DNA of 64,000 nucleotides from a virus. How positions within the stretch are numbered: position 1 is the stretch's first letter; every line of letters starts with the position of its first letter. Below the pieces are notes generated by a model. It had not been told where the DNA came from, ran no database searches, and saw only the letters and a list, made by a program, of their open reading frames with translations. Shown here piece after piece: positions 1 to 64,000 of this stretch. Location of the stretch: positions 62,001 to 126,000 of IMG/VR virus record IMGVR_UViG_3300020391_000290; one strand, given 5' to 3'. The translations under genes and the position numbers were made by a program.

Positions 1-2533
1 AGTAAAAGTAAGTCCAAGGCTTGTTAATAATACAACTAGAAGTTTTGATACAACTATAAAATTTGATCGTATAACTTATTCGTCTAGTGTAAAAGATTGG
101 GTAAAAAATACATCTTATGGTCTAAATGATATTGTAGCATACCAGAACACGACAACACTTACGCAAGAAGTTTACAAAGTTACAACGGCTTTTACAAGTG
201 GCGAAACATTTAGCACTGAAGATAATACCGGCACAAGTGTAATGGCAGTATATGCAGATGAGAATTTTACAAATACTGCTGACAGAATAGGCGCATACTA
301 TTATCCAACTTCTGGAATGATTGGCGATGATTTAGAATTATTACAAAAAGGGACAGGATATTTAGGAAATAAAGTTACAGGCCCAGGATTTGATCAAAAT
401 CCAGGCTTTGATAGTAGTAATTTTGATGTGATAGGATTTGACAACTTTGAGATTGATGAAGAAGGTCTTGCAGTTCTAGCCGGAGTTGATACTGTTTTTA
501 GAGGAACCGAATTTGCCAATGACAAACTTGGCAGTGAGTACTTAGTAAGTGGATATGTTGTATCTGGGTACATAAGTAAATTAAGTGTAGGTTTGGACCC
601 TGAAAGTATAATTATAGATGGATCAGGATTTGTTGACACTTATAACAGTCATGCACCCGAAGAACTTATCCCAGGTAGAGTATATGATACCCTTGACATG
701 GAAGTATACACACATCCAGGACATGATTATGAAGTTGACGGAGGAGCTCCGGATATACAATATACTTCTTTCAGTAATTTCGTTGATAGTTTTAGTAAAG
801 GATACCTTGCACCTGGATATCTTGAAGGCGATTATGTTGCACTTACTGAAACGACAATAAGCCAACGAGATTTCCAATATGGTGATCCTACAAAAAGTTC
901 CGAGGATTATGAATATTTAATTGTGTATCAAAATGACGAGAGAATATACAATTTTACTACAAATTACACAGATAAAACTGTAACTTTATCTAACCCTATA
1001 TTAGCTACAGATATTATACATGTTTATGCGTATAGTCAAGTAGGTGAAAAAATTGTTGGAGAATATACTGAAATAGGTGACGGAAGTTCAATTTCATTTG
1101 TTTTAGGTAATACACCGGAGCTTACAAAACAAACATTAGTTTATGTAGATGGTGTTGAGACAAGCGTCACAATAGGTTCACAAGACGGTAGAACAACAAT
1201 ACTTTTTAGTAGTCCTCCTGATAATGGAGCAAATATCCATATATTTGTTTTTAATCAAGCTACAGACAGAGATGCACCAAGTAAGATAGCGTTACAGACA
1301 CAAAATTTGACTGCAGGAACATTTACATACAATTTGACTAATACTGTAAATTATGCACAACCATTTACAGGGAACACAGTAGTGGAAGTTGATAACGTAA
1401 GATTACGTCCTGCTAACAGTAAATATTATACTGGAGATGGAAGTACTACGCAATTTGTGATTGCAAAAACTGCAGGCGAATCTAACATAGTAAATATTAA
1501 TGATATTGGTGTTGCAGTAATATCTAAGACAACAGGACAAACATTAAACGCAGTGCGTGATATAGATTACACACTGACTGCGGGTACTGATAACATTACA
1601 ATGACTACTCCTCCGGCAGATGGTGATAAAGTTATTGTCTATAACAATGCATCTGCAGAATACTCAATTAGTGCAACTGGCACTGAAATTACAATTGCTG
1701 ATAGTGTAAGTTTCACTAGTAGTAGTGTTATGAGGGTAAACACTTTTTCAAATCACGATTCATATCGTATGCAGACAAAAGTATTTGTAGGCAATGGATC
1801 CGGCATAGGAACTTATACTTTAGATAGAGCAGTAGCAAATGTTAATAATTTTTGGATAACACTTAATGGCAGTAGATTGCATCCAGGAGAATATATCACA
1901 AACGGAAGTAATATAAATTTAAGTGATACTATACAAACAACTTTAACTGGCTCTAGTTTATTAGTAGTAACACATATAAGCGAGAATACAATTCAGCCAA
2001 GCACTGGATTTAGAATATTCTATGATATGAATGGAAACACAGAATACTTAAGACTATCCAAAGATTCTACTACTGAAGTGACTGCTACTGTTTTGCCAAC
2101 AGATACAAAAATTTATGTAGATGATGTAACTAAATTACCCTTTGCTACACCAGAGAGCGAATTTCCAGGTGTAGTGTTTATAGGCGGAGAACGTATTACA
2201 TATCATGAAGTTAGTTTAGATGAAAATTATATAACAAATATAAGAAGAGCTACCGCAGGCACTGCAATGGTACAACGTATTACACCAGGATTTTTGGTAG
2301 TAGATGGTGGTAAAGACCAAACATTACCTAGTACAAATACACATACTAACACCTGGTATGATACAGGTACTAGCACTGCAGCTGATGGGCTAGGATTACA
2401 AAATAGTTCAACACTAAATGCTAATTTCTTAAAAGATAGTGAAGCACAAATACCTAATTTTAGGTTAGAATTAAATGCTTTCGAATATATCATAGGAGAC
2501 TATGTAGAGGATGGCTACATAGAAATAAGATAA
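1..2533 (+). CDS. Large tail/baseplate-type structural protein, 5' end outside window
   Basis: The reading frame is open from the first bases of the window (codons begin at base 2), so the true start lies upstream; the first in-window ATG is at 242. The product is over 840 residues and low in Cys. It carries repeated beta-sandwich-like modules of the type GDGSSxxFVL / GDGSTTQFVI (near bases 1078 and 1436), typical of T4-like marine phage tail or fibre proteins. The N-terminal visible part has a WVKNTSYGLNDIV segment like small carbohydrate-binding modules. The C-terminus (GLGLQNSSTLNANFLK) resembles a recurring cyanophage virion-protein ending. It lies at the head of a late structural block. 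A structural role is well supported; the exact position in the virion is not. Confidence 0.75.
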   Translation, partial: VKVSPRLVNNTTRSFDTTIKFDRITYSSSVKDWVKNTSYGLNDIVAYQNTTTLTQEVYKVTTAFTSGETFSTEDNTGTSVMAVYADENFTNTADRIGAYYYPTSGMIGDDLELLQKGTGYLGNKVTGPGFDQNPGFDSSNFDVIGFDNFEIDEEGLAVLAGVDTVFRGTEFANDKLGSEYLVSGYVVSGYISKLSVGLDPESIIIDGSGFVDTYNSHAPEELIPGRVYDTLDMEVYTHPGHDYEVDGGAPDIQYTSFSNFVDSFSKGYLAPGYLEGDYVALTETTISQRDFQYGDPTKSSEDYEYLIVYQNDERIYNFTTNYTDKTVTLSNPILATDIIHVYAYSQVGEKIVGEYTEIGDGSSISFVLGNTPELTKQTLVYVDGVETSVTIGSQDGRTTILFSSPPDNGANIHIFVFNQATDRDAPSKIALQTQNLTAGTFTYNLTNTVNYAQPFTGNTVVEVDNVRLRPANSKYYTGDGSTTQFVIAKTAGESNIVNINDIGVAVISKTTGQTLNAVRDIDYTLTAGTDNITMTTPPADGDKVIVYNNASAEYSISATGTEITIADSVSFTSSSVMRVNTFSNHDSYRMQTKVFVGNGSGIGTYTLDRAVANVNNFWITLNGSRLHPGEYITNGSNINLSDTIQTTLTGSSLLVVTHISENTIQPSTGFRIFYDMNGNTEYLRLSKDSTTEVTATVLPTDTKIYVDDVTKLPFATPESEFPGVVFIGGERITYHEVSLDENYITNIRRATAGTAMVQRITPGFLVVDGGKDQTLPSTNTHTNTWYDTGTSTAADGLGLQNSSTLNANFLKDSEAQIPNFRLELNAFEYIIGDYVEDGYIEIR

Positions 2534-2542
2534 TGATGCGTT

Positions 2543-2550
2543 GATAAATA
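2543..2550 (+). promoter_or_regulatory. T4-late-like promoter box GATAAATA
   Basis: GATAAATA differs at one base from the T4 late consensus TATAAATA. It sits between the stop of the upstream structural gene and the fibre gene at 2587, with a leader of about 30 bases containing an AAGGA ribosome site. The same octamer occurs before the gene at 5985. Assignment is by motif and position only. Confidence 0.5.
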
Positions 2551-2586
2551 CTATTATATGCATTGAGGTACTAAGGATAAAATAAA

Positions 2587-5259
2587 ATGGCAATAACACT
2601 TAGAAATAATAAAAGTCAGGCGCTTACATTTAACGAAATGGACGGCAACTTTACTGATTTAGATGGCAGAGTTACAACACTACAAGGAAATACTGTTCAA
2701 ACAGTAAATGGAGTAAGTCCAAGTAGTAATGCACTAACTATTACTACTGCTAATATTACTGAAAATACTAATTTATATTATACAGATGCTAGATCAAGAG
2801 CTGCAATTAGTATAACTGATAGTGGAGGTGATGGTAGTTTAACTTATAATAGTGGTACAGGAGCAATAGTTTATACTGGACCAAGTGCTTCTGAAGTAAG
2901 AGCCCACTTTACAGCAGGTGAAGGTATAGATATATCAACTGGTACAATATCTGCAGAGGATGCTACCGCATCAAATAAGGGTGTAGCATCATTTAGTAGT
3001 GATCATTTTACTGTATCATCAGGTGCAGTGACTATTAAAACAGATGGTATCGATGATACACACATTGACTTTGGTACAGGCACAAATCAAGTTAGTACGG
3101 CAGATATTCCTGAACAAACAAATTTATACTATACGGATGGTAGAGTAACAACAAGAATAAATGCCACAAGTATTGATGCATTAAGTGACGTTGATATATC
3201 AACTTCAGCGCCAAATAACAATGATGTATTAACGTGGAATGCAGTGGATGGTGAATTTCAGCCAGCTGTTGCACCGGGTGCGGCAGGTGGTGAAGCAAAT
3301 ACTGCTAGTAATGTAGGTGCAGGAAGCGGACTTTTTAAAACTAAAGTAGGTTCTGGTTTACAGTTTAAAAGTATTATTGGTACAGCTCCAATTGTTGCCA
3401 CTGGAAATACAGATGATGTTACTTTAACTTTTGCTCCTAGTGGAGATGTTAATATAGCTTCAAATAAATTAAGAAATGTAACAGATCCAACAAGTGCTCA
3501 AGACGCGGCTACTAAAGCATATGTAGATAGTCAAATTAGTGGAGTTAGTACAACTTCAATTACCCAAGGTAACAGTAGTGTTGCAGTGACAGACAGTGGA
3601 ACTGGACAGGTGGTTACTACTGTTGATGGTACTGCAGAATTAACAATAATTAGTGCAAGTGCAACGTTTGGTGGTAATATAATTATACCAGATGCTGGGT
3701 ATATAGGTAGTGTAAGTGATGTCGATGCTGTACAAATAGCGGCAAATGGTAATGTCACGCTTAGTCAGGATCTTATTGTTACTGGAGATTTTACAGTAAA
3801 CGGAACTACTACTACCGTTGCTACAACTAATATGGTAGTTAAGGACAACTTAATTGAACTTAATAATGGTGCATCTAGTAATGCTAATGATAGTGGAATT
3901 ATTATTGAAAGAGGAAGTACAGGTGACAATGCGTTTATAGGTTGGGATGAATCATCTGATAAATTTAAAGTTGGTACAACAACTGCAACAGGCGCCAGTA
4001 CTGGTACCCTTTCTATTTCAGCAGGAACACTTGTAGCAAATATCGAAGGAAATGTTACTGGTAACGCTACAGGTAGTTCAGGAAGTTGTACAGGAAACGC
4101 AGCCACTGCGACTGCCTTAGCAACTACAAGAGCAATTGCACTTGCCGGTGATGTTGTAGGAACAGCAAACTTCGATGGCAGTGCAGGAATAAGTATTTCT
4201 ACTACAATTCAAGCCAATAGTGTTGCACTAGGCACGGATACAACTGGTAATTATGTTGCATACTTAACTGCTGGTAATTTAATTGATTTGCAAAACAATA
4301 CAGGCGAAGGTGCTTATCCTACTATTGACGTAGACTTGTCTGAACTTACAGATGGCACAGACGATATTATAGGATCACAAGACGAAGTAGTTTATCTGGA
4401 TAACGGAGGTCAGAAACGTAAACTTTTTTCAGAAATAAAAATTGGTCAATTTAACACAGCAAATCAAATTGCATTATCAACTGATACAACAGGAAATTAT
4501 GTAGCAGCAGGTGCAACATCAGGTAGTGGTATAAGTGGTAGTGTAAGTAGTGAAGGTGGAACATTTACTGTTACATCAAATGCAACTAACGCAAATACTG
4601 CTTCAACTATTGTATTCCGTGATGGCAGTGGTAATTTTAGTGCAGGTACTATTACTGCTAGCCTGACAGGAAATGCATCAGGTAGTTCAGGAAGTTGTAC
4701 AGGAAACGCAGCCACTGCAACGACTGCGACAACTGCAACAAACGTTACAGTAGCAGATGAAAGTAGTGATACAGCATGTAACGTTTTATTTACGACTGCA
4801 GCAAGTGGTAATTTACCACCAAAATCAGGTAGTAACTTAACATTTAATAGTGCAACAGGACAACTAGATGCTACAACATTTAATGGTGTTGCAACATCAG
4901 CAAAATACGCTGACTTGGCAGAAAAATATACAACTGATGCGGAATATCCTCCAGGAACAATTATGCAAGTGGGAGGAGATGCAGAAACAACTACTGCAGA
5001 CGAAAATACACAGTATATAGCAGGTGTTATATCTACTAATCCAGCATTTATAATGAATAGTGAATCTGATGGACAAGCAATTGCATTAGCCGGTCGTGTA
5101 CCAGTAAGGGTAGTTGGCAGTGTTACAAAAGGAGCACCTGTTTTTGTTTTATATGATGGAGTTGCTAGTTCTTCAGGCACAGGAAAATTAGTTGGTATTG
5201 CGTTAGAAACAAATAGCAATATAGACGAAAAGAATGTAGAATGTATGCTTAAAGTGTAA
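2587..5259 (+). CDS. Tail fibre-like protein with C-terminal module shared with a second fibre
   Basis: This 890-residue protein is rich in Gly, Ser, Thr, Asn and Ala. Low-complexity fibre modules run through it, including NLYYTDxRxR segments (near residues 60 and 180) and a GDVVGTANFDGSAGIS segment typical of phage fibre shafts. A Cys-containing SSGSCTGNAATAT motif occurs twice, encoded by an exact 40-bp repeat. The last 120 residues (SAKYADLAEKY, then VISTNPAFIMN, then ALAGRVPVRV) are closely related to the end of the protein at 5985-7439. The start ATG follows AAGGATAAAATAAA. It is probably expressed late with the neighbouring structural genes. A receptor-binding or fibre-shaft role is inferred from family and context. 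Confidence 0.75.
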   Translation: MAITLRNNKSQALTFNEMDGNFTDLDGRVTTLQGNTVQTVNGVSPSSNALTITTANITENTNLYYTDARSRAAISITDSGGDGSLTYNSGTGAIVYTGPSASEVRAHFTAGEGIDISTGTISAEDATASNKGVASFSSDHFTVSSGAVTIKTDGIDDTHIDFGTGTNQVSTADIPEQTNLYYTDGRVTTRINATSIDALSDVDISTSAPNNNDVLTWNAVDGEFQPAVAPGAAGGEANTASNVGAGSGLFKTKVGSGLQFKSIIGTAPIVATGNTDDVTLTFAPSGDVNIASNKLRNVTDPTSAQDAATKAYVDSQISGVSTTSITQGNSSVAVTDSGTGQVVTTVDGTAELTIISASATFGGNIIIPDAGYIGSVSDVDAVQIAANGNVTLSQDLIVTGDFTVNGTTTTVATTNMVVKDNLIELNNGASSNANDSGIIIERGSTGDNAFIGWDESSDKFKVGTTTATGASTGTLSISAGTLVANIEGNVTGNATGSSGSCTGNAATATALATTRAIALAGDVVGTANFDGSAGISISTTIQANSVALGTDTTGNYVAYLTAGNLIDLQNNTGEGAYPTIDVDLSELTDGTDDIIGSQDEVVYLDNGGQKRKLFSEIKIGQFNTANQIALSTDTTGNYVAAGATSGSGISGSVSSEGGTFTVTSNATNANTASTIVFRDGSGNFSAGTITASLTGNASGSSGSCTGNAATATTATTATNVTVADESSDTACNVLFTTAASGNLPPKSGSNLTFNSATGQLDATTFNGVATSAKYADLAEKYTTDAEYPPGTIMQVGGDAETTTADENTQYIAGVISTNPAFIMNSESDGQAIALAGRVPVRVVGSVTKGAPVFVLYDGVASSSGTGKLVGIALETNSNIDEKNVECMLKV
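4070..4109 (+). repeat. 40-bp direct repeat, copy 1, in fibre gene
   Basis: Forty bases starting CAGGTAGTTCAGG are identical to 4679-4718. They encode the Gly-Ser-Ser-Gly-Ser-Cys-Thr-Gly-Asn-Ala-Ala-Thr-Ala module. Identity at synonymous sites points to recent duplication or gene conversion. Confidence 0.85.
4679..4718 (+). repeat. 40-bp direct repeat, copy 2, in fibre gene
   Basis: Second exact copy of the 4070-4109 segment, 609 bases downstream in the same reading frame. Recombination between the copies would remove exactly 203 codons and keep the frame. Confidence 0.85.
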
Positions 5260-5261
5260 CT

Positions 5262-5927
5262 ATGAAAGATAACGATATGGAAAAAACGGATATTGAACAA
5301 CCACAAGAGCCAGATACTGCTTTAAAAGACACTAGTGGCGTGATGATGGAAGGTCACATTCGGATATTTGATCCAGACACAGGTGAAGATTACGTCAATA
5401 AAAGAAATGCTATACACTATGAAAATATGAGTGAAGCATTGGCACAAAGTATTTCAAATAAAACTAATGGCTTTATACATGAAATGAGTTTTGGAAATGG
5501 TGGCACAAGTGTTGACCCTACAGGTGTAATTACATATTTGCCAGCGAATAGTAGTGGTAGTAATGCTAATCTATATAATCAAACATATTATAAAGTAGTT
5601 GATGATAATAGTAGTCTAAATACAGATACTGCTAGAAATAAACTTACAGTAAGTCATACATCTGGACAGATTTACACAGATATAATTGTAAGTTGTTTGC
5701 TTGATTATGGAGAACCAAACAGTCAAGCCGCATTTGACAATACAAGTAATTTTAATGATACCTACACATTCGATGAACTTGGATTAAGGAGTTGGACAGG
5801 TACAGTAAATACAGGTAATTTGTTAACCCATGTTGTGTTTCATCCTGTACAAAAAAGTTTAAATAGACTAATACAAATAGATTATACAGTTAGAATACAA
5901 ACACTGACTAATCTTAGTAGTATATAA
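5262..5927 (+). CDS. Putative virion structural protein
   Basis: A 221-residue protein starting two bases after the fibre stop codon; a second in-frame ATG (5277) could also serve. After an acidic N-terminus comes MMEGHIRIFDPDTGEDYVNKRNAIHYENMS split over residues 26-55, then HEMSFGNGGT and a C-terminal beta-rich segment ending in DYTVRIQT. Proteins with this 'GHIxI.D..TGE...KRNAIH.ENMS' pattern are common next to fibre genes in T4-like marine phages and are annotated as virion proteins. No enzyme motif is seen. Its place between two fibre genes supports a structural or fibre-attachment role. Confidence 0.65.
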   Translation: MKDNDMEKTDIEQPQEPDTALKDTSGVMMEGHIRIFDPDTGEDYVNKRNAIHYENMSEALAQSISNKTNGFIHEMSFGNGGTSVDPTGVITYLPANSSGSNANLYNQTYYKVVDDNSSLNTDTARNKLTVSHTSGQIYTDIIVSCLLDYGEPNSQAAFDNTSNFNDTYTFDELGLRSWTGTVNTGNLLTHVVFHPVQKSLNRLIQIDYTVRIQTLTNLSSI

Positions 5928-5947
5928 TATGCTAAGTTTATAAAGTG

Positions 5948-5955
5948 GATAAATA
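5948..5955 (+). promoter_or_regulatory. T4-late-like promoter box GATAAATA
   Basis: Same octamer as at 2543-2550, located in the short gap before the fibre gene at 5985. The leader would be about 25 bases and contain GGAGCAAC as a ribosome site. Supported by motif, repetition and position. Confidence 0.5.
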
Positions 5956-5984
5956 TAATTAATGAATAGCGGAGCAACATAAAG

Positions 5985-7439
5985 ATGGCTTATACAGTTA
6001 ATAAAACCGATGGTACTATATTATCTACAGTAGCAGATGGTACAATCGATACTACAACTGATCTCACACTAATTGGAAAAAATTATGCAGGTTATGGTGA
6101 ATTTTTTAACGAGAACTTAGTAAAATTATTAGAAAATTTTAGTAATAGTAGTGCACCTAGTAGTCCAGTAGCAGGTCAAATGTGGTGGGACAAAACAAAC
6201 AATTTATTAAAAGTTTACACAGGAAGTGCATTTAAAACAGTAAGTAGCAGCACAGCAAGTGCAAGTACTCCAAGTAGTAGTGTAACAGGTGACCTTTGGT
6301 GGGATACAACGAATGGACAATTAAAAGTTTACAACGGGACTGGTTTTACAACCATTGGTCCTAGTTTTACAAGTGGTACAGGTACTTCTGGTGCAATTGT
6401 AGCAACAATTACAGATAACGCCGCATCAGACCATGTAGTTGTACAATTATTCACAAATAATACAATAGTAGCAATAGTAAGCAAAGATACAACATTCACT
6501 CCGCAGAGTGCTATATCTGGATTTGCAACAATTAAACCAGGTGTGCAATTATCTACTGCAGTTTCTAATAATAAATTCCAAGGTACCGCAACTGATTCAG
6601 ATGCATTAGGCGGTATTGCAGCAGCTAACTACTTACGTAGTAATGCAAGTGATAGCACTAGTGGTGTGCTTAGTATTTTAAATGATACTGGCATAGTTGT
6701 AGGTGTTGATAGTGATTTTACAGTAGGTGTTAGTGGAAGTGATGTAAGTATTAGTAACGCTACAAGTAATGGAGACATACTTGTTAAAGTAAATGACGGT
6801 GGTGTAGTATCAACTGCAATGACATTTGATGGTGCAACCAATAGAGTGCTAGTTGCTGGTGCACCTACTGATGGATTAGGAATTGCAACCAAAGCATATG
6901 TTGATTCCCAAGTTTCAGGAAGTGGCAGCTTATTAAAGACTGGTGGCACAATGACTGGAGATATTCTTGTTAGTGGCACAGTAAATTTTGGTAGTGGTAG
7001 TACCCCGATTACCACAGTACACGCAACTACTTTTAGTGGATTGGCAAGCAGTGCAAAATATGCTGACTTGGCTGAAAACTTTAGACCAGATGTAGAATAT
7101 GCACCTGGCACTGTAGTAGCACTAGGTGGAGTAGAAGAAATTACTTCAGTAAACGAAGAATTATCAAACAATGTGTTCGGTGTTATTAGTAAAAGACCAG
7201 CATATTTGATGAATAGTGGACAAGAAAAAGGTTCACCAGTAGCGATTGCCGGAAGAGTACCTGTAAGAGTGCTTGGACGCATAAATAAAGGTGATAGACT
7301 TGTTAGTGCAGGCAACGGAGTTGCAAGAGCTGCAAGTGAAGATGAATCGATCAATGCTTTTAATGTATTAGGCAGAGCAATCCAAAATAAAACAACAACG
7401 GAAGAAGGCACTGTGGAAGCCTTTGTTACAATAAATTAA
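5985..7439 (+). CDS. Tail fibre-like protein, cyanophage/pelagiphage type
   Basis: This 484-residue protein begins with the marine T4-like fibre head: GKNYAGYGEFFNEN (residues 28-41), LLENFSNSSAP, then two GQMWWD / GDLWWD ... LKVYxGxxF repeats (about residues 65-85 and 101-120). A middle Gly/Ser/Thr-rich shaft follows. The C-terminal 130 residues (SAKYADLAENF, GVISKRPAYLMN, AIAGRVPVRVLGRINKGD) are paralogous to the end of the 2587-5259 protein. This ending may be an attachment, trimerisation or self-cleaving chaperone-like module, which is inference. The gene is preceded by a late-type box and a GGAGC ribosome site. Confidence 0.75.
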   Translation: MAYTVNKTDGTILSTVADGTIDTTTDLTLIGKNYAGYGEFFNENLVKLLENFSNSSAPSSPVAGQMWWDKTNNLLKVYTGSAFKTVSSSTASASTPSSSVTGDLWWDTTNGQLKVYNGTGFTTIGPSFTSGTGTSGAIVATITDNAASDHVVVQLFTNNTIVAIVSKDTTFTPQSAISGFATIKPGVQLSTAVSNNKFQGTATDSDALGGIAAANYLRSNASDSTSGVLSILNDTGIVVGVDSDFTVGVSGSDVSISNATSNGDILVKVNDGGVVSTAMTFDGATNRVLVAGAPTDGLGIATKAYVDSQVSGSGSLLKTGGTMTGDILVSGTVNFGSGSTPITTVHATTFSGLASSAKYADLAENFRPDVEYAPGTVVALGGVEEITSVNEELSNNVFGVISKRPAYLMNSGQEKGSPVAIAGRVPVRVLGRINKGDRLVSAGNGVARAASEDESINAFNVLGRAIQNKTTTEEGTVEAFVTIN

Positions 7440-7460
7440 AAAATACGGAGAATTTAAACA

Positions 7461-8360
7461 ATGGCTTATCAAAGCGGTGACACAATACTAGACAATCACT
7501 ATAATGATTTTGCTACATCAGTAAACGCGATATGGGGAACTGGTTCAGGAGATCATGGATATGGACAGACTAATACAGTAAGTTCAGTAAGTACAAGTAG
7601 TACAGTCCAAGCATCACAATGGACAACATTATTAGCAAGAATGACTAGTTGTGCTTCACACCAAGGAAGTAGTATTACAGGCATTTCTAATCCAAGTGCT
7701 GGAAATACAATTAGTGCGTTTACTGCATTAAGTGGTAACGTAACAACTATTAATAATAACAGATTAAATGTTACTTCACGTGCCGGTAACGTAGAATCAA
7801 GTTGTAGTACAACAACTAATTTAATTACATCAATAGAACAACGTGGTAGATGGACATGGGGTTCAACTGACCAAGCACGTTTCTTTTTTAACACAGGCGG
7901 TAGAATAAGTTGTCGTTGGGATATTTCAGGTTACACAAGTGATACAAAAGCAGAAAGATGGAATACACTAGCAAGTAACTGTGGTACATATTTAATAAAT
8001 GCACAAAGTTCAGGTAAGTCAGGTGGTGGTGGTAACTCACCAAACATAAACAATACAAACTTAGGATGGCATGATCTTACTGGTTCATATCAAGATGCAT
8101 TTAGACAGTACGCACAAAGCACCTATACTAATAATAATATTAGATTACAATTATACAAATCTGGTAATGTAGTTTACTTTAGAAGTTATTGGAACGATGA
8201 TGAAGCAGATCAGACTAGTTGGAATAAATCCATTTATAATGTGCAAGATCAGACAAATGGAACAAAACAGACAATCTTTGGACATGAAGAATCAGAAACA
8301 ACACATATAGCAGATACGTGGGGCGATGGGCCAACACAATCAGTAGATGCTAACGGATAA
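7461..8360 (+). CDS. Virion structural protein, marine T4-like type
   Basis: This 299-residue protein starts MAYQSGDTILDNHYNDF and carries WGTGSGDHGYGQ near residue 25. This N-terminus recurs in structural proteins of T4-like marine phages. It has a polar Ser/Thr/Asn-rich composition, a GGGG stretch near residue 190, and a pair of Cys residues near 68 and 114. A CGGAGAA ribosome site precedes the ATG. It is the last gene of the late structural block; a consensus host-type promoter begins 20 bases after its stop. No fold is recognised beyond the family resemblance. Confidence 0.65.
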   Translation: MAYQSGDTILDNHYNDFATSVNAIWGTGSGDHGYGQTNTVSSVSTSSTVQASQWTTLLARMTSCASHQGSSITGISNPSAGNTISAFTALSGNVTTINNNRLNVTSRAGNVESSCSTTTNLITSIEQRGRWTWGSTDQARFFFNTGGRISCRWDISGYTSDTKAERWNTLASNCGTYLINAQSSGKSGGGGNSPNINNTNLGWHDLTGSYQDAFRQYAQSTYTNNNIRLQLYKSGNVVYFRSYWNDDEADQTSWNKSIYNVQDQTNGTKQTIFGHEESETTHIADTWGDGPTQSVDANG

Positions 8361-8379
8361 TAATTAAAGAATTTAATAC

Positions 8380-8408
8380 TTGACAGGCGCTACGGCGCCT
8401 GTTATAAT
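8380..8408 (+). promoter_or_regulatory. Consensus sigma70 promoter driving the modification cassette
   Basis: TTGACA (8380-8385) and TATAAT (8403-8408) are both perfect matches, separated by the optimal 17 bases. A TG dinucleotide one base before the -10 makes it an extended -10 as well. The expected start of transcription is about 8415, which is the A of the next gene's ATG, so a leaderless first message is predicted. No Shine-Dalgarno sequence is present there. Confidence 0.85.
8383..8402. repeat. Perfect 8-bp inverted repeat with TACG loop inside promoter spacer
   Basis: ACAGGCGC (8383-8390), loop TACG (8391-8394), GCGCCTGT (8395-8402). As RNA from the upstream operon this folds into a GC-rich hairpin with a closed cUACGg (UNCG-type) tetraloop. 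As DNA it is a symmetric operator-like site filling the promoter spacer. No U-tract follows, so it is not a classic terminator. Confidence 0.85.
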
Positions 8409-8414
8409 GACTGC

Positions 8415-8759
8415 ATGAAAAATCAAGAAGAGTACGCTCGTGAAAGATTCGAGCTTAATAGACAAAAACAAACATTAAAAGAACAACAACAACAAAGACT
8501 TACGGTCACATATAATGGTGGAATATTTTTAGTAGATATGACATTACTATCATATTTGTATATGAAAAATGTAAATGCAGGATTATTTCAACAAAGTAAA
8601 GAAGACATAATACCGGATAGTTACGATACTCCTATAAAAATAGATGTGCAAGAATTAATAGTCTTATGCGATGAACGTTGGAAAGAAGTCCATAATGATT
8701 GGATAGACCAATATGAAGAATTAAAAACTACACGTAAGGCCGGCGATGTCAGCGTCTAA
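8415..8759 (+). CDS. Conserved phage hypothetical protein
   Basis: This 114-residue protein has a charged, Gln-rich N-terminal helix (residues 1-27) and a compact domain containing LLSYLYMKN, PIKIDVQELIVLCDERW and WIDQYEELKTTRKAG. I recognise the general pattern from marine T4-like phages but know no function. It is the first gene after the consensus promoter, and its ATG coincides with the predicted transcription start. It overlaps the following glycosyltransferase gene by 14 bases. Confidence 0.7.
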   Translation: MKNQEEYARERFELNRQKQTLKEQQQQRLTVTYNGGIFLVDMTLLSYLYMKNVNAGLFQQSKEDIIPDSYDTPIKIDVQELIVLCDERWKEVHNDWIDQYEELKTTRKAGDVSV

Positions 8760-9528
8760 AGGCGTTCTTTTATTATATACAGAAAATAATTCATTAGACT
8801 ATAAACGTCTAGCAAATTTATCTGCAAGACTTGCTAAACATTATTTGAATGTACCTGCAACTATAGTAAAAATTGATCCTGTCAAAAAAAATACTAGAGT
8901 ATTCAGATATGATGACGGTACCGAAACTATGGAATGGAATAATATTGGTCGATATAGTGCTTATGATCTTAGTCCATATGATGAAACTTTACTAATAGAC
9001 ACAGATTATTTTATTCAAAATAATAATTTAGGTAATTACTTTGAAACTCCTAATACTTTTTTATGCCATAATAATAGTTGGGATATATCTGGTAACGATG
9101 TATTTAGACATGATCAATTTTTAGAAAATGGAGGCAACGGTTTTGAAATGCGTTGGGCTACAGTAGTCTTTTTTAAAAAAAGTATATATGCCAAACAAAT
9201 ATTTGATACTTGGCGTGTTGTATATGAAAATTACAAATACTATAGTAGATTATTTGGATTTAGCGAAACTCCATTTAGAAATGATTTCGCACTAAGCATA
9301 GCCCATCAGATATGCAATGGATATAAAAATACAAACACATTTAAACACAGATTACCCGCACTAAGCACTACTGATACAGTTTTGAATTACGGAAATTGTA
9401 ATTGGCTTATAAAATATAAATTTAAGCAATCCTATAATGTAGTAAGATACAAAGGTGACTTACACGTAATGAACAAAAGATGTATACTTCATAGTGACCT
9501 TTATAGTAAATTATGGAATAGTGTATGA
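8746..9528 (+). CDS. Putative GT-A-type glycosyltransferase
   Basis: A 260-residue protein with a Rossmann-like N-terminus (GVLLLYTENN, then ARLAKHYLNVPATIV) and a DxD-type motif, LLIDTDYF, near residue 85. Together these suggest a GT-A nucleotide-sugar transferase with metal-binding aspartates. The C-terminal half is aromatic-rich and has no recognised acceptor domain. It overlaps both neighbours (14 and 4 bases) in the cassette and is followed by a second GT-A-like gene. The sugar and acceptor cannot be told from sequence. Confidence 0.6.
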   Translation: MSASKGVLLLYTENNSLDYKRLANLSARLAKHYLNVPATIVKIDPVKKNTRVFRYDDGTETMEWNNIGRYSAYDLSPYDETLLIDTDYFIQNNNLGNYFETPNTFLCHNNSWDISGNDVFRHDQFLENGGNGFEMRWATVVFFKKSIYAKQIFDTWRVVYENYKYYSRLFGFSETPFRNDFALSIAHQICNGYKNTNTFKHRLPALSTTDTVLNYGNCNWLIKYKFKQSYNVVRYKGDLHVMNKRCILHSDLYSKLWNSV

Positions 9529-10340
9529 GAGAAAAAACCTATCAACAAGGATATTTAACTTTTGCACAAGGTGAAATGTATCTGAAATGTGCATACTTAC
9601 TGGCTTTAAGTATTAAAACATATTGTACTATAAACAAATTTGCAGTGGTTGTAGATGAAAATACAAAAGTGCCTTCGAACATGGCAGAAATATTTGACGA
9701 AGTAATTGTTATTCCCACCATGGATCCATTTGCTAACGAATGTTTAGCATGGGAACTTACCCCTTTTAAAGAAACCTTTAAGGTAGAAAGTGATATGATT
9801 ATTACTAGTAATATAGATCATTGGTGGCATGGAGTAAGATTGAAAAACATTTGTTTTACAACAAAAGTGTGTAATTACAGAGGCGAATATGCTAATGATT
9901 ATATATATAGAAAAATGTGGTATGAAAATTATATGTTGAATGGTTACAACGGCTTTATGTATTTTAGACATTGTGAAGAAACACAAAAGTTTTTTAAAAA
10001 TTGTAAAATAGTTTTGAATAACTTTCATATATATAAAAATAAAATATTAAAAAATTGTAGACATGAGGTTGCAGACACAGATGTGTTTATGAGTATAGTA
10101 GCGACCGAACTAGGTAAAGAAAATTTTTATTTGCCAAGCCTTTGTTATCCTACTTTTACGCATATGAAATCGCACATAAATAATTTTGCTACAGACGATT
10201 GGCGTAATGCTTGTAGTTGGGCATTAACAGATGATAAAATTTTTTTAGTAAACGGATATGCACAAACAATACCTTTTCATTATTTTCATAAAGATTTTTG
10301 TACACAAGAGTTAGTAAAAAGATATGAGCAGTTTCTTTGA
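9525..10340 (+). CDS. Putative glycosyltransferase (GT-A-like)
   Basis: A 271-residue protein whose start overlaps the previous stop (ATGA). The N-terminus has a sugar-nucleotide-binding-like pattern: YLLALSIKTYC, then FAVVVDENTK. A KVESDMIIT motif near residue 90 sits where GT-A enzymes have DxD, with an ESD variant. It also has HEVADTDVFMSIVA and HYFHKDFC. Similar proteins are widespread in marine T4-like phages as glycosyltransferases. The motif deviation makes activity less certain. It belongs to the same transcript as the preceding transferase. Confidence 0.55.
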   Translation: MREKTYQQGYLTFAQGEMYLKCAYLLALSIKTYCTINKFAVVVDENTKVPSNMAEIFDEVIVIPTMDPFANECLAWELTPFKETFKVESDMIITSNIDHWWHGVRLKNICFTTKVCNYRGEYANDYIYRKMWYENYMLNGYNGFMYFRHCEETQKFFKNCKIVLNNFHIYKNKILKNCRHEVADTDVFMSIVATELGKENFYLPSLCYPTFTHMKSHINNFATDDWRNACSWALTDDKIFLVNGYAQTIPFHYFHKDFCTQELVKRYEQFL

Positions 10341-10629
10341 TATAGTAGATGTTTTTGAAGCAGTCCCTCCTCCTGAAATACGTTTGTATTATAATCTTGA
10401 TGGTTCTATTTTAAAAACTGCATATGTTGCTAAAGAAGTTGCAGAAAAAGAACCATATATTGTAATTACACAAGAACAATATGATGGTTTAAATAGAAAA
10501 CTAAATTTTGTAATTGACGATGAACTAGTTTATGTGGAGAAAAAATTAAAACTCTGGTATTTAACACAAGCAGAATTAGAAAGGAATCCATACGTATGCA
10601 AACAGCAACTGACATCCAAAGAGGAATAG
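10324..10629 (+). CDS. Hypothetical protein in glycosyltransferase cluster
   Basis: A 101-residue protein with a short beta-rich central part (RLYYNLDGSI, then EPYIVITQEQYDGL) and a charged C-terminus. It overlaps the upstream gene by 17 bases and the downstream oxygenase by 34 bases in a different frame, which suggests tight translational coupling. No domain is recognised. It is one of four small cassette proteins without an enzymatic motif, and so a possible carrier or substrate for the surrounding modifying enzymes; that is speculation. Confidence 0.65.
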   Translation: MSSFFDIVDVFEAVPPPEIRLYYNLDGSILKTAYVAKEVAEKEPYIVITQEQYDGLNRKLNFVIDDELVYVEKKLKLWYLTQAELERNPYVCKQQLTSKEE

Positions 10630-11360
10630 ATAGCTTTGAAGTGCTACGACCTTTTGGTCCTTGTATTGTTAAAGCTAAAATACCCGAACAAGTATTACTA
10701 GACTTAATACAAGTATTTGAAAAAAATGGTGACGCAAAAGATCATAGCATGGAGTTAGCAGGCAATATGGTTCGTGAATTTACTATTGATGATAAAATAC
10801 TTAACCCTGAACAAGCACAAAGATTTGTACAAATGTTAGCAGATGGTAGTGCAGAAGTATATAAGGCAGGTAAAAAAGTACGTTGGGAAAATACGAGACG
10901 ATATGTTACAAAAAGACACGTAGATCTTGTAGATCCTCGGATGGACAATATGCAATTAAGTTGTGCTATACACAGTAGTTGGGGTAATATAAGTGTAGCT
11001 GGCGATTTTAATCCATCTCATAGTCATGCTGGTATGATAAGTGGTGTAGGATATTTGCGTTTACCAGATAATATAGAACAAGAATGGGAAAATGAAGATC
11101 ATGATCCTAGTGTCGGTATGATTAATTTTATTAATGGTAGTACTTTGCCTTTGGATTCAAACAGTACTAGATTTAGACCTGCAATAGGAGATATATATTT
11201 CTTTCCTGCATGGCTTACACATCAAGTTTATCCATTTCGTAGTGAAGGTGAAAGATGGAGTTTTAGTTTTAATACCACTATTGAAAATTTACATGATGAT
11301 ACAGATCTTACAAATGCAGATAAAAAAATAATTAAAGAAGGTTATAATGACAAAAGTTGA
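10596..11360 (+). CDS. 2OG-Fe(II) oxygenase-like protein
   Basis: A 254-residue protein with a double-stranded beta-helix pattern. A His-rich iron site lies at FNPSHSHAG (about residues 138-146). The distal His is in FFPAWLTHQVYPF (about residue 210), followed by ERWSFSFN, where the Arg would bind 2-oxoglutarate. This matches the phage 2OG oxygenase family common in marine myoviruses. Substrates are unknown; hydroxylation of a protein, nucleic acid or glycan are all possible. It is the first of four such enzymes in the window. Confidence 0.7.
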   Translation: MQTATDIQRGIDSFEVLRPFGPCIVKAKIPEQVLLDLIQVFEKNGDAKDHSMELAGNMVREFTIDDKILNPEQAQRFVQMLADGSAEVYKAGKKVRWENTRRYVTKRHVDLVDPRMDNMQLSCAIHSSWGNISVAGDFNPSHSHAGMISGVGYLRLPDNIEQEWENEDHDPSVGMINFINGSTLPLDSNSTRFRPAIGDIYFFPAWLTHQVYPFRSEGERWSFSFNTTIENLHDDTDLTNADKKIIKEGYNDKS

Positions 11361-12258
11361 TGTTGCTGACTTAGATTGTATATATCTAAGTTATGATGAG
11401 CCTATGAAAGAAGAGTTTTGGGTTAAGATTCAAAATATGGTTCCGTGGGCTAAAAGAGTAGATGGAGTCGAAGGAAGCGATGCGGCTCATAAAGCAGCGG
11501 CAAAGGCAAGTGATACAGAACGTTTTGTATTATTAGATGGCGATAATATGCCTTATCCTGAATTCTTTGATATAACTTTGGATATAAAAGATGAATATAA
11601 AGATTGCGTTTTCCGTTGGAAAGCAATAAATGCAATAAACGGATTGATGTACGGAAACGGAGGTATTAGTTGCTGGACACGTAGTTTTGTAAATAAAATG
11701 AAAACACATGAAAACAGTGATGGTGCAGACGAAAATGAAGTAGAATTTTGTTATGATCCAAAATACCTTGCGATGAATAATGTATATAGTACTACACATC
11801 CTAATGGTGATGCATTTCATTCCTGGAGAGCAGGATTTAGAGAAGGTGTAAAAATGTGTCTTAATAGAGGCACAAAACCTACATTAATAGAATTTAATGA
11901 AATGGTGCATAAGAGTAATTTCGATAGACTAAGCGTATGGCATAACATAGGGGCAGATGCAAATTTTGGCGATTATTGTATTGCAGGTGCTAGATATGGT
12001 ACTTATAGAACAATGCTTACTGAATGGGACTATACGGAAGTACAGGACTTTTATCACTTAGGAGAGATATATTCTGAATGGAAAGGTATTGACCAATTAA
12101 AAATTAACAACCTACTACAAACACGTTTAGGATTACATATAAGTGAGTTTACAAGTGAACAAAGTAAGTTCTTCAAAAAAAATTACCTGCAGACACATAG
12201 ACAAACTGATCCAATGAGATTAGAAATTGATTCTATACGTAGTGCAGAAGGCTGGTAA
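11347..12258 (+). CDS. Glycosyltransferase-like phage protein, paralogue of 26244-27518
   Basis: A 303-residue protein with KAAAKASDTERFVLLDGDNMP (residues ~49-70, containing a DGD metal-type motif), NGLMYGNGGISCW and SWRAGFREGVKM. The same order of motifs occurs in the C-terminal half of the protein at 26244-27518 (KAAANLSDTEWF, NGLEYGAMNINLY, TWRSAFREVLKL), so the two are paralogues near opposite ends of the cassette. The LLDGDN motif resembles GT-A DxD sites. I would call it a probable transferase but not name a reaction. Confidence 0.55.
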   Translation: MTKVDVADLDCIYLSYDEPMKEEFWVKIQNMVPWAKRVDGVEGSDAAHKAAAKASDTERFVLLDGDNMPYPEFFDITLDIKDEYKDCVFRWKAINAINGLMYGNGGISCWTRSFVNKMKTHENSDGADENEVEFCYDPKYLAMNNVYSTTHPNGDAFHSWRAGFREGVKMCLNRGTKPTLIEFNEMVHKSNFDRLSVWHNIGADANFGDYCIAGARYGTYRTMLTEWDYTEVQDFYHLGEIYSEWKGIDQLKINNLLQTRLGLHISEFTSEQSKFFKKNYLQTHRQTDPMRLEIDSIRSAEGW

Positions 12259-13616
12259 TGAGTGATTATTACAACGATGCATTAGTTGCCAAGGCTAAAT
12301 TAGCAAATGTAAGTGACAGTTTCTGTTTAGCTAAATGGAAACAAGTAAGTTTACATTTGACTACTGGACATACTAATAGTTGTTATCATCCTCCACTGCA
12401 TAAAATTCCTATTGCTCCGCTTTGGGATAATCCTAGTGCTTTACATAATACTGAACACAAAAAACAAAGCCGTAAAGAGATGATTAAAGGAATAAAGTGT
12501 ACAGACTGTAATTATTGTTGGAATATTGAAGCACAAGGAAATTTAAGTGACAGGCATTATCGTAGTGGTGAACCTTGGGCTATGGATACCTTTGACGACA
12601 TTGTTAATAATCCTGAGGCAGATGTAAATCCTAGCTACGTAGAAGTAAATTTTAATAATGTATGTAATCTAGCCTGTAGTTATTGTTCACCTCAATTTAG
12701 TAGCACATGGACAAAAGAATCAAAAGAATTTGGTGCTTGGCCTACTAGTACACCACATAATGACCCTACACATTTTGTAGGAGATCGTCGTGCAATTGCT
12801 AACAGAGAAGATAATCCTTATAGAGAAGCATTTTGGCGTTGGTGGCCTGACTTATATAAAGATTTAAAACATTTTCGTATGACAGGTGGCGAACCTACTA
12901 TGGATCCAAACACTTATCGAGTGTTTGATTATGTCCTTAAGAACCCTAAAACAGATTTACATCTCAATACAACAAGTAATTTTTCTGTACAAGAAAAAAT
13001 ATGGCAAAAATACAAGTCGTATGTCCAGCGGCTATGTGAAGGTCAACAAATAGAGCATTTTATGCAGTTTGTCAGTCTTGATACTTGGGGTTCTCAAGCA
13101 GAATATATTAGACATGGGTTAAATTTTGACCTTGCGATAAATAGATGTGAAGAGTTTGTAAGAGATGTTCCATATAGAAGCAGTCTTACATTCATCGTCA
13201 CAATGAATAATCTAAGTATCCTTTCATTAAAAAAACTTTTAGAGTACATTGTGTACTTACGAAAAACATATACAGATACATATCAACGTATATGGTTCGA
13301 TACGCCTCTTCTGTATACGCCAGAATGGCAAAGTTTACAAATATTACCTCAAGAGTATAGTGTTATAATGGATGAGGTAATAAAATATATGGAGGAAAAC
13401 TTAGATGAAATGCATGGATTTAAGGACTATGAAGTGCTTAAAATGAAAAGAGATAGAGACTGGATGTTGTTAGGGACTAATAATGTAGAACGTAAAAGAG
13501 GTGACTTTTACAAATTTTTTACAGAGCATGATAAACGTCGTAATACAAATTTTTTAAAAACTTTTCCTGAAATGGAAAATTTTTGGTCACAATGTATGTA
13601 TTGGAGTAATAAGTGA
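12258..13616 (+). CDS. Radical SAM protein with N-terminal cysteine cluster (copy A)
   Basis: A 452-residue protein. The radical SAM motif is C136-x3-C140-x2-C143 (CNLACSYC), with TGGEP at 209-213 for SAM binding. The N-terminus has C23, C42 and a C81-x2-C84-x2-C87 set (CTDCNYCW), which could hold an auxiliary Fe-S cluster as in SPASM/twitch enzymes, though here it precedes the core. It is closely related to copy B (16490-17884): shared AKW, C-x-HP, HKI, LHNT and SDR motifs. It overlaps the upstream stop by one base (TAATG) and the next gene by four. Radical SAM chemistry is clear; the substrate is unknown. Confidence 0.85.
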   Translation: MSDYYNDALVAKAKLANVSDSFCLAKWKQVSLHLTTGHTNSCYHPPLHKIPIAPLWDNPSALHNTEHKKQSRKEMIKGIKCTDCNYCWNIEAQGNLSDRHYRSGEPWAMDTFDDIVNNPEADVNPSYVEVNFNNVCNLACSYCSPQFSSTWTKESKEFGAWPTSTPHNDPTHFVGDRRAIANREDNPYREAFWRWWPDLYKDLKHFRMTGGEPTMDPNTYRVFDYVLKNPKTDLHLNTTSNFSVQEKIWQKYKSYVQRLCEGQQIEHFMQFVSLDTWGSQAEYIRHGLNFDLAINRCEEFVRDVPYRSSLTFIVTMNNLSILSLKKLLEYIVYLRKTYTDTYQRIWFDTPLLYTPEWQSLQILPQEYSVIMDEVIKYMEENLDEMHGFKDYEVLKMKRDRDWMLLGTNNVERKRGDFYKFFTEHDKRRNTNFLKTFPEMENFWSQCMYWSNK

Positions 13617-15112
13617 TTGACTTATTATTACTAAATGTTCCTCGTATTAGTTTAGTATATCCGCCAGCTGGCACTAGTCTGCTAAAAGGAGTGGTAGAAC
13701 AGCAAGGATTTACTTGTACTGTAAAAGATTCTAACTTTGAATTATTGGATAGTATAAAAAATGATGAAGATTTTGAAGAAATAACAAATTATTTTACAAT
13801 TCCTAATGCGGAGGTTACTACACATTGTCAAAAAATTATAGATCAATGGTATACTGATCTAGTAAATTATATTTTAAAACTAAATCCAAGACATGTTGGC
13901 ATTAGTGTTTTTACGTTTGAATGTCAAGTGGCAACTAGGGAATTATGTAAACTATTACGTGCAGTATATAAAGGTAAGATTATAATTGGAGGTGCTGGAT
14001 TAAGCACAACAGGCATAGCAACACAAGTTAACGATTTTGGAAACATGTTGTTATCAAGCAAACAGGTTGATTATTATGTACGCGGTGAAGGTGAACATGC
14101 ATTAATAGATATATTAAAAGAAAATACAGGAAGTGGTATTAATAACGACAACTATGTACAAATAGAAGATCTAAATAGCCTTGCTTATCCTAATTACGAT
14201 GACGTAATTAAATATGAATATCATTATAGTATAGAAAATATACAATTACCAATTACTACAAGTAGAGGATGTGTAAGAAGGTGTAGTTTTTGTGATATAC
14301 ATGCATTTTGGAAAAAGTATACATATAGATCTGGAGAAAATATAGCTGGTGAGATGATTTCACATTACGAAAAGTATGGAGTACGTGATTTTTTCTTTAC
14401 AGATAGTCTAATAAACGGAAATTTAAAAAGTTTTCGACAACTATGTGACTGGTTAGTAAACTATTATGAAGCTAATAATCTTCCTGACAAATTTTTTAGT
14501 TGGGGAGGTCAATGGATTGTGAGGACAGAAAAACATTTAAGTCCAGATGACTATAAAAAAGCCGCAAGGAGTGGAATGAATGGGTTAGCAATGGGCGTAG
14601 AAAGCCTAAGTGAACAAATAAGAAAAGATATGAATAAAGGGTTTAAAAATGTTGATATTGATTATACACTAGAGCAGTTTAGATTGCACGGTATAAATTG
14701 TTATTTCCTAATGATAGTAGGGTATCCTACTGAAAAAGAAGAACATCATTTAGAAACAATGCAAATGTTTACAAAATATCAAGGTTATGCAATTGACGGA
14801 ACAATATTTGGTGTGAACTTAGGAGGAACTTTAAGCATAGACGAAGGAAGTCCTTTACATAAAGGCAGTATACACTTTGGATTAGAGCCAACAACAGAAA
14901 ATGAAGAATTATTTGGTTTAGATTGGACAAGCAAAGAAAATCCAAAACTTACTTTACTAGAAAGAATAAATCGACGAATAGACCTACAAGAATTACTTAT
15001 GGATTTAGGTTATACTGTATGGAATGGTGATCATCAATTAAAAAGACTTAAAGCAAGTTATGAGCGTATTAAACAAAATACCTATCACTTTAAAGATATA
15101 CTACACTCATAG
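13613..15112 (+). CDS. B12-binding-type radical SAM protein
   Basis: A 499-residue protein starting with GTG that overlaps the previous stop. The N-terminal 190 residues have a Rossmann-like layout of cobalamin-binding radical SAM proteins (ISLVYPPAGTSLLKG; KIIIGGAGLSTTG; VRGEGEHAL), but the cobalamin-ligand motif DxHxxG is not present, so B12 binding is uncertain. The radical SAM core has C220-x3-C224-x2-C227 (CVRRCSFC), with GVESLSEQIRK and MIVGYPTE as later family motifs. It lies between two groups of cassette enzymes. Family membership is secure; reaction unknown. Confidence 0.8.
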   Translation: MIDLLLLNVPRISLVYPPAGTSLLKGVVEQQGFTCTVKDSNFELLDSIKNDEDFEEITNYFTIPNAEVTTHCQKIIDQWYTDLVNYILKLNPRHVGISVFTFECQVATRELCKLLRAVYKGKIIIGGAGLSTTGIATQVNDFGNMLLSSKQVDYYVRGEGEHALIDILKENTGSGINNDNYVQIEDLNSLAYPNYDDVIKYEYHYSIENIQLPITTSRGCVRRCSFCDIHAFWKKYTYRSGENIAGEMISHYEKYGVRDFFFTDSLINGNLKSFRQLCDWLVNYYEANNLPDKFFSWGGQWIVRTEKHLSPDDYKKAARSGMNGLAMGVESLSEQIRKDMNKGFKNVDIDYTLEQFRLHGINCYFLMIVGYPTEKEEHHLETMQMFTKYQGYAIDGTIFGVNLGGTLSIDEGSPLHKGSIHFGLEPTTENEELFGLDWTSKENPKLTLLERINRRIDLQELLMDLGYTVWNGDHQLKRLKASYERIKQNTYHFKDILHS

Positions 15113-15569
15113 TGGACACACAAATGGCTGGCCTTTGTGTAGAATATTATGGGATAATAAACAAGTAGCAAACTTTAAAGCGGATGGACAAGAAATAGAG
15201 TTTACAGTACTCCCTAAACCTGAAGGTATCAGTACACTTATAGTAGAACATTATGGGAAAAATGTATATACTGAACATGATAAATTTATAGAAGTAATTG
15301 CAATGAGAGTGAATAACATACCATTAAAAAATATACTATGGGAATCAACACAATATCCAATAACTGCACCCTGGGACGAGCCGTGGCAAGAAGACGGAAA
15401 TTTATATCTCGGACATAATGGTCATATTGTTTGGAAATTTAATAATCCTATGTTGTTAGATATACAAAAAAGATTAGGAGTACGGAGACGTACTCAAGAA
15501 GGACAGGAAAGTACAAAACAAGTGTTAAATGAAATAAAAGAATATTTTAAAAATGAAAAAGATAGATAA
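15060..15569 (+). CDS. Hypothetical beta-rich protein in radical SAM cassette
   Basis: A 169-residue protein with a beta-sandwich-like pattern (ITLKIYYTHSGHTNGWP, then IEFTVLP, STLIVEHYGK) reminiscent of small carbohydrate-binding or carrier domains. It also has a LYLGHNGHIVWKFNNP segment and a charged C-terminal helix. The assigned ATG overlaps the radical SAM gene by 53 bases; no closer ATG or GTG in frame was found, so either the overlap is real or the start is non-canonical. No catalytic motif is visible. Confidence 0.65.
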   Translation: MSVLNKIPITLKIYYTHSGHTNGWPLCRILWDNKQVANFKADGQEIEFTVLPKPEGISTLIVEHYGKNVYTEHDKFIEVIAMRVNNIPLKNILWESTQYPITAPWDEPWQEDGNLYLGHNGHIVWKFNNPMLLDIQKRLGVRRRTQEGQESTKQVLNEIKEYFKNEKDR

Positions 15570-16194
15570 TTTTTTTACTAAAAAAGATTGCGAATGGTTT
15601 TTGTGGTATAATACTATTTTACCTGACACAAGAGATAATGGATTGCGTTTAATGAGTATGACACACTTTGCACAACCATTTTTTGCACGTAAACTTACGG
15701 ATTTACATAAACGTTTGCCAGATAATGAAGAAATTACTACATTAAATATTAATTTTGACTATGGAGCAGGTGGGATACATAGTGATGGATATATTGAACA
15801 TGATAAGAATGATGAAATTGCCAACAGTTATCTTATTCCTATTATAGTAAATGAAGTAGACAAATATTATACAATTGTATTTGATCAAGTTAGTAAGGAA
15901 GCAGTTACATTCAACGGCGAAACAGGTTTAGGAGATAAAGGTATAACCACTTATAAGCAAATTACTAGTGATGATTTTGGTCTAAGCAACGAACCTTTTG
16001 ATAAAGAAATTTATGACATGTATCTTACTCATTTAAACTACAATGCTTTAAAAGGACTGACAGTAGCACATGTACATGAATGGACACTAGGAAGTGCAAT
16101 GACATGGCCCAGACAGAATTTTCATGTAAGTGCAAACTTTGTAAATAAAAATACTAGAGCAAGTGTGTTAATTACAACGAGATACAAATGTTAG
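15553..16194 (+). CDS. 2OG-Fe(II) dioxygenase-like protein
   Basis: A 213-residue protein with an HxD iron motif, GGIHSDGYIEHD (H at about residue 75). A distal His lies in NFHVSANFVN near residue 193, followed by NTRASVLITTRY, where the Arg would bind 2-oxoglutarate. This is the layout of double-stranded beta-helix dioxygenases. It overlaps both neighbours by 17 and 7 bases. It is the second oxygenase in the cassette and could act with the flanking radical SAM enzymes. Substrate unknown. Confidence 0.65.
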   Translation: MKKIDNFFTKKDCEWFLWYNTILPDTRDNGLRLMSMTHFAQPFFARKLTDLHKRLPDNEEITTLNINFDYGAGGIHSDGYIEHDKNDEIANSYLIPIIVNEVDKYYTIVFDQVSKEAVTFNGETGLGDKGITTYKQITSDDFGLSNEPFDKEIYDMYLTHLNYNALKGLTVAHVHEWTLGSAMTWPRQNFHVSANFVNKNTRASVLITTRYKC

Positions 16195-16493
16195 AATTTG
16201 ATTTTAAAAACAATGGTAGTATCGTTTATGATATCGAAATAAAAGACAGAGGAGCTAAGATACGTTTTTATGGAAAAAACTACAATACAAATACTGATGA
16301 TTATGTTATAATAGAAAATATATATTATAAAGACTTAATACTTCCAGAACTATTAGAATTCAGTAAAATGACTACAGATAACAAAGATTATAAAGAATTG
16401 ACTAATGTAAATTATATAAGTTTTAATGGCATATGGGAAATTAAGTTTACAGACAATGATTTGAAACAGATATTAAAGAAAAAATTGACATGA
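16188..16493 (+). CDS. Hypothetical protein between oxygenase and radical SAM genes
   Basis: A 101-residue protein with FDFKNNGSIVYDIEIKDRG and a C-terminal YISFNGIWEIKFTDNDLKQ; the pattern suggests a small alpha/beta or beta-sandwich domain. There are no Cys or His clusters and no membrane segment. It overlaps both neighbours by 7 and 4 bases. No function is recognised; it could be a carrier or substrate for the adjacent enzymes. Confidence 0.65.
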   Translation: MLEFDFKNNGSIVYDIEIKDRGAKIRFYGKNYNTNTDDYVIIENIYYKDLILPELLEFSKMTTDNKDYKELTNVNYISFNGIWEIKFTDNDLKQILKKKLT

Positions 16494-17884
16494 GTGAAGG
16501 AAATCCTGCAAATAATTTAGAAGTTTTACAAAACACTTTACCTCCTTTGGAGTTTAAAAAACTTCATTTAGATAAACGTAGTAGTAGTTTTTGTGGTGCG
16601 AAATGGTACAATGCAACAATATGGCTTGGTAGTGGTATGACGACTAGTTGTCATCATCCTTTGCCACATAAAATTGATCCTATTGCAGTACAAACTAATC
16701 CAAAATTATTACATAACACACCTGAGAAAAAGGAACAGAGGCGTCAAATGCAGTGTGGTGAACGTCCTAGTGGATGTGAATACTGTTGGAAAATTGAAGA
16801 TATGGGCTCACAACATGTTAGTGATAGAGTTTATAAAAGTTGGATATATACAGATGAGGAACTTACTGATGCATTTACAAGAGACTATAATGAAGATTTT
16901 GAACTTAGAAGCCTTGAGATCGCCTTTGACAGGACATGCAATTTTGCTTGTAGTTATTGCAATCCTGCGTTTTCAAGCACTTGGGTAAAAGATCTTAAAA
17001 AAGACGGACCATATAAAAACTTACAAAGTGATGGAAGAGGACACTTTACACATCCACACGATTCTAATCAATTGTATGGATATCAAGAATTTAATCCTTA
17101 TGTGGAAGCGTTTTTTAAATGGTGGGATAGTGACTTACATAAAACACTTAGGCAATTAAGAGTGACTGGCGGGGAGCCGTTAATGAGCCCAGATCTTTGG
17201 AAACTTATAGAATGGTTTGAAAAGAATGGAGATAAAAGTACGACAAGTCTAGCAATAAACAGTAATTTGGTTGCAAAGCCTGAACTGATACAACGTCTAA
17301 TAAATGTTAAACGACATCTGCCTAGTTTAGCCGTTTATACAAGTGCAGAAGCAATAGGTGGGGCGGCAGAATACATACGTGATGGAATGAACTTTACACA
17401 ATGGTGGGATAATATATGTCGTTTACACGAAGCAGATATCGATACACATTGTATGTGTACAATAAATGCACTTTGTTTAGAAACATTACCTGACTTAGTA
17501 GAACGCATTATGAAGCAACGCAAAGAGTATGGTATGCGTTTCGCAGTTATGAGCTTTAATATATTACGTTTTCCTAGTTTTCAAAGTCCATTAGTTTTAC
17601 CAGATAATATTAAACTGAGACACGTAGATAGATTAAAGCAATTACGTAAAACTTATGCACCTAAATTGTTAAATAGAACAGATTGCTTTCATGAATTTGA
17701 ATTAGGACAATTAGATAGATTAATAGAATATATACAAGTAGTAGATAAACCTCACAGCGAAGGATTTGATATGCCTAGATTACATAATGATTTTAGAAAG
17801 TTTTATCAGCAATATGATATAAGAAGAAATAAAAATTTTCCTAAAACTTTTCCAGAACTAGAGGAATGGTATGAAACACTATGA
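16490..17884 (+). CDS. Radical SAM protein with N-terminal cysteine cluster (copy B)
   Basis: A 464-residue protein. The core motif is C150-x3-C154-x2-C157 (CNFACSYC), followed by TGGEPLMSP near residue 225. N-terminal Cys are at C35, C54, C89, C96 and C99. It is a clear paralogue of copy A (12258-13616), sharing FCxAKW, HHP/YHP, HKI, LHNT, CxYCW, SDRxY and a C-terminal DIRRNKNFPKTFPEL that parallels DKRRNTNFLKTFPEM. The shared C-terminus also appears in looser form in the other cassette radical SAM proteins. It overlaps both neighbours by 4 bases. Confidence 0.85.
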   Translation: MSEGNPANNLEVLQNTLPPLEFKKLHLDKRSSSFCGAKWYNATIWLGSGMTTSCHHPLPHKIDPIAVQTNPKLLHNTPEKKEQRRQMQCGERPSGCEYCWKIEDMGSQHVSDRVYKSWIYTDEELTDAFTRDYNEDFELRSLEIAFDRTCNFACSYCNPAFSSTWVKDLKKDGPYKNLQSDGRGHFTHPHDSNQLYGYQEFNPYVEAFFKWWDSDLHKTLRQLRVTGGEPLMSPDLWKLIEWFEKNGDKSTTSLAINSNLVAKPELIQRLINVKRHLPSLAVYTSAEAIGGAAEYIRDGMNFTQWWDNICRLHEADIDTHCMCTINALCLETLPDLVERIMKQRKEYGMRFAVMSFNILRFPSFQSPLVLPDNIKLRHVDRLKQLRKTYAPKLLNRTDCFHEFELGQLDRLIEYIQVVDKPHSEGFDMPRLHNDFRKFYQQYDIRRNKNFPKTFPELEEWYETL

Positions 17885-19197
17885 CAGATGACTTAGACAA
17901 TTACTATAAAAATTATGATTACCATACACGTAAACCTGTTTATGTTAAGATTGAAGATTTAAATGAAACACAACGTAGTAGACTTTTGACTAGTAAAAGT
18001 TTTTGTATACTTCCATGGGTACACCTACATGCATTTCCAACAGGTGAAGCATATCCTTGTTGTTTAGCACGTATGGATCAACCTCTTGGTTCGCTACGTG
18101 AAAGTTCAATGAAAGAAATATGGAACAGTACTGATCTTAAAAAAATGAGAGAAAATATGATGCAAGACAAATCTTGTAATCAGTGTACTAAATGTTATGA
18201 GCAAGAAGAAAATGGTTTTGTAAGTATGCGTTATAGTGCTAACAAAAATCATGGCCATCATATTACAAGAGTCGACGAAACTGAACAGGATGGGTATTAC
18301 AAAGATTTCAAATTAACTTATTATGATATCCGTTTTAGTAACTTATGTAATTTAAGTTGTAGATCATGTGGTGATATTTTTAGCAGTAACTGGGTAAAGG
18401 AAGCAAAAAAATATGGTTGGTTAAAACCAAGCCATCCTAATGTAAGTTATGCTGGCAAATACGAAATGGATATGTGGGAGCAACTGCAACCTCATTTGGA
18501 TAGTATCGAAAATGTTTACTTTGCCGGCGGTGAACCGCTAATGATGAAGGAACATTATAATTTATTAAATGCACTTATTGAAAGAGGTAGAACAGATGTA
18601 CGTCTAAACTACAATACAAATTTTACGGAATTAATATTTAAAAAACAAGATGTACTAGAATTATGGAATAAGTTTGATGTAGTAAGTATTGGTGCTAGTT
18701 TAGATGCAAGTTACGACAGAGGCGAACTTATGCGTAAAGGTACAAATTGGACTAAAGTTGTAGAAAATCGCAAACGTATGTTAGAGATTTGTCCAACCGT
18801 AGATTTTTATATTAGTACAACTCTTAGTGTAATGAATGTTTATCATATATTGGATCTGCATAAAGAATGGACTGAACTTGGACTAATTAAAGCACAGGAT
18901 TTTAATGTCAATATACTTCAAGATCCTGAACGTTTTAGAATAGATATACTACCAACAGATATGAAACAGGAAATTAACGACTTATATAAAGAACACATAG
19001 AATGGTTAGAACCACAGGATAATCTTACTCGTGCAACAAATGGATTTAAAAGTGCAATTACTTTTATGAATGCAAAAGATAATAGTGCATTAATCGATGA
19101 TTTTGTAAAACGTACAGACGAAATGGATCGCTTTAGGAACGAAGGATTCTTTTCAGTATTTCCAGAATTAGAAAGACTTCGAAAGTATGTCAAGTAA
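17881..19197 (+). CDS. Radical SAM protein with N-terminal CxLPW/PCC domain (copy C)
   Basis: A 438-residue protein. The N-terminal domain is FCILPWVHLH with C42, then YPCCLAR (C60, C61) and SCNQCTKC (C99, C102, C105). This is the pattern of a SPASM/twitch auxiliary-cluster region placed before the core. Core: C156-x3-C160-x2-C163 (CNLSCRSC), then AGGEPLMMK near residue 215. The C-terminus has FFSVFPELERL. It forms a second subfamily with copies D and E. It overlaps the upstream gene by 4 bases and the downstream one by 11. Confidence 0.85.
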   Translation: MTDDLDNYYKNYDYHTRKPVYVKIEDLNETQRSRLLTSKSFCILPWVHLHAFPTGEAYPCCLARMDQPLGSLRESSMKEIWNSTDLKKMRENMMQDKSCNQCTKCYEQEENGFVSMRYSANKNHGHHITRVDETEQDGYYKDFKLTYYDIRFSNLCNLSCRSCGDIFSSNWVKEAKKYGWLKPSHPNVSYAGKYEMDMWEQLQPHLDSIENVYFAGGEPLMMKEHYNLLNALIERGRTDVRLNYNTNFTELIFKKQDVLELWNKFDVVSIGASLDASYDRGELMRKGTNWTKVVENRKRMLEICPTVDFYISTTLSVMNVYHILDLHKEWTELGLIKAQDFNVNILQDPERFRIDILPTDMKQEINDLYKEHIEWLEPQDNLTRATNGFKSAITFMNAKDNSALIDDFVKRTDEMDRFRNEGFFSVFPELERLRKYVK

Positions 19198-20380
19198 ATG
19201 TATTCTTCCATGGATTAGTATAGAAACAACACCTTCAGGCACAACAAGGCCTTGTTGTTTATATACAGATGAAATCCCAAATGTAAACTTAGCTACTTCA
19301 ACATTACAAGATGCTTTTAATAGTAAATTTATGCGTAATTTAAGACGTGCTTTTAGGCGTGGCGAAAAACCTGAGGGTTGTAGAAACTGTTGGCGTGAAG
19401 AAGACGCAGGTAAAAAGTCAAAACGACAATATATGCTTGAAAAGTTTAGTGATATTAATGTACAATACAAAGATAATAATGGTGAAGATTTAGTATTTTT
19501 AGATCTTAAACTAGGTAATATTTGTAATCTAAAATGTCGTATTTGTGGAAGCTGGAGTAGTAGCAAATGGGCACAAGAAGAATTAGACTATGTAGAAGAT
19601 TCTACAAATCATATTGCAAAAAAATGGTTAAAGGATGGACAGTGGCCCAGAAAGAGTCCACGTTTTTGGGATAATATAGATGAATTGTTGCCTCAAATAA
19701 AATATTTTGAATTTACTGGTGGCGAACCGTGGATGATAAAACAACATTTTGAATTATTACAAAATGCCGTAAATAAAGATTATGCCAAAAATATTGATAT
19801 ACACTACAATACGAATACAACACAGTTTCCTAAAGATCCGACTATATGGAAACATTTCAAAAATGTACAAATTGCTTTCAGTGTTGATAATACAGGAGAA
19901 CGTTTTGAGTATGAACGTTATGGAGCAAAATGGAAAACGTCTAATGCAAATATTAAAAAGGTACACGCCCTAAGAGAAAAAGGTTATCCTATTACTACAC
20001 AACTATGTTGTACATGGAATATACAAAATATTTTTTATTTAGATGAAATACTTACGTGGGCAAAAACAATGACTTTCGATAGCATACATTTCAATGTAAT
20101 GCACGATCCATGGGAATTTAGTTTAAGCAAAACACCTATTCATGCACGTAGTCCTATTATGTTGTATTTACAAAAGCAACAAATTTTGCATAGACAATAT
20201 AAAAATGATATTATCGCATTGAAAACGTTAGTAGAAAAAGCGAACATGAACGAAACACCTGAAGAACCAGAGACCGGTCAATCACTTCATAAAAAATTAA
20301 GACAAACTGATTTGTATCGTAATCAAAACTTTGCACTTAGTCATACAAAAATAGCACAAGCAATAAAATATGAACTCTAA
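19187..20380 (+). CDS. Radical SAM protein with N-terminal CxLPW/PCC domain (copy D)
   Basis: A 397-residue protein with the shortest N-terminus of the set: C5 in KCILPWISI, C23-C24 in RPCCLY, C65 and C68 in GCRNCW. Core: C113-x3-C117-x2-C120 (CNLKCRIC), followed by GSWSSSKW, a motif shared with other copies (FSSTW, FSSNW, LSSAW). TGGEPWM occurs near residue 184. It overlaps both neighbours by 11 bases. Radical SAM assignment is secure; the acceptor is unknown. Confidence 0.85.
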   Translation: MSSKCILPWISIETTPSGTTRPCCLYTDEIPNVNLATSTLQDAFNSKFMRNLRRAFRRGEKPEGCRNCWREEDAGKKSKRQYMLEKFSDINVQYKDNNGEDLVFLDLKLGNICNLKCRICGSWSSSKWAQEELDYVEDSTNHIAKKWLKDGQWPRKSPRFWDNIDELLPQIKYFEFTGGEPWMIKQHFELLQNAVNKDYAKNIDIHYNTNTTQFPKDPTIWKHFKNVQIAFSVDNTGERFEYERYGAKWKTSNANIKKVHALREKGYPITTQLCCTWNIQNIFYLDEILTWAKTMTFDSIHFNVMHDPWEFSLSKTPIHARSPIMLYLQKQQILHRQYKNDIIALKTLVEKANMNETPEEPETGQSLHKKLRQTDLYRNQNFALSHTKIAQAIKYEL

Positions 20381-21647
20381 GCCAGAAAATTTATGTATGG
20401 CTCCTTGGACCCATACTTATCTGAGTCCGCAAACAGAACGCAGATTATGTTGTGCTAGTAGAGAACCTGCACAAAATTTTAAACAATACATCGATACAAC
20501 GGAAGGTACTAATGAATATAAACCGTCTACGCTAGAAGAATATTGGAACGGTGAAAATATTAGACGTATTCGTATGCAAATGTTAAACAATGTAGTACCA
20601 CCTGAATGTGTAGTGTGTGATAAAAAATTATTAAATCAAGATGTATATAGAGATTACTTTAATCATTTATTTGCACATAAATGGAATGACGTCGTTGAAA
20701 ATACACAAGATAATGGATATACGACTATGAAACCAATTAGTTGGGACTATCGTTTTAGTAATTTATGTAACTTTAAATGTAGAATGTGTGGGCCTATGTT
20801 AAGTAGTGCTTGGGAAACAGAAGCACGTAAACAGGATAAAATAGAACCTTGGATGGAAAAGTCAGTAAAGACTAAAATTGAAACATTTCAAAAGGACACC
20901 GTTGAAAAGGAGTTTAACACTGCAGTTGAAGAACATAGAATTGAAGAAGTCTATTGGGTTGGCGGTGAACCACTTATGTATGAGCAACATTGGCGTTATA
21001 TGCAACGTATTATTGAATTAGGTGATGGACCAGGACTATATGCAAGATATAATACAAATTTACATAGAGTAAATTACAAAGGGGTAAATTTGTATCAAGA
21101 CATTTTAGATAATATACGTGATTGGCAAATATGTGCAAGTTTAGATGGAACTAGTGAAGTAGGTGAATACATAAGGACAGGATTAGTATATGATACATGG
21201 AAGAAAAATTTTGAACAAGGATTAGCACATGCAAGAAATAAACGCATGATGCGTATTGATTTTACATTAACCTTACCTGGACTATTTGATATTGTAAATA
21301 TATGTAGGTTAGCTAGAGAATATGATGTAGATATATTAGCAAAAGTAGTATTTGCATTTACTCCAGATATTGCAATGAGTCCTCTTTTTTTACCTAGAGA
21401 TATTTTGCACTATATAGTCAATAGTTTACTATTGACAAGTGAAGTAGATAATAGTACAATAATAAACATGCTCAAAAGTTTATTGGATAGACCAACATTT
21501 GAAGAAGAATTTCCTAATGAATATAAAAAAGCAAGAATAAAAGGCAAATGGCGTATGCAGGCAATGGATAATTTACGAGGTGGAATGAAGTTTGTAGATA
21601 CTTTGAAAGATTACAAGGCAAAAGAATTTTGGAATGGAATTTGTTAA
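20370..21647 (+). CDS. Radical SAM protein with N-terminal CxxPW/CC domain (copy E)
   Basis: A 425-residue protein. N-terminal Cys: C9 in LCMAPWTH, C27-C28 in RLCCAS, C80 and C83 in PECVVC. Core: C133-x3-C137-x2-C140 (CNFKCRMC), then LSSAWETEARK and VGGEPLMYE near residue 200. It belongs to the same subfamily as copies C and D. It overlaps copy D by 11 bases and is followed directly, with no gap, by the APS-kinase-like gene. It is the last of the radical SAM run. Confidence 0.85.
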   Translation: MNSKPENLCMAPWTHTYLSPQTERRLCCASREPAQNFKQYIDTTEGTNEYKPSTLEEYWNGENIRRIRMQMLNNVVPPECVVCDKKLLNQDVYRDYFNHLFAHKWNDVVENTQDNGYTTMKPISWDYRFSNLCNFKCRMCGPMLSSAWETEARKQDKIEPWMEKSVKTKIETFQKDTVEKEFNTAVEEHRIEEVYWVGGEPLMYEQHWRYMQRIIELGDGPGLYARYNTNLHRVNYKGVNLYQDILDNIRDWQICASLDGTSEVGEYIRTGLVYDTWKKNFEQGLAHARNKRMMRIDFTLTLPGLFDIVNICRLAREYDVDILAKVVFAFTPDIAMSPLFLPRDILHYIVNSLLLTSEVDNSTIINMLKSLLDRPTFEEEFPNEYKKARIKGKWRMQAMDNLRGGMKFVDTLKDYKAKEFWNGIC

Positions 21648-22073
21648 ATGAAAGTTTTAATATTTGGATTACCAGGAAGTGGTAAAAGTACACTAGCAGA
21701 ACCATTTGCCAAACTTATAAATGGTGTGTGGATAAATGCAGATAAAGTAAGAGCACAATATAATGATTGGGATTTTTCTCCAGAAGGAAGAATACGTCAA
21801 GCACAACGTATGAGATATCTAAGTGATGGTGTAGTCCTAGCAGGTAAGATAGCAGTAGCTGATTTTATTTGTCCAACAATAAAAGCAAGAGAAGAATTTT
21901 CTGCTGATTATACAGTATGGATGGATACTATTAAACAAGGACGTTACGAAGATACAAATAAAATATTCGAAAAACCAACACAAGTAAATTATCAAGTGGC
22001 TAAATGGTTTGATGATACACATGCACAGTTAGCAGATGTTGTAAAAGGTTATATTAATCGTGACGAAAAATGA
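21648..22073 (+). CDS. P-loop kinase, adenylylsulfate (APS) kinase-like
   Basis: A 141-residue protein with Walker A GLPGSGKST (residues 7-15) and WINADKVRAQYNDWDFS. VADFICPTIKAREEF and VWMDTIKQGRYEDTNKIFEKP match, in order, the F-I-x-P...R-E and D-T-x-x-x-C/G-R-x-x-D-x-N-x-x-F-x-x-P signatures of CysC-type APS kinases. It is shorter than bacterial CysC (about 200 aa). If it makes PAPS, it could supply the sulfotransferase-like protein at 62619-63314. Related small kinases with other substrates are possible. It abuts the radical SAM run and overlaps the next gene by 4 bases. Confidence 0.65.
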   Translation: MKVLIFGLPGSGKSTLAEPFAKLINGVWINADKVRAQYNDWDFSPEGRIRQAQRMRYLSDGVVLAGKIAVADFICPTIKAREEFSADYTVWMDTIKQGRYEDTNKIFEKPTQVNYQVAKWFDDTHAQLADVVKGYINRDEK

Positions 22074-22762
22074 ATAAAATTATAACTCTTGGTTGTAGTT
22101 TAACACAACAGGAAGGTTTAGCAAATAAACTGAGCGAACTTTTAAATATGCAGTTATTTAATCTTGCACAAGGATCAGGAGACAACCTGTTACAAATAGA
22201 AAAATTACAAGATTTTATATTAGATAATGATTTAAAAAAAGATGATATAATAGTTTGGCAAATAACAGATGTAACACGAAGACACAAAAATGTAAAGATG
22301 GATCAGTGGGAAACTGTAAAAGATATACAAAGAAAATTTTATACACCTAAGGACACTGCCCACTTTTATCTAAAGCGAAGAAATATGATAGATAAAAAAC
22401 GGCGTATAGCATTGCTGCATAATAGTCCGAATGTAGAGATGATTGACTATGACAACAATTCAGCTATACATACAATTATTTCTACAATGATTATGCTTAA
22501 TAAGATATGTAAGTTATATGTTTGGTTTGGATGGGATAAAGTCTTATCGCCACTGCAGTTTGAAATATTTTTTAAAATGCTTACAACAAAAAAAATTGCA
22601 TTTAATAAAAAATTTTATGTAAACTGGGCACACAACAATCGTTATAATTTTAGATACGATAACTTACACCCTGATCAGGAATGTGCGGAAGTATTTGCTG
22701 AAAAAATATTATATAAAGATTTGGTAATGAAATTAATGATAAAGGAGAAAAGTTATATTTGA
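22070..22762 (+). CDS. SGNH/GDSL-like hydrolase protein
   Basis: A 230-residue protein with SGNH-type blocks: LGCSLTQQEG at the N-terminus (GDS-like, nucleophile S10), NLAQGSGDN near residue 40 (block III-like), and RYDNLHPDQECAEVFAEKI near residue 205 (the D-x-x-H block). These suggest an esterase or acyltransferase/deacetylase, possibly for glycan O-acyl groups. The G-C-S variant is common in phage members. The stop codon region overlaps the probable start of the next gene. Confidence 0.55.
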   Translation: MNKIITLGCSLTQQEGLANKLSELLNMQLFNLAQGSGDNLLQIEKLQDFILDNDLKKDDIIVWQITDVTRRHKNVKMDQWETVKDIQRKFYTPKDTAHFYLKRRNMIDKKRRIALLHNSPNVEMIDYDNNSAIHTIISTMIMLNKICKLYVWFGWDKVLSPLQFEIFFKMLTTKKIAFNKKFYVNWAHNNRYNFRYDNLHPDQECAEVFAEKILYKDLVMKLMIKEKSYI

Positions 22763-23147
22763 CTGGAAAAAACCTACAGTCCAAATGCTAGGTAGATGGC
22801 AACCATGGCATGAAGGACATAGTGAACTTTTTGAAAAGGCATTAGAGAAAACGGGTCAAGTGCTAATTATGGTACGAGACGTACAAGGTGCTGATGCGGG
22901 TATGGGTAACACAGATAACCCGTTTGATTTTGATAAAGTAAGTAATGATATAGCGGGTGTTTTATTTCAAAAAGGTTATATTATTGGAGAAGAGTTTGAA
23001 ATAATGCTTGTGCCTAATATTGTAGATATAAGTTATGGACGAGGTGTAGGTTATACATTTACAGAACATGACTTAGGAGAACGTATACATAGTATTAGTG
23101 CAACAAAAATTAGGCATGACATGCGTAAAGTAGGTTTGTTAACATAA
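22755..23147 (+). CDS. Nucleotidylyltransferase (cytidylyltransferase-like), probable ATA start
   Basis: The protein has the nucleotidylyltransferase signature: GRWQPWHEGH (HxGH equivalent), then a C-terminal ISATKIRHDM (ISxTxIR). It is about 120-130 residues, the usual size of single-domain cytidylyl- or adenylyltransferases. The first in-frame ATG is at 22785 and has no ribosome site. The frame extends upstream through FDWKKPTVQ, a segment I recall as the conserved N-terminus in T4-like marine phage homologues. An AAAGGAG site ends seven bases before the ATA codon at 22755. I therefore place the start at ATA; the ATG is the conservative alternative. Product could be an activated sugar or polyol, or an NAD precursor. 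Confidence 0.65.
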   Translation: MFDWKKPTVQMLGRWQPWHEGHSELFEKALEKTGQVLIMVRDVQGADAGMGNTDNPFDFDKVSNDIAGVLFQKGYIIGEEFEIMLVPNIVDISYGRGVGYTFTEHDLGERIHSISATKIRHDMRKVGLLT

Positions 23148-23653
23148 TGATAGTTGTTATGGGCAGTGGTGAAGGAACAAATTTTCAAGCTCTTGCTAAA
23201 CATATTAGTATAGATTTAGTAATCACGAATAATAAAAATGCAAATATTGTAAACAGAGCAAAAAATTTAGGTGTCAAATACATTATAAGTAAAGATCAAT
23301 ATGAAAGTCACGTGCCTGTAAATACAAAACTTGTCATACTAGCAGGTTTTATGAAACTACTAAGTCCTGGTTTTGTTGATAAATTTAAAATAGTGAATAT
23401 TCATCCTAGTCTGTTGCCAAGTTTCAGAGGTATAGATGCAATTGGACAAGCACTAGATGCAGGTGTAAAATTTACAGGTTGTACAGTACATTGGGTAGAT
23501 AAAGGAATTGACACAGGCAAAATTATAGATCAATTGGTTTGCCCGATAGGTCCTAATGATAATAAAATTAATTTACAACAAAAAATACAAAAATTAGAAC
23601 ATAAAATTTATCCTGCAATTGTTAAGGAGTTGATACATGATAAGTTGGATTAA
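23147..23653 (+). CDS. purN: Phosphoribosylglycinamide formyltransferase
   Basis: A 168-residue protein, slightly short for PurN. It has the GSGEGTNFQAL N-terminal loop that binds the ribotide, LAGFMKLLSPGFV, NIHPSLLPSFRG (with the catalytic Asn and His) and DKGIDTGKIIDQ (with the catalytic Asp). It transfers a formyl group from 10-formyl-THF in step three of purine synthesis, so it would support phage purine supply. It overlaps the previous gene by one base and the small gene that follows by 17. The same enzyme is known as an auxiliary gene of marine T4-like phages. Confidence 0.88.
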   Translation: MIVVMGSGEGTNFQALAKHISIDLVITNNKNANIVNRAKNLGVKYIISKDQYESHVPVNTKLVILAGFMKLLSPGFVDKFKIVNIHPSLLPSFRGIDAIGQALDAGVKFTGCTVHWVDKGIDTGKIIDQLVCPIGPNDNKINLQQKIQKLEHKIYPAIVKELIHDKLD

Positions 23654-23741
23654 AAATATTATTAATAAAATTAAAATGGAAATAAGGTATCGTAAACGTT
23701 TAAAAGAACTAAGAAAACGAGACCCGTTTATATACAAATGA
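23637..23741 (+). CDS. Small basic phage protein ending RDPFIYK (34 aa)
   Basis: A 34-codon gene with a strong AAGGAG site seven bases before its ATG. The sequence starts MISWIKNI, is very Lys/Arg-rich, and ends LRKRDPFIYK. I recall small proteins with this ending in T4-like cyanophages, function unknown. It overlaps purN by 17 bases and the carbamoyltransferase start by four (ATGA). An amphipathic helix that binds membrane or nucleic acid is possible from composition only. Confidence 0.7.
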   Translation: MISWIKNIINKIKMEIRYRKRLKELRKRDPFIYK

Positions 23742-25225
23742 TACTAGGACTCAGTGCAGGCTTTCATGATGCTGGAGCCACTTTGATAGATAAAACAAAT
23801 GGCGAGATACTATTTGCTGGCCATGCGGAAAGGTATAGTGGTGTAAAAAATGATGCTAATCTAAATCAAGAACTTATAGATGATGCCCTAAGTTACGGTA
23901 AGCCTAATAACATAGCATGGTATGAAAAAACGTGGTTAAAAAGGACTAGGCAACTGTACAGTGGCGAATGGCGTAAAGCAATAGATTTTAGCACTAGTCC
24001 TAAAAAACTAATAAAACCTTTCATGGGCAAAATACCTATACATAGTTATGGACATCATAAATGCCATGCTGCGGCAGGTTTTCAAACTAGTCCATATAAA
24101 AATGCAATTGCAATAGTAGTTGATGCTATAGGAGAATGGGACACAATCAGTGTATGGGAATGTAGTTATAAACCTGTATACTTAGGTCGCCCTAAAGCAA
24201 CTTACAAAAAAATATGGAATCAAATTTATCCACACAGTATAGGATTATATTATAGTGCCATTACTAAGTACATAGGGCTAAAACCTATGGAAGATGAGTA
24301 TATAACAATGGGTATGGCAGCTTATGGTAAAGCATATTTGCAATCATATGAAAAAAATAAAATGCTTGTTGACCTAGATAAAATAGAGTTTGTAGATAAT
24401 TTTCATGCAGGTATCGAAGAGGATTATTTTGTTGGTAGTGGACTAGATAAATTTGATGTAGCCGCTGGCGCACAAAAAGTAGTTGAACAATTATTAAGAG
24501 GATTATTTGAACGTTTTGTTACAAGACAAACAAACGTTGTATTCATGGGCGGTGTAGCACTTAATTGTGTAGCAAATGCTATGCTAGAAGGCCATTGTAA
24601 AGATTTGTGGATTATGCCAAACCCGGGAGACTGTGGTAGTAGTCTAGGAGCGGCGGCACTACAATACGGAAAAAAATTACGTTGGAAAGGTCCATACTTA
24701 GGACATAATATACCAGGAGAGTATCCGATTGACGCTATTATAGGCGGCTTAATGTCAGATAAGATTGTAGGCGTCGCAAGTGGTAGAGCAGAATTTGGAC
24801 CTAGAGCATTAGGTACTAGAAGCCTACTTGCAGATCCACGTGGACACGATATTAAAGATAAAGTAAATAATATTAAGAAAAGACAAAAATTTAGACCTTT
24901 TGCTCCTATGATTCTTGAAGAACATTTTAAAGATGAATTTAGAGTATACAAAAAACAAAAAGAACCATATATGCAAAGTGTTTATAAGTGTTTGAATCCT
25001 GAATTATATCCAGCTATAGTACACCAAGATGGAACAAGTAGGGTACAAACTGTAGGTAAAAATGATCATCCAGATGTGAGACGACTATTAGAAAAATGGT
25101 ATTTCATGACAGGGTGTCCAATGTTGTTAAACACGAGTTTAAATATAAAAGGGGAACCTATGGTTAACAATAGAGCAGACGCAGATAAATTTGAAAAAAG
25201 ATATAATGTCAAGGTATGTAGTTAA
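23738..25225 (+). CDS. Carbamoyltransferase, NodU/TobZ family
   Basis: A 495-residue protein. The N-terminal ASKHA-fold kinase-like domain begins ILGLSAGFHDAGATL and has the metal-binding GHHKCHAA segment near residue 107. VFMGGVALNCVANA lies near residue 268. The C-terminal YrdC-like domain has GRAEFGPRALGTRSLLADPR and LNTSLNIKGEPMV. Family members make carbamoyl-AMP from carbamoyl phosphate and ATP and transfer it to a hydroxyl of a sugar or antibiotic. Here it would decorate the product of the cassette. It is abutted by the DUF59 gene. Confidence 0.85.
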   Translation: MILGLSAGFHDAGATLIDKTNGEILFAGHAERYSGVKNDANLNQELIDDALSYGKPNNIAWYEKTWLKRTRQLYSGEWRKAIDFSTSPKKLIKPFMGKIPIHSYGHHKCHAAAGFQTSPYKNAIAIVVDAIGEWDTISVWECSYKPVYLGRPKATYKKIWNQIYPHSIGLYYSAITKYIGLKPMEDEYITMGMAAYGKAYLQSYEKNKMLVDLDKIEFVDNFHAGIEEDYFVGSGLDKFDVAAGAQKVVEQLLRGLFERFVTRQTNVVFMGGVALNCVANAMLEGHCKDLWIMPNPGDCGSSLGAAALQYGKKLRWKGPYLGHNIPGEYPIDAIIGGLMSDKIVGVASGRAEFGPRALGTRSLLADPRGHDIKDKVNNIKKRQKFRPFAPMILEEHFKDEFRVYKKQKEPYMQSVYKCLNPELYPAIVHQDGTSRVQTVGKNDHPDVRRLLEKWYFMTGCPMLLNTSLNIKGEPMVNNRADADKFEKRYNVKVCS

Positions 25226-25552
25226 ATGTTAGATTCAGAAAGACAAAATATTTTAAGACAAAATGTAATAAGAGCATTACAAAATGTTTATGATCCTGAA
25301 ATGCCTAGTGTTAGTGTATATGATTTAGGCTTAATATATAAACTAGAAGTTTTTGAAGATGCAAGTGTTTTGTGTACACATACACTTACCAGTATGGCAT
25401 GTCCATTTGCAGATGAAATTTGTGCAGATATTGAAAATGCAGTTACTACTACACCTGGCGTAAAATCATGTAACAGACAATTAGTTTTTGAACCTATGTT
25501 TACAATGGAAATGGTCCCAGAAGAAACAAGACTAATAATGGGTTGGTATTAA
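25226..25552 (+). CDS. DUF59/MIP18-family Fe-S assembly-like protein
   Basis: A 108-residue protein with VYDPEMPSVSVYDLGLIY (residues 17-34) and LTSMACPFADEI, with the conserved Cys that marks the MIP18/PaaD/SufT family. These proteins help load iron-sulfur clusters. With six radical SAM proteins encoded upstream on the same string, a role in maturing their clusters is an attractive inference. It starts on the base after the carbamoyltransferase stop and overlaps the next start (TAATG). Confidence 0.75.
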   Translation: MLDSERQNILRQNVIRALQNVYDPEMPSVSVYDLGLIYKLEVFEDASVLCTHTLTSMACPFADEICADIENAVTTTPGVKSCNRQLVFEPMFTMEMVPEETRLIMGWY

Positions 25553-26244
25553 TGCCTCCGAAAATTAAAATTGCACCTAAAGATATTTCAATTACTTTCG
25601 ATCCCGGTGCAAGAGGTAGTTTTTTATATGTTTTTTTACAAGGAAAATTACAAAATCATGACTACGAATTTAACGTGGTTATTCCTTCAGAGTACAAACA
25701 CACTATAAATCCAAAAGCAATTGCAAAATTTAAATATAGGATTTTTGTAAAGTTAGATTTACAAATGTTAGATGTATGGTTATTTAATTTTTGGCAAAAA
25801 ATTATTACTAATGAAGCTTATAGTTTTCCAGGAGAATATGATGATGTCTATCAGGAAAAAACATTTAACAAATTATATAAAAGTGCAAGAAACGCATATA
25901 ATTATTCTATTGAAAGTGATCTAAGTTGTTTTAATTATATCGTACCATTCAGTAGGACTTTTAATTGGGAATATTTAAGTGATTTATACTTTAGTATAAA
26001 CAATAAATTACCAACAAATAAAGAAATAATTGAGGATACTAATAAAATAAGTTGCGAAACAAATACTGCATGTAAAGTTGTAAAAGAAATAATAAGATTG
26101 GAAGATATTTTACAAGTAAATGGTTATGTTTTTACAAAAAATATGTACGATTTATATCTAGATTGCTTGAATAATAATGATATGAGAATATTGGAAAAAA
26201 ATTTAGTAAAGTCTAATTATACGCAAGGCGAGTTTAGTTTATAA
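25552..26244 (+). CDS. Hypothetical protein
   Basis: A 230-residue protein. The ATG at 25552 overlaps the previous stop as TAATG and is preferred over an in-frame TTG nine bases upstream. The N-terminal half is beta-rich and aromatic (SFLYVFLQGKLQ; YEFNVVIPSEYKH), and the C-terminal half is helical and Asn/Lys-rich. No motif is recognised. It overlaps the following glycosyltransferase-like gene by one base. Confidence 0.65.
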   Translation: MPPKIKIAPKDISITFDPGARGSFLYVFLQGKLQNHDYEFNVVIPSEYKHTINPKAIAKFKYRIFVKLDLQMLDVWLFNFWQKIITNEAYSFPGEYDDVYQEKTFNKLYKSARNAYNYSIESDLSCFNYIVPFSRTFNWEYLSDLYFSINNKLPTNKEIIEDTNKISCETNTACKVVKEIIRLEDILQVNGYVFTKNMYDLYLDCLNNNDMRILEKNLVKSNYTQGEFSL

Positions 26245-27518
26245 TGTTTGATATATTTTGTATGCAAATGGGCGGACATACTAATTTACCCGCACATACA
26301 CAATTCACAAGATATAATAATACACATTTAGCCACCATAAAACGTATAGTGAAAAAAGCTAATACAGAGTACGTTTGGGTAGTAAGTGATATTTGTGATT
26401 ATAGTAATTTTGATTTCACTTGGCAACCTACTCCATGGGAAGCAGATCAAATACATTGTTGGGCAAGTAATGATCAACAATATGGTGATACTTTTTTGAT
26501 ACCTGTAAGTGCATTTAAGCGTCAATTAGATAACCTTAAAGTTTTAGGATGGTATAGACATATAAACTGGCATACAAATGGTGTCCCAAGAACTACATTA
26601 GGTAACATGTATGACTGGGTTTTAGCTAACAATCAACAAAAGGTTAATTTTAATCCTCCTTTATGGGAAAAACGTGCAATTCATGTATTTAATAAGAGCG
26701 GGAGTGTACTGTTGGTGCCAAGAGACTGTAAAAGTCATTTTCTTACACAGTATTATGACTACCCATACATATTGCGTCATAATCATATAAAATGCGAAGA
26801 TAAACCACTAGATATTGTGTTTATTTCAAACGGTGAAAAAAATGCTGATTTAAACTGGAATCACCTTAAAAAAGTTCATAGAAATAATAAATGTAAAAAT
26901 AATTTGAAACGTTCTAATGGTGTAAATGGACGTACACAAGCATACAAAGCGGCAGCAAATTTAAGTGACACAGAGTGGTTTTACGCAGTGTTCGCTAAGA
27001 CCGAAGTATTAGAATCCTTTAAGTTTGACTTGTATCCAGATTATTTACAAGAAACAAAACATTATATGTTACATAGTCGTAATCCTTTAAATGGATTAGA
27101 ATATGGTGCAATGAATATAAATTTATATAACAAGCAACTTACACTAGATACAGATGCAGGATTAGATTTTACATTAAGTAGTAATCATGATACTATCCCA
27201 ATTGTAGCCAGTATTAGTAGATTTAATGAAGATCCATGGATAACTTGGCGTAGTGCTTTTCGTGAGGTTTTGAAATTGAAACGAGAAGTTGATTCAGGAG
27301 ATCCGCGTCCAGAAATAAAATACAGACTAAAAACATGGTGTAGTAAGGCACAAGGTGAAAACGCCGAGTGGTGTTTACAAGGAGCAAATGATGCTCTTAA
27401 ATATTACAAAACCGAGAAAGGCAGTTATAATGCTCTGTTAAACAGTTATGATTGGCCTTGGCTAACAACATATTTTGAAGAACGTTACAAAAGTATTATT
27501 TCCCCAACTCTTTTATAA
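26244..27518 (+). CDS. Glycosyltransferase-like phage protein, two-part
   Basis: A 424-residue protein. The C-terminal half is paralogous to the protein at 11347-12258 (KAAANLSDTEWF, NGLEYGAMNINLY, TWRSAFREVLKL). The N-terminal half (VWVVSDICDYSNFDFTW; PVSAFKRQL; VLLVPRDCKSHF) looks like a second alpha/beta transferase-type domain or a duplicated copy that has diverged. The DGD motif of the paralogue is replaced by FAKTEV here, so this domain may be inactive. It is the last gene of the plus-strand cassette and its end overlaps the convergent epimerase gene by 23 bases. Confidence 0.55.
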   Translation: MFDIFCMQMGGHTNLPAHTQFTRYNNTHLATIKRIVKKANTEYVWVVSDICDYSNFDFTWQPTPWEADQIHCWASNDQQYGDTFLIPVSAFKRQLDNLKVLGWYRHINWHTNGVPRTTLGNMYDWVLANNQQKVNFNPPLWEKRAIHVFNKSGSVLLVPRDCKSHFLTQYYDYPYILRHNHIKCEDKPLDIVFISNGEKNADLNWNHLKKVHRNNKCKNNLKRSNGVNGRTQAYKAAANLSDTEWFYAVFAKTEVLESFKFDLYPDYLQETKHYMLHSRNPLNGLEYGAMNINLYNKQLTLDTDAGLDFTLSSNHDTIPIVASISRFNEDPWITWRSAFREVLKLKREVDSGDPRPEIKYRLKTWCSKAQGENAEWCLQGANDALKYYKTEKGSYNALLNSYDWPWLTTYFEERYKSIISPTLL

Positions 27519-28470
27519 ATGGTTGTTGCAGTAACCAATCTAAGTACATGGGTATTCCTTTATCAATATCCATTGTAGGATTCCAATTTGTACAATCTTT
27601 TAATTTATCACTTGTAAGTGTATCTCGATTTGGATAGAAACTATCATGAGGTAATGTTTTAATTTTACCTCCTAAACGTGATTGCACTATTTCAGCCGCT
27701 TCTATTATAGGTCTTCCGCTACCTCTTGTACAATTAAATATTTCATTGGCACAATTTTTATGTAAAGCCGCAGTAGCAAATGCACTAGCAACATCTTCAA
27801 CCCAACTAAAATCTAATTTATTATTAGGGCCTTGTACACGCAGTTCACCTTTTGTAATAGCCGCTTCAGCAAGTTTACTAATTACTCTTACTATCATATC
27901 TCTTGTACCATATAAAGCACTTGGTCTAAGTATTGTATATTCTAAGTTATTTTCTTTATGATAGATTTTACACATCCTTTCGCCTTGTAATTTATAACTA
28001 CCGTATAATGTTAAAGGATCACATGTATCAGTTTCTATTGGTGCTTGTCTTGTAAAATTTCCATATACCATACTGCTACTACTAAAAACAAAACGTTCAA
28101 TATTATATTTTACACATAGGTCTAGTATTATTGCAGTGGCTGTTATCATATTGTTGGTTGCATCTATTACATTACGTTTTACCATGTATGCATTTGGATA
28201 TGTAGCAAGGTGTATGACAATATCAGGCTGAAAGGATTTAAATGTATTTTCCATAAATGCAGGGTCTTCTATGTTTCCTTGGAATATAAAGTCTGCGTTA
28301 CAATGATCCTGTCTTTGTTGTAAAACACAATTATATTCAAATTCAGGGAATGTATAATATCTATGATAACAATCTACAACACCTATTATATTATTTTGTT
28401 CTTTCAGTATGTGACCAGTATGACTACCTATAAATCCATGACCACCTAAAATTAAAATTCTTTTAGACAT
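27496..28470 (-). CDS. NAD-dependent epimerase/dehydratase (SDR)
   Basis: A 324-residue extended SDR. It has the NAD site GGHGFIGSHTG at residues 9-19, HLATYPNAY, FSSSSMVYG with the catalytic Ser, the YGSYK catalytic Tyr-Lys pair near residue 156, and ILRPSALYGTRD. This is the UDP-sugar 4-epimerase / nucleotide-sugar dehydratase group. The substrate is not predictable. It overlaps the DegT gene upstream by 19 bases, forming a small sugar-nucleotide operon with it and the PIG-L gene. Its 3' end overlaps the converging plus-strand gene. Confidence 0.8.
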   Translation of the reverse strand: MSKRILILGGHGFIGSHTGHILKEQNNIIGVVDCYHRYYTFPEFEYNCVLQQRQDHCNADFIFQGNIEDPAFMENTFKSFQPDIVIHLATYPNAYMVKRNVIDATNNMITATAIILDLCVKYNIERFVFSSSSMVYGNFTRQAPIETDTCDPLTLYGSYKLQGERMCKIYHKENNLEYTILRPSALYGTRDMIVRVISKLAEAAITKGELRVQGPNNKLDFSWVEDVASAFATAALHKNCANEIFNCTRGSGRPIIEAAEIVQSRLGGKIKTLPHDSFYPNRDTLTSDKLKDCTNWNPTMDIDKGIPMYLDWLLQQPFIKELGK

Positions 28471-29453
28471 TGAATTACCTCCTCTACTTCTTTGTCTGAC
28501 ATATAACTACAGTTTGGCAATGTTAAACTACACTTTCCTAACTTTTTACTATTTTCCAAATTAAATTCCTTATTATAATGTATCATAGTTTGTATTTGTT
28601 TTTTGTCTAAATATTTTTTTATTTTGTCTCTGTCTTGTGTCTGTATGATAAATTTGCTATATGTACAATTTTTCCTATATTTTGGAAAATTATATATGCT
28701 AGGCAATTCCATAAAATATTTTTCTACAATTTCTCGTCTACGTGATAGATGTATATCTATTAAATCCAAATTTACTTTTAAGGCACTAGCTTCAAAGGTA
28801 CTAAGCATACTATTAATACCTATATTTTTATCATCACCTTGTAATCTTGTTTTTATGGCTTGAGATGCTGTTTGTATATCGTTAGTAACTAAAGCACCTC
28901 CGCTACCAAATGTTGTACAAGGTTTAGATGGACTAAAACTTAGTACACTAAATTTACTATTTGCTAAACTTGTGCCAAAACTTTGTGCAGCATCTTCAAC
29001 TAGTGTTAAGTTATTTTTATTGCACCACTCATCAATATTTTCATGTGCCGGACTACCTAATAATGTGACATACAAAATTGCTCTAGTTTTATTGTTAATT
29101 TTTGTTTGTGCATCTAACAAATTTATGTGATAAAAATTATCAACATCAACTAAAATAGGAACATAGCCGGCTAGCTTTATCGAATTTAAGGTTGCAATAT
29201 AAGTATAATCTGGGACTAATATTTCAGATTCGCGTGGCAAATTTAAATTTCTAAGACCTTGCGTCAAAGCATCTGTACACGAGCTAAAAGTAATTGCATA
29301 TCTTTTATTTACTATAGATGAAATTTTGTCTTCTATTTCTTCTAGCAGAGGACTTTTTTGACACAAGCCTTTTTGATAAGTATTATCTGCAATAGTTTGT
29401 ACCTTACTGCCTACTTCTTTCCAATGTCTATCTAAATTGATAAATTTGACCAT
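28452..29453 (-). CDS. DegT/DnrJ/EryC1/StrS-family aminotransferase
   Basis: A 333-residue PLP-dependent sugar aminotransferase. FSSCTDALTQGL binds the phosphate. VEDAAQSFG carries the Asp that contacts the pyridine. The PLP Lys is in SFSPSKPCTTFGSGGALVTND near residue 180. The size is a little under the usual 370-400 residues but both domains seem present. It would transaminate a keto-sugar nucleotide made by the adjacent epimerase/dehydratase. It overlaps the upstream PIG-L gene by 22 bases. Confidence 0.8.
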   Translation of the reverse strand: MVKFINLDRHWKEVGSKVQTIADNTYQKGLCQKSPLLEEIEDKISSIVNKRYAITFSSCTDALTQGLRNLNLPRESEILVPDYTYIATLNSIKLAGYVPILVDVDNFYHINLLDAQTKINNKTRAILYVTLLGSPAHENIDEWCNKNNLTLVEDAAQSFGTSLANSKFSVLSFSPSKPCTTFGSGGALVTNDIQTASQAIKTRLQGDDKNIGINSMLSTFEASALKVNLDLIDIHLSRRREIVEKYFMELPSIYNFPKYRKNCTYSKFIIQTQDRDKIKKYLDKKQIQTMIHYNKEFNLENSKKLGKCSLTLPNCSYMSDKEVEEVIQCLKEF

Positions 29454-30019
29454 TTTAATAATTCAAAAGCCTCTGCATGATGATTAGTAGTTTCTTGTCC
29501 TCTTAGTTTATTCAGACATATTACACTTTCGATCATATCTTGTGTAACATCTTTGTAGGAATTTATCCATTCAGTTTTTTGTGCTAAAAATCCATCTATA
29601 CCAAAAAAAATGTTAGGATTAAAACTTTTATTACGATTGACGTAAGGAGCCACTTCATACTGTAAAGTCATGCCTTTATATTTCCTTATACTTGCCTGAG
29701 CTATTAAGTTAATGTTTTTATGATCCTGATGACTATCGCCAATATGTGGAATTAGTAAATGTGTATAATCTTTTGCATATAAAATACTATCTAATAGGTC
29801 TACTGTTTTACCGTTGTACTCTGGTCTTCTATTTTCTTCTTCACATAACCAACTTGCTTTATAATTAATTTTTCTCAAATTTGTTTCTACGGCAAACATT
29901 TTTTCATATAAACAATATACAACATGTACTTCTATATTTTTGTTAATTGCACTTAACAAAAATCCTCCTGCACCCATTTCAATATCATCTGGATGAGGAC
30001 TTAATGCTAATATTTTCAA
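29432..30019 (-). CDS. PIG-L/LmbE-family N-deacetylase
   Basis: A 195-residue protein with the zinc-binding SPHPDDIEMGAGG motif (residues 7-19, HPDD) and the matching PHIGDSHQDHKN near residue 91, which supplies the third His. This family removes N-acetyl groups from GlcNAc-containing substrates. The start is TTG, preceded by GGAG at seven bases. It begins two bases downstream of the zinc-ribbon gene stop. With the neighbouring aminotransferase and epimerase it suggests an amino-sugar pathway. Confidence 0.8.
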   Translation of the reverse strand: MKILALSPHPDDIEMGAGGFLLSAINKNIEVHVVYCLYEKMFAVETNLRKINYKASWLCEEENRRPEYNGKTVDLLDSILYAKDYTHLLIPHIGDSHQDHKNINLIAQASIRKYKGMTLQYEVAPYVNRNKSFNPNIFFGIDGFLAQKTEWINSYKDVTQDMIESVICLNKLRGQETTNHHAEAFELLKWSNLSI

Positions 30020-30020
30020 G

Positions 30021-30179
30021 TCAGTTCTCCATTTTATCGTCGGATTGAGGCAGATATACTAATGCAATACTACCGCAATTATTACAAGTAAAGTTAGATT
30101 CCATTGCATACTCGTCGTATTCATTACAGTCATGGTCTCCGCCCCATATCATTTCGTCTCCGCAATGCCAACAATTCAT
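30021..30179 (-). CDS. Small zinc-ribbon protein (52 aa)
   Basis: A 52-residue protein starting MNCWHCGDEMIWGGDHD with two CxxC knuckles: C3-x2-C6 and C32-x2-C35 (CNNCGS). That makes a treble-clef or zinc-ribbon fold. The C-terminus is SIALVYLPQSDDKMEN. Similar tiny zinc-ribbon proteins occur in T4-like marine phages, without known function. It ends just before the PIG-L start. Coding is supported by the complete metal site in a continuous frame. Confidence 0.8.
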   Translation of the reverse strand: MNCWHCGDEMIWGGDHDCNEYDEYAMESNFTCNNCGSIALVYLPQSDDKMEN

Positions 30180-30189
30180 TTTATCTCTT

Positions 30190-30996
30190 TTACATGTTAA
30201 TTTTATATGGTTCTATATTTTTTAGCAACTTATTAACAAGTCTATCTGTGTCTGCTATATTCCCTAAAACTATTACACTATATATTTGTTTAATATTCCA
30301 TTCGGGTATTTTATTATAATTACAAAAATCACGGTGATAGTCAATCCACCATTTATTAAAATGTTCTATATCTTTTGATTTTACGTTTTCTAACATATTT
30401 GTATCTTCTAATGCAACACTAAAATTATGTTTTAATAATAACCATGGTTTGACTAGCTCACATATTCTATCTATGTTATTAGGTTCTTTGTCTCTATAAT
30501 AGTCAAAAGGTGTTTTTCCTAATTCTTGCCATTTGACATATATGTCACCTTTTTTAACATGAGTAGTAGATTCTTCTAACAAATTATATTTGAATTTTTT
30601 AATCAAAGGCCCGCCAAAATCTCTCCAATATACTCTTAGTACTTTTGTTTTCTTTCCGGTGACAATCGAGTCTTCAAGTAAATGTATATGTTCATGAAAC
30701 ATCATCCATTTTTTGCTACCATCTGTATTTTTTTCATAAATTACATGCAAATCATTAAGATATTGTTGGTCACGTTTAGCACACAAAGAATAATCTATAG
30801 ATAAATCTAAACGTTTTCCTAATTCTACTATACTATCACATAATAATGTTTTATTGAATGTAAGTCTATTGTCCCATGGATAAAACTGTATAGGCACATG
30901 TTTTAACATTTTATAACCTGGCTCTAGTACTTTCCAGGTATTACTTTGTCTTATTTTAACATCGAATACACTACTATCAGTCAGTGTTAATTGCAT
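30190..30996 (-). CDS. Conserved phage hypothetical protein
   Basis: A 268-residue protein rich in Trp, Lys and Asp. Notable segments are YKMLKHVPIQFYPWDNRL, MFHEHIHLLED, VLRVYWRDFGGPL and WNIKQIYSVIVLGN. The H-E-H-I-H string could bind metal but matches no family I can name. Its ATG lies inside the end of the small basic gene at 30977. No membrane segment or signal is seen. Confidence 0.7.
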   Translation of the reverse strand: MQLTLTDSSVFDVKIRQSNTWKVLEPGYKMLKHVPIQFYPWDNRLTFNKTLLCDSIVELGKRLDLSIDYSLCAKRDQQYLNDLHVIYEKNTDGSKKWMMFHEHIHLLEDSIVTGKKTKVLRVYWRDFGGPLIKKFKYNLLEESTTHVKKGDIYVKWQELGKTPFDYYRDKEPNNIDRICELVKPWLLLKHNFSVALEDTNMLENVKSKDIEHFNKWWIDYHRDFCNYNKIPEWNIKQIYSVIVLGNIADTDRLVNKLLKNIEPYKINM

Positions 30997-31111
30997 TATG
31001 TCCTCGGAGTCGTAAGTAGGAACCTTTGCCTTTTTTTGGCTTAATAACCAATGGCTTAAACTTACTTAGAATTTTTGCTAGTGGATTCCTTTTTTTCGTT
31101 TTCTTTTTCAT
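30977..31111 (-). CDS. Small basic protein KRNPLAK type (44 aa)
   Basis: A 44-codon frame with a highly basic sequence: MKKKTKKRNPLAKILSKF, then IKPKKGKGSYLRLRG. It overlaps the 3' end of the gene at 31062-31382 in another frame and the start of the next gene by 20 bases. The overlap fills an otherwise empty gap. T4-like marine phages carry small RNPxAK-type basic proteins, which is why I keep it. GCAGGAC precedes the ATG as a modest ribosome site. It may bind nucleic acid, by charge only. Confidence 0.55.
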   Translation of the reverse strand: MKKKTKKRNPLAKILSKFKPLVIKPKKGKGSYLRLRGHNAINTD

Positions 31112-31382
31112 GTCCTGCTTTCATCTTTTTATTTAGAGCTCTTGCTAATGCTTGTGCAGGAATATCTTCTGTTAACTGTATTAGCATTTTAGGATTTTGT
31201 TCTTGTAAATCTTTAACTACTTTTTCTGCTTTTTCTTTACGAGTATAAACGTGTACTACGTTATCCTCAAAGTCTCGCATTAAATAGTAGTCTCTTTGTA
31301 AAGAGTTTTCTAAAAATGGAGAACCTTTTGTTTTTAAACCTGAATGTCTAGGCTTTTTTAAATAAACCTTTATCGCGTACAT
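31062..31382 (-). CDS. Hypothetical phage protein
   Basis: A 106-residue protein starting MYAIKVYLKKPRH. A compact alpha/beta N-terminal part (YYLMRDFEDNVVHVYTRKEKAEKVVKDL) is followed by a highly charged Lys/Glu C-terminus. It overlaps the upstream gene by 35 bases. No function is recognised. Confidence 0.65.
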   Translation of the reverse strand: MYAIKVYLKKPRHSGLKTKGSPFLENSLQRDYYLMRDFEDNVVHVYTRKEKAEKVVKDLQEQNPKMLIQLTEDIPAQALARALNKKMKAGHEKENEKKESTSKNSK

Positions 31383-31614
31383 TATATCTTTCTATTGTGT
31401 CTAAGGTCATTAACCCTGTAACAAAGTTTTCTATAGCATCCTCAACGTAGTGCATACTATGTCTACTGTAATCGATTATTCCTATCATAGAATCATTTTC
31501 ATAAAATTCTACGTAGTGTTTATCACCAACTTTTTTATATTTTGTATGTCTGTTATTTAACTGTTTTTGAATCATTTTTTGTCTGTATCTTTGTCCAAAA
31601 TTTATGTAAAACAT
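31348..31614 (-). CDS. Hypothetical phage protein
   Basis: An 88-residue protein with a basic N-terminus and a small domain containing GDKHYVEFYENDSMIGIIDY and HYVEDAIENFVTGLM. It lies in a run of short overlapping genes (62 bases shared with the upstream membrane protein, 35 with the downstream gene). No known domain is recognised. The N-terminal part is encoded over the upstream gene's 3' end, so a later start, such as ATG at residue 14 (31575), is possible. Confidence 0.55.
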   Translation of the reverse strand: MFYINFGQRYRQKMIQKQLNNRHTKYKKVGDKHYVEFYENDSMIGIIDYSRHSMHYVEDAIENFVTGLMTLDTIERYNVRDKGLFKKA

Positions 31615-31807
31615 AAAACCAAACTGAATTTACTGCAGGTTCTATTAGTGCTACTGCGCCGGCTTCCCATATACTAGCACCTGTAATTATGCTTACTACT
31701 GTCATAGCAATAAAAATATGTCCTATAAAAAATATAATTGCTAGTAAAATACTATCATCCATTTTGGCTCTTATAACATTTATAATACCTTGTGATAATT
31801 CAGTCAT
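31553..31807 (-). CDS. DUF2061-like small membrane protein
   Basis: An 84-residue protein from ATG 31807, which has an AGAGGA ribosome site; an in-frame ATG 48 bases upstream is inside the preceding gene and is not preferred. Two hydrophobic helices are seen: LLAIIFFIGHIFIAMTVVSII and a second around WEAGAVALIEPAVNSVWFY. The second carries the E-P-x-x-N-x-x-x-x-Y-x-x-H-x-x-W signature of DUF2061 inner-membrane proteins. Function unknown for the family. Confidence 0.7.
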   Translation of the reverse strand: MTELSQGIINVIRAKMDDSILLAIIFFIGHIFIAMTVVSIITGASIWEAGAVALIEPAVNSVWFYVLHKFWTKIQTKNDSKTVK

Positions 31808-32015
31808 TTTGTTCCTCTGTAATATCTGTTCTTTTTGATTCATAATATCTGTCAAAAACTGCTTGTGGGCTTAATTTTTTCGATTCCATATATCTGACAG
31901 CATCTCCTGGGCGATTTACGATTCCCATTCTAACAAGGTATGAACATGCTATTATAAATTCATTCTTGTTAGTACCTAATTTATTAATTAGATCCATTGG
32001 ATGTTTTGCACCCAT
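31800..32015 (-). CDS. Hypothetical small phage protein
   Basis: A 71-residue protein beginning MGAKHPMDLINKLGTNKNEFIIACSY over residues 1-26, with VRMGIVNRPGDAVRYMESK. It looks like a small all-helical domain. It overlaps the membrane protein downstream by 8 bases and follows thyX after a 9-base gap with an AGGAG site. No function is recognised. Confidence 0.65.
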   Translation of the reverse strand: MGAKHPMDLINKLGTNKNEFIIACSYLVRMGIVNRPGDAVRYMESKKLSPQAVFDRYYESKRTDITEEQND

Positions 32016-32024
32016 ATATTACTC

Positions 32025-32690
32025 CTATAGAGTTTTAGCTAAAGGAAAGATTTCCGCTATAACCTTAGCACATTCATGAGCTATTTCCATATGCTCTTTT
32101 TGTGTGCCGTTTGCACCACGTAGTTCGATATAATGTACCCAACTTCGTAGTGTGCCATTCATATAAAGTGTTGTTTTTGTTATACCCTCAGGTAACACTT
32201 TACGTGCTTGTTCTTTAGCAATGCCTTGACGGATTGCCCAATCATAATTTTCTTTTGCGATTTTCGCTACTTCTTCTTGTTTTATTTTCCAGTCGTAGTG
32301 TAGGTCACTTTCAGAATCTAAATCAATGCTATTTTGTCTATTTTTTGTATCTTGTAATCTTGCTTCACTATATTCGAATAAATCACCTTGTGCCTCAGGG
32401 TCTGCATAACGTTGACTAAACTCCTGAAAACTAAAACTCCTATGACGTACTATTTGATGTGCAATATCACGTGTAGTTTTTATTTCTAAACAAGCACTAA
32501 CCATTTCTAATGGTGACCAATGCTGGTGCTTTACTAGGTACTTTATTAGTCTTTCACTTGTTTCTGTGTTTATTTGTGCAGATGGATTACTTACTCTAGC
32601 ACAAAAGGCAATTAATTCTTGCACATTGGCAATACCTTCAGCTTCATATTCTAAAGCAGGCTTACTATAACTAACAAGTTTTACTTCCAT
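32025..32690 (-). CDS. thyX: FAD-dependent thymidylate synthase
   Basis: A 221-residue ThyX. The signature RHRSFSFQEFSQRY spans residues 82-95 (RHRxxSxxxxSxRY). HQHWSPLEM supplies the His near the flavin, and LRSWVHYIELR matches the C-terminal family motif. It methylates dUMP to dTMP using methylene-THF, FAD and NADPH, and so supplies dTMP for an AT-rich genome. Its ATG abuts the preceding gene's stop. ThyX is common in marine T4-like phages. Confidence 0.93.
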   Translation of the reverse strand: MEVKLVSYSKPALEYEAEGIANVQELIAFCARVSNPSAQINTETSERLIKYLVKHQHWSPLEMVSACLEIKTTRDIAHQIVRHRSFSFQEFSQRYADPEAQGDLFEYSEARLQDTKNRQNSIDLDSESDLHYDWKIKQEEVAKIAKENYDWAIRQGIAKEQARKVLPEGITKTTLYMNGTLRSWVHYIELRGANGTQKEHMEIAHECAKVIAEIFPLAKTL

Positions 32691-33334
32691 TATATTGCGG
32701 CTTTTGCTGGACGACCACGTTTCTTTTTGACTGCTAGTGCAGGGTTAAGTGTAGCAGCTTCTTCCATAAGTCTTGTAACTTCTTTTTCTAATGAAGCCAT
32801 TTGCGTCTTCATTTGATTTGCTTGTTCTACAAGTTGTTCTGCTAATATACTATCAGATAGTATTCCTGCTTCACTTGGAGTACCTACAACTGCGGCTGCA
32901 GCTTGAACTGCGGCTGCATTTTTATCAGGATCAGCAAGTCCTGCCTGTGCATCTAGTTTAGCCATATCTTGAGCCGCTTTACTACCAGTATCTAAATCAT
33001 TAATAATTTTATTAATTTCATCTAAACGTACACCTGGAGTATTTGGACGAGGCATCATAATAATATCTTGAGTACGTACCTTTTTCATAAAACGATTTTT
33101 ATGGATATTATTTAATATTGTTTGTCCGTCACTGCCAACTATGCTATGCAATGCTTCGCCTAAGTTACGAGCTTCTTGTCCTTTATCACTTTGGATTGCA
33201 TTCATTAGGTCATCATGTAAATTTTGTTGTAATTGATCAGGATATACGACTAGTGCCATATGTCCTTCATCTGGTACTTCACGGAATATAACGGCAACTC
33301 TTTTATCACCGTGTTTTCCAACATGTTTAATCAT
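32690..33334 (-). CDS. Conserved T4-like marine phage protein with AT-hook-like tail
   Basis: A 214-residue protein from ATG 33334 (MIKHVGKHGDKRVAVIF). That start has GAAGGA eight bases upstream, whereas the longer frame to 33394 runs inside the preceding gene. The N-terminal half has FREVPDEGHMALVVYPDQL and RTQDIIMMPRPNTPGVRLDEIN. The middle is Ala-rich, a coiled coil follows (QLVEQANQMKTQMASLEKEV), and the C-terminus is KKKRGRPAKAAI. The RGRP core is AT-hook-like. Related proteins are conserved hypotheticals of cyanophages. A DNA-binding role is inference. Confidence 0.65.
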   Translation of the reverse strand: MIKHVGKHGDKRVAVIFREVPDEGHMALVVYPDQLQQNLHDDLMNAIQSDKGQEARNLGEALHSIVGSDGQTILNNIHKNRFMKKVRTQDIIMMPRPNTPGVRLDEINKIINDLDTGSKAAQDMAKLDAQAGLADPDKNAAAVQAAAAVVGTPSEAGILSDSILAEQLVEQANQMKTQMASLEKEVTRLMEEAATLNPALAVKKKRGRPAKAAI

Positions 33335-33641
33335 CTGTTTTTCCTTCGTCTGATATGTCTTCTGCAGTATCTTCACTTGCTGGCGTATCTTCACTTACTG
33401 GATTTTCAGGTTGTGGTACTGCTCCATTTGCAATTAAAAAGTTCATTAATATATTATAAACATTTCCTACTGCTGCCATTTCATTTGCTCTAATAGCACC
33501 ACGTCTACTTACAACTTCTATTATATTAGCCATAACTTTTAAATCGTTCACACCTAATTGTGCTTTTGGTGTTTCAGCTTCAGTAGGTTCCGCTTCTGCT
33601 TCAGCAGTCATTTCTGCAGGTATTGTATCTTCTTCAGACAT
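33327..33641 (-). CDS. Acidic conserved phage protein
   Basis: A 104-residue protein with a central helical domain, LGVNDLKVMANIIEVVSRRGAIRA then NEMAAVGNVYNILMNFL, flanked by very acidic tails rich in Glu, Thr and Ala. The C-terminal tail contains a duplicated SEDTPA/SEDTAE unit. It pairs with the AT-hook-like protein downstream, overlapping it by 8 bases. The pair is a recurring arrangement in T4-like marine phages as I recall. Function unknown. An AAGGAG site precedes the start. Confidence 0.65.
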   Translation of the reverse strand: MSEEDTIPAEMTAEAEAEPTEAETPKAQLGVNDLKVMANIIEVVSRRGAIRANEMAAVGNVYNILMNFLIANGAVPQPENPVSEDTPASEDTAEDISDEGKTDD

Positions 33642-33671
33642 TAGATTCTCCTTGTGTCATTGATTTTACTT

Positions 33672-33700
33672 ATTTTAGTTTAATAAAATTGTTTTGTCAA
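33672..33700 (-). promoter_or_regulatory. sigma70-type promoter
   Basis: On the minus strand, TTGACA (33700-33695) is followed by 17 bases and TAAAAT (33677-33672). Transcription would start about 20-25 bases before the acidic protein gene. A 15-bp motif shared with 33712-33726 and 40054-40068 lies just upstream. Confidence 0.6.
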
Positions 33701-33711
33701 TAAAATTATTC

Positions 33712-33726
33712 ATTATATGCTACTAT
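33712..33726 (-). repeat. 15-bp intergenic motif, copy 1 (possible promoter -10)
   Basis: On the minus strand this reads ATAGTAGCATATAAT. The identical 15 bases occur at 40054-40068, also in a gap before a gene. The TATAAT end could be a -10 element, but no clear -35 lies 17 bases upstream. An AATAAATA string, similar to late boxes, lies a few bases further upstream. Confidence 0.55.
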
Positions 33727-33735
33727 AACTATTTA

Positions 33736-34134
33736 TTAACCTTTATTATCCGGTCGGAATAATTTTAGATTGTTTATATCTATGTTCTGTCCTACGCCAT
33801 ATCCAATTAAACAACCTACATCTGGAGTAGGGCCTATTTCTGTAAGTGCCCATTCTTTAGTTTCCGGATTTATGCTTAAAAATATATCTACTCTAATTAT
33901 TCCAACATCAGGTTTATTACCTATGCCAGTTCCACGCCATACTATTTTTAGTCCTTTAGATATACCAATTTTTGCAATTTGATCTAAAGGACCGCATGAT
34001 ATATTTCTTTCTGTCCATGTTGGTGTCCATTCGAATGGTCTTTCTTTTGGAATTTCCTGTGCATCTAAAGGTTTGAATATACCCATTAATATATAAACTG
34101 CAACTATAAATAAAATTCCGTATAAGATCTTCAT
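33736..34134 (-). CDS. Membrane-anchored hypothetical protein
   Basis: A 132-residue protein from ATG 34134, preceded by GAGG; a longer frame runs into the upstream gene. Residues 1-25 (ILYGILFIVAVYILMGIF) form a signal anchor. The rest is a soluble domain with ISCGPLDQIAKI and GCLIGYGVGQN, two Cys that could form a disulfide outside the cytoplasm. It may sit in the inner membrane facing the periplasm. It lies just downstream of the VWA protein. No function recognised. Confidence 0.6.
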   Translation of the reverse strand: MKILYGILFIVAVYILMGIFKPLDAQEIPKERPFEWTPTWTERNISCGPLDQIAKIGISKGLKIVWRGTGIGNKPDVGIIRVDIFLSINPETKEWALTEIGPTPDVGCLIGYGVGQNIDINNLKLFRPDNKG

Positions 34135-34138
34135 ATAA

Positions 34139-35425
34139 CTATTTAGCCTCATCATAATATGCATAATTTCCAAAGGGTGGCTTTATATCCTCACTACCAT
34201 GTATTACAAATACTGTATCACAGTAATCTGGATCACCCCAACTATCCCAAGGATAACCATCTGTAAACATGATAAATCTCTCAGGTTGTATTTCATTTTC
34301 TTTCATAAACTTCCAATTTGCATCGAAGTCTGTGCCACCTCCTCCACTTATAGCATAAGTTTCAAACTCATCTATGTTTTGAGGAGTAAATTCTTGATAG
34401 TTGTAACACTGAGTATCAAAGCACCAAACTTTCACTTTAAAGTCTGTAAATTGTTCCATAATACCACGAACTTCACTAAGCATTTCTTTACCCATTGTAT
34501 CACTAATACTACCGCTCATATCTAATGCAAGGGCGATATCAATTGTATCTTCTGGAGTTTGTCCAGGTAAAGCAACGTCACTAAAGTAACCTTTTTTACT
34601 TCTAGCCATAAAACTGTAGTCACCTTTTTGTGTGCTTTGAATGCTCATGTTAAGTAATTCTTGCCAAGGCATTTTAGGCTCTGTAAGGTCTTTAATAATA
34701 CGTTTAACGTTTGCAGGCATTTCTCCTGCACCAGCACCTGAAGCACTTTGCAGTAAACTTTCTTTAATCTGGTCACGTATTTCTTGCTTTTGTTCTTTAG
34801 TATACTTAGGCTTACTCTTACTTACTAAGTTACCATTTGCATCTTCTTCTGGTTGACCACCACCAGTACCGTCACCTTCTTCATCCAAGTGTTCGTCTAG
34901 TAGTTGATTGACAAGGTCTTCTATATCTATTTTATCTGCGTTCTCATATAATTCATCATATACTTCTTCCATGCTATAACCTTCATACCTAGGATCATAT
35001 AGTGCAGGAACTGTAGTGATAAAAGTACCAATACGGTTTATTTTAAGATCTCTATTTACACAATAATCTGCGGCAATATTAGCTAGTTGAGGATTGTGTT
35101 TATTTTGTTTACTTCTGCCCAAATGCTCGTATACGTTATGTAATACTTCATGTCCAAACAAAAAGATATGTTCACCTGGTCTAAGCATATTAATAAATTT
35201 ACTATTGTAATAGAAGTACTTTCCATCTGTAGCCGCAGTAGGCAACCAAGCATCTGCATTTACTAGCGGAAGTCTTGTAGCCATTGTACCAAACCAACTT
35301 GTTTTTAGTAGCATTTTTACACGGGCGGTTGTAAGAGCTTCACGTGCTTGTAAATCTTCTTCTTTTACAGTTTCGAAACCTACTGGCAGTTCAATATTTT
35401 TAGTATTTGCAGTGCCTTTGTCCAA
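34139..35425 (-). CDS. VWA-domain protein with metallopeptidase-like N-domain (DUF2201 type)
   Basis: A 428-residue protein. The N-terminal domain has GHEVLHNVYEH (zinc-type HExxH at residues 92-96) and AADYCVNRDLK. A Gly/Asp-rich linker follows (about 180-200). The C-terminal von Willebrand A domain has a MIDAS site, DMSGSIS, at 302-308, plus SGGGGTDF and FTDGYPW. This is the DUF2201 family, which usually pairs with a MoxR-type AAA+ ATPase; such an ATPase is encoded at 37448-38557. The start is TTG with AGGAGAG upstream, behind its own sigma70-like promoter. Likely a chaperone or metal/cofactor-insertion system; target unknown. Confidence 0.8.
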   Translation of the reverse strand: MDKGTANTKNIELPVGFETVKEEDLQAREALTTARVKMLLKTSWFGTMATRLPLVNADAWLPTAATDGKYFYYNSKFINMLRPGEHIFLFGHEVLHNVYEHLGRSKQNKHNPQLANIAADYCVNRDLKINRIGTFITTVPALYDPRYEGYSMEEVYDELYENADKIDIEDLVNQLLDEHLDEEGDGTGGGQPEEDANGNLVSKSKPKYTKEQKQEIRDQIKESLLQSASGAGAGEMPANVKRIIKDLTEPKMPWQELLNMSIQSTQKGDYSFMARSKKGYFSDVALPGQTPEDTIDIALALDMSGSISDTMGKEMLSEVRGIMEQFTDFKVKVWCFDTQCYNYQEFTPQNIDEFETYAISGGGGTDFDANWKFMKENEIQPERFIMFTDGYPWDSWGDPDYCDTVFVIHGSEDIKPPFGNYAYYDEAK

Positions 35426-35455
35426 TATATCTCTCCTAATTGCTAACTATAATTT

Positions 35456-35483
35456 ATAATAACATCATTAGTATATATGTCAA
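35456..35483 (-). promoter_or_regulatory. sigma70-type promoter with extended -10
   Basis: TTGACA (35483-35478), 16 bases, TATTAT (35461-35456), with TGT directly before the -10. The -35 begins one base after the stop codon of the HNH gene. It directs transcription into the VWA gene. The same architecture recurs at 38590, 39017 and 51461. Confidence 0.65.
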
Positions 35484-35484
35484 C

Positions 35485-35943
35485 CTAATCTCTATCATTT
35501 TTATTACCTAAATAGTCTTTTTCCTTATAGGATTTTATCATGTGGCAACGGCAACATAATGTATTAATATTGTCTTTACTATTGCTACCACCTTTACTTT
35601 TTAAGTGTATATGGTCACCATGCATTACGCCACGTGCTACTCTAACTTGATGATAAGGATCTTCAATTTCTTGTATGCTAGGATCTTCACGTGGATCATA
35701 ACCACACGAATTACATTCCCAACCTCTATAAAATGTATGAGGTCTAGTTGGTTTACCCATACCGCCATATTCTACACATTCAAGTTGATGTTCTCTACAA
35801 AGTATATTAGAACCTGGGCCATCGAATATACTAACGCCATTGTTACAATCTTCTAACATACAAACAGGAGACCTACGATACTGTTCTTTCAGTATCGCAG
35901 GACTTTTCATTTTGTCCTTATTTGGATCTCTAAACTTAGGCAT
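35485..35943 (-). CDS. HNH endonuclease
   Basis: A 152-residue protein from ATG 35943 (MPKFRDPNKDK); the longer frame upstream overlaps the ParB-like gene and is not preferred. Two CxxC pairs form a zinc scaffold (ECNSCG and CCRC). The HNH core is MHGDHIHLKSKGGSNSKDN then INTLCCRCH, with DH, the central Asn and the final His all present. It may be a free-standing homing-type or packaging-type nuclease. It sits inside the MoxR-ParB-VWA block. Confidence 0.8.
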   Translation of the reverse strand: MPKFRDPNKDKMKSPAILKEQYRRSPVCMLEDCNNGVSIFDGPGSNILCREHQLECVEYGGMGKPTRPHTFYRGWECNSCGYDPREDPSIQEIEDPYHQVRVARGVMHGDHIHLKSKGGSNSKDNINTLCCRCHMIKSYKEKDYLGNKNDRD

Positions 35944-37105
35944 TATCCCACAAGTCCTCTTGGGAAACTGTAAAGCCATTGTTTGGAGCATACTTTGGAG
36001 TTTTAAGTTTTGTAGACTTATTCATTTGTGCTATAAGGAAAGGAACACCTGTTCTCATTTCTGTAGTAAATCCTTTAAGTCCAAATTCTGCATAACTTTC
36101 TGGATTAGCATGTTTATACCAACGTTTATATGAATCTCTAACTTTATCCCAAAAAACACCATCTTCGCCAAAGTTTGCATCGAAAAAATCTTTAGTGAAT
36201 GCAACCATATCAAGTAGGTATTCGTTGTCTACTTTAATCTTTTGCTCATAACATAAATTAAAGTATTCATATAACTGCCTTGCCTCCTTAGCACGAACTG
36301 GTCTACTTTGATTTAAGTATGCCCAATATTGACAAAACATTCTAGTAACCTCAGGATGTTTTCTAGTTTTTAGAGTTTTACTCATTAGTGTATCAGCTAA
36401 CAGTGTAAATGCGCCTGGTTGATCTTCGTCGCCAAATTTTGCATGTGTAGCAAATAATCCTGCATCACGTAAATAGTCATTTTTTGTTGCAGTATCAATC
36501 CAGTCTGGATAATCAGCACCATCTACTTTTACACCATATACCATTTGTTTATAGGTATCAATAAAGTCTAGTGTTTCTTTTGCAACACCGTTAAGTAAAA
36601 TAAAGTTACGTCTAATTTCTAACTTTTGTTGTGAATTATATACAACTACAGGAACCATTGTACTTGCAGCTCTTTCACCAAATACTTTTGTAAGTATTAT
36701 ATATAGTGCAATAATAGTATGCTGACCATCCCAAGCAATATAATTATCAGGTCTATTTGGGTCCTTGTAAACTTGTATAGCCATTACCATACTTTCACTA
36801 AAGTTAGTTAGAATACCTAGAATATGACGCATGTTAAGTTCACGTTGCATAGTCTCATCTATTAAGATAGAATTCATACTTACTTGTATAGATTTACATA
36901 TATTGATATCTGTGAATTTTTTCCAACCACGTATTGCTTTGTAGTCGCTACAGTTTCTACGTTTAAATTCATCAACTACTGCTTCTAGTTGGGAACGAAA
37001 GAAAGGTGCTTTTATAATAGCCTTTTCTAATCTTTCTTGAAGTGTTACAAAGTTACTTTCTGCAACTTCGTATAGGTCGTTTATCTTCTGTGCTTGAGTC
37101 TTCAT
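35936..37105 (-). CDS. ParB/Srx-like (DGQHR-type) protein
   Basis: A 389-residue protein. Near residue 125 the motif NYIAWDGQHTIIALYIIL matches the D-G-x-H-R/T ParB/sulfiredoxin fold found in DGQHR and DndB-like proteins. It is preceded by VSMNSILIDETMQREL, where family members have the first conserved strand. The rest is helical: ILLNGVAKETLDFIDTYKQMV, then a C-terminal domain. Such proteins bind or hydrolyse nucleotides or act on DNA. It lies between the HNH gene and the MoxR gene, and a GGAG site precedes the ATG. Function is uncertain. Confidence 0.6.
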   Translation of the reverse strand: MKTQAQKINDLYEVAESNFVTLQERLEKAIIKAPFFRSQLEAVVDEFKRRNCSDYKAIRGWKKFTDINICKSIQVSMNSILIDETMQRELNMRHILGILTNFSESMVMAIQVYKDPNRPDNYIAWDGQHTIIALYIILTKVFGERAASTMVPVVVYNSQQKLEIRRNFILLNGVAKETLDFIDTYKQMVYGVKVDGADYPDWIDTATKNDYLRDAGLFATHAKFGDEDQPGAFTLLADTLMSKTLKTRKHPEVTRMFCQYWAYLNQSRPVRAKEARQLYEYFNLCYEQKIKVDNEYLLDMVAFTKDFFDANFGEDGVFWDKVRDSYKRWYKHANPESYAEFGLKGFTTEMRTGVPFLIAQMNKSTKLKTPKYAPNNGFTVSQEDLWDNA

Positions 37106-37148
37106 TTTTATCTCCTAACGGGCATACTCGCCCTCGATTAAAGTTAAG

Positions 37149-37445
37149 TTAAAATGCTCCCTTCTGCTTAGGAACGTAATTGTATACAGGAAATTCTGCA
37201 TACTTAGCACGGCGTTTGCCGCTTTCACTAAGTGGGTGGTGCATACCAACACACTTACCGTTATCTAAAACAACAAAATATTTGACATCCTTTTCAGGGC
37301 CTGGCCATCTACGATTACCAAGTCCTATTTCGGTAATCATATTTTTAGCATATTTTCTTGCTTCAAATTCTCTATTTTTATATTTTGGCATATTCCACCA
37401 TATGCCAAAATCATCTTCAAGTGTTTGCTTTTTACGATATAACAT
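37149..37445 (-). CDS. Hypothetical phage protein
   Basis: A 98-residue basic protein with DDFGIWWNMPKYKNREFEARKYAK and a second half, VKYFVVLDNGKCVGMHHPLSESGKRR, split by a GPEKD turn. It looks like a small alpha/beta domain. It sits between the MoxR ATPase and the ParB-like gene on the same transcript and may be part of that system. No family recognised. Confidence 0.65.
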   Translation of the reverse strand: MLYRKKQTLEDDFGIWWNMPKYKNREFEARKYAKNMITEIGLGNRRWPGPEKDVKYFVVLDNGKCVGMHHPLSESGKRRAKYAEFPVYNYVPKQKGAF

Positions 37446-37447
37446 TA

Positions 37448-38557
37448 TTAGTCCTCATTACTTGCGGCTACGTATTTTCCAAACCTATTATAAAACTCAT
37501 CAAAGTTTTTTAGTTTATCTGGTTGAAAAGGAAGATTGTACTGGTTAATTGCAACTCTACAACCCATAACAGTCATCTCCGTTGGAAAGAAATCCATCAT
37601 AAACCTAAAGAAGTTATCTGCAAGTTTGTGCCAAGCATTAGTATCTTCTTTACCAATAGTCTCAAACGTACTCTGTAATTCATAACACATACCAATTGTA
37701 AGTGCATACTGAGCAGATATTTCTTTTACTCTACACTCTTTTACTTTACCTGCAAGTATATCTGCTGGAAGAGGAAGATCTTTAGCATACTTTCTATGTG
37801 TCATAAACTTTACTGCAATACCTTCTCCTACAGTACCAGCGACTAAGTCTGTAAGCTCTGCATCTGACATATCATTATCTTCACAAAATTGACTTACAAA
37901 ACTCCAACTTCTAGGAGTAGCAAAAGCATGTCCACTTGCTCTTGGATCAAAGTCAAATAAATCAGCCTTAGCAAACGAAATGTAACCAACCACATCTTCA
38001 TGTATTTTATTAGTTACTGCCCAATCTAACCAAGCATCAAAGTCTGCTCTGATTTCAACGTGTACAAATCTATTTGCTAACGGAGTAGGCATTCTATAAG
38101 TAACACCTTTATCGGATTCTCTATTACCTGCCGCAACCAATTTTACGTTTTTAGGTAACACATATTGACCAACTTTTTTGTTTAGTATCAACTGATATAA
38201 AGCAGCCTGTACACTCTGTGCTGCACTATTCAACTCATCAAATAATATAACAATGTTATCATATTCTGCGGCTTCTTTTTCAGTTGGGAAATCTACAGGA
38301 GGTAACCAAACCATCCTATTATTTGCTAAGTCCGGAGCAGGAAAACCTCTAACGTCTGTAGGGTCTAATAGTGCTGCTCTAATATCAATTAGTTTAGCAT
38401 TGCCTAATTCACCACTGTCAACAATATATTGACACATCTCAGACTTACCAACACCGGGAGGACCCCAAATAAAAACTGGTCTGTCTTTTTTAATTGCTTT
38501 AGTAACTCTGCTAACTGCTTCTTTTACTGTAATAGTTCTACTGTCTACTGCGGTCAT
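37448..38557 (-). CDS. MoxR-type AAA+ ATPase
   Basis: A 369-residue AAA+ protein. Walker A is GPPGVGKS at 32-39, and Walker B is IVILFDEL at 102-109. The sensor region is KLVAAGNRESDKG, followed by MPTPLANRFVHVEI, which carries the arginine finger. This is the MoxR/RavA-like clade, and it partners with VWA proteins such as the one at 34139-35425. The complex would remodel proteins or aid cofactor insertion. It is the first gene behind the promoter at 38590-38617. Confidence 0.85.
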   Translation of the reverse strand: MTAVDSRTITVKEAVSRVTKAIKKDRPVFIWGPPGVGKSEMCQYIVDSGELGNAKLIDIRAALLDPTDVRGFPAPDLANNRMVWLPPVDFPTEKEAAEYDNIVILFDELNSAAQSVQAALYQLILNKKVGQYVLPKNVKLVAAGNRESDKGVTYRMPTPLANRFVHVEIRADFDAWLDWAVTNKIHEDVVGYISFAKADLFDFDPRASGHAFATPRSWSFVSQFCEDNDMSDAELTDLVAGTVGEGIAVKFMTHRKYAKDLPLPADILAGKVKECRVKEISAQYALTIGMCYELQSTFETIGKEDTNAWHKLADNFFRFMMDFFPTEMTVMGCRVAINQYNLPFQPDKLKNFDEFYNRFGKYVAASNED

Positions 38558-38589
38558 ACTCGACTCTCCTTTTGTTTAACTATAACTTT

Positions 38590-38617
38590 ATAATAACACC
38601 ATTTTGCTTAGTGTCAA
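38590..38617 (-). promoter_or_regulatory. sigma70-type promoter with extended -10
   Basis: TTGACA (38617-38612), 16 bases, TATTAT (38595-38590), preceded by TGT. The -35 begins one base after the TAG of the small gene at 38619-38756. It drives the MoxR block. Confidence 0.65.
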
Positions 38618-38618
38618 C

Positions 38619-38756
38619 CTATTCTTTATATTTTCCTGTTTTTACTTTACAACCTAAATTAATATAGTTGTTTCTTAGGAAAATAACTTGTCTTGGTTTT
38701 AGGTATTCCCAAACCATAAGTTCTTTATTTGGCATTGCAATTTCTAACCAATACAT
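38619..38756 (-). CDS. Small hypothetical protein (45 aa)
   Basis: A 45-codon frame reading MYWLEIAMPNKELMVWEY, then LKPRQVIFLRNNYINLGCKV, ending KTGKYKE. Its ATG overlaps the region right after the stop of the preceding gene (TAGTATG), so translation would be coupled; no strong ribosome site is present. It fills a gap of 140 bases exactly up to the next promoter. Coding is plausible from fit and composition; no homologue is recognised. Confidence 0.5.
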   Translation of the reverse strand: MYWLEIAMPNKELMVWEYLKPRQVIFLRNNYINLGCKVKTGKYKE

Positions 38757-38757
38757 A

Positions 38758-38988
38758 CTATGCTACTAACTTCATATTAATCTTAGGGTCAAAACGTGCA
38801 ATTTGTATTCCTATAACTTTATTAGCATTAGCAATATTTGCATATTTTTTATTCAATACATTTTTTACTGCAAATTCATGTGCGCCACATATTGTTGCAA
38901 ATGGCATTGGACTATCGCTTTTAGGATTACACCAGACTTGTTGCACTGTACAATTTTTTAATTTTATTAAACACTTTACCATAAACAT
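38758..38988 (-). CDS. Hypothetical small protein
   Basis: A 76-residue protein starting MFMVKCLIKLKNCTV; a second ATG two codons in is equally good. It has four Cys (KCLIKLKNC, QVWCNP, TICGAH) and a helix, AVKNVLNKKYANIANANKVIG. It is the first gene behind the promoter at 39017-39044, about 25 bases downstream of the expected start. The Cys spacing may reflect a metal site or disulfides. Unknown function. Confidence 0.6.
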   Translation of the reverse strand: MFMVKCLIKLKNCTVQQVWCNPKSDSPMPFATICGAHEFAVKNVLNKKYANIANANKVIGIQIARFDPKINMKLVA

Positions 38989-39016
38989 TTTACTATCCTA
39001 TTTCTAATTATTCTTT

Positions 39017-39044
39017 ATAGTAACATGTATTAGAGATGTGTCAA
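39017..39044 (-). promoter_or_regulatory. sigma70-type promoter with extended -10
   Basis: TTGACA (39044-39039), 16 bases, TACTAT (39022-39017), preceded by TGT. It lies immediately downstream of the terminator at 39057-39088, so the two separate transcription units. Confidence 0.65.
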
Positions 39045-39056
39045 CCTATTCAAGTC

Positions 39057-39088
39057 AAAAAAAACCGCCTAGTTATTACAACTAGACG
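39057..39088 (-). terminator. Rho-independent terminator
   Basis: On the minus strand, CGTCTAGTT (39088-39080), a 5-base loop, and AACTAGGCG (39074-39066) pair over all nine positions with one U-G wobble. One G and eight U residues follow (39064-39057). It ends the transcript of the small genes upstream (40774-39137), and a new promoter begins 13 bases later. Confidence 0.85.
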
Positions 39089-39136
39089 AACATGTTGGCG
39101 CCTTATCCCAACTTGCGAATTCTTATATAGTTTTAT

Positions 39137-39394
39137 TTATTCAATTCGTTGATCTATTGTATAAAACATGGTAAATTTAAAATAGTCTTTTGGTTCATGG
39201 AATCTTATATCCACCCCTAAAATACTCCATCTAATGCTCCATCGATTACTTGGTTCTCCAAATGTTTCTTTCATCCAATCAAGAAATTCTCTTTTTTGTT
39301 TAGGAGATTCTGTTCTAACACCTGCAGTCACAATCCATTTCCAATGACTATCAGATAATTCTCTAGAACCCCAATTATGAAATTTTGTGAGCAT
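39137..39394 (-). CDS. Hypothetical protein
   Basis: An 85-residue protein rich in Trp: MLTKFHNWGSRELSDSHWKW, then RTESPKQKREFLDWMKETFGEPSNRWSIRW over the middle and FTMFYTIDQRIE at the end. The alternation suggests a small mixed fold. It overlaps the upstream gene by 20 bases and is the last gene before the terminator. No family recognised. Confidence 0.6.
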   Translation of the reverse strand: MLTKFHNWGSRELSDSHWKWIVTAGVRTESPKQKREFLDWMKETFGEPSNRWSIRWSILGVDIRFHEPKDYFKFTMFYTIDQRIE

Positions 39395-39749
39395 TAATAA
39401 ACTTTTTGAAATCGTTGTTATACATTGTTAATGTAAAATATGTTTTTTTATCGAACAAAACAATACTCTTTATAATGTTTCTTACTATCTTAATATAATA
39501 CGGTGTTTTAATGTATTTGTCAAGATCCAAAAGGAATCCTGGTGTATTTTGGACGTCTTCTAGTTTTATTTCAAAATATTCTAATTCTAATGTATCTATA
39601 CAATGTATACAACCCTGTTGGGTCAATCTAAATCCGCCATCTCTTCTTTGATTTTGCCACCATACTATGTATGCTTCATTGAATTGTATTTTGTGTCCAT
39701 CTGGATCATTTTCTTTAAATGCAATAGTATATTGATCTTTAGTTCGCAT
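39375..39749 (-). CDS. Hypothetical protein
   Basis: A 124-residue protein with QYTIAFKENDPDGHKIQFN and AYIVWWQNQRRDGGFRLTQQG near the N-terminus, then YEIKL-like beta strands, DKYIKTPYYIKI and FDKKTYFTLTMYNNDFKK. The layout suggests an alpha/beta fold. The ATG overlaps the previous stop. No function recognised. Confidence 0.6.
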   Translation of the reverse strand: MRTKDQYTIAFKENDPDGHKIQFNEAYIVWWQNQRRDGGFRLTQQGCIHCIDTLELEYFEIKLEDVQNTPGFLLDLDKYIKTPYYIKIVRNIIKSIVLFDKKTYFTLTMYNNDFKKFINAHKIS

Positions 39750-39750
39750 A

Positions 39751-40038
39751 TTAAGGATAAATTTGTGTGCCTTTATCTAAAACAACAACTGTAAATTGAT
39801 CTGTACTAAATTGTTTGTTTAGTTTTTTTGCTAAATTTATAGCATGTCCTGGATTGCTAAAAGAAACCTTTTTATATTTAGGTCCGGGATAGCTTATTAG
39901 CATATTAAATGTTTTTAAATTTATTGGCTTTTTTTCGTAGTACACCGCCCAGATACCTTGACTTGCTAAAACTTGCTCAGTCTTATAGGTCTCTTTCTCA
40001 ACTTTTTCTAAAATTACAGTGGGTTTAGGTCTACTCAT
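39751..40038 (-). CDS. Hypothetical protein
   Basis: A 95-residue protein from ATG 40038 (MSRPKPTVILEKVEK), which has an AAGTGAG ribosome site; a GTG four codons upstream is the alternative. Segments QGIWAVYYEKKPINLKTF and KVSFSNPGHAINLAKKLNK suggest an alternating alpha/beta fold. It follows a 15-bp conserved intergenic motif that includes TATAAT. Confidence 0.6.
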   Translation of the reverse strand: MSRPKPTVILEKVEKETYKTEQVLASQGIWAVYYEKKPINLKTFNMLISYPGPKYKKVSFSNPGHAINLAKKLNKQFSTDQFTVVVLDKGTQIYP

Positions 40039-40053
40039 TTCTGTTCTCACTTA

Positions 40054-40068
40054 ATTATATGCTACTAT
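40054..40068 (-). repeat. 15-bp intergenic motif, copy 2 (possible promoter -10)
   Basis: Exact copy of 33712-33726: ATAGTAGCATATAAT on the minus strand. Here the TATAAT would place a start about 10 bases before the ribosome site of the gene at 40038. A shorter form, TAGTAGCATA, lies just before the ATG at 38756. Confidence 0.55.
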
Positions 40069-40101
40069 TATTTAGCCAGAAATGTACGTAGTTAATGATT
40101 T

Positions 40102-40314
40102 TTAAAACGTATCTCCGTCTAGCTCGACCTCTATTACGTTGTTTTGTTTATCTTGTAATTGTATAATTTTATCTTGTAACTGTGTAATGTATTCTAGCAT
40201 TCTGGTGTACTCGTTTGCAATAGATCTAGCATCATTATTAGACACAGTGTAGTTTTCTTTCCTTAAATTAATACAACCATGTGCAAATTTATCTAACATA
40301 GGAAATTTAGGCAT
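40102..40314 (-). CDS. Small coiled-coil protein
   Basis: A 70-residue protein beginning MPKFPMLDKFAHGCINLRKEN. A C-terminal helix, ARSIANEYTRMLEYITQL then QDKIIQLQDKQNN, has heptad-like spacing of hydrophobics and so probably forms a coiled coil. It overlaps the upstream gene by 8 bases. Unknown role. Confidence 0.6.
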   Translation of the reverse strand: MPKFPMLDKFAHGCINLRKENYTVSNNDARSIANEYTRMLEYITQLQDKIIQLQDKQNNVIEVELDGDTF

Positions 40315-40774
40315 TTGCTCTTCTTAGTGTTTCTTGCATTTCCATTTTTGTTTTAAATGGTCCATCATAAGTATATCGACTTAGTGTAATAAGTTTAGGA
40401 CAATAACTAGGACTATGACTTCCATCCTCCCAATGCACAACATAATATCCTGCACAAAAGAAACTTTGACTATCATTTGTCTTTGTATATAGAGGAAGTT
40501 TACGTTTTAAATCATATATAGGATTGTAAGGTTTAGTTTTACAATCATATCCATGTACTTCGAATGTTTGCTTATCTTGTTTTACAATTTCTTTTCCGGT
40601 AAAATCTACTTTTACTTTTTTTTGAAGTTCAGATAACTTTGTAAATGTTTGGTTTTGTTTTCCAACTGTAAGTGTTACACCATTTTCATTACTACGTATA
40701 GTGCCTACCTTTTGTCCATTATCTTCAAGTATCCAAAACTTATCTTGTAATACAGGTTTAGCTACAAATTGCAT
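40307..40774 (-). CDS. Hypothetical protein
   Basis: A 155-residue protein from ATG 40774, chosen for its strong GGAGGAG ribosome site; the longer frame runs inside the nuclease gene. It has an N-terminal beta-rich domain (QFVAKPVLQDKFWILEDNGQ; GVTLTVGKQNQTF) and a C-terminal HEDG-like segment, FFCAGYYVVHWEDGSHSPSYC, with paired Cys. It overlaps the 5' nuclease gene by 17 bases. Related proteins are conserved in T4-like marine phages next to replication genes, to my recollection; function unknown. Confidence 0.65.
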   Translation of the reverse strand: MQFVAKPVLQDKFWILEDNGQKVGTIRSNENGVTLTVGKQNQTFTKLSELQKKVKVDFTGKEIVKQDKQTFEVHGYDCKTKPYNPIYDLKRKLPLYTKTNDSQSFFCAGYYVVHWEDGSHSPSYCPKLITLSRYTYDGPFKTKMEMQETLRRANA

Positions 40775-41765
40775 TATGCTCCTCCGGGTAATTTTTCTGT
40801 AATAATTCTGCAAATTGTGTAGCATTTTCTGCGATACGTTGCATATCCCATTTGCCACAGAATTTCATAAAATGTGCACCTACCATAGAGCGATTTTTAG
40901 CTTGTAAATGTTTATCTATCATTTCATCTACATAGTCACGTATTTCTATAGGTTGTGCAGTAAGATCGACTAGTGTAACGTTACGTTCATAGTCATCTAA
41001 TACTCTATGTTCTTCACCGTTATGATCTATCCAACGTTGTAACATAAGATTGTTCCAATTAAAACCTTTAGTATCTTTATCAGCATAGGCTTCTATAAGT
41101 CCTACTTTTTTAGCACTTCCTTTTTCTCTAACCCCGGGATATGCACTAAAAACATTATCAGTAGGATCTCCTCGCATACACTTTTTAAACAATTGATAGT
41201 CTGGAGTAACAGGTATCTTATGTTGTTTAGTTTTTTTATCTATAACAGGCTTACCTTTGTCATCATATACACCATCTAGTCTAATTGTTTCTTTCGTAAT
41301 ACCGTTATATTGATGTACTTTATCTGTAAGTAATTGTACAAAATCAGTATCACTACTAACGATTACATGTTCATCTGTAGGGTGTTTAGCAATAAAACGT
41401 GCAATGATATCATCTGCTTCTGCTATAGGGCATTTTATAGTACTACAATTTGTACGTTCATTCATAAACTTTAAGAAGTCATCATATGCTTCAAAAAATG
41501 CAGTATCTTCTTCTACTTCTTTAGGAGTAAGACTTGCACGTTTATCACTACGATTCTTTTTATATGGAGTGTAAAAGTCTTTACGCCAACTACGTCCTTC
41601 TAGTGCAAATACAACATGATCTGCATTAAATTGTTTGTAACATTTGTTAATTGCATTCAATGTAATATGTATTGCCATACCAACTTTTTCACTTACATCT
41701 CCACGTACTACATGTCTAGCACGAAAGAAAGTATTCATTGTATCTACAAGTAAGTAAGTAGCCAT
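40758..41765 (-). CDS. rnh: 5'-3' exonuclease / RNase H (FEN family)
   Basis: A 335-residue FEN-type nuclease. The N-terminus is YLLVDTMNTFFRARH, with the first metal Asp. FALEGRSWRKDFYTPYKKNR is the substrate Arg/Lys region. AEADDIIARF, SSDTDFVQLL and RGDPTDN carry further metal-binding acids. These match T4 RNase H, which removes RNA primers during lagging-strand synthesis. It has its own sigma70-like promoter inside the 3' end of the upstream gene and a GAGG ribosome site. Exact substrate preference is not predictable. Confidence 0.85.
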   Translation of the reverse strand: MATYLLVDTMNTFFRARHVVRGDVSEKVGMAIHITLNAINKCYKQFNADHVVFALEGRSWRKDFYTPYKKNRSDKRASLTPKEVEEDTAFFEAYDDFLKFMNERTNCSTIKCPIAEADDIIARFIAKHPTDEHVIVSSDTDFVQLLTDKVHQYNGITKETIRLDGVYDDKGKPVIDKKTKQHKIPVTPDYQLFKKCMRGDPTDNVFSAYPGVREKGSAKKVGLIEAYADKDTKGFNWNNLMLQRWIDHNGEEHRVLDDYERNVTLVDLTAQPIEIRDYVDEMIDKHLQAKNRSMVGAHFMKFCGKWDMQRIAENATQFAELLQKNYPEEHNAICS

Positions 41766-41767
41766 TT

Positions 41768-42538
41768 TTACCTCATAGTTGTTTTATTAACTTTACTAAC
41801 TATACTACGTATAGGCATATCTGTCAACCCAGTCTTAATATTATACTGAGCTTTTACTTTTTCTAGTAAGTATAAAAAATAATCATTATGTGCATCAGCT
41901 CCATAATGATAACCATTATTTCTGTTTTTAAAACCTTTACGTTTGCAATAGTAATAAAATGTTTCTCTTTGGTCGTAAGGACTTATGAATTGATCATGCC
42001 AATCTAATTCTTTGTCAATCATATCAAAATGTAAATAAGTATTAAAAAATAAATGTTTTATGTTTTGTTCTCTTAGTTCCAAATGAAATTCATATATTTT
42101 ATCATGCCATATTTTAGTTTTTTCATCTAAAACTTTTTCGGTTTGTTGTTCAACCCAATTTTTATAATCATCTTTTAGTTCTTCTGGAACTGAATCTGTA
42201 CCACCGGCAGATATCTGTACATATCCGTCTTCATATTTCCATTCAGTCCTTTCAAATGTTGCCCACCCAATTATAATAAACATATCTTTTTTGTTTTTTG
42301 TTTCCGCGATTACTTTTTTAGTAGTACGTAAAATACGGGTATTACTACTTGCACTTTCCGCATCTAAAAAGAAAGGTTGGTTTAATGCAGAAGCAAGTTT
42401 ATAACCGAATGTATAAGGTATATTTTCAGGGTGTGGCCTTTTTCCTAAAGCAGTAAATCTACGGTCATCTTCTGCAAAACAGTAATTGTTAATTATTTCT
42501 GCGCCTGCACTATGACTATCGCCATTTACGTATATCAC
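41768..42538 (-). CDS. SGNH-like hydrolase family protein
   Basis: A 256-residue protein beginning MIYVNGDSHSAGAEI, where GDS is block I with the putative nucleophile Ser8. ESASSNTRI near residue 60 resembles block III with its Asn, and GYHYGADAHNDYF near residue 205 holds the His of the last block. This is the second SGNH-type protein in the window. It could act on acyl esters in glycans or be a non-catalytic relative. A promoter for the nuclease gene lies in its 3' end. Confidence 0.55.
   Translation of the reverse strand: MIYVNGDSHSAGAEIINNYCFAEDDRRFTALGKRPHPENIPYTFGYKLASALNQPFFLDAESASSNTRILRTTKKVIAETKNKKDMFIIIGWATFERTEWKYEDGYVQISAGGTDSVPEELKDDYKNWVEQQTEKVLDEKTKIWHDKIYEFHLELREQNIKHLFFNTYLHFDMIDKELDWHDQFISPYDQRETFYYYCKRKGFKNRNNGYHYGADAHNDYFLYLLEKVKAQYNIKTGLTDMPIRSIVSKVNKTTMR
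41799..41827 (-). promoter_or_regulatory. sigma70-type promoter inside SGNH gene
   Basis: TTGACA (41827-41822), 17 bases, TATAGT (41804-41799), 30-35 bases before the nuclease ATG. Its position inside the end of a coding region suggests independent early expression of the nuclease gene. Confidence 0.6.
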
Positions 42539-42891
42539 TTGTAGGCTTTTCTAGCATCGTCAATGTTTTCGACATTAGTTTGTGCTTGTTCTTTTTCATA
42601 ACTTTCTAAGACTATATTGCGACAAACATCTTGAAACCAATTGTCTACAATGTCGTTATCTGTTTTGCCTTGATATCCAGAACGTATAAGTTTAGCTACA
42701 AATATATCATTCCAATCTAATTCAAATGCACCTCTATCCATATTGTCTTTTTCAAGTTCCATACTAAGCACACTTACCCACGGTTCTCCTGATTCAGTTG
42801 CTATTTCTTTTTCTGTTTTTTTAGCTTTTGTTTTTGATTTTTTAAGAGGCTCTTTATTTCCTAAAACTGCTTTTTTTATTTTATCAAACAT
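42535..42891 (-). CDS. Conserved T4-like marine phage protein
   Basis: A 118-residue protein. The N-terminus is very basic (KKSKTKAKKTEKE) and the body contains ESGEPWVSVLSMELEKDN, RGAFELDWNDIFVAKLIRSGY and DIVDNWFQDVCRNIV. I recognise this as a conserved hypothetical of cyanophage-type myoviruses. It overlaps both neighbours by one to four bases. Function unknown. Confidence 0.7.
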   Translation of the reverse strand: MFDKIKKAVLGNKEPLKKSKTKAKKTEKEIATESGEPWVSVLSMELEKDNMDRGAFELDWNDIFVAKLIRSGYQGKTDNDIVDNWFQDVCRNIVLESYEKEQAQTNVENIDDARKAYK

Positions 42892-43427
42892 TATTTTACT
42901 TTCTTTAGTGAGAAAAACTTCTTTGCTCTATCCAAATACTTTTCCCATTCTTCTAACTCTATATCATATTCAAAGTTTTGACTAGTTTCGTTAACCTGTA
43001 GTTCTTTTGCTCCATTTGCAAGATGAAAATTACGTGCCATATCTGTAAGTGGTGATAGTGTAACAAGTCTATTTAAGTTGTTAGATTTTTTAACCATTTT
43101 ATATACTTCATTTACAATCTTACGACCACCGCCACGTTTTATTGCCCATACTGTATATGCAATTGCAATTGATCCTTGTATACCTGCTTTATGTATACTT
43201 GACATATGTGCGGCTTTGCTCATTTGATCCATCTCTTCAACAGTAGTAGGGACATCATCTGTAAATGCAAAACACATTACTGCACATATATCACCTTCTG
43301 GATCTCTTAATCCAAATATTTTTCTACCTTCTGAAGTTCTAAATTTAATATCTAATTCTGGTCTTACAGGGTCTTTAGACAAATCAATATTATCTAGTTC
43401 TTCAAGTACATATTTTGGTTTAAACAT
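42891..43427 (-). CDS. GNAT-like phage protein
   Basis: A 178-residue protein from ATG 43427, which lies one base after the queE stop; a long frame extending to 43847 is a shadow over queE. Segments EGDICAVMCFAFTDDVPTT, IQGSIAIAYTVWAIKRGGGRKIVNEV and LVTLSPLTDMARNFHLANGA followed by NFEY resemble the acyl-CoA domain of GNAT proteins, particularly the malonyl-CoA decarboxylase-like branch. That assignment is weak. It is co-transcribed with queE. Confidence 0.55.
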   Translation of the reverse strand: MFKPKYVLEELDNIDLSKDPVRPELDIKFRTSEGRKIFGLRDPEGDICAVMCFAFTDDVPTTVEEMDQMSKAAHMSSIHKAGIQGSIAIAYTVWAIKRGGGRKIVNEVYKMVKKSNNLNRLVTLSPLTDMARNFHLANGAKELQVNETSQNFEYDIELEEWEKYLDRAKKFFSLKKVK

Positions 43428-43428
43428 T

Positions 43429-44406
43429 TTATGTACCCCAGGCATTTCCAAAGAGCGAGATATGTAATCGTGGAGTGAACCTCCAACCTCTTTCCATGCA
43501 AAGGTTCGCAACTTCTTGGACATTGAGGTTGTACTCTTCAGACCTGCCACCCAATGGCATGAGATACACAGGGCAATCCAAGCCTGCTCTGCGATATTCA
43601 CTGACAGCTCTACCAGCCTCATCAATATCGGTCCTGTCAGCGACAACAAACTTGAGGTAAATGTCACTGCCGTCCACACTAGCATAATCACTAGCCACTT
43701 GAGGCTTAATAGCAGTCTCCCAAGGTTCTCCTGAAACTGAAAGTTTTGGGGAACAACTCCAAGTGACTGTAAATCTATCCTGCTGGTTAAGGTAGTCTTT
43801 AAAATCTTTGTGTAAAAATTGTGTAGTGTTTGTTTCAAACGTAACATTTTTTAAGTCTTTCATTTTTGGATGTTCGAATAAATCGATATACATACGTTGC
43901 CATGCAAGTAAAGGTTCACCTCCTGTCATAATTAAATGTATATCTTGTCCGTTCCCCATAGTCCATTTACCTTCTGGCAATAAACTAATTAGGTGCTCAA
44001 CGACTTCTGGTATTGTCCTAAGCATATTAAATTCTTTAAATTCAGGATAGATACTTGCATATGTATCGCAACCTGTGTGTATTATAGGCAAATCAGTAAA
44101 CTGCTTTGTATTTTTATGTACGTTATTGTCTAGTAAGCCTTTTACTTCTTCGTTATATCTTATGCCAGCCTTTTGTTTTTCATCTCTCATGAGTTCAGTA
44201 CGAGGTAGACCAAAGTTCATACAACGAAAGTTACAACCGAATGTACGTAAGAATACACTAGGTACTCCTACAAACTTGCCTTCACCTTGTACACTATAAA
44301 ATGCTTCACTGTATCTAAGTTTTGCTTCTTTTTTTACTACAGGTTTTGGTACGTCTGTTACACCTGCTTGTTCAAATTTAAATTGAAAAGGTAAATCAGT
44401 ATTCAT
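43429..44406 (-). CDS. queE: 7-carboxy-7-deazaguanine synthase (QueE), split cluster motif
   Basis: A 325-residue radical SAM protein. EAFYSVQGEGKFVGVPSVFLR (split over residues 34-54) is the QueE substrate/SAM N-terminus; TGGEPLL lies at 161-167 and TFETNTTQF at 189-197. The Fe-S Cys are C58 and C62 (CNFRC), but the third, expected two residues on, appears to be C113 in GCDTYAS, after a 50-residue insertion. QueE converts 6-carboxy-tetrahydropterin to CDG. It is followed by the GNAT-like gene and preceded by a hypothetical and queD, so the two pathway genes are nearly adjacent. Confidence 0.85.
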   Translation of the reverse strand: MNTDLPFQFKFEQAGVTDVPKPVVKKEAKLRYSEAFYSVQGEGKFVGVPSVFLRTFGCNFRCMNFGLPRTELMRDEKQKAGIRYNEEVKGLLDNNVHKNTKQFTDLPIIHTGCDTYASIYPEFKEFNMLRTIPEVVEHLISLLPEGKWTMGNGQDIHLIMTGGEPLLAWQRMYIDLFEHPKMKDLKNVTFETNTTQFLHKDFKDYLNQQDRFTVTWSCSPKLSVSGEPWETAIKPQVASDYASVDGSDIYLKFVVADRTDIDEAGRAVSEYRRAGLDCPVYLMPLGGRSEEYNLNVQEVANLCMERGWRFTPRLHISLFGNAWGT

Positions 44407-45244
44407 AAATTAACTTTCTTAATTGTGTTGTTGTCTTGGGCCATTTATTTAATTCATAGCATTTAATTTCATAACCTCTGTCACGTAATCTACGTTGTAT
44501 TTCTACTTGATCCATTAGAGTGCAATTTTCCATAACTATATTTACATCTTTTATTATAGCATCTACATAAGAATTAATCAACCTGTCCTTATATAAGTAA
44601 GGTTCATTATTGATCCAATCCTTATGTAATAATTTTATTTCTGAATCTGTCCTTATATTTTTAATATCTAACCAATCTGTTAAATTGTTTATAGTTTGTA
44701 AAAAATTGTCTCTTAATTCATTTATTTGTATTAGAAAAGTTTTATCTTGTTTAAGATTTATTAATTCTTTGTAACCTGTTTGACTTTGTGTTTGTTCATA
44801 TGTCCACAAACTTAAAAATTCACGAAGCTCCCATGTACTTTTGCCTTTACCCTTCCATTCGGATAATCCTGGTAATCCATTTTTTTGATTTTCATGTTGT
44901 ATCCAGCCTTCTTTTCGTATTTTAGTTTGTCTGTTATTTAACCACCAAACCCAGTCATTTGGGCCTGGGTATAATGAAACAATTTTATCATATACAACAA
45001 ATAGTCTCTCGTAGGCTTTTTTCATGGTATCACCTACTTCAGTAATTGGATGAAGTATACAGCAATCAATAGGATTTGAAATTGCACCGTCTACGTTAAT
45101 TCTATGTGTATTATCCCAACTATGACTTGTGTTAGTATTTTTATTGAAGGGTCTATATTCTAATGGGTATTGGCCTTGTAACCAATGTAATGTCCAGGCA
45201 ACAAAATTGCCATAACATCCTCCTGGAAATGTTATACAATACAC
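44396..45244 (-). CDS. Hypothetical protein between queE and queD
   Basis: A 282-residue protein with a GTG start overlapping the queD stop. The N-terminus, YCITFPGGCYGNFVAWTLHW, resembles the start of phage sulfotransferase-like proteins, where a Gly-rich loop binds a phosphate. No second PAPS motif is found, so the link is weak. Later parts are Trp-rich and helical (DWVWWLNNRQTKIRKEGW). It overlaps both flanking que genes by 11 and 1 bases, so it may be functionally linked with them. Confidence 0.6.
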   Translation of the reverse strand: MYCITFPGGCYGNFVAWTLHWLQGQYPLEYRPFNKNTNTSHSWDNTHRINVDGAISNPIDCCILHPITEVGDTMKKAYERLFVVYDKIVSLYPGPNDWVWWLNNRQTKIRKEGWIQHENQKNGLPGLSEWKGKGKSTWELREFLSLWTYEQTQSQTGYKELINLKQDKTFLIQINELRDNFLQTINNLTDWLDIKNIRTDSEIKLLHKDWINNEPYLYKDRLINSYVDAIIKDVNIVMENCTLMDQVEIQRRLRDRGYEIKCYELNKWPKTTTQLRKLIYEY

Positions 45245-45699
45245 TACTCAATATCTCGTCTGTAGATTGCACTATTTGCACCATGTTCACTACACTCCAC
45301 CTCAACTACAAAGCATCTTCCAGTTGTTTCTTTCTTTATATGTGCATCAGCAAATTCAAATGCATGTTTTGCAAACATTTCTGCACCAACACCATCCATC
45401 ATAGTGACTTCACATAAACCTTTTTTCTCTAGTTCATAAAAGTCTTCCATATGTGGGTCTTGACTATCAATTACAACCTTATGATCAAACTGTTCTTCAA
45501 GCCATGCTTTTATAGGCTTCAGTCCACCAAAGTCTACTGCCCAGTTTTTATTATCTAGTGTATGACAACCAAATGTAAATTTAAATCCTAAACTATAACC
45601 ATGCAATAAATTACAATGCGAATGATCCGCATTAGGTTGTCTAAATACTGCACTTAATCCTATATTGTGTCCATATGTTTTTGTGCTATAAAAAGCCAT
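45244..45699 (-). CDS. queD: 6-carboxytetrahydropterin synthase (QueD)
   Basis: A 151-residue PTPS-family (T-fold) protein. ADHSHCNLLHGYSLGFKF holds the catalytic Cys29 and zinc His33. WAVDFGGLKPIKAWLEEQFDH matches the DF-x-x-LK and DH motifs, and VEVECSEHGANSA ends the fold. The usual HGH zinc motif is HGY here, with other His nearby (H26, H28) that may compensate. It would turn dihydroneopterin triphosphate from FolE into 6-carboxy-tetrahydropterin. It has its own sigma70-like promoter. Confidence 0.85.
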   Translation of the reverse strand: MAFYSTKTYGHNIGLSAVFRQPNADHSHCNLLHGYSLGFKFTFGCHTLDNKNWAVDFGGLKPIKAWLEEQFDHKVVIDSQDPHMEDFYELEKKGLCEVTMMDGVGAEMFAKHAFEFADAHIKKETTGRCFVVEVECSEHGANSAIYRRDIE

Positions 45700-45762
45700 T
45701 ATATTCTCCTATTGTTGTGGGCGGAATATTTAAAGACGGACGAACCTAAGACGTCTATATAC

Positions 45763-45791
45763 ATTTTATGATTTTTTGTTTATCTTGTCAA
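45763..45791 (-). promoter_or_regulatory. sigma70-type promoter upstream of queD
   Basis: TTGACA (45791-45786), 17 bases, TAAAAT (45768-45763). It overlaps the last codons of the oxygenase gene. The leader to queD would be about 55 bases and ends in a GGAG site. Confidence 0.55.
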
Positions 45792-46347
45792 GATGTTTTT
45801 GCCAAGCATCATGTTTAACAGATTGTATTGCAATTATACTACGAAGTTCTCCACAATTCCGTTGAGGGCCTTTTCCAATATGTGGGTTGCTTCCATCAAA
45901 AACAATTAGTTTGCCTGCTTTTACTTTACTTATCTCTAAATAGTCAAGGTTTTCTCTATCATAAACAATAGTTTCTCCACCCCAATTATCTTCCCATTTT
46001 GTATTAAGATATAAAACTCCGGTGAGGCTTTCGCCTGGAACTTGCCAATCATCGTGGACATCACCGTCTTGTCCATATGTATTTCCGGATAACATTATAC
46101 GAACCATTTTATACTCATCACCAATAAGTTCATTCCAAGCTCTAACAAGTTCTTTTAAGTCTGGATTATCTACTTTCCATTTATCCGCAAAAGTATCATA
46201 GAACGCTTGGAACCACATTGGATAAATTGTGTCGTTATTAGATTTTTGACCAAATCTCCAATTTGGTTGAACTACAGTTTGGTGCCATATTGCTCCTACA
46301 CCTCCATGACTTAGCCAGTCTGGATATTCTTTAATTAATTTATTCAT
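45766..46347 (-). CDS. 2OG-Fe(II) oxygenase
   Basis: A 193-residue protein from ATG 46347 (MNKLIKEYPDW); the longer frame overlaps the preceding gene. The iron motif HxD is in GDVHDDWQVPG. WGGETIVYDRE follows in the right place. FDGSNPHIGKGPQRNCGELRSIIAI (split over about 155-180) carries the distal His and the Arg that binds 2-oxoglutarate. This matches prolyl-hydroxylase-like phage oxygenases. Target unknown. Confidence 0.75.
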   Translation of the reverse strand: MNKLIKEYPDWLSHGGVGAIWHQTVVQPNWRFGQKSNNDTIYPMWFQAFYDTFADKWKVDNPDLKELVRAWNELIGDEYKMVRIMLSGNTYGQDGDVHDDWQVPGESLTGVLYLNTKWEDNWGGETIVYDRENLDYLEISKVKAGKLIVFDGSNPHIGKGPQRNCGELRSIIAIQSVKHDAWQKHLDKINKKS

Positions 46348-46579
46348 TTTCCATTTCCCATACATTGTAAACATCTGCAAAACCAATATTCATTGGTGAA
46401 TATTCGCTAACATTTTTTTCTTGCCATTCATGTATATCATCCCACTGTTCCTGAGTAAGATCTGCTACCTCTGTAATATTATAATGATCTGTAATTGCAG
46501 ATTCTACAGCCGAATATGCTTCTCTTTCAATATACTCTTCTGCTTTATACATTCTTGCCCATTCAAATTTATTAGTCAT
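46340..46579 (-). CDS. Small acidic hypothetical protein
   Basis: A 79-residue protein from ATG 46579 (TAATG overlap with the upstream stop). It is acidic and helical: ARMYKAEEYIEREAYSAVES, then LTQEQWDDIHEWQEKN. No motif is recognised. It lies between a phosphoribosyltransferase and an oxygenase on one transcript. Confidence 0.6.
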   Translation of the reverse strand: MTNKFEWARMYKAEEYIEREAYSAVESAITDHYNITEVADLTQEQWDDIHEWQEKNVSEYSPMNIGFADVYNVWEMENE

Positions 46580-47049
46580 TACCACCACTCCTCATAAGGG
46601 AAAACAATCCATTCTGGATTCTCTTCTTTGTTAATTTCTATACCATTATATTCTACAACAAATTCGCTAGGGATATTATCGACAAGAGCCGCAAATTTTA
46701 CATTGCTTTTTTCACTATCATAATTAATGTTCCAGTCATCTCTAATCCATTTGAATGTTTCACCAGTATCATTTATATCATCTATAATTAATATTTTTTT
46801 GCCTTTTATCATCTGTGTTTTAAGATACTTTGCATTTTCCTTTATGTCGCCATCACGTAGCCTTACATCAAGTGTATGCATTTTAATACCTAAGTAATGA
46901 CTTATCATTACCGCAGGCAACAGTCCACCTCTAGTAATACCAACTACAATATCAGGTTTGAAGTCATCTGCCCACATCATACTAACTATATTTAGGCAAT
47001 AGCGATTAATTTGCTCTTGGCTAATATATCTTTTTACGATTTTTGTCAT
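46579..47049 (-). CDS. Phosphoribosyltransferase (xanthine/guanine type)
   Basis: A 156-residue type I PRTase. PDIVVGITRGGLLPAVMISHYLG is the pyrophosphate-loop region (split over about residues 32-54). The PRPP-binding motif is ILIIDDINDTGET near residue 87, followed by the flap and hood region. Size and pattern resemble Gpt-like purine salvage enzymes. Together with Apt at 51920 it would recycle host purines. The base specificity cannot be set from sequence. Confidence 0.75.
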   Translation of the reverse strand: MTKIVKRYISQEQINRYCLNIVSMMWADDFKPDIVVGITRGGLLPAVMISHYLGIKMHTLDVRLRDGDIKENAKYLKTQMIKGKKILIIDDINDTGETFKWIRDDWNINYDSEKSNVKFAALVDNIPSEFVVEYNGIEINKEENPEWIVFPYEEWW

Positions 47050-47203
47050 GTATTTCCTCTAGTTCTTTTGATAATTCTTCAACTCTATGCTCCATCCAAC
47101 TTATAGCAGTATATATATGTCCTGTTGCAGTTGGTCTTATACATGTTTTTGCATATTTAATTTCTTCTTGTAGTGCTAATAATATAGCAGGCTTTGACAT
47201 CAT
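47021..47203 (-). CDS. Small helical protein
   Basis: A 60-residue protein with an AAAGGAAAC ribosome site. The sequence is helical, with SKPAILLALQEEIKYAKTC, then TGHIYTAISWMEHRVEELSKEL. It looks like a helical hairpin. It is the first gene after the S8 autotransporter and overlaps the PRTase by 29 bases. No function recognised. Confidence 0.6.
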   Translation of the reverse strand: MMSKPAILLALQEEIKYAKTCIRPTATGHIYTAISWMEHRVEELSKELEEIHDKNRKKIY

Positions 47204-47219
47204 CTTACTGTTTCCTTTA

Positions 47220-50200
47220 CTAGAACTTTAATTGTACACTCATACCAACAACTTTTTCAATCTCTTTTTGTATGGAACTAACACCAGTACGTATTTCTGC
47301 AAAAGTATTGACGTGTCCTGTAAGTCCTAACTTTTTTGTAAAATTGTCAATTTCTGTATTACCAGTTTTTTGTATCTTAAAAGTGTAGTATGTACCAAAG
47401 TCTATTTCACGTTTGCTACTTTTAAAATTTAGGTTTTTATCTTCATAGTTTACATCACCTCCGAGTGTTCTGCTAGTAGGAACATTATAGTTCAAAGATG
47501 CATCTTCAATTGTTACTGGTTGACTTATGTTAAAGCCTAGTTTATGACCATCAGTAGGTTCTACTTCATAACCAACTGTTGCAGTACTACTAACAACATT
47601 AGCATTTTTTGTAGTAAGTAAACTGTTACTTGTGTCAAATTTTACATTACTATAACCTAATCCTGCTTGTGCATAAAATCCACCTTTGTTGTAGTTATAG
47701 TTTGCATAAAAAGTACTGCTATCAACTGTAGTACCTAATGTACCTGAGAAACTATTACCTAAGTAGTGTCCATCACTAACACCAAATCCAAATTCAATGT
47801 TGCTATTATCATCTATCGCATATTTAGGAAAAGTAATATTTTGATCTGCATTCATATATGTGCTATAGTAGTTTACTGCACCCATTTGTTCTGCTACACT
47901 AACGGTTCTTGTGTCAACACTCTGTGCCATATTACCTAAGTCTATATAAAAGTCCCGTTCAAAACTATCTAGAACCATTACACTAGTCAATGCTTGTATC
48001 TGTTTAGAACTAACTCCGCTAACATTAGCACCACCAACAATATTGCTGACACCACCGTTGGTACGACCAGTAGTAGGAATCCCGGTTGCACCAACTGGTC
48101 GTGTAGCTTTATCCATGTCAAGTAATCCTTGTCCATGAATATTATCATCATAACCTGCAATATTTTTATTGCCAGTTACAAGAACTAGTTGTACTAAGTG
48201 TTTGCCTTTCATGTGTGGCCACATTTGATGTAGTATTGCAATACTGCCGGTGACTACAGGAGCAGCCATACTAGTACCTGTCATTGTTACGTAACCGCCG
48301 TTTTCTGCAGTACTTGTAACATTTGTACCACCTGCCATTATATAAAAGTCTTTAACTTTTTTTGCATCTATACATACATTATTTTTCATTGTAGCACAAA
48401 CAGTACCTGCTTTATTACTAGAACTATTAAGTTTATTATTGTTTGTATCCCAATTTCCTACAATAATCATTTGTCCATCTAGTATTAGGTTACCATTCGA
48501 ATCTGTCGCATGAGCCATCTGATTCATTCCTGCAGAATAATCCCATCCTGCATTACCGGCTGCTTTAACAAGGACCTGCTCTGAACCTAAAGCAGTTTTC
48601 CAATATCCTGCTTCTTGTACAGAGCCATTATAGCCATTTACACCGTAATACCAATGAGTACTGTAATAGTCTCCATCTGCTTTTTTAACTATACTATTTC
48701 TAAATCCTGTATCATAATTTTGTTCTGCACTAACGTTTATTGCTACGGAGCCTTTATCTCTACCCCATGCCGCGGCTTGTCTAGCATTGCCGAAACTATA
48801 TTGATATCCACTAGATACTTTAGCAACAGCAATCTTTGCGTCAAAGGCTGCTCCATGCATACCAACGTTATTCTTTTCACCAGCTGCAATTCCTGCAACA
48901 TGTGTGCCATGCGAACTACTGTTATCGATAGTCGTTCCTGTATAATCAATTGTATATTTTATATTGTCGTCTAAGTCTACGTGATTTATGTTTGCACCAG
49001 TATCTGCAATTGTAATTAAACTATCTTTTCCTGTCCAACCTCTACTATAAGCAGTGCTAAAATTACTTACACTTAATTGTTTATTTGCAATATATTTGTA
49101 TTCATTTTTTTCATATGTAGTTGCATTACTATTATATCCAGGTGTCCTTGTACCCATATCAGCATGGTCATCACCAATTATTCCATCATCTGTATCCACT
49201 ACACTAATTATAGTATCGGTATCAGTACATGTTTCACCTTTGTTTACTTTGCCTCTTGTGAAATATTCTGTACTATCTATAACATCTTTTGTTGTATTAT
49301 CACTATACTTTGTTCTAGTAATAGTATTTCTTTTATCGAAATGCTCATGAAATTCAATTATACATTTAGTAACACGTCTAGTTGTAGTCTTTAAACTGCC
49401 ACTATATGTCACTATATCTTTTGTAGTAGTAGTTTCATTGCCGTATGTTTTATCTAAATGACTATATTCTAAATTATCCACAAAGGTTCTAGTACTAATT
49501 ACAGTAGGTTGACCAGGATCTGCTTCTACTAGTCTAGTGCTTAAAGTCTCTGTTCTAGTAGTCGAAGTCACTTTATCTTTACTAGTTGTAACAGGAGTTA
49601 CAGTGACAACAGGATCATCTACAATTGTTTTTGTTGCACCATTTGCATATTTTATTAAAGTTGTTTTTGTACTAGTTTCTGTAGTAGTAACAGTAGTCTT
49701 AGTCGTTACAGTAGATGTATCAGTGTATGTTCTTATAGTAGTATACAAAGTATCACCATTATCTTGTAATACACCTTCATCTTCTTTGTCTACATATGTA
49801 GTGACTACAACAGGTGAACTGTCTATACTAGTAGTATCTTGACTTGTGCTTATATCAAACGTTTCCGTAGTATCTATTATTGTTGCTTCAATATAAGTTG
49901 TACTTATTATTTTATTTTCTGAAGTGCTTGTTTCTGCATATGTAGTATTATACGTAATAGTTTTTGGACCATTTACTATTACTACACTACCATTGTTATA
50001 TGTATTTGTATATTTTATATATTCTGTTGTTGAAGTGGTACTAGGAACCTTAGTTGTATGTGTATAGGTTCTTGTAACAACAATTTTAGTCCTACCATCA
50101 TCTAAATTAGTTTCTATAGTATTGTCTACGAACGTGGAAGTTGTTATGGATTCACCAATTACAGGTTCACTTTTAGTTGTTATTTTTTCTTCAACTGTAT

Positions 50201-51425
50201 TTGTTATAGACTTTTCAACTATTCTAGTTGATATTACTTCTGTTCTTGTTGTAGTGATAGGATTACTTATAGTTTCTGTAGTTTCTGTATTTTTTGTAAT
50301 AATTGCATCACCGATAACTTTTTTACTTTTGCCATTTTTAAAATTTATTGTTTTAGTAGGTATACTAGTTTGTACAGTAGTAATTGCGGTTATTGTTGTT
50401 GTTGTACTTTTATCTGTATAAGTTCTTGTAGTTGTAAATAATTTATCACCGTTGTTATTAAAAACACCATTATCTTCTACATCTATATAAGTTGTAGTCA
50501 CTACAGGATCATCTACAGTAATTACAGGATCTTCTTTATATGAAGTTACACTATAGGATATAGATTCGCTTTCTATAGAAGCAGAGGTAGTAGTTGTACT
50601 AATTACTTTATCTTCTGTTGCAATTGTAGTAGTGTATGTAGTATTGGGTGTTTTTGTTTCTGGACCATTTGCAATGTTTGTGCTTCCATCACTGTAAGTA
50701 TATACATATTGTGTATAAGTAGTGGTTGTTATTGTACTAGGAGTTTTACTTGTGTGTGTATATGTTCTTGTGACTGTGGTTGTAGTGGTCCCATCATCAT
50801 TTGCAGTTTCAGAAGTTGCATCAACATATGTAGTTGTTACTGTAGGTTGACCAATTACTGGATCACTATTAATAGTAATAGTATTTGTAGCAGTGCTTTT
50901 TAAAGTTTTTACACCTTTATCTTTTTTAAATTGTTCTACAGTTTTGCCACCTTTACCAATTGCTTCTGCATAATCAGCATCGTCTTTTAGTGCAATTGCT
51001 TTTATTTCTACAAAGTCTTCATTCGTATCATCATATTGTTTATTATCTACCATGTTTTGCCAAAAAGTCTCTTTACCATCATAGTAAAGTGCTTTGTAAC
51101 CTTTAAGCATAAACCATGCACGTTGTAAAGACATTTTTGTTCCATTAACGGTAACATTATATTTTGCTAATTCAGTTGTATCTATATTTTCATTTGCACT
51201 CACCCACTTAAATATAGATAAACTTTCTGTAGCATCAACTAATCCATCGCCAGCAATTTTTTGAATTGCACTTGCAAATCCATTACTAATTGCTGCGGTA
51301 TTAATACTGCCTAAGTCACTTATTTCTATTGGTTTAAAATTGGTGCCACCGCCACCACTGCCACCACCGCCACATGCGGATAGTGCAGATATTAAGGCTA
51401 TGCCTGTCAGTGCTTTTGTTTTCAT
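47220..51425 (-). CDS. Lipoprotein S8-family (subtilisin-like) autotransporter protease
   Basis: A 1401-residue protein. The N-terminus is a lipoprotein signal (basic MKTK, hydrophobic core, LSAC lipobox with Cys18), followed by a Gly-rich linker. Residues about 187-700 are a Thr-rich region with five related units (TYVD...TRTYT, spacing roughly 105-120). The subtilase domain holds Asp808 (IADTGAN), His839 (SHGTHVAG) and Ser1052 (GTSMAAP). About 1140-1401 is a beta-barrel-like translocator ending in VQLKF with a terminal Phe, the outer-membrane insertion signal. The architecture resembles Neisseria NalP. It has its own sigma70-like promoter and AGGAG site. It probably acts at the outer surface of the infected host. 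Confidence 0.85.
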   Translation of the reverse strand: MKTKALTGIALISALSACGGGGSGGGGTNFKPIEISDLGSINTAAISNGFASAIQKIAGDGLVDATESLSIFKWVSANENIDTTELAKYNVTVNGTKMSLQRAWFMLKGYKALYYDGKETFWQNMVDNKQYDDTNEDFVEIKAIALKDDADYAEAIGKGGKTVEQFKKDKGVKTLKSTATNTITINSDPVIGQPTVTTTYVDATSETANDDGTTTTTVTRTYTHTSKTPSTITTTTYTQYVYTYSDGSTNIANGPETKTPNTTYTTTIATEDKVISTTTTSASIESESISYSVTSYKEDPVITVDDPVVTTTYIDVEDNGVFNNNGDKLFTTTRTYTDKSTTTTITAITTVQTSIPTKTINFKNGKSKKVIGDAIITKNTETTETISNPITTTRTEVISTRIVEKSITNTVEEKITTKSEPVIGESITTSTFVDNTIETNLDDGRTKIVVTRTYTHTTKVPSTTSTTEYIKYTNTYNNGSVVIVNGPKTITYNTTYAETSTSENKIISTTYIEATIIDTTETFDISTSQDTTSIDSSPVVVTTYVDKEDEGVLQDNGDTLYTTIRTYTDTSTVTTKTTVTTTETSTKTTLIKYANGATKTIVDDPVVTVTPVTTSKDKVTSTTRTETLSTRLVEADPGQPTVISTRTFVDNLEYSHLDKTYGNETTTTKDIVTYSGSLKTTTRRVTKCIIEFHEHFDKRNTITRTKYSDNTTKDVIDSTEYFTRGKVNKGETCTDTDTIISVVDTDDGIIGDDHADMGTRTPGYNSNATTYEKNEYKYIANKQLSVSNFSTAYSRGWTGKDSLITIADTGANINHVDLDDNIKYTIDYTGTTIDNSSSHGTHVAGIAAGEKNNVGMHGAAFDAKIAVAKVSSGYQYSFGNARQAAAWGRDKGSVAINVSAEQNYDTGFRNSIVKKADGDYYSTHWYYGVNGYNGSVQEAGYWKTALGSEQVLVKAAGNAGWDYSAGMNQMAHATDSNGNLILDGQMIIVGNWDTNNNKLNSSSNKAGTVCATMKNNVCIDAKKVKDFYIMAGGTNVTSTAENGGYVTMTGTSMAAPVVTGSIAILHQMWPHMKGKHLVQLVLVTGNKNIAGYDDNIHGQGLLDMDKATRPVGATGIPTTGRTNGGVSNIVGGANVSGVSSKQIQALTSVMVLDSFERDFYIDLGNMAQSVDTRTVSVAEQMGAVNYYSTYMNADQNITFPKYAIDDNSNIEFGFGVSDGHYLGNSFSGTLGTTVDSSTFYANYNYNKGGFYAQAGLGYSNVKFDTSNSLLTTKNANVVSSTATVGYEVEPTDGHKLGFNISQPVTIEDASLNYNVPTSRTLGGDVNYEDKNLNFKSSKREIDFGTYYTFKIQKTGNTEIDNFTKKLGLTGHVNTFAEIRTGVSSIQKEIEKVVGMSVQLKF

Positions 51426-51460
51426 TTGTAACTCCTACCTTACAATTAAAATATACACTT

Positions 51461-51488
51461 ATAATAACACTGTCTGTAGTAGTGTCAA
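51461..51488 (-). promoter_or_regulatory. sigma70-type promoter of the autotransporter gene
   Basis: TTGACA (51488-51483), 16 bases, TATTAT (51466-51461), with TGT before the -10. It starts four bases after the stop of the small gene at 51492 and places transcription about 30 bases before the autotransporter ATG. Confidence 0.65.
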
Positions 51489-51491
51489 CCT

Positions 51492-51665
51492 TTATTTGTT
51501 AATTTTATCCCAAAAGCCATACTTTTCTAATAATATAGTATATTCTTCGTATGCTTTTTTTAAATCTGGATGTTTTTCGCGGAGTGCTTTTTCTTGTAGT
51601 TCTAATTTTACACTTTTTACTTGTTCGTACATGTTAGTTGTGCCCATGGTCCAATCATTAGTCAT
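51492..51665 (-). CDS. Small phage protein, 57 aa
   Basis: A 57-codon gene reading MTNDWTMGTTNMYEQVKSVK, then LELQEKALREKHPDLKKAY and EEYTILLEKYGFWDKINK. The C-terminal HPDLKKAYEEY...KYGFWDK matches the end of the upstream neighbour (NPKLKEAYTEF...KYQIWEK), so the two share a short helical motif. It overlaps the upstream gene by 8 bases. Function unknown. Confidence 0.65.
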   Translation of the reverse strand: MTNDWTMGTTNMYEQVKSVKLELQEKALREKHPDLKKAYEEYTILLEKYGFWDKINK

Positions 51666-51942
51666 GTAATTTTTCCCATATTTGATATTTCTTCTGTTCC
51701 TTTAGAAATTCTGTGTATGCCTCTTTAAGTTTAGGATTAGACAGTATTAATTTAAAGTCAGCTCTTACATCTTTAAATTCAAACCAATCTTCAGGACATT
51801 CAATATTAGTACCTGGTATCCATCCTTTAAGATTTCCACCAACTACCCATCTAGGAATTGTACTATCATCTCTATATCTTGCATAGGTGATTCCGTTCGC
51901 TGACTCATATATTAATGGTTTATCCTTGGTATTCGACTGCAC
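51658..51942 (-). CDS. Small phage protein with YARYRD/WFEFK motifs
   Basis: A 94-residue reading from GTG 51942; a shorter form from an ATA codon at 51912, ten bases after AAGGA, would give IYESANGITYARYRD as the N-terminus and overlap apt less. The protein has a small beta N-domain (SANGITYARYRDDSTIPRW; CPEDWFEFKDVR) and a C-terminal helix, PKLKEAYTEFLKEQKKYQIW, shared with the next gene. Similar YESPDGG-type proteins occur in T4-like phages. Function unknown. Confidence 0.6.
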   Translation of the reverse strand: MQSNTKDKPLIYESANGITYARYRDDSTIPRWVVGGNLKGWIPGTNIECPEDWFEFKDVRADFKLILSNPKLKEAYTEFLKEQKKYQIWEKLHD

Positions 51943-52444
51943 TATAAAAATTTATTCCTTGTTGTATAATTTTTTGACTTCCGCCTAAAAAACTTAAATC
52001 CATTGCACAGGCAATCGCTACTGGTGTAGCATGTAATTCATAAACCATATCAATTACCGCTTGTACAGTGCCGCCTGTTGCCATTAGATCATCCACGATT
52101 ACTACTCTATCACCTCTGTCTATACTATCTTTTTGTATTTCCATTGTAGCAGTACCGTATTCTAATTCAAATTTTCTTGTTAATAAACTACCAGGAAGTT
52201 TTCCGTGTTTACGGGCAAGGACTAAAGGGGTTCTTGTTCTGTGACATAACACACTTGCAAATATAAAACCTCGTGCATCTAATCCAATAATTTTATCTAC
52301 CGGCATATATTTAAGCATGTTTTGATATATTGAATTATTGGTTCTAGCAAATCCTTTTTGACTAGCACATAAACTTGCAGTGCATTTGAAATCAACACCC
52401 TGTTTAGGAAAGTCTTTATAACTCTTTATATACTCTTTTATCAT
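51920..52444 (-). CDS. apt: Adenine phosphoribosyltransferase
   Basis: A 174-residue type I PRTase. DFPKQGVDFKC is the Apt-specific N-terminal motif (DFPxxGI-like). DARGFIFASVLCHR binds the base, ARKHGKLPG is the flap, and VVIVDDLMATGGT is the PRPP site. It converts adenine and PRPP to AMP. The length is normal for bacterial Apt. It overlaps the gene upstream by 4 bases. It is likely a purine-salvage auxiliary gene in nucleotide supply. Confidence 0.88.
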   Translation of the reverse strand: MIKEYIKSYKDFPKQGVDFKCTASLCASQKGFARTNNSIYQNMLKYMPVDKIIGLDARGFIFASVLCHRTRTPLVLARKHGKLPGSLLTRKFELEYGTATMEIQKDSIDRGDRVVIVDDLMATGGTVQAVIDMVYELHATPVAIACAMDLSFLGGSQKIIQQGINFYSAVEYQG

Positions 52445-52629
52445 CTATTACCAAGAAACTTCTTAGCAGCTCTTATAGGATTACGAAGCCCTTCATATGT
52501 TTCGTTTATAAAATCAATATGCGAACCAAATTTTGTTAACAGTTCTTGTTGTTGTATTTCTATTTTATCTAGACGTAGTTTGATTATTTCAAGTTTGTCT
52601 AGTATAGTTTCTAAATCTTCTTCTTTCAT
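52441..52629 (-). CDS. Small coiled-coil protein
   Basis: A 62-residue protein. Residues 1-40 form a charged amphipathic helix (LETILDKLEIIKLRLDKIEI) with heptad spacing. The end is GLRNPIRAAKKFLGNR. It is probably an oligomeric coiled coil. It overlaps apt by 4 bases. No known function. Confidence 0.6.
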   Translation of the reverse strand: MKEEDLETILDKLEIIKLRLDKIEIQQQELLTKFGSHIDFINETYEGLRNPIRAAKKFLGNR

Positions 52630-52636
52630 TAATATC

Positions 52637-52816
52637 TCACTTAGGTCGTTTAGTCGAGATTACATGGCTAGTATAACTATCATGGTAATCGTCTCCATTT
52701 AATTGTCTAGTTTCTGTCTCAATTTTTAATAGCCCATCGGTTTGAACACGATAGGTTACTAATTCTTGTTTTACGATTCCGTCTATTGACTTATTTACTA
52801 ACTTAAATTGACTCAT
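52637..52816 (-). CDS. Small hypothetical protein (59 aa)
   Basis: A 59-codon frame that fills the gap downstream of the amidinotransferase gene and overlaps its end by 14 bases. It reads MSQFKLVNKSIDGIVKQEL, then VTYRVQTDGLLKIETETRQL and YHDSYTSHVISTKRPK. The alternating strands suggest a small beta domain. An AAGAGAATTAA stretch precedes the ATG. No homologue is recognised, but the fit to both flanking genes supports coding. Confidence 0.6.
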   Translation of the reverse strand: MSQFKLVNKSIDGIVKQELVTYRVQTDGLLKIETETRQLNGDDYHDSYTSHVISTKRPK

Positions 52817-53681
52817 TTAATTCTCTTTTCAAATCTAAAGTAACACAATGATGTCCGCCACCAAGTGTCCTGCTATGTTTAAATGGAATAGTATGACATA
52901 CTACGCCATATTTTTCTAATGCTTCTTCAAGTTTAGGACAATCATCAATGACTGCAAGTTTTGGATTAATCATTAGAAAATTTAAAAGTATGTAGTTACT
53001 AGCGAACGCTTCCCCAACAAAACTTTTTTCTTTCAAATCTTCTTTTCCTAACCAGATAATGTCCCAATTTTTAAAACACTTAGGAAGTGTCTTTGAAGAT
53101 ACTCTATCCTTATTCACCAATACAAGACCATTTCTTATAGGAACAAATGTACTATCTATATGTATACCACTGTAAGTTTCAGTAGTTTCTACAATATGAT
53201 TAGGAAAATGTCTCTGTAACCATTTTGCACCTTCAGCATTTCCGCTTGGGCTTATTAAGTATAATAAAGTATTATTTAATCTACAAACATTGGCTGCATC
53301 AAAAAATATTCCTTTGTCCCTAGGTACCTGTATTGTATCATTTTGTGTAGCTATAGGTAAGTAATTTATTTCATCGTTTCTGCATTGGTATTGCATGTTA
53401 CAATCTATGACAGTATCTCCTATAATTAGTACCCTATCACGAGGACAATAATTATACATTTCGAAAGGAGTAAAATTATGCCTTATTGGTCTATGTACTT
53501 CAACTCCTTCTTGTTCTAGTATTGTTACAAACTTTTTTAAGTCTGCATCAGCCTGTGCAGTAACAATACTAGGATAAGGCCCAGGTTTACTAAAATGACA
53601 ACCTTCTGGTTTATTTGCACCCCAAGCCAAACCAACTATTATACTTTTTAGTTGATCCCATTCATTCGTTGTGTAGATCAT
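52803..53681 (-). CDS. Amidinotransferase / arginine deiminase-family protein
   Basis: A 292-residue guanidino-group-modifying enzyme (pentein fold). Expected motifs appear in order: EWDQLKSIIVGLAWG at the N-terminus, IFFDAANVCR (metal/substrate Asp), GIHIDSTFVPI (catalytic His and Asp) and GGGHHCVTLDL near the C-terminus with the nucleophilic Cys. The family includes glycine and inosamine amidinotransferases. It overlaps the folE stop by one base, so the two are translationally coupled. Whether it acts on a pterin/deazaguanine-related compound, an amino sugar or polyamine is open. Confidence 0.8.
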   Translation of the reverse strand: MIYTTNEWDQLKSIIVGLAWGANKPEGCHFSKPGPYPSIVTAQADADLKKFVTILEQEGVEVHRPIRHNFTPFEMYNYCPRDRVLIIGDTVIDCNMQYQCRNDEINYLPIATQNDTIQVPRDKGIFFDAANVCRLNNTLLYLISPSGNAEGAKWLQRHFPNHIVETTETYSGIHIDSTFVPIRNGLVLVNKDRVSSKTLPKCFKNWDIIWLGKEDLKEKSFVGEAFASNYILLNFLMINPKLAVIDDCPKLEEALEKYGVVCHTIPFKHSRTLGGGHHCVTLDLKRELNESI

Positions 53682-54364
53682 TAACAGGCAAATTCTTGTT
53701 GCAGTTTTATATTATCCATAAATTCTTTTTTAGTACCCATGTCTTCATTAAATGCACCACGTAGTACGGTTGTTTGTGTTAAACTACTGTGAGCACCTAT
53801 ACCCCTATTTTCACAACAACCATGTGTTGCTTGTAAATAGACGCCAACATTTGCACTGCCTGTTGCTTTTTGTATTTCATTTGCAATTACATTGTTTAGT
53901 TCTTCTTGTAGTGTGCCACGTCTTGCACACCATTGTGCAATTCTTGTATACTTACTTAATCCAATTAAATTATCCGCCGCGATTATTCCTATATATGCAA
54001 CTCCTGCTACTGGCTGATGATGGTGCGAACACATACTTTTTATTTCGCTTCTCACAACTAACATGCCTTCATATCTATCTATACTGTTATTAGGAAATGC
54101 AGTAGCATTAGGCATAGGATTATACCTACCATTCATTAGTTCATTTATATACATTTTTGCTAGCCGTCTACCAGTATCCATACTATTAGGATCATTAAAT
54201 CTATCAATTACTAGTCCATCTAATACAGATTCAAACTTAGGGGTCAATTCGTCAATTAATGCTTCTTTATCACCTTCTTGTAATACTTGACTTATATTAT
54301 CTCCTGCCCAGTATCTTATCCCTGCGTCTTTTAATCTTGTAATTATTTCTTTACTTTTGCTCAT
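53681..54364 (-). CDS. folE: GTP cyclohydrolase I
   Basis: A 227-residue FolE from ATG 54364, which has GGAG at six bases; an in-frame upstream ATG is less likely. SMCSHHHQPVAGVAYIG holds the zinc Cys and the catalytic His residues. LSKYTRIAQWCARRGTLQEEL is the family signature (split over about 140-160), and GVYLQATHGCCENRG holds the second zinc Cys. It converts GTP to dihydroneopterin triphosphate. This is the first step toward 7-deazaguanine via QueD and QueE, and also serves folate. Confidence 0.92.
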   Translation of the reverse strand: MSKSKEIITRLKDAGIRYWAGDNISQVLQEGDKEALIDELTPKFESVLDGLVIDRFNDPNSMDTGRRLAKMYINELMNGRYNPMPNATAFPNNSIDRYEGMLVVRSEIKSMCSHHHQPVAGVAYIGIIAADNLIGLSKYTRIAQWCARRGTLQEELNNVIANEIQKATGSANVGVYLQATHGCCENRGIGAHSSLTQTTVLRGAFNEDMGTKKEFMDNIKLQQEFAC

Positions 54365-54395
54365 TTTATACTCCGAGTTATAGTGGCGTGTCACT

Positions 54396-54638
54396 TTATA
54401 ATTTTTTTAGTCTGTTTAACTGTTTCATTTCCATTAACAATTTTCTATCTACACATTTGAATGAGAGTCTTATTGCATTAGGTCTCATCTCTGTCATTTG
54501 GTTTATAAATGGTTGTGGATTGTTTTGGTATACTGCTTGGCAAGATATTTTATTATTATATATTTTTTTATATACATATATCTCAGGATCAATACCTGCT
54601 ATTGTACTCATATATACCATGCTAATTATAAACCACAT
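54396..54638 (-). CDS. Small secreted or membrane-exposed protein
   Basis: An 80-residue protein. The N-terminus is hydrophobic (MWFIISMVYMSTIAGID) and looks like a signal peptide or anchor. The remainder has two Cys (KISCQAVYQ and SFKCVDRK) spaced like a disulfide pair and a charged C-terminus. Small 'signal plus two-Cys' proteins of this kind are frequent in marine phages. It lies upstream of folE. Function unknown; possibly periplasmic. Confidence 0.6.
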   Translation of the reverse strand: MWFIISMVYMSTIAGIDPEIYVYKKIYNNKISCQAVYQNNPQPFINQMTEMRPNAIRLSFKCVDRKLLMEMKQLNRLKKL

Positions 54639-54662
54639 ATGTAAACCTTTATTTGTATTATA

Positions 54663-55274
54663 CTAGTATTTAGGTGATTGGTCAATATTTAATTTACTAC
54701 AATCGGGATAATTTACAAGTTGTGTATCTTTAGGTCTTAAAATTTGTTTGTTAAGCATTTCGATTCCTTTTTGTGCGTCTTCTAATCTCATATTATAATG
54801 AAAACCTAATTCGAACGTAGTTTGATTTTGCCATGGCACAATAGATAAATCTCTCCCATCATACGCCATACGTTTAATTCTTTCATATATATACTTGCTA
54901 CCTGTAAGTACTGCACCACCATGGCCAATTTCCAAACGTTTTGTATGTCCAAAACTTAAACATTGTATTTGTCCGGGTTTAAACATTCCTTTATCAAATG
55001 CTCTTGCACTATCCCATATATTTGTAGGATTTATACGATATTCATATTCCCATTTTTCATTATTATATTCTAATTTATATCCTAATTTTGGAAATAACAT
55101 TGGTACACTTAAATATGTATGTTTTGGTATATTATATAAATCATAAGGCATCCTATATCTTAAGCATAATTCAATAGCATGAGTACAACTATCTGTTAAA
55201 ACAACATAAGGAGCACCTGTATAGTCACTTATGGATTTTTCGAATTTTTCTAATATACTATAATTTAGCGACAT
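54663..55274 (-). CDS. Short DegT/DnrJ-type aminotransferase-like protein
   Basis: A 203-residue protein with the large-domain motifs of sugar aminotransferases: VVLTDSCTHAIELCLRY near residue 25, and SFGHTKRLEIGHGGAVLTG near residue 107 with the PLP Lys. It ends after the large domain, about 130-150 residues short of family length. No continuing frame with the small domain is seen downstream or upstream, so it is either a natural short form or C-terminally truncated. It sits with other sugar-related genes (UDP-sugar dehydrogenase, glycosyltransferase). Confidence 0.65.
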   Translation of the reverse strand: MSLNYSILEKFEKSISDYTGAPYVVLTDSCTHAIELCLRYRMPYDLYNIPKHTYLSVPMLFPKLGYKLEYNNEKWEYEYRINPTNIWDSARAFDKGMFKPGQIQCLSFGHTKRLEIGHGGAVLTGSKYIYERIKRMAYDGRDLSIVPWQNQTTFELGFHYNMRLEDAQKGIEMLNKQILRPKDTQLVNYPDCSKLNIDQSPKY

Positions 55275-55515
55275 GCTTATCTAAGTTTGATAGTCTAATG
55301 TTACATTCCTCTTCACTCAAAAAGTCTGTAATTTCTATACCGGGATTAATTTTATCTAGATTTACGAATACATTATTATCTTGTATAGTTATTGCATAGT
55401 TTACAGTTGGTTCCTTTCTAAGACTTACTGTAAGTTTATATGGACCAATATCTTTTTTTGCACGATAAACTTCCATAATTGGATCTCTTATAAAATTTAA
55501 ATCTTGTACTTTCAT
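55258..55515 (-). CDS. Hypothetical protein
   Basis: An 85-residue protein with KVQDLNFIRDPIMEVYRAKKD, a beta segment YAITIQDNNVFVNLDKI and FLSEEECNIRLSNLDKHVAK at the end. It overlaps the DegT-like gene by 17 bases and the oxygenase gene by 4. Nothing is recognised; it may be a small partner protein. Confidence 0.6.
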   Translation of the reverse strand: MKVQDLNFIRDPIMEVYRAKKDIGPYKLTVSLRKEPTVNYAITIQDNNVFVNLDKINPGIEITDFLSEEECNIRLSNLDKHVAKL

Positions 55516-56075
55516 TTGTGTCCTGTAATTTGCAATGTGTATCTATCTTTAAGTCCAATATTTGCTGCCATGTGCGGAGTACTGCCTGACCAAAATATAT
55601 AGTCGCCCTTTTTGTAATTTGTAATACTGTTACCATCTATTTCAAAAAAATGTCCTGGTTGCCAGTTATCTAAAAATATAATTGCTCTAACACAATTTTT
55701 AAGACTACATTTAAAAAGTGATCTATATTTTTTAAAAGTATCTTTGTGTGTAGGCAATATTACACCAGTAGGCATTTTATAATAACTAACTCCAATATGT
55801 TTTGCCTTAAAAGTCTTTGCAAACCATTCAATAAAACTGTTAGTATATTTAGGTTGATCTGCATTCATATCACATAATAAGCCTGTAAAGTGTTCATGCG
55901 TGTAACCTTGTGTTTGCCACTTTTTTAAATCTTTAATATTATTAAAAGGTTGTCTAGTATATTCTAGTTTAGTATAACTTACTTTACTCCAGAACGGATT
56001 TACAAATCCTCTATGCCAGTTAGGATGTTGTTGAGTAGTTACACTACTTAGAAATTTATTTACGTGTGTTGCCAT
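55512..56075 (-). CDS. 2OG-oxygenase-like protein (Asp/Asn hydroxylase type)
   Basis: A 187-residue protein. VILPTHKDTFKKYRS holds an HxD motif near residue 110. AIIFLDNWQPGHFFEIDG follows in the position of the core strands. FWSGSTPHMAANIGLKDRYTLQITG (split near 160-185) contains the distal His and an Arg. This is the layout of aspartyl/asparaginyl-hydroxylase-like or phage 2OG oxygenases. It is the fourth oxygenase of the window, in a sugar-metabolism context. Substrate unknown. Confidence 0.6.
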   Translation of the reverse strand: MATHVNKFLSSVTTQQHPNWHRGFVNPFWSKVSYTKLEYTRQPFNNIKDLKKWQTQGYTHEHFTGLLCDMNADQPKYTNSFIEWFAKTFKAKHIGVSYYKMPTGVILPTHKDTFKKYRSLFKCSLKNCVRAIIFLDNWQPGHFFEIDGNSITNYKKGDYIFWSGSTPHMAANIGLKDRYTLQITGHK

Positions 56076-57273
56076 AATGTATTACTTTGTACCTTGTATC
56101 ATTAAATTTTCTCCATGGATCTATAACAATACTTCCTTCTTCTAGATAACAGTATAATTCTTGTTCATGCTCTTTATCAGTGTAGTTATATGTAATACTA
56201 GCATTATGTGCTAGTAACACTACTGCTTTGAAAGGGCCTGTTTGAGGATTAGTATTAGGGTCTACCATAATTGGATGAAAGCCTAATTTTTTACAGTAAT
56301 GAGAAACTAAAACACTATACGATCCGTCCAAGTAAGGAACACCTGGTTTGTATGCTTCTCCATGTATTAGTATAGGCAATTCGCTTTCTTTTGCATATTT
56401 TACTAAAAACTTTGCCATGTTTTCTGCTTGTATTTCTCGTGCATTCATTATTGCATCGAAAATATCGTACCCTAAATTTAGTTCTTGTGCCATAAAACGT
56501 AATGCAATATTATCTCTAGGATGGCATGCCCCGCCATCGCCCATTCCGGCAGTCATATATTGTGGACCCATTATACGTTTTGTACTGTTTGCAAGTGCAT
56601 TTGTAACTATATCAACGTTAATGTTTCCTTGTTTCATTGCGACATCTTGTATCATATTTGCTAATCCAATTTTAGTGCTTATAAATGTATTATAAAAAAC
56701 TTTTATACATTCGCACTCGTCCCAAGTTCCTATTTCATAACGTGGATTGTTTTCCATTACAGTTTCATAAAAGTCAACAAGTTCTTTTGCATCGCCTGTT
56801 TTAGTACCATCTTCTGTTCCTATCATAACCATTTCAGGGTTAACCATATCCCAACCTACACTACCCATTGCAATAAGGTATGGATTGTAAACAAATCTGG
56901 TATTTGTGCATAGTGGTTCTAGTATACGTCTTACTGTTCCGGGTATTACGGTTGATATTAAGCATAACAGTTGGCTATTGTCCATGTGTTTATTTGTTTC
57001 TGTTAATACTTGCGTTACTATATCATAACTAAAGTCTTTAGGCGCTAAATGTGCAGTAGGTAGTCTTCCATCATATTCTTCTTTATGAGGAGTTGGTACT
57101 GCAACAAATACTATTTGTGCATTTTCCACTGTTTCTTTTATAGTAGATTTGATATTAACAATATCACTTTCTACTTCTGCTATATCGTATCCTGTTACGT
57201 TGTGTCCTTTTTTGGCTATTTCTTCAGCACATGGCATTCCTAGTTTGCCACAACCAATAAATGCTATATTCAT
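56056..57273 (-). CDS. UDP-glucose/GDP-mannose dehydrogenase-family protein
   Basis: A 405-residue protein. The NAD site is FIGCGKLGMPCAEEIAKKG (residues 5-23). FVAVPTPHKEEYDG and STVIPGTVRRI are family motifs. The active-site Cys is in GDGGACHPRDNIAL near residue 250, matching GxGGxCxPKD. It would oxidise the C6 alcohol of a sugar nucleotide to a uronic acid in two steps. It abuts the glycosyltransferase gene upstream and overlaps the oxygenase downstream by 20 bases. Confidence 0.8.
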   Translation of the reverse strand: MNIAFIGCGKLGMPCAEEIAKKGHNVTGYDIAEVESDIVNIKSTIKETVENAQIVFVAVPTPHKEEYDGRLPTAHLAPKDFSYDIVTQVLTETNKHMDNSQLLCLISTVIPGTVRRILEPLCTNTRFVYNPYLIAMGSVGWDMVNPEMVMIGTEDGTKTGDAKELVDFYETVMENNPRYEIGTWDECECIKVFYNTFISTKIGLANMIQDVAMKQGNINVDIVTNALANSTKRIMGPQYMTAGMGDGGACHPRDNIALRFMAQELNLGYDIFDAIMNAREIQAENMAKFLVKYAKESELPILIHGEAYKPGVPYLDGSYSVLVSHYCKKLGFHPIMVDPNTNPQTGPFKAVVLLAHNASITYNYTDKEHEQELYCYLEEGSIVIDPWRKFNDTRYKVIHYGNTRK

Positions 57274-58323
57274 TTAAATACTTTCTTGAATAGTTTTGTA
57301 AAGTTCTTTTCCACTAAAGAAATTTGTTTGTAGTTTTTTTACTTGTTTTCTGATAGCAGGAGCGAACTGTTTATAGTTTTCCATGTAATCTTTGATTTGA
57401 GTAATAATCGAATCCTTATGTTGCAAATATTTATCATAACTACTAGTCCACTCTTCTGGATATGTAAATTCTGACAAAGCCATTTCACTATAACTTAATC
57501 TATCAGGGACCATTGGAATAGTATCTACTAGGGCGCCTTCATACCAACTTATTCCTAAAGTTTCTTGCAGGTTTGCACTAAACAGTAGTTTTGCTTCTCC
57601 AAGTAAGTTATGGTATTCGTTTTTGCTTAAATTATGTTCCTGACACATAATAAATTCATATTGTGGTAACTGTTCTTTAATATCTCTAAATATCTCAGGT
57701 TGCTTTTCTGGTGCTATTCTATGTGGGAAAACAATAAGATTACGTTTTTCCATTCCTTTGTAACTATCTAAACTATTTGCTAGGTACTCCATGGGCCAAC
57801 CAACTCTATGTGTTTTTTTATCTTTTGTAAAAAAACTTTCAGCAAATAAGTCTATATGAAACTTACTGGCAAAAAAGTTATCGTCATAGCACTCATACAT
57901 ACTTTGTTCAGCATGTCTTACCCAAGGTTTATCGCCTATAAGTCTACCTAAAAAATCTTGAGGATCATAACTGCCCGCATGCCACATGCCTCCAATGCGG
58001 ATACTAACTCCGAGTAGTTCAGCCATATAGCGAAGTTGTATAACAGTAGGATTCCAAGCATCAGTATACAGAAAGTAGTCACCGTTGTTGATAGTGCCTG
58101 CACAGAACATTTCTCCTATTTGTTCTAATTGTTTACTCTTATATATGTTCGTTCCGCCAAAATTTAAAAAAGCACCTGGCGTTGTTGCTTGTGGAACTTC
58201 TCCTCCACTTATTACTTCAACGTTTGAATTTGTTGCACGTTGAAGTTGTTTAGGAAGATGTTCTTTCCATTGTTTTGTGTAACGTGTATCTACTGCTTCT
58301 ATATCTACAATATAGATAGTCAT
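57274..58323 (-). CDS. GT-B-type glycosyltransferase
   Basis: A 349-residue protein from ATG 58323, which follows AAGGAG at six bases. It has an N-terminal Rossmann-like domain and a C-terminal nucleotide-sugar domain with FPHRIAPEKQPEIFRDIKEQ (donor-binding start) and LFSANLQETLGISWYEG, resembling the GT4 E-x7-E pattern. The acceptor could be DNA bases, as in T4, or a glycan or protein. It sits between the nucleotide-sugar dehydrogenase and the T-fold gene, so a hexuronic acid donor is possible. Confidence 0.65.
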   Translation of the reverse strand: MTIYIVDIEAVDTRYTKQWKEHLPKQLQRATNSNVEVISGGEVPQATTPGAFLNFGGTNIYKSKQLEQIGEMFCAGTINNGDYFLYTDAWNPTVIQLRYMAELLGVSIRIGGMWHAGSYDPQDFLGRLIGDKPWVRHAEQSMYECYDDNFFASKFHIDLFAESFFTKDKKTHRVGWPMEYLANSLDSYKGMEKRNLIVFPHRIAPEKQPEIFRDIKEQLPQYEFIMCQEHNLSKNEYHNLLGEAKLLFSANLQETLGISWYEGALVDTIPMVPDRLSYSEMALSEFTYPEEWTSSYDKYLQHKDSIITQIKDYMENYKQFAPAIRKQVKKLQTNFFSGKELYKTIQESI

Positions 58324-58325
58324 AT

Positions 58326-58856
58326 TTAACTCCTTGGATATGTTACTATGCAACCGTTTTCATTATCTTCGCTTACTTCGATTGTAACATCTCTAGCAGT
58401 TCCGTACTTTGTACGTATTTCTAATGCTATATCATCTGCAATCATTTCACAAGATTTGTAATCTAATTGTACTACGTCCTCACTGAATAGTCTTTGTAAC
58501 CAACGACTAAACTGTATAAATTCTATTTCTCTATCATCATGAAATACTTCTATACTAACTTTAAAGAAAAACATATGTCTGTGAGGATATCCTAAGAAAC
58601 TTACATCATCCCAATCACCTGTTGCAAGTTTAGGATCTGTGTCTGCACCTGGATATTTATGGATTCCTTCTTTTTGGAAAGTTACCCATATCATACGTTT
58701 ACTATTGTTAATTTTTTCTTTCATTGCTTGATCTCTCATTTCATTTAGTATTTCATTGTCAACATGTGCACCTGCCATTTGTTTCTCCTTCTTTTCTTCT
58801 TGACGTAATGACCATAATACCCAATCATAAAATCTGTCTGGTTCTTGTTCTTCCAT
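58326..58856 (-). CDS. T-fold (QueD/PTPS-like) phage protein
   Basis: A 176-residue protein. The C-terminal two thirds resemble the PTPS fold: YPHRHMFFFKVSIEV parallels the HGHSFxVxLEI strand of QueD. KSCEMIADDIALEIR parallels NPTSExLAxxI, and DVTIEVSEDNENGCIVTY parallels the last strand. No catalytic Cys-HGH zinc triad is evident. An N-terminal helical part (EKKEKQMAGAHVDNEILNEM) is extra. It may be a degenerate QueD paralogue or a related pterin-binding protein. The match is by eye and modest. Confidence 0.5.
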   Translation of the reverse strand: MEEQEPDRFYDWVLWSLRQEEKKEKQMAGAHVDNEILNEMRDQAMKEKINNSKRMIWVTFQKEGIHKYPGADTDPKLATGDWDDVSFLGYPHRHMFFFKVSIEVFHDDREIEFIQFSRWLQRLFSEDVVQLDYKSCEMIADDIALEIRTKYGTARDVTIEVSEDNENGCIVTYPRS

Positions 58857-59365
58857 TAGTCTATCTTTGTATCTTCAGGATAATCGTCCCAACTTGTAAA
58901 ATTATCTCTTTTTGTCATTTCATGTAAACTATGACACCATACACCCGGGTTACTGTGTCCCCAGGTTTTATCATCTATTTTAATTGTTGTATTATAATTT
59001 AAATCTCTTATGTTAGGCATTACTACACTAATCATAGGAATAAAATTATGAAACTGATTCCAACTTTGTGTAACATCTTCTATATATTCAACTTTAAAAT
59101 CTAGTGTGACTTTGTATTCTTTAGCTATAAGACCACAAATCATTTTATTCCACATATTCCAATCACCGATATTCTCAGGATGGAAACTTTGACTTGTGCC
59201 TAAATATATATGTTTTATATCACGTTCATTTGCACGTTTTGCAATTTCATCTACTGGCTGGACACCAACTACAAATAATGTTTTACTTCCATACTGCGGA
59301 GTATGTTCAACTTCTTTACCAACAAAGTATATTACCTCTTGTCTTTGTTCCGTATTCAATCCCAT
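58856..59365 (-). CDS. Conserved T4-like phage hypothetical protein
   Basis: A 169-residue protein beginning MGLNTEQRQEVIYFVGKEVE. KTLFVVGVQPVDEIAKRAN and HIYLGTSQSFHPEN suggest a flavodoxin- or Rossmann-like alpha/beta domain. PGVWCHSLHEMTKRD is near the C-terminus. It is immediately upstream of the T-fold gene (1-base overlap). I recall the first 30 residues from cyanophage proteins but no function is known. Confidence 0.65.
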   Translation of the reverse strand: MGLNTEQRQEVIYFVGKEVEHTPQYGSKTLFVVGVQPVDEIAKRANERDIKHIYLGTSQSFHPENIGDWNMWNKMICGLIAKEYKVTLDFKVEYIEDVTQSWNQFHNFIPMISVVMPNIRDLNYNTTIKIDDKTWGHSNPGVWCHSLHEMTKRDNFTSWDDYPEDTKID

Positions 59366-60252
59366 ACAATATATCCCCTACCATAGTTACCGTTACGATT
59401 ATTTGCATCTTGGAATGCTTGTTGCCATTCTGTATCTCTACTATATCCTCTATCCCATAAGTTATCTACCACTAGACTTCCGTCTTCTATCCAATTTCTT
59501 GCAAGAATCATACTTAAATGAAATGTATCGGCACGAGGGCTTGGAAAAACCATTGTACATGCTTTCCAAAGTAAATTACTAAAATCAGTGCTAATTGGCT
59601 TACTTTTTTCGGTTGCCATAATTACAAGTGCATTTTCATTTACACAATCAGTGTTAAAAACAGTATCATTATCTTTTAAGTCAACTACTACGTCATATGT
59701 TTTATTTGGTACAATAGAATGTAAGTTTGTAAAATATTTTTTGTTACTACTTCCTACGACGTCTATGTGTATATTAGGAAAAGTTTTTTTCAACGTTTGA
59801 TGTACTATTTTTGCAAGAAAACCACTTCCTAATATTAGTGCAGTTTTTCTTTCGTTATTGTAATGTTGAGTCGCTTGTACAACACAGTTTATTCCACATG
59901 CTACAGGTTCTAGTATCCATTTTGGATCCGCTTCAGGAACCTTCACATACTGATTTGCTTTTACATTATACTCATCTGCATATGCCGGTTCTCCGCGTGT
60001 TGCTACATAATCACCTACTTTTACGCCTTCACTACAATCTTTTCTTGCTTGTATAACTTGACCTAGTCCTTCATGGCCTTGCATATGTAATGGCAATATG
60101 CCAAATGTACCATTCATCATAGCAATATCGCTACGACATACGCCGGTCATTACTGCTCGCACTCTTATTTCGTCATCTTTTGTATCAGGAATATTATAAG
60201 TTCTTGTTTCTTCAAACTTGCCGTTGCCAGTAGTATGTAATAATCTTACCAT
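59356..60252 (-). CDS. Zinc-type alcohol dehydrogenase family (MDR) protein
   Basis: A 298-residue MDR protein. GVCRSDIAMMNG carries the catalytic-zinc Cys, QGHEGLGQV the zinc His-Glu pair, and LEPVACGINCVVQA the third ligand region. ALILGSGFLAKIV is the NAD(P) site. It is short for the family (about 340), and the structural-zinc loop is missing. Likely oxidises or reduces a sugar or polyol. It overlaps genes on both sides by one and ten bases. Confidence 0.75.
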   Translation of the reverse strand: MVRLLHTTGNGKFEETRTYNIPDTKDDEIRVRAVMTGVCRSDIAMMNGTFGILPLHMQGHEGLGQVIQARKDCSEGVKVGDYVATRGEPAYADEYNVKANQYVKVPEADPKWILEPVACGINCVVQATQHYNNERKTALILGSGFLAKIVHQTLKKTFPNIHIDVVGSSNKKYFTNLHSIVPNKTYDVVVDLKDNDTVFNTDCVNENALVIMATEKSKPISTDFSNLLWKACTMVFPSPRADTFHLSMILARNWIEDGSLVVDNLWDRGYSRDTEWQQAFQDANNRNGNYGRGYIVWD

Positions 60253-61124
60253 TATAATAACTCTAGTTGACTATGTATCCAAACATCTCTGGAGAACTGT
60301 TCTCTCCAATACGTATCATTATATAGGTTATCTACGGCTGTGTCAACCATCTTTTCATATGCATCTTCAGGACATAATCCTAATGGCTCTGTATGTATAA
60401 TTTCTCCGCCTTTATAAAATTCTATGTTTATTTTATCACCTATAGGATTTTTCCAACTAGTTGTGCAATGATATGTACACCAGCTATTCTCATAATGTAA
60501 TTCTGCAGTATCATCAACATCATATACTCCATATGGATCTATTGTACCATAATCAGTTGTGCTAACAGTATCTAAATTATAAATTTGATGTGTGGCTGCT
60601 TGTTTTAATTTTAGGGCGTTAAAATTTGCTTCAAAGACTTGTATCCAACTTAATAAGTGTGGTAATAAATCTCTACTTACGCCTCCCCAGGCTTTAGTTT
60701 TATCTGTAAACCAACTACCTGGACTAGGAACACGATTATAGTTGTGCCAGTTTAGTATGATAAAATCACTTTGTCTTGCTTTTATATATAATTCTGGAAG
60801 ATTATGTCTAAACTGATTGTTCTTAACCATTGCAAATCTAGTATTAGGAAAGGTATGTACAAGTGCTTCCCAACTTTCTGCACTTTTTAGACCGGGCTTT
60901 TCTACAAATACAATTTTACAACGTTCTGCTATATGACGGGCAATAGTTCCATGTGTAAAGTTTGGTGTACAAATGTGTGCAATATCAAAGTCACCCTGTA
61001 CTTCTTCTATATCCCAATAGTCAGCCGGCTTATTTTGATCTACAGTTGTAATATTATATAATTTACGTTCATAGATACTTTTATATAGTTCGCCTATACC
61101 CATACCTACTATTAGTACACGCAT
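60252..61124 (-). CDS. Gfo/Idh/MocA-family oxidoreductase
   Basis: A 290-residue protein. VLIVGMGIGELYKSIYE is the NAD(P) site. HICTPNFTHGTIARH and VFVEKPGLKS give the family's CTPxxxH and EKP motifs. WGGVSRDLLPHLLSWI (D-x-x-x-H) is the catalytic segment near residue 150. It would act on a sugar or inositol-like substrate. It overlaps DpdA upstream and the MDR gene downstream by one base (TAATG), consistent with a coordinated pathway. Confidence 0.8.
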   Translation of the reverse strand: MRVLIVGMGIGELYKSIYERKLYNITTVDQNKPADYWDIEEVQGDFDIAHICTPNFTHGTIARHIAERCKIVFVEKPGLKSAESWEALVHTFPNTRFAMVKNNQFRHNLPELYIKARQSDFIILNWHNYNRVPSPGSWFTDKTKAWGGVSRDLLPHLLSWIQVFEANFNALKLKQAATHQIYNLDTVSTTDYGTIDPYGVYDVDDTAELHYENSWCTYHCTTSWKNPIGDKINIEFYKGGEIIHTEPLGLCPEDAYEKMVDTAVDNLYNDTYWREQFSRDVWIHSQLELL

Positions 61125-62635
61125 TATACTTCCTCAAATAAACTATGGAATTGTGTGCTACTGTTTACAGTTTTCTTTCCTACATAACCTCTTGTGCCAA
61201 CCACTTTCATCCATAACCTTTGGTGATCATCTATCAATTGTAGTTGCTTATCTCTGTCATCTATTTCAAATACTCTTGCAATAATATCTTTTACTTCTGT
61301 TTTATCAAATGTATCTTCTACAAGCATATATGGATATTTGCCTTCGTCATAAACACGATTTGCTTCTTGCACACTTCGTAAGTGTGTGTAAACATTATGA
61401 TTCATCATTAGCATATAACTGAAACTATCCCAACTTGTATTTGTAATATCGCCCATTCTATTTGTACATGTAGGACTGTAACAAGTTATGTCGTTTAGTT
61501 TCATATTTTTTGTTAGTGGACTAGGCATCCAATTATCATACATTTTATCACATATCTCGTCAAAAGGAGTTGTATCGTTGCTCCATGCTTTACTATCTGG
61601 AGCCTTTTCCATAATGTAACTCCATTTGCCTTCGTGTTCTAAGTTATAACCTGTATACTGTGTGCCATTACTTGTTGCTAAGAAAGGACTAGCACAGTCA
61701 AATGTAACTGTAAAGTTTTCATTAAATTGCTTACGTATACCACGTTGTAATGCAGTTAGTACCATTGCCCATTCTAGTTTACTTGTACCTAAAAAATGCA
61801 TCATATCTTGTTTGCCTTTCTCAAGTAGTCCATCATGTCCTAGTATTACTGTCCTCCTAAGTGCTAGATGTAAATCACACATATTCTGACCACCCATTGC
61901 CCAACCATTAAAGTGTACATCTGGATATACTTTAGGGTCACAAAAATGTTTCATTTGCTTGTACCAATCATCTGCTTGTGCAAAGTTCTCACCTTGTAGT
62001 ACATTTAAAAACTTACAATTACCGTTACGATTTTTTACAAAGTATTCATTATTAAATGCAGTACCATCTACTGCTTCTTGATAACTAGTAATTTTACTAG
62101 CCGCCGATCCTTCTGGAGACCTATCTACCCAAGCCGGAATATCAAGTATCATACCATAGTCCATATAAGCATCCATCCAACGTAATACACCATCACGTTT
62201 CTTTTGTGCTTGTTGACAGTCGCTATTTGCTCTCCAGTCACCTTCCCACTTTCCTTTTCCTATTTGAAATCCACCACTATCGCCTAGTAACCAACTATAC
62301 TGTCTATCACGTACTCGATACATATCTTCTCTGTACAAGTCTTTTACTAGATCTAAACTGGCATGTCCTGCAGAGTGTAAACTCCACTTATACCGCCATA
62401 GTCCTTCTTTAGCAAGCCAGTTTAAACTTTCAACACCATGTGGTAAACCTCCTGGTAATCTGTTTTGTTCAATATACGGAACACCACTGCCTTTTAACTC
62501 TTCTTTGTAAGGCAGTAAGCCTCTACGTTGTCTTCCTACAAACAGTGCATAAAACGTACTAAGTGCTGGTAAAAATAATGCATAATCACTTTGTGTTTCA
62601 GTAAGGTTAGTTGGTAAATTAATCTCTTGTGTCAT
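61124..62635 (-). CDS. dpdA: DpdA-like DNA 7-deazaguanine transglycosylase
   Basis: A 503-residue protein related to tRNA-guanine transglycosylases. LLGDSGGFQIGKGK is the nucleophile region (TGT DSGGFQ). LNVLQGENF, NGWAMGGQN, HFLGTSKLEWA and TVTFDCASP follow in the family's order. CYSPTC near residue 400 may bind zinc. Phage DpdA proteins swap G for a 7-deazaguanine base in DNA. With FolE, QueD and QueE in the same window it makes a near-complete DNA-modification pathway. It overlaps the sulfotransferase-like gene by 17 bases. Confidence 0.88.
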   Translation of the reverse strand: MTQEINLPTNLTETQSDYALFLPALSTFYALFVGRQRRGLLPYKEELKGSGVPYIEQNRLPGGLPHGVESLNWLAKEGLWRYKWSLHSAGHASLDLVKDLYREDMYRVRDRQYSWLLGDSGGFQIGKGKWEGDWRANSDCQQAQKKRDGVLRWMDAYMDYGMILDIPAWVDRSPEGSAASKITSYQEAVDGTAFNNEYFVKNRNGNCKFLNVLQGENFAQADDWYKQMKHFCDPKVYPDVHFNGWAMGGQNMCDLHLALRRTVILGHDGLLEKGKQDMMHFLGTSKLEWAMVLTALQRGIRKQFNENFTVTFDCASPFLATSNGTQYTGYNLEHEGKWSYIMEKAPDSKAWSNDTTPFDEICDKMYDNWMPSPLTKNMKLNDITCYSPTCTNRMGDITNTSWDSFSYMLMMNHNVYTHLRSVQEANRVYDEGKYPYMLVEDTFDKTEVKDIIARVFEIDDRDKQLQLIDDHQRLWMKVVGTRGYVGKKTVNSSTQFHSLFEEV

Positions 62636-63314
62636 TTGTCTTAAATCTTTTCAAATTATTAAACAGATTATAATCATCTATATGGCTAAGTCTAAGTTCC
62701 TCTTTTATACTAGGATTACTTTTTATAGCTTCAAGAATTATATTATATACTTTTAATTTATTTTTGTCATTATTTACTGGATTAGTTAATTGGTTCCAGT
62801 GACTAAAGTTTTGTTGACCCCCAGTATATAATATATATTCTGCAAAAGTCTTATAAAATCTGTTAGGATTAGCTACTTGATAGTCCGCATGTTTATCCTG
62901 CATATTAATGAATATCACATTTTCTGCATTTGCTATGTATCTGTGTTGTAATTCTGTATGATGACACATAACCAGATTATTATATATTATTTTCCAAAAT
63001 GTTTCATTTTGTAGAACAATATTAAGATTGTCAAGATCTATTTTAAGTATAGGATCCCAATTATCTTGTATGCCAAAAGTTTCTGCAAAGCCGCTTATCC
63101 AACGTTGTACAGGATCTCTTAAAATAACTAGTTTTTCAATAGTATTACTCTTTAAAATACCATCGATCATATCTTCTGGAACATCTAGCCAATTGTTATC
63201 ATCTAGTACCTTTTGCACAAAACTACTACAATTTTTAGGTATATTTACCCAAGCATATTTAAAGGACGGATGAATTTTGACTGCATAATTCCTAGGTCGG
63301 AAAAAAGTGTGCAT
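62619..63314 (-). CDS. Sulfotransferase-family protein
   Basis: A 231-residue protein. AWVNIPKNCSSFVQKVL (residues 22-38) is the 5'-phosphosulfate-binding loop (P-K-x-x-S/T), and LVILRDPVQRWISGFAE (near residue 61) is the 3'-phosphate motif (R-D-P-x-x-R-x-x-S). These are hallmarks of carbohydrate-type sulfotransferases that use PAPS. A PAPS-making APS kinase-like gene lies at 21648-22073. It abuts the sliding-clamp stop. It may sulfate a glycan on the virion or host surface. Confidence 0.75.
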   Translation of the reverse strand: MHTFFRPRNYAVKIHPSFKYAWVNIPKNCSSFVQKVLDDNNWLDVPEDMIDGILKSNTIEKLVILRDPVQRWISGFAETFGIQDNWDPILKIDLDNLNIVLQNETFWKIIYNNLVMCHHTELQHRYIANAENVIFINMQDKHADYQVANPNRFYKTFAEYILYTGGQQNFSHWNQLTNPVNNDKNKLKVYNIILEAIKSNPSIKEELRLSHIDDYNLFNNLKRFKTNDTRD

Positions 63315-64000
63315 TATTTGCTTTGTGCTGGAAGTAAGTATCTATATTCTGCTAGTCCACTATCAACAACAATTTCAGCAACACCATCATCACTAAACTT
63401 AAATGTTGTATCACCACCAAGGCTAAGAATTTTACTAACTTGTTCAACGGGCCAACTCCATGCTCTCTCTAATTTGCCACCTGCATCAGGTTGAAACACA
63501 AAGTTACCAGCATGTGTACTATGGTCACCAAAATAAAATTTAAGATCAGTACCTTCAGTTTTAGCAATAAATGTTGTTTCTTCACTATTTGCACTAATCA
63601 TAAACTTAAAACGTTGTATACTTGCTATAGAAGGTTGAAACTCTATACCCCAATTTACTTCTCTCATTTTAACGGTCTTTAATTTTTCATTTATTATTTC
63701 GCTTGCCATAAAACGATAATCATTTTTAAAGTCTCCGCCTGCATTTTCAAATGCAATACCAACTGGCACGTTCTCACCATTACGTTCTTGTTTACTAATA
63801 GTAATGTTTGCATTTTCTGCATATTCAGGAATACGTAAAATGATACCAAGTTTGTCTAAATTAGGCATACCAAATGTTCCCATAAAGTCTGCTACTGGAG
63901 TTTTTGTACTTGCTTGTAAGATTACACTTCTATCTTCAGCAAGTCCTTCAAAAGTTGTTTTTGTATCAGTACCTGTAACTTTTACAAGACTAATAAAGCC
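63314..64000 (-). CDS. gp45: DNA polymerase sliding clamp (gp45-like), 5' end outside window
   Basis: The frame stays open to the window edge (39 codons beyond the first in-window Met at 63883), so the start is upstream. The product resembles T4 gp45, with ISLVKVTGTDTKTTFEG near the edge, a GMPNLDKLGIILRIPEY motif and a C-terminal SGLAEYRYLLPAQ. The clamp encircles DNA to hold the polymerase and in T4 also activates late transcription, in keeping with the GATAAATA boxes at 2543 and 5948. It marks the start of a replication module that would lie beyond the right edge. Confidence 0.85.
   Translation of the reverse strand, partial: GFISLVKVTGTDTKTTFEGLAEDRSVILQASTKTPVADFMGTFGMPNLDKLGIILRIPEYAENANITISKQERNGENVPVGIAFENAGGDFKNDYRFMASEIINEKLKTVKMREVNWGIEFQPSIASIQRFKFMISANSEETTFIAKTEGTDLKFYFGDHSTHAGNFVFQPDAGGKLERAWSWPVEQVSKILSLGGDTTFKFSDDGVAEIVVDSGLAEYRYLLPAQSK

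Follow-up and report, generated by a model that had tools for sequence, protein, structure and literature searches.

A fixed row of five N_Twi radical SAM genes within a putative glycan-building locus of uncultured aquatic phages

What might a phage accomplish with five paralogous radical SAM enzymes encoded in a single row? The window analysed here, a 64,000-nucleotide stretch of a T4-like phage (positions 62,001–126,000 of IMG/VR record IMGVR_UViG_3300020391_000290), carries five such genes, designated A–E, head to tail on the same strand (Table 1). Reports of phages rich in radical SAM genes date from 2010, 2017, and 2020, and in outline the idea is not new; since 2010 the function of these genes has always been guessed only in general terms. 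The novelty lies in how firmly the module holds together: five ortholog groups, a fixed order, and constant partners.

Table 1. Features of the radical SAM row and its surroundings (window coordinates)
Feature	Position	Strand	Basis
fib10, tail-fibre-like protein	5985..7439	+	PHROG matches (tail fibre, structural)
fib5, Ser/Thr/Gly-rich fibre-like protein, candidate acceptor	7461..8360	+	78/80 GT303-seeded loci, directly upstream
c7, 114-aa protein after fibre gene	8415..8759	+	74/80 GT303-seeded loci
GT8-like glycosyltransferase 1, core module	8746..9528	+	GT8a family in 80/80 GT303-seeded loci
GT8-like glycosyltransferase 2, core module	9525..10340	+	GT8a family, profile match and locus counts
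Small c8-kind protein between GT8 pair and GT303	10324..10629	+	Same position; RLYY..G motif by eye
2OG-Fe(II) oxygenase, variable	10596..11360	+	PF13759 72 bits; 3/80 loci
GT303, GT2-like glycosyltransferase (VLLDGDN motif), core module	11347..12258	+	74/80 E-seeded loci
Radical SAM A (N_Twi_rSAM), core module	12258..13616	+	NF033640 314 bits
B12-type radical SAM protein, start of variable cassette	13613..15112	+	PF04055 56 bits; 8/80 loci
c22, 169-aa protein, variable cassette	15060..15569	+	No family match; 4/80 loci
Probable 2OG-Fe(II) oxygenase-like protein, variable cassette	15553..16194	+	No family match; 3/80 loci
c24, 101-aa protein, variable cassette	16188..16493	+	No match over cut-off; 3/80 loci
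Radical SAM B (N_Twi_rSAM), core module	16490..17884	+	NF033640 311 bits; invariant Cys; A is nearest group
Radical SAM C (N_Twi_rSAM), core module	17881..19197	+	NF033640 408 bits; SPASM PF13186 46 bits
Radical SAM D (N_Twi_rSAM), core module	19187..20380	+	NF033640 327 bits; invariant Cys
Radical SAM E (N_Twi_rSAM), core module	20370..21647	+	NF033640 296 bits; invariant Cys
O-carbamoyltransferase, core module	23738..25225	+	PF02543 and PF16861 over cut-off; 75/80 loci
PaaD/MIP18-like Fe-S assembly protein, variable	25226..25552	+	PF01883 59 bits; 7/80 loci
Nucleotide-sugar epimerase (c14)	27496..28470	-	PF01370 135 bits; 41/80 loci
DegT-type sugar aminotransferase (c31)	28452..29453	-	PF01041 181 bits; 50/80 loci

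All five proteins matched the NCBIfam model NF033640 (N_Twi_rSAM) over their full length, scoring 296–408 bits, far above its curated cut-off of 170 bits; their reversed domain order is thus that of an already named family. To our knowledge, no reaction has been characterised for this sequence-defined family, the definition of which, unlike the window array, includes no five-gene set in fixed order. The CxxxCxxC motif is invariant in A–E and the fold of C agrees, placing all five in the radical SAM superfamily. PF04055 was above cut-off in B, C, D, and E and below it in A (22.3 versus 29.5 bits), while the SPASM family PF13186 passed the Pfam cut-off in C and D, fell below it in E (18.7 versus 21.5 bits), and gave no match in A or B; the Pfam search of A–E returned no domain besides radical SAM and SPASM. 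Each gene in the row overlaps the next by 4–53 bases, and A shares one base with its upstream gene, in agreement with the overlaps of 1–53 bases noted in the initial annotation.

The additional cysteines preceding CxxxCxxC, also recognised there, proved invariant in ortholog alignments. Across 70–81 phage orthologs per group, and with one further alignment of 36 rows, four N-terminal and three core cysteines are invariant apart from gaps in each group (68/68 to 81/81 sequences); in the 70 sequences of A these are C23, C42, C84, and C87 together with core residues C136, C140, and C143. D and E each possess a group-specific invariant cysteine located in the barrel region (C274, 80/80, and C255, 81/81, respectively). 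A canonical SPASM domain is C-terminal with seven cysteines, whereas the domain here is N-terminal (residues 42–105 in C) with four invariant cysteines, which fit one auxiliary, twitch-like cluster rather than a seven-cysteine SPASM; invariance and family membership back their assignment as putative auxiliary [4Fe-4S] rather than zinc ligands.

A–E constitute five separate ortholog groups, with clade A of the tree holding one sequence per contig in 10 contigs. Of the two subfamilies initially proposed, the A/B grouping received full support, but C/D/E did not emerge as one group because the position of D in the tree is undecided. The radical SAM half of the AlphaFold2 model of C (pLDDT 93) resembles the sugar-nucleotide enzymes BlsE (Z 12.7) and DesII (Z 12.6) and the peptide enzymes CteB (Z 12.4), SkfB (12.3), and anSME (12.2) with near-equal scores, and the fold of C thus does not separate sugar from peptide radical SAM enzymes. 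A–E differ from all five of these in the N-terminal placement of the auxiliary domain, at identities under 20%, and a profile search of PDB sequences with C returned nothing (E up to 0.01).

The same five-enzyme row is carried by hundreds of uncultured aquatic viruses of bacteria, and more than 500 relatives of E are present in IMG/VR. A, B, C, D, and E all occur in the same order in 51 of the 52 phage loci that span GT303 to the carbamoyltransferase, which is more than chance; grouping by E at 95% identity leaves 45 distinct loci, and the E proteins have a median pairwise identity of 70%. The slot between A and B accommodates 0–5 foreign genes, varying by locus; retention of five paralogs together and in order despite this turnover of neighbours indicates one product, and the earlier view of the array as one set is upheld. 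Neighbours were counted in two sets of 80 related loci, one seeded with E and the other with GT303. The GT303-seeded loci display the constant run fib10–fib5–c7–GT8a–GT8a–c8–GT303–A, with GT8a in 80/80, fib5 in 78/80, A in 75/80, and c7 in 74/80, in support of the suspected tie to the fibre gene just upstream; the E-seeded loci contain GT303 (74/80), the carbamoyltransferase (75/80), the DegT aminotransferase (50/80), and the epimerase (41/80). The stable surroundings of A–E comprise the fibre gene, the GT8-like pair, one small protein, GT303, and the carbamoyltransferase. A search of isolate phages for B, c6, GT303, and c7 gave no match.

The constant linkage of the GT8a pair, GT303, carbamoyltransferase, epimerase, and DegT aminotransferase marks the region as a glycan locus. 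GT303 was judged GT2-like through a two-domain bacterial homolog above the PF00535 cut-off, and in the Bdellovibrionota locus L188 it is fused to a radical SAM domain; the GT8a profile matched glycogenin weakly (E 0.009). Profile searches of PDB sequences with GT303, c6, and c1 found nothing convincing, and a confident structure model of c6 (pLDDT 86) matched no PDB fold at E 0.001, being similar only to uncharacterised phage proteins. The small proteins c7 and c8 are constant neighbours of the array, as a RiPP precursor would be, though no leader or core pattern has emerged for them, the c8 copy in the window having no conserved cysteine, and the fib5 alignment is too variable for any conserved core motif to show.

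The initial annotation had also counted the B12-type enzyme, two 2OG oxygenases, and small proteins as part of the set. The locus counts did not bear this out for the B12 enzyme, c22, c24, and the inner oxygenase-like protein, which form an occasional insert found in 3–8 of 80 loci. The B12-type enzyme itself was correctly recognised (PF04055 match in Table 1; B12-binding domain 29.5 bits, just below the 32.1 cut-off); it scored under every curated NCBIfam cut-off, the best being the RiPP C-methyltransferase model TIGR03975 at 98 versus 282 bits. It travels with c22, which follows it in L031, L032, L037, L039, L196, and L115. One of the two oxygenases is a PF13759 protein, though it lies upstream of A, outside the 12258–21647 array in which it had been placed; the inner one matches no family, but five homologs all keep its HxD...H triad (H76, D78, and H191). 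As candidate substrates of A–E, c22 (169 aa) and c24 (101 aa) were dropped because they are absent from most loci (present in 3–4 of 80).

Several phage systems bear comparison. Campylobacter phages CP220 and CPt10 possess an interchangeable five-radical-SAM module (Timms et al. 2010, PMC2853527). As in the window, the CP220 module belongs to a T4-like phage and combines five radical SAM genes with two nucleotide-diphospho-sugar transferase genes, but its radical SAM proteins are not homologous to A–E and are not N_Twi members (best 31 bits to NF033640). Only two homologous families were found, the module's pentein/amidinotransferase (to ADI9, 83 bits) and a fib10-like gene at a distance of about 10 kb; the 18 CP220 CDSs compared included no GT303, c6, or carbamoyltransferase. 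The marine T4-like genome TARA_ERS488813_N000010 has 12 radical SAM genes and paaD (Nishimura et al. 2017, PMC5332604); the relevant passages interpret them as Fe-S metabolism and mention neither ortholog groups nor gene order nor a link to glycans. In pelagimyophages, host-recognition clusters harbour glycosyltransferases and radical SAM cassettes next to tail fibres; unlike the present array, these cassettes were not resolved into a module, and LPS modification was proposed for the glycosyltransferases (PMC7029224). The sequenced Vibrio phages K566 and K567 encode five N_Twi-like proteins, two of them over cut-off, with about 23% identity to A–E and a different gene order, and clustering joined none of their genes to the module's other families.

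Relatives are also encoded in bacteria. One Bacteriovoracaceae chromosome (L119) carries close kin of all five enzymes, and a search of that genome found no GT303, GT8a, or fib5; kin of A–E can thus exist apart from these partners. Of 191 Bdellovibrionota genomes, 11 carry GT303, and each of these is among the 55 that have N_Twi proteins (p = 5e-7, valid only were the genomes independent); the two genes are mostly adjacent. Among 108 bacterial neighbours, no Pfam family was more frequent than GT2 (11, the next non-GT family reaching 3), in loci partly picked for containing GT303, a choice that favours glycosyltransferase neighbours; one chromosomal N_Twi locus also includes an AT3-SGNH acyltransferase. 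A Paenibacillus N_Twi protein is located in an acyl-carrier/ketosynthase cluster, which argues against a family restricted to glycans. A Bdellovibrionota contig (G171, L280) bearing fib5–c7–GT8a–GT8a–GT303–radical SAM beside pheST was down-weighted as a bacterial case: it is the sole one among the 191 genomes, and a drop in GC from about 0.45 to 0.37, together with a contig end, makes a recent phage insertion or chimera possible. L111–L115 were rejected as bacterial contigs, being phage contigs inside MAGs.

We tentatively favour the reading that A–E form a conserved cassette of five radical SAM enzymes within a phage glycan-building locus, tailoring a glycan that is probably carried on the tail fibre. 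The two GT8-like enzymes and GT303 would build up the glycan, with the Ser/Thr-rich fib5 as its most likely acceptor; each N_Twi enzyme would perform one radical reaction on the glycan or its precursor, such as deoxygenation, epimerisation, dehydrogenation, or C–C/C–S bond formation; the carbamoyltransferase would cap glycan hydroxyls; and occasional cassettes (B12 radical SAM, 2OG-like, SGNH, amidinotransferase) may add strain-specific decorations. The original suggestion of stepwise modification of a peptide, protein, or glycan holds as to one set, and the constant partners—glycosyltransferases and a carbamoyltransferase—favour a glycan over a bare peptide, the chemistry being putative. The glycan substrate, its site on the fibre, and every individual reaction are what we infer, and proximity to the fibre gene may be no more than a sign of a variable island following the tail genes.

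SPASM/twitch radical SAM enzymes mostly modify peptides, and A–E might instead act like RiPP maturases, altering the side chains or backbone of fibre protein or c7/c8, with the glycosyltransferases separate and cross-links or epimerised residues stiffening or protecting the fibre. The tie of the radical SAM half of C with CteB, SkfB, anSME, and SuiB, the constancy of fib5, c7, and c8, and the barrel cysteines of D and E, which could be epimerase H-donors, are consistent with this; yet the constant enzymatic neighbours are glycosyltransferases and a carbamoyltransferase, A–E have no Pfam domain beyond radical SAM/SPASM, c8 in the window offers no conserved cysteine and fib5 no visible core motif, and the L119 genome lacks fib5. 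We consider such direct protein modification rather unlikely.

Remodelling of the infected cell's LPS or capsule, for example to exclude other phages, is likewise unlikely, and slightly more so. It would make the fibre-adjacent site merely the usual position of variable genes, is the interpretation given to the pelagimyophage glycosyltransferases beside radical SAM cassettes (PMC7029224), and accords with chromosomal Bdellovibrionota N_Twi genes lying among GT2 genes and one O-acyltransferase; however, the run from fib5 to A is tight and constant, unlike a loose island, and general inspection of the phage loci brought no polymerase or flippase to notice. A further alternative is a general role in host Fe-S or redox metabolism during infection rather than in making one product: arrays with ATC, cas4, grx, and paaD have been read as Fe-S metabolism (Nishimura et al. 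2017, PMC5332604), and a PaaD-like gene lies 3.6 kb downstream of the row in the window. PaaD is nevertheless found in only 7/80 loci, and strictly ordered, divergent paralogs with group-specific cysteines suggest distinct reactions, making this role very improbable.

With its five-gene set, named partners, and sequenced Vibrio phage relatives, the question is directly testable, and experimental work could start from Vibrio phage K566, which has N_Twi proteins, or from the analogue in Campylobacter phage CP220. Glycan tailoring in its fullest form—a virus-encoded, five-step radical assembly line remaking sugars on the phage's own receptor-binding fibre, kept as one unit in hundreds of uncultured phages and with its set shared by predatory-type bacterial chromosomes—is possible, though less likely than not. 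If true, a radical-modified fibre glycan would be a new phage route to altering how an adhesin looks to defences and hosts, and N_Twi proteins would gain a first known function.

The array lies in a record of 133,896 bases from an uncultured virus, of which the window is bases 62001–126000. Its major capsid gene is of the gp23 type (PF07068, 329 bits), which identifies a T4-like phage, and tail and fibre genes stand upstream of the array. Two further radical SAM genes occur elsewhere in the same record (G000:C1:33663–34622 and 130693–131172, minus strand), the former additionally matching SPASM, and a 1401-aa protein encoded in the window matches a PHROG protease family.

Proteins A–E, encoded in reading frames that overlap those of their neighbours, each match N_Twi_rSAM (NF033640) over their full length, scoring 296–408 bits (cut-off 170). 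The Cys clusters that the initial annotation had placed ahead of the core are thus borne out, and the "reversed" domain order is what defines this named but uncharacterised family. Alignments of each group (70–81 orthologs) show, gaps aside, seven invariant Cys, namely four in the N-terminal part and the three of the CxxxCxxC motif; the N-terminal four would be compatible with a single auxiliary [4Fe-4S] cluster. Group-specific extra Cys occur in A (C446, 70/70), B (C329, 76/77), D (C274, 80/80) and E (C255, 81/81), and group C has no extra conserved Cys in the same alignments, a pattern that suggests chemistry differing among the groups. In the predicted model of C (pLDDT 93), the radical SAM half (~residues 145–400) matched BlsE, DesII, CteB, SkfB and anSME equally (Z 12.2–12.7); because sugar and peptide enzymes tie, the fold of C cannot discriminate between these substrates.

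Features of the window, with positions where available
Feature	Start	End	Strand
fib10, fibre-like	5985	7439	
fib5, fibre-like	7461	8360	
GT8a, first copy	8746	9528	
GT8a, second copy	9525	10340	
2OG protein, upstream	10596		
GT303, GT2-like	11347	12258	
Radical SAM A	12258		
Radical SAM B	16490		
Radical SAM C	17881		
Radical SAM D	19187		
Radical SAM E	20370		
PurN-like formyltransferase	23147	23653	
1401-aa protein	47220	51425	minus

A search with C retrieved 14 viral contigs, and when 59 radical SAM proteins, drawn from ten contigs and Vibrio phage K566, were placed in a tree, A–E formed five supported clades, each represented in every contig. Among the best 80 of at least 513 relatives of E, the loci encoded D (80), E (80), C (79), B (77), A (73), a carbamoyltransferase (75), GT303 (74) and c6 (74), with contig ends accounting for many absences; these counts and the locus counts that follow, from a simple ORF caller, concern each query's top-ranked relatives and are therefore valid for this phage group, not phages at large. 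All five genes occurred in the order A–B–C–D–E in 51 of the 52 loci spanning GT303 to the carbamoyltransferase, which upholds the joint function proposed for the array; at a threshold of 95% E identity, 45 of these loci count as distinct (pairwise median 70%), and the interval between A and B holds 0–5 inserted genes, so that gene order is not mere frozen DNA. D and E are swapped in one divergent phage contig, L112. An independent search seeded with GT303 recovered all five in order in 9 of 11 spanning loci, and a constant run, fib10–fib5–c7–GT8a–GT8a–c8–GT303–A; GT8a was present in all 80 loci seeded with GT303, fib5 in 78, A in 75 and c7 in 74, which supports the suspected fibre link. Phage contigs L111–L115 were binned in MAGs of Betaproteobacteria, Pelagibacter, Verrucomicrobia, Rickettsiales and Flavobacterium.

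Where present, c6 (~355 aa; e.g. L033:11268–12350) lies directly downstream of E; it is not present in the window. Its confident predicted model (pLDDT 86) has no PDB fold match, its matches being uncharacterised phage proteins only. One Bdellovibrionota genome has a remote copy (46 bits) in the vicinity of GT303 (L287:4359–5288).

The B12 radical SAM enzyme (8 of 80 loci), c22 (4), inner 2OG-like protein (3) and c24 (3), which the initial annotation had counted as part of the set, often co-occur and are an inserted cassette outside the core; its small proteins are unlikely substrates of A–E. Searches gave the inner 2OG-like protein no family match, but its H76, D78 and H191 are retained in five homologs. 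The upstream 2OG protein, a clear PF13759 member, is variable too.

Several neighbours suggest a link to glycans. GT8a matches glycogenin weakly (profile E 0.009), GT303 carries a VLLDGDN motif and has a two-domain bacterial homolog exceeding the Pfam GT2 cut-off, and the carbamoyltransferase is unambiguous, with an epimerase and a DegT aminotransferase next, on the opposite strand. The PurN-like protein (PF00551, 129 bits), among sugar genes, is a candidate sugar N-formyltransferase. N_Twi proteins exceed the cut-off in 55 of 191 Bdellovibrionota genomes, and all 11 genomes bearing GT303 fall within these, the genes being mostly adjacent (hypergeometric 5e-7, relatedness of genomes ignored). 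One such phylum member encodes a radical SAM domain (CNASCPMC) fused to a GT303 domain (L188:10386–12293, G002:C27). Among 108 bacterial neighbours, GT2 was the most frequent family (11, against 3 for the next non-GT family), a count that is supportive, not independent, as the set was partly selected for GT303. Another Bdellovibrionota contig (L280, G171:C21:131388–135790) carries a phage-like run, fib5–c7–GT8a–GT8a–small–GT303–radical SAM, near pheST; a GC drop and a nearby contig end make phage insertion or a chimera possible. The Bdellovibrionia genome G003 (that of L125) has 31 N_Twi matches, many within ~33 kb on contig C192, alongside an ADI9 amidinotransferase homolog.

Campylobacter phages CP220 and CPt10 encode 11–12 radical SAM proteins, and a module that can be swapped comprises five such genes and one for an amidinotransferase (Timms et al. 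2010, PMC2853527). On re-examination, the module was seen to include, in addition, two genes whose products have nucleotide-diphospho-sugar transferase domains. Its amidinotransferase and the ADI9 protein of the loci described here are homologs (83 bits), as are fib10 and the product of a gene some 10 kb away (48 bits), whereas the module's radical SAM proteins, unlike A–E, are not N_Twi. For a marine T4-like genome with 12 radical SAM genes and paaD, Nishimura et al. (2017, PMC5332604) propose Fe-S metabolism, and a 2020 pelagimyophage study places radical SAM cassettes within host-recognition clusters (PMC7029224). A description of the five-gene N_Twi set was not found in the literature searched.

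The bacterial relatives bear on the substrate. In a quick tree with long branches (SH-aLRT 96–100, without bootstrap), the nearest bacterial kin of phage clades A, B, D and E is the Bacteriovoracaceae contig L119, jointly with L121 for B, and L119 is one of two about equally near contigs for C; its N_Twi genes share this contig with obgE, rpmA and lgt, which were recognised by eye. GT303, GT8a and fib5 are missing from its genome, so the five belong together without phage partners, which weakens the fibre as an obligatory substrate. The absence of fib5 there also counts against direct modification of a protein by A–E, which we consider rather unlikely. A Paenibacillus sp. N_Twi protein (L139/L190) is encoded in a cluster that also specifies an SDR, ketosynthases and two acyl-carrier proteins, indicating that the wider family is not glycan-only. 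Remodelling of the host surface by the locus appears unlikely. The initial annotation left peptide, protein and glycan open as substrates; the evidence leans to glycan, and our best, still tentative, reading is that A–E may tailor a glycan, most likely on the tail fibre.

What the first reader, a model, noticed from the sequence alone, without database searches (positions are those of the whole stretch)
47220..51425. Phage-encoded lipoprotein subtilisin autotransporter with repeat passenger
A complete secretion design is encoded in one gene: lipobox, Thr-rich repeat stalk, intact S8 triad (D808, H839, S1052), and a beta-barrel-like end with terminal Phe. This is a bacterial surface-protease layout like NalP, on a phage transcript with its own sigma70-type promoter. 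It might strip host surface proteins during infection to block superinfection, release nutrients or aid lysis.
Basis: partly seen in the sequence, partly recalled or inferred. Interest (0 to 1): 0.78.

Follow-up and report, generated by a model that had tools for sequence, protein, structure and literature searches.

The report
Phage-encoded outer-membrane surface protease
A virus of bacteria carries a gene for a subtilisin-like protease that looks built to be displayed on the outside of its Gram-negative host, probably early in infection, and more than a hundred uncultivated phage contigs carry relatives of it although no isolated phage we could search has a full copy.

Summary
AlphaFold2 gives that domain long, strongly amphipathic strands. 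Its best solved-structure matches are outer-membrane barrels (EspP first, NalP in the top ten), but TM-scores are low (~0.32-0.35). It does not match Pfam's autotransporter barrel PF03797, so it works like an autotransporter but is not shown to be a member. A profile search found 113 relatives in IMG/VR; the window's own record and three large contigs (197-307 kb) carry T4-type capsid genes. The triad is invariant; a terminal Phe/Trp/Tyr is usual. Long-stalked lineages have a lipobox, short ones an ordinary signal peptide, and a close relative has one more repeat. Bacterial homologues exist. A sigma70 promoter with extended -10 lies 35 bp upstream, and similar sites recur before homologues (52% against 5% of random stretches), suggesting early expression rather than a virion or late-lysis role. 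Most likely an early surface protease remodelling the infected cell, perhaps removing receptors; that function is untested.

The parts
47220..51425 (-). Whole gene, 1401-aa lipoprotein S8 protease with C-terminal outer-membrane-barrel-like domain
   Evidence: ORF list; homologues along full length
51461..51488 (-). Sigma70-type promoter TTGACA-16-TATTAT with extended -10 TG, 35 bp before ATG
   Evidence: similar sites upstream of 52% of 44 homologues (window included) against 5% of random stretches
51432..51436 (-). Shine-Dalgarno AGGAG
   Evidence: sequence
51372..51425 (-). Signal peptide with lipobox LSA-C (Cys18), followed by a Gly/Ser run
   Evidence: sequence; lipobox conserved in the long-stalk lineages
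50901..51371 (-). Gly/Ser linker and N-terminal domain aa 19-175, no family match
49221..50900 (-). Thr-rich stalk aa 176-735: five ~115-aa repeats at aa 176-291, 294-408, 408-523, 525-638, 641-722, alternating two types, the last one partial
   Evidence: relative L002 has six units
48132..49031 (-). Peptidase S8 domain aa 799-1098; catalytic D808 (49002-49004), H839 (48909-48911), S1052 (48270-48272)
   Evidence: PF00082 E=2.3e-27; triad invariant; Foldseek to subtilisins E about 1e-19
47856..48107 (-). Linker aa 1107-1190, conserved GIPT.GR motif then a low-confidence stretch
   Evidence: alignment, pLDDT below 50 in part
47223..47840 (-). Outer-membrane beta-barrel-like domain aa ~1196-1401, about ten long strands
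   Evidence: AlphaFold2 mean pLDDT 83; top PDB fold match EspP, NalP rank 10; amphipathicity test 0 of 5000 permutations
47223..47261 (-). Last strand with terminal Phe (beta-signal-like ...GMSVQLKF)
   Evidence: terminal F/W/Y in 48 of 56 aligned homologues

Best explanation
The gene encodes a surface-displayed, outer-membrane-anchored subtilase made by a large T4-type myovirus from its own host-sigma70 promoter early in infection. Inferred route: Sec export, lipidation at Cys18, insertion of the C-terminal barrel by the host BAM machine, and passage of the protease and stalk to the cell surface. If the protease is cut from the barrel it would stay tethered by its lipid through the long Thr-rich stalk, as NalP and SphB1 are thought to use their lipid anchors. 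On the surface it would cut accessible proteins of the infected host. The most likely benefit is remodelling of the host surface: removing receptors or other outer-membrane proteins so that further phages cannot adsorb and released progeny do not stick to debris. Shown: sequence anatomy, conserved triad, fold resemblance, phage residence, recurrence of the promoter. Inferred: lipidation, translocation, activity, timing, substrate, benefit. I put about 0.75 on the surface-display design and about 0.35-0.4 on the receptor/superinfection benefit.
For: S8 domain with invariant triad in all aligned relatives covering it and an S8 fold in the model. Signal-peptide-like N-termini in the complete relatives: lipobox in long-stalk lineages, ordinary type in short ones. 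C-terminal domain: mean pLDDT 83, long strands; most of the best PDB matches are outer-membrane barrels, led by the EspP beta-domain (prob 0.99), NalP 1uyo prob 0.95; alternating hydrophobicity far above permutation (21.2 against 10.2 +/- 2.3); terminal Phe in 45 of 56, Trp/Tyr in 3. Some bacterial homologues show weak OprB-porin similarity in this domain. Phage residence: gp23 in the window's own record and in three large relatives of 307, 303 and 197 kb; conserved gene order in about 30 contigs. Sigma70-type promoter recurs upstream of homologues, is shared by other transcription units of the window, and is not seen before the tail-type genes and gp23. Precedents: phage T5 lipoprotein Llp disables its receptor FhuA (PMC9586334); NalP, lipid-anchored, releases surface proteins (PMC5472700).
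Against: No PF03797 match, and profile-profile comparison with real PF03797 domains is insignificant (prob 10.8%). Fold-match TM-scores are 0.32-0.35 with E above 0.001, so closure and strand count are not established. No direct evidence of lipidation, translocation, proteolysis, substrate or exclusion. One phage lineage has about 60-70 residues after the barrel, unusual for a BAM substrate. Neighbouring genes are nucleotide and queuosine-type metabolism and give no functional hint. Timing is inferred from promoter type only.
Confidence: 0.6

Rival explanations
1. Surface or released protease for foraging: it digests host-surface and environmental proteins so that the infected cell gains peptides and amino acids (auxiliary metabolic role).
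For: Neighbourhood rich in metabolic genes; large genome with many auxiliary genes; long stalk could reach away from the cell.
Against: No peptide uptake gene was noticed beside it; stalk length is variable and the stalk is absent in one lineage, so reach is not essential; early sigma70 expression does not discriminate.
Confidence: 0.2
2. Lysis or release factor: an outer-membrane lipoprotein protease that weakens the envelope or helps progeny leave.
For: Lipoprotein plus outer-membrane location would place it where spanins act (general knowledge).
Against: Early-type promoter; no lysis gene recognised among the conserved neighbours; autotransporter-like topology would face outwards.
Confidence: 0.1
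3. Virion structural protein or tail-associated protease used at entry.
For: One lineage (L024, L032-L037) has it next to a gene whose product could be structural by eye.
Against: Signal peptide and lipobox, membrane-type strands and terminal Phe; located among metabolic genes in other lineages; promoter unlike the regions before tail genes.
Confidence: 0.05
4. A recently captured bacterial gene, or host DNA in a misassembled contig, with no phage role.
For: Homologues occur in gammaproteobacterial genomes, one with the same lipobox and poly-Gly start.
Against: The close homologues found are nearly all phage-borne and form several deep phage clades; gene order conserved among about 30 contigs; the catalytic triad is strictly conserved.
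Confidence: 0.05

Closest known systems
NalP / SphB1, lipidated subtilisin-like autotransporters (type Va, group 15 of PMC9289746)
   Same: Signal peptide with lipobox, S8 protease and C-terminal outer-membrane barrel in one polypeptide; the NalP translocator is among the top PDB fold matches.
   Different: No PF03797 similarity; no ~200-aa beta-helix between protease and barrel; a long Thr-rich repeat stalk lies between lipid anchor and protease; encoded by phages.
Ssp of Serratia marcescens (8e7f), solved subtilisin-like autotransporter passenger (PMC9977779)
   Same: Best PDB sequence match of the protease (E=3e-14, aa 788-1106); rank 16 by fold.
   Different: Order of stalk and protease, barrel family, lipid anchor.
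phrog_3677 'protease' and UniProt A0A6J5TBB6 / A0A6J5L9S5 (uncultured Caudovirales phage)
   Same: Phage S8-type proteins; the two UniProt models share the C-terminal fold (TMq 0.65 and 0.64), so relatives are already deposited.
   Different: Named only as a protease or a repeat-domain protein; the secretion design is not stated in the names.
S8 proteases of Bacillus and other Gram-positive phages (SP-15, Goe3)
   Same: Phage-encoded S8 domain.
   Different: The match covers only the protease part.
Phage T5 Llp superinfection-exclusion lipoprotein (PMC9586334)
   Same: Phage-encoded outer-membrane lipoprotein that alters a host surface receptor; model for the proposed benefit.
   Different: Small, periplasmic, non-enzymatic.

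Membership tests
Peptidase family S8 (PF00082) | S8 domain above curated cut-off | tested here: met
   96.5 bits against cut-off 21.8
Peptidase family S8 (PF00082) | Asp/His/Ser triad | tested here: met
   D808, H839, S1052; invariant in all aligned homologues covering them
Classical type Va autotransporter | Translocator matches PF03797 | tested here: not met
   No hit at E<=1 in the window protein or in 7 relatives; hhalign against 16 PF03797 domains prob 10.8%
Classical type Va autotransporter | 12-stranded outer-membrane beta-barrel at the C-terminus | tested here: inconclusive
   Barrel-like model, top PDB match EspP, NalP rank 10, but TM 0.32-0.35; about ten long strands
Classical type Va autotransporter | Terminal aromatic residue (beta-signal) | tested here: met
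   Phe in the window protein; F/W/Y in 48 of 56 homologues; the other eight end in other residues, mostly with an extension after the barrel
Classical type Va autotransporter | Sec signal peptide | tested here: inconclusive
   Pattern by inspection in the window protein and complete relatives; no signal-peptide predictor was available
Subtilisin-like autotransporters (group 15 of PMC9289746) | N-terminal ~400-aa protease followed by ~200-aa beta-helix before the barrel | tested here: not met
   Protease at aa 799-1098 and only about 100 residues of partly low-confidence linker before the barrel; the stalk is N-terminal
Lipidated autotransporters (NalP, SphB1) | Lipobox [LVI][ASTVI][GAS]C | tested here: met
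   LSAC ending at Cys18; lipidation itself not testable
Lipidated autotransporters (NalP, SphB1) | Surface exposure and proteolysis of surface proteins | not testable with these tools
   Needs experiment

The most novel reading that the evidence does not exclude
Large T4-type phages use a self-contained secretion module, with a translocator barrel unrelated in sequence to PF03797, to put a lipid-leashed protease on the infected cell early in infection, shaving the host surface as an enzymatic superinfection-exclusion and receptor-destroying device. The stalk length would be tuned to the host envelope by gain and loss of repeats.
Probability: 0.3. Interest if true: 0.88.

Novelty: new variant of a known kind. 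Interest (0 to 1): 0.64.

Why it matters
The phage exclusion lipoproteins read about here (Llp, Cor) are small blockers. An enzyme placed on the outside of the infected cell by a phage-encoded, autotransporter-like protein would be a different way for a virus to control its host surface, analogous to receptor-destroying enzymes of animal viruses. The family is widespread in uncultivated phages yet was not found complete in isolates, and its barrel type has no Pfam model. It joins phage-encoded CsgGF pores (PMC7029224, PMC9004378) as evidence that phages re-equip the host outer membrane.

Tried and rejected
Curli-type secretion genes, known from pelagimyophages, were sought in this record: no CsgG match. 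PDB sequence search with the barrel profile gave only chance hits. Profile-profile comparison with genuine PF03797 domains was insignificant, so family membership was rejected. Two matches among annotated phage records (Pseudomonas phage Y5, a faecal 'Bacteriophage sp.') come from records marked UNVERIFIED; Y5 does not match the barrel profile and looks like bacterial sequence, the other matches it weakly. The T4 late promoter motif TATAAATA was looked for before structural genes as a contrast and not found there, so 'early' rests on the sigma70 sites alone. Literature searches found no description of a phage-encoded autotransporter-like protease, but only open-access full texts were searched.

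Full report
What is there. The ORF at 47220-51425 lies on the minus strand and encodes 1401 aa from an ATG preceded by AGGAG. Pfam finds one domain, peptidase S8, at aa 799-1098 (E=2.3e-27); PHROGs gives phrog_3677 'protease'; NCBIfam gives sub-threshold matches to mycosin and to the autotransporter protease EprS. The closest solved sequence is the passenger of the Serratia autotransporter Ssp (8e7f). The N-terminus MKTKALTGIALISALSAC-GGGGSGGGG has a lipobox with Gly after the Cys.

The stalk. Aa 176-735 is 29% Thr and is truly repetitive: the best self-alignment offset is 232 residues (40% identity over 174 residues, score 314 against a shuffled maximum of 77 +/- 10). Five units of about 115 aa alternate between two types, the last partial. 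The relative L002, 77% identical overall, has six units and is 124 aa longer, while L004 and most others lack recognisable units. Stalk length is therefore labile in evolution.

The C-terminal domain. The window protein and seven relatives have no PF03797 match. AlphaFold2 with 27 sequences (aa 745-1401, pLDDT 80) gave a subtilisin fold for the protease and long strands after it; with 48 sequences (aa 1100-1401) mean pLDDT is 83 and pTM 0.75, with block values mostly of 85-97 through the barrel region. Foldseek's best PDB match is the EspP autotransporter beta-domain (prob 0.99); NalP, BAM-bound EspP, AaaA and other outer-membrane barrels fill most of the first ranks, all with E above 0.001 and TM about 0.3 or lower. 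Residues alternate between hydrophobic and polar along the long strands far more than permuted residues do (21.2 against 10.2 +/- 2.3, 0 of 5000). Terminal Phe is present in 45 of 56 aligned homologues, Trp or Tyr in 3; the other 8 are mainly a lineage with about 60-70 extra residues after the last strand. Some bacterial homologues carry weak OprB-porin similarity in this domain, one above Pfam's cut-off. A profile of genuine PF03797 domains from environmental genomes does not align significantly. I conclude that it is an outer-membrane-barrel-like domain of a sequence family not covered by PF03797; closure and strand number remain open.

Who carries it. The record is a 133,896-base IMG/VR virus contig with a T4-type major capsid gene closest to those of large T4-like phages of Sinorhizobium, Vibrio and Pseudomonas (285-470 kb). 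A first scan of IMG/VR found 37 relatives, a profile scan 113. Of 13 large relatives tested, contigs of 307, 303 and 197 kb carry gp23; the others may be fragments. Gene order around the protease (GTP cyclohydrolase, protease, phosphoribosyltransferase, QueD-type, QueE-like, exonuclease) is conserved in many of the contigs, with other neighbourhoods in other lineages. Architectures form a series: 660-690 aa (signal, S8, barrel), 880-920 aa (intermediate, ordinary signal peptide), and about 985-1525 aa (lipobox and long N-terminal region). No annotated phage isolate has a full homologue: matches in Bacillus and other phages cover only the protease, and two odd matches lie in unverified records. 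BFVD holds two predicted proteins of uncultured phages with the same C-terminal fold, so relatives are deposited but not described as secretory.

Bacterial relatives. A gammaproteobacterial MAG contig with dTDP-rhamnose-type genes on both sides, and a TamA/BamA-like gene nearby by eye, encodes a homologue (L039). In 19 of 369 genomes of its class the C-terminal domain profile matches, one with the same lipobox and Gly run (L122). In the tree the phage sequences form several deep clades, with L039 inside one and L122 on a long branch in another (the long-branch caution printed there applies). The gene was probably exchanged with bacteria long ago and is phage-resident now.

Expression. TTGACA-16-TATTAT with TG sits 35 bp before the ATG. 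A scan of the region finds as many promoter-like sites as shuffles do, so recurrence matters: 52% of 44 genes of the family have a site of at least 10/12 within 120 bp upstream against 5% of random stretches of the same loci. Other transcription units of the window's minus strand start with the same kind of site; the tail-type genes at the window's left end and gp23 do not. In T4-type phages host-sigma70 promoters are the early class (general knowledge), so early expression is the best inference, not a demonstration.

How it most likely works. Export, lipidation, BAM-mediated barrel insertion and outward passage of protease and stalk, by analogy with NalP and SphB1, whose lipid anchors keep the protease at the surface (PMC9289746, PMC5472700). 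Early display of a protease on the infected cell would most plausibly remove surface proteins, including phage receptors; T5 reaches a similar end by another route with Llp (PMC9586334). Foraging is the main rival; lysis and virion roles are disfavoured by the promoter and the signal sequence.

Filing. It is an S8 peptidase. It works like a lipidated subtilisin-like autotransporter. It is not filed as a classical type Va member, because PF03797 and the protease-then-beta-helix order were tested and not met. It is a new variant of a known kind.

Noticed in passing
window, both strands (only site 34105-34112 +): The T4 late-promoter core TATAAATA occurs once against 17.4 +/- 3.9 expected from shuffles, a strong depletion suggesting that the motif is functional and avoided; yet it is not found before the tail-type genes in the window.
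   Followed up: partly
window 33641, 35425, 38557, 41765, 45699, 51425, 54638, 60252 (minus), 8415 (plus): Genes that look like starts of transcription units are preceded by near-consensus TTGACA-16/17-TATNNT promoters, several ending about 30-35 nt before the start codon, in the same style as the protease promoter.
   Followed up: partly
window 12258-21647: A run of several large proteins with Cys-rich motifs (radical-SAM-like by eye) downstream of tail-fibre-type genes, apparently paralogous.
   Followed up: no
window 43429-45699, 53681-54394: GTP cyclohydrolase I, 6-pyruvoyl tetrahydropterin synthase (QueD-type) and a QueE-like gene suggest a deazaguanine pathway, perhaps DNA modification (QueE by eye).
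   Followed up: no
L024, L032-L037, L076, L096, L106: One lineage carries a conserved extension of about 60-70 aa (HGLxYDLxTDxFxPI at its end) after the last barrel strand, unusual for a BAM substrate.
   Followed up: no
L162 (Pseudomonas phage Y5, OQ572407.1): UNVERIFIED phage record with a 1014-aa S8 protein of autotransporter look and bacterial-looking neighbours; probably bacterial sequence in the record.
   Followed up: partly
L040 86-1375 +: A glutamate-synthase small-subunit-like oxidoreductase gene (by eye) beside gp23 in the same phage record.
   Followed up: no
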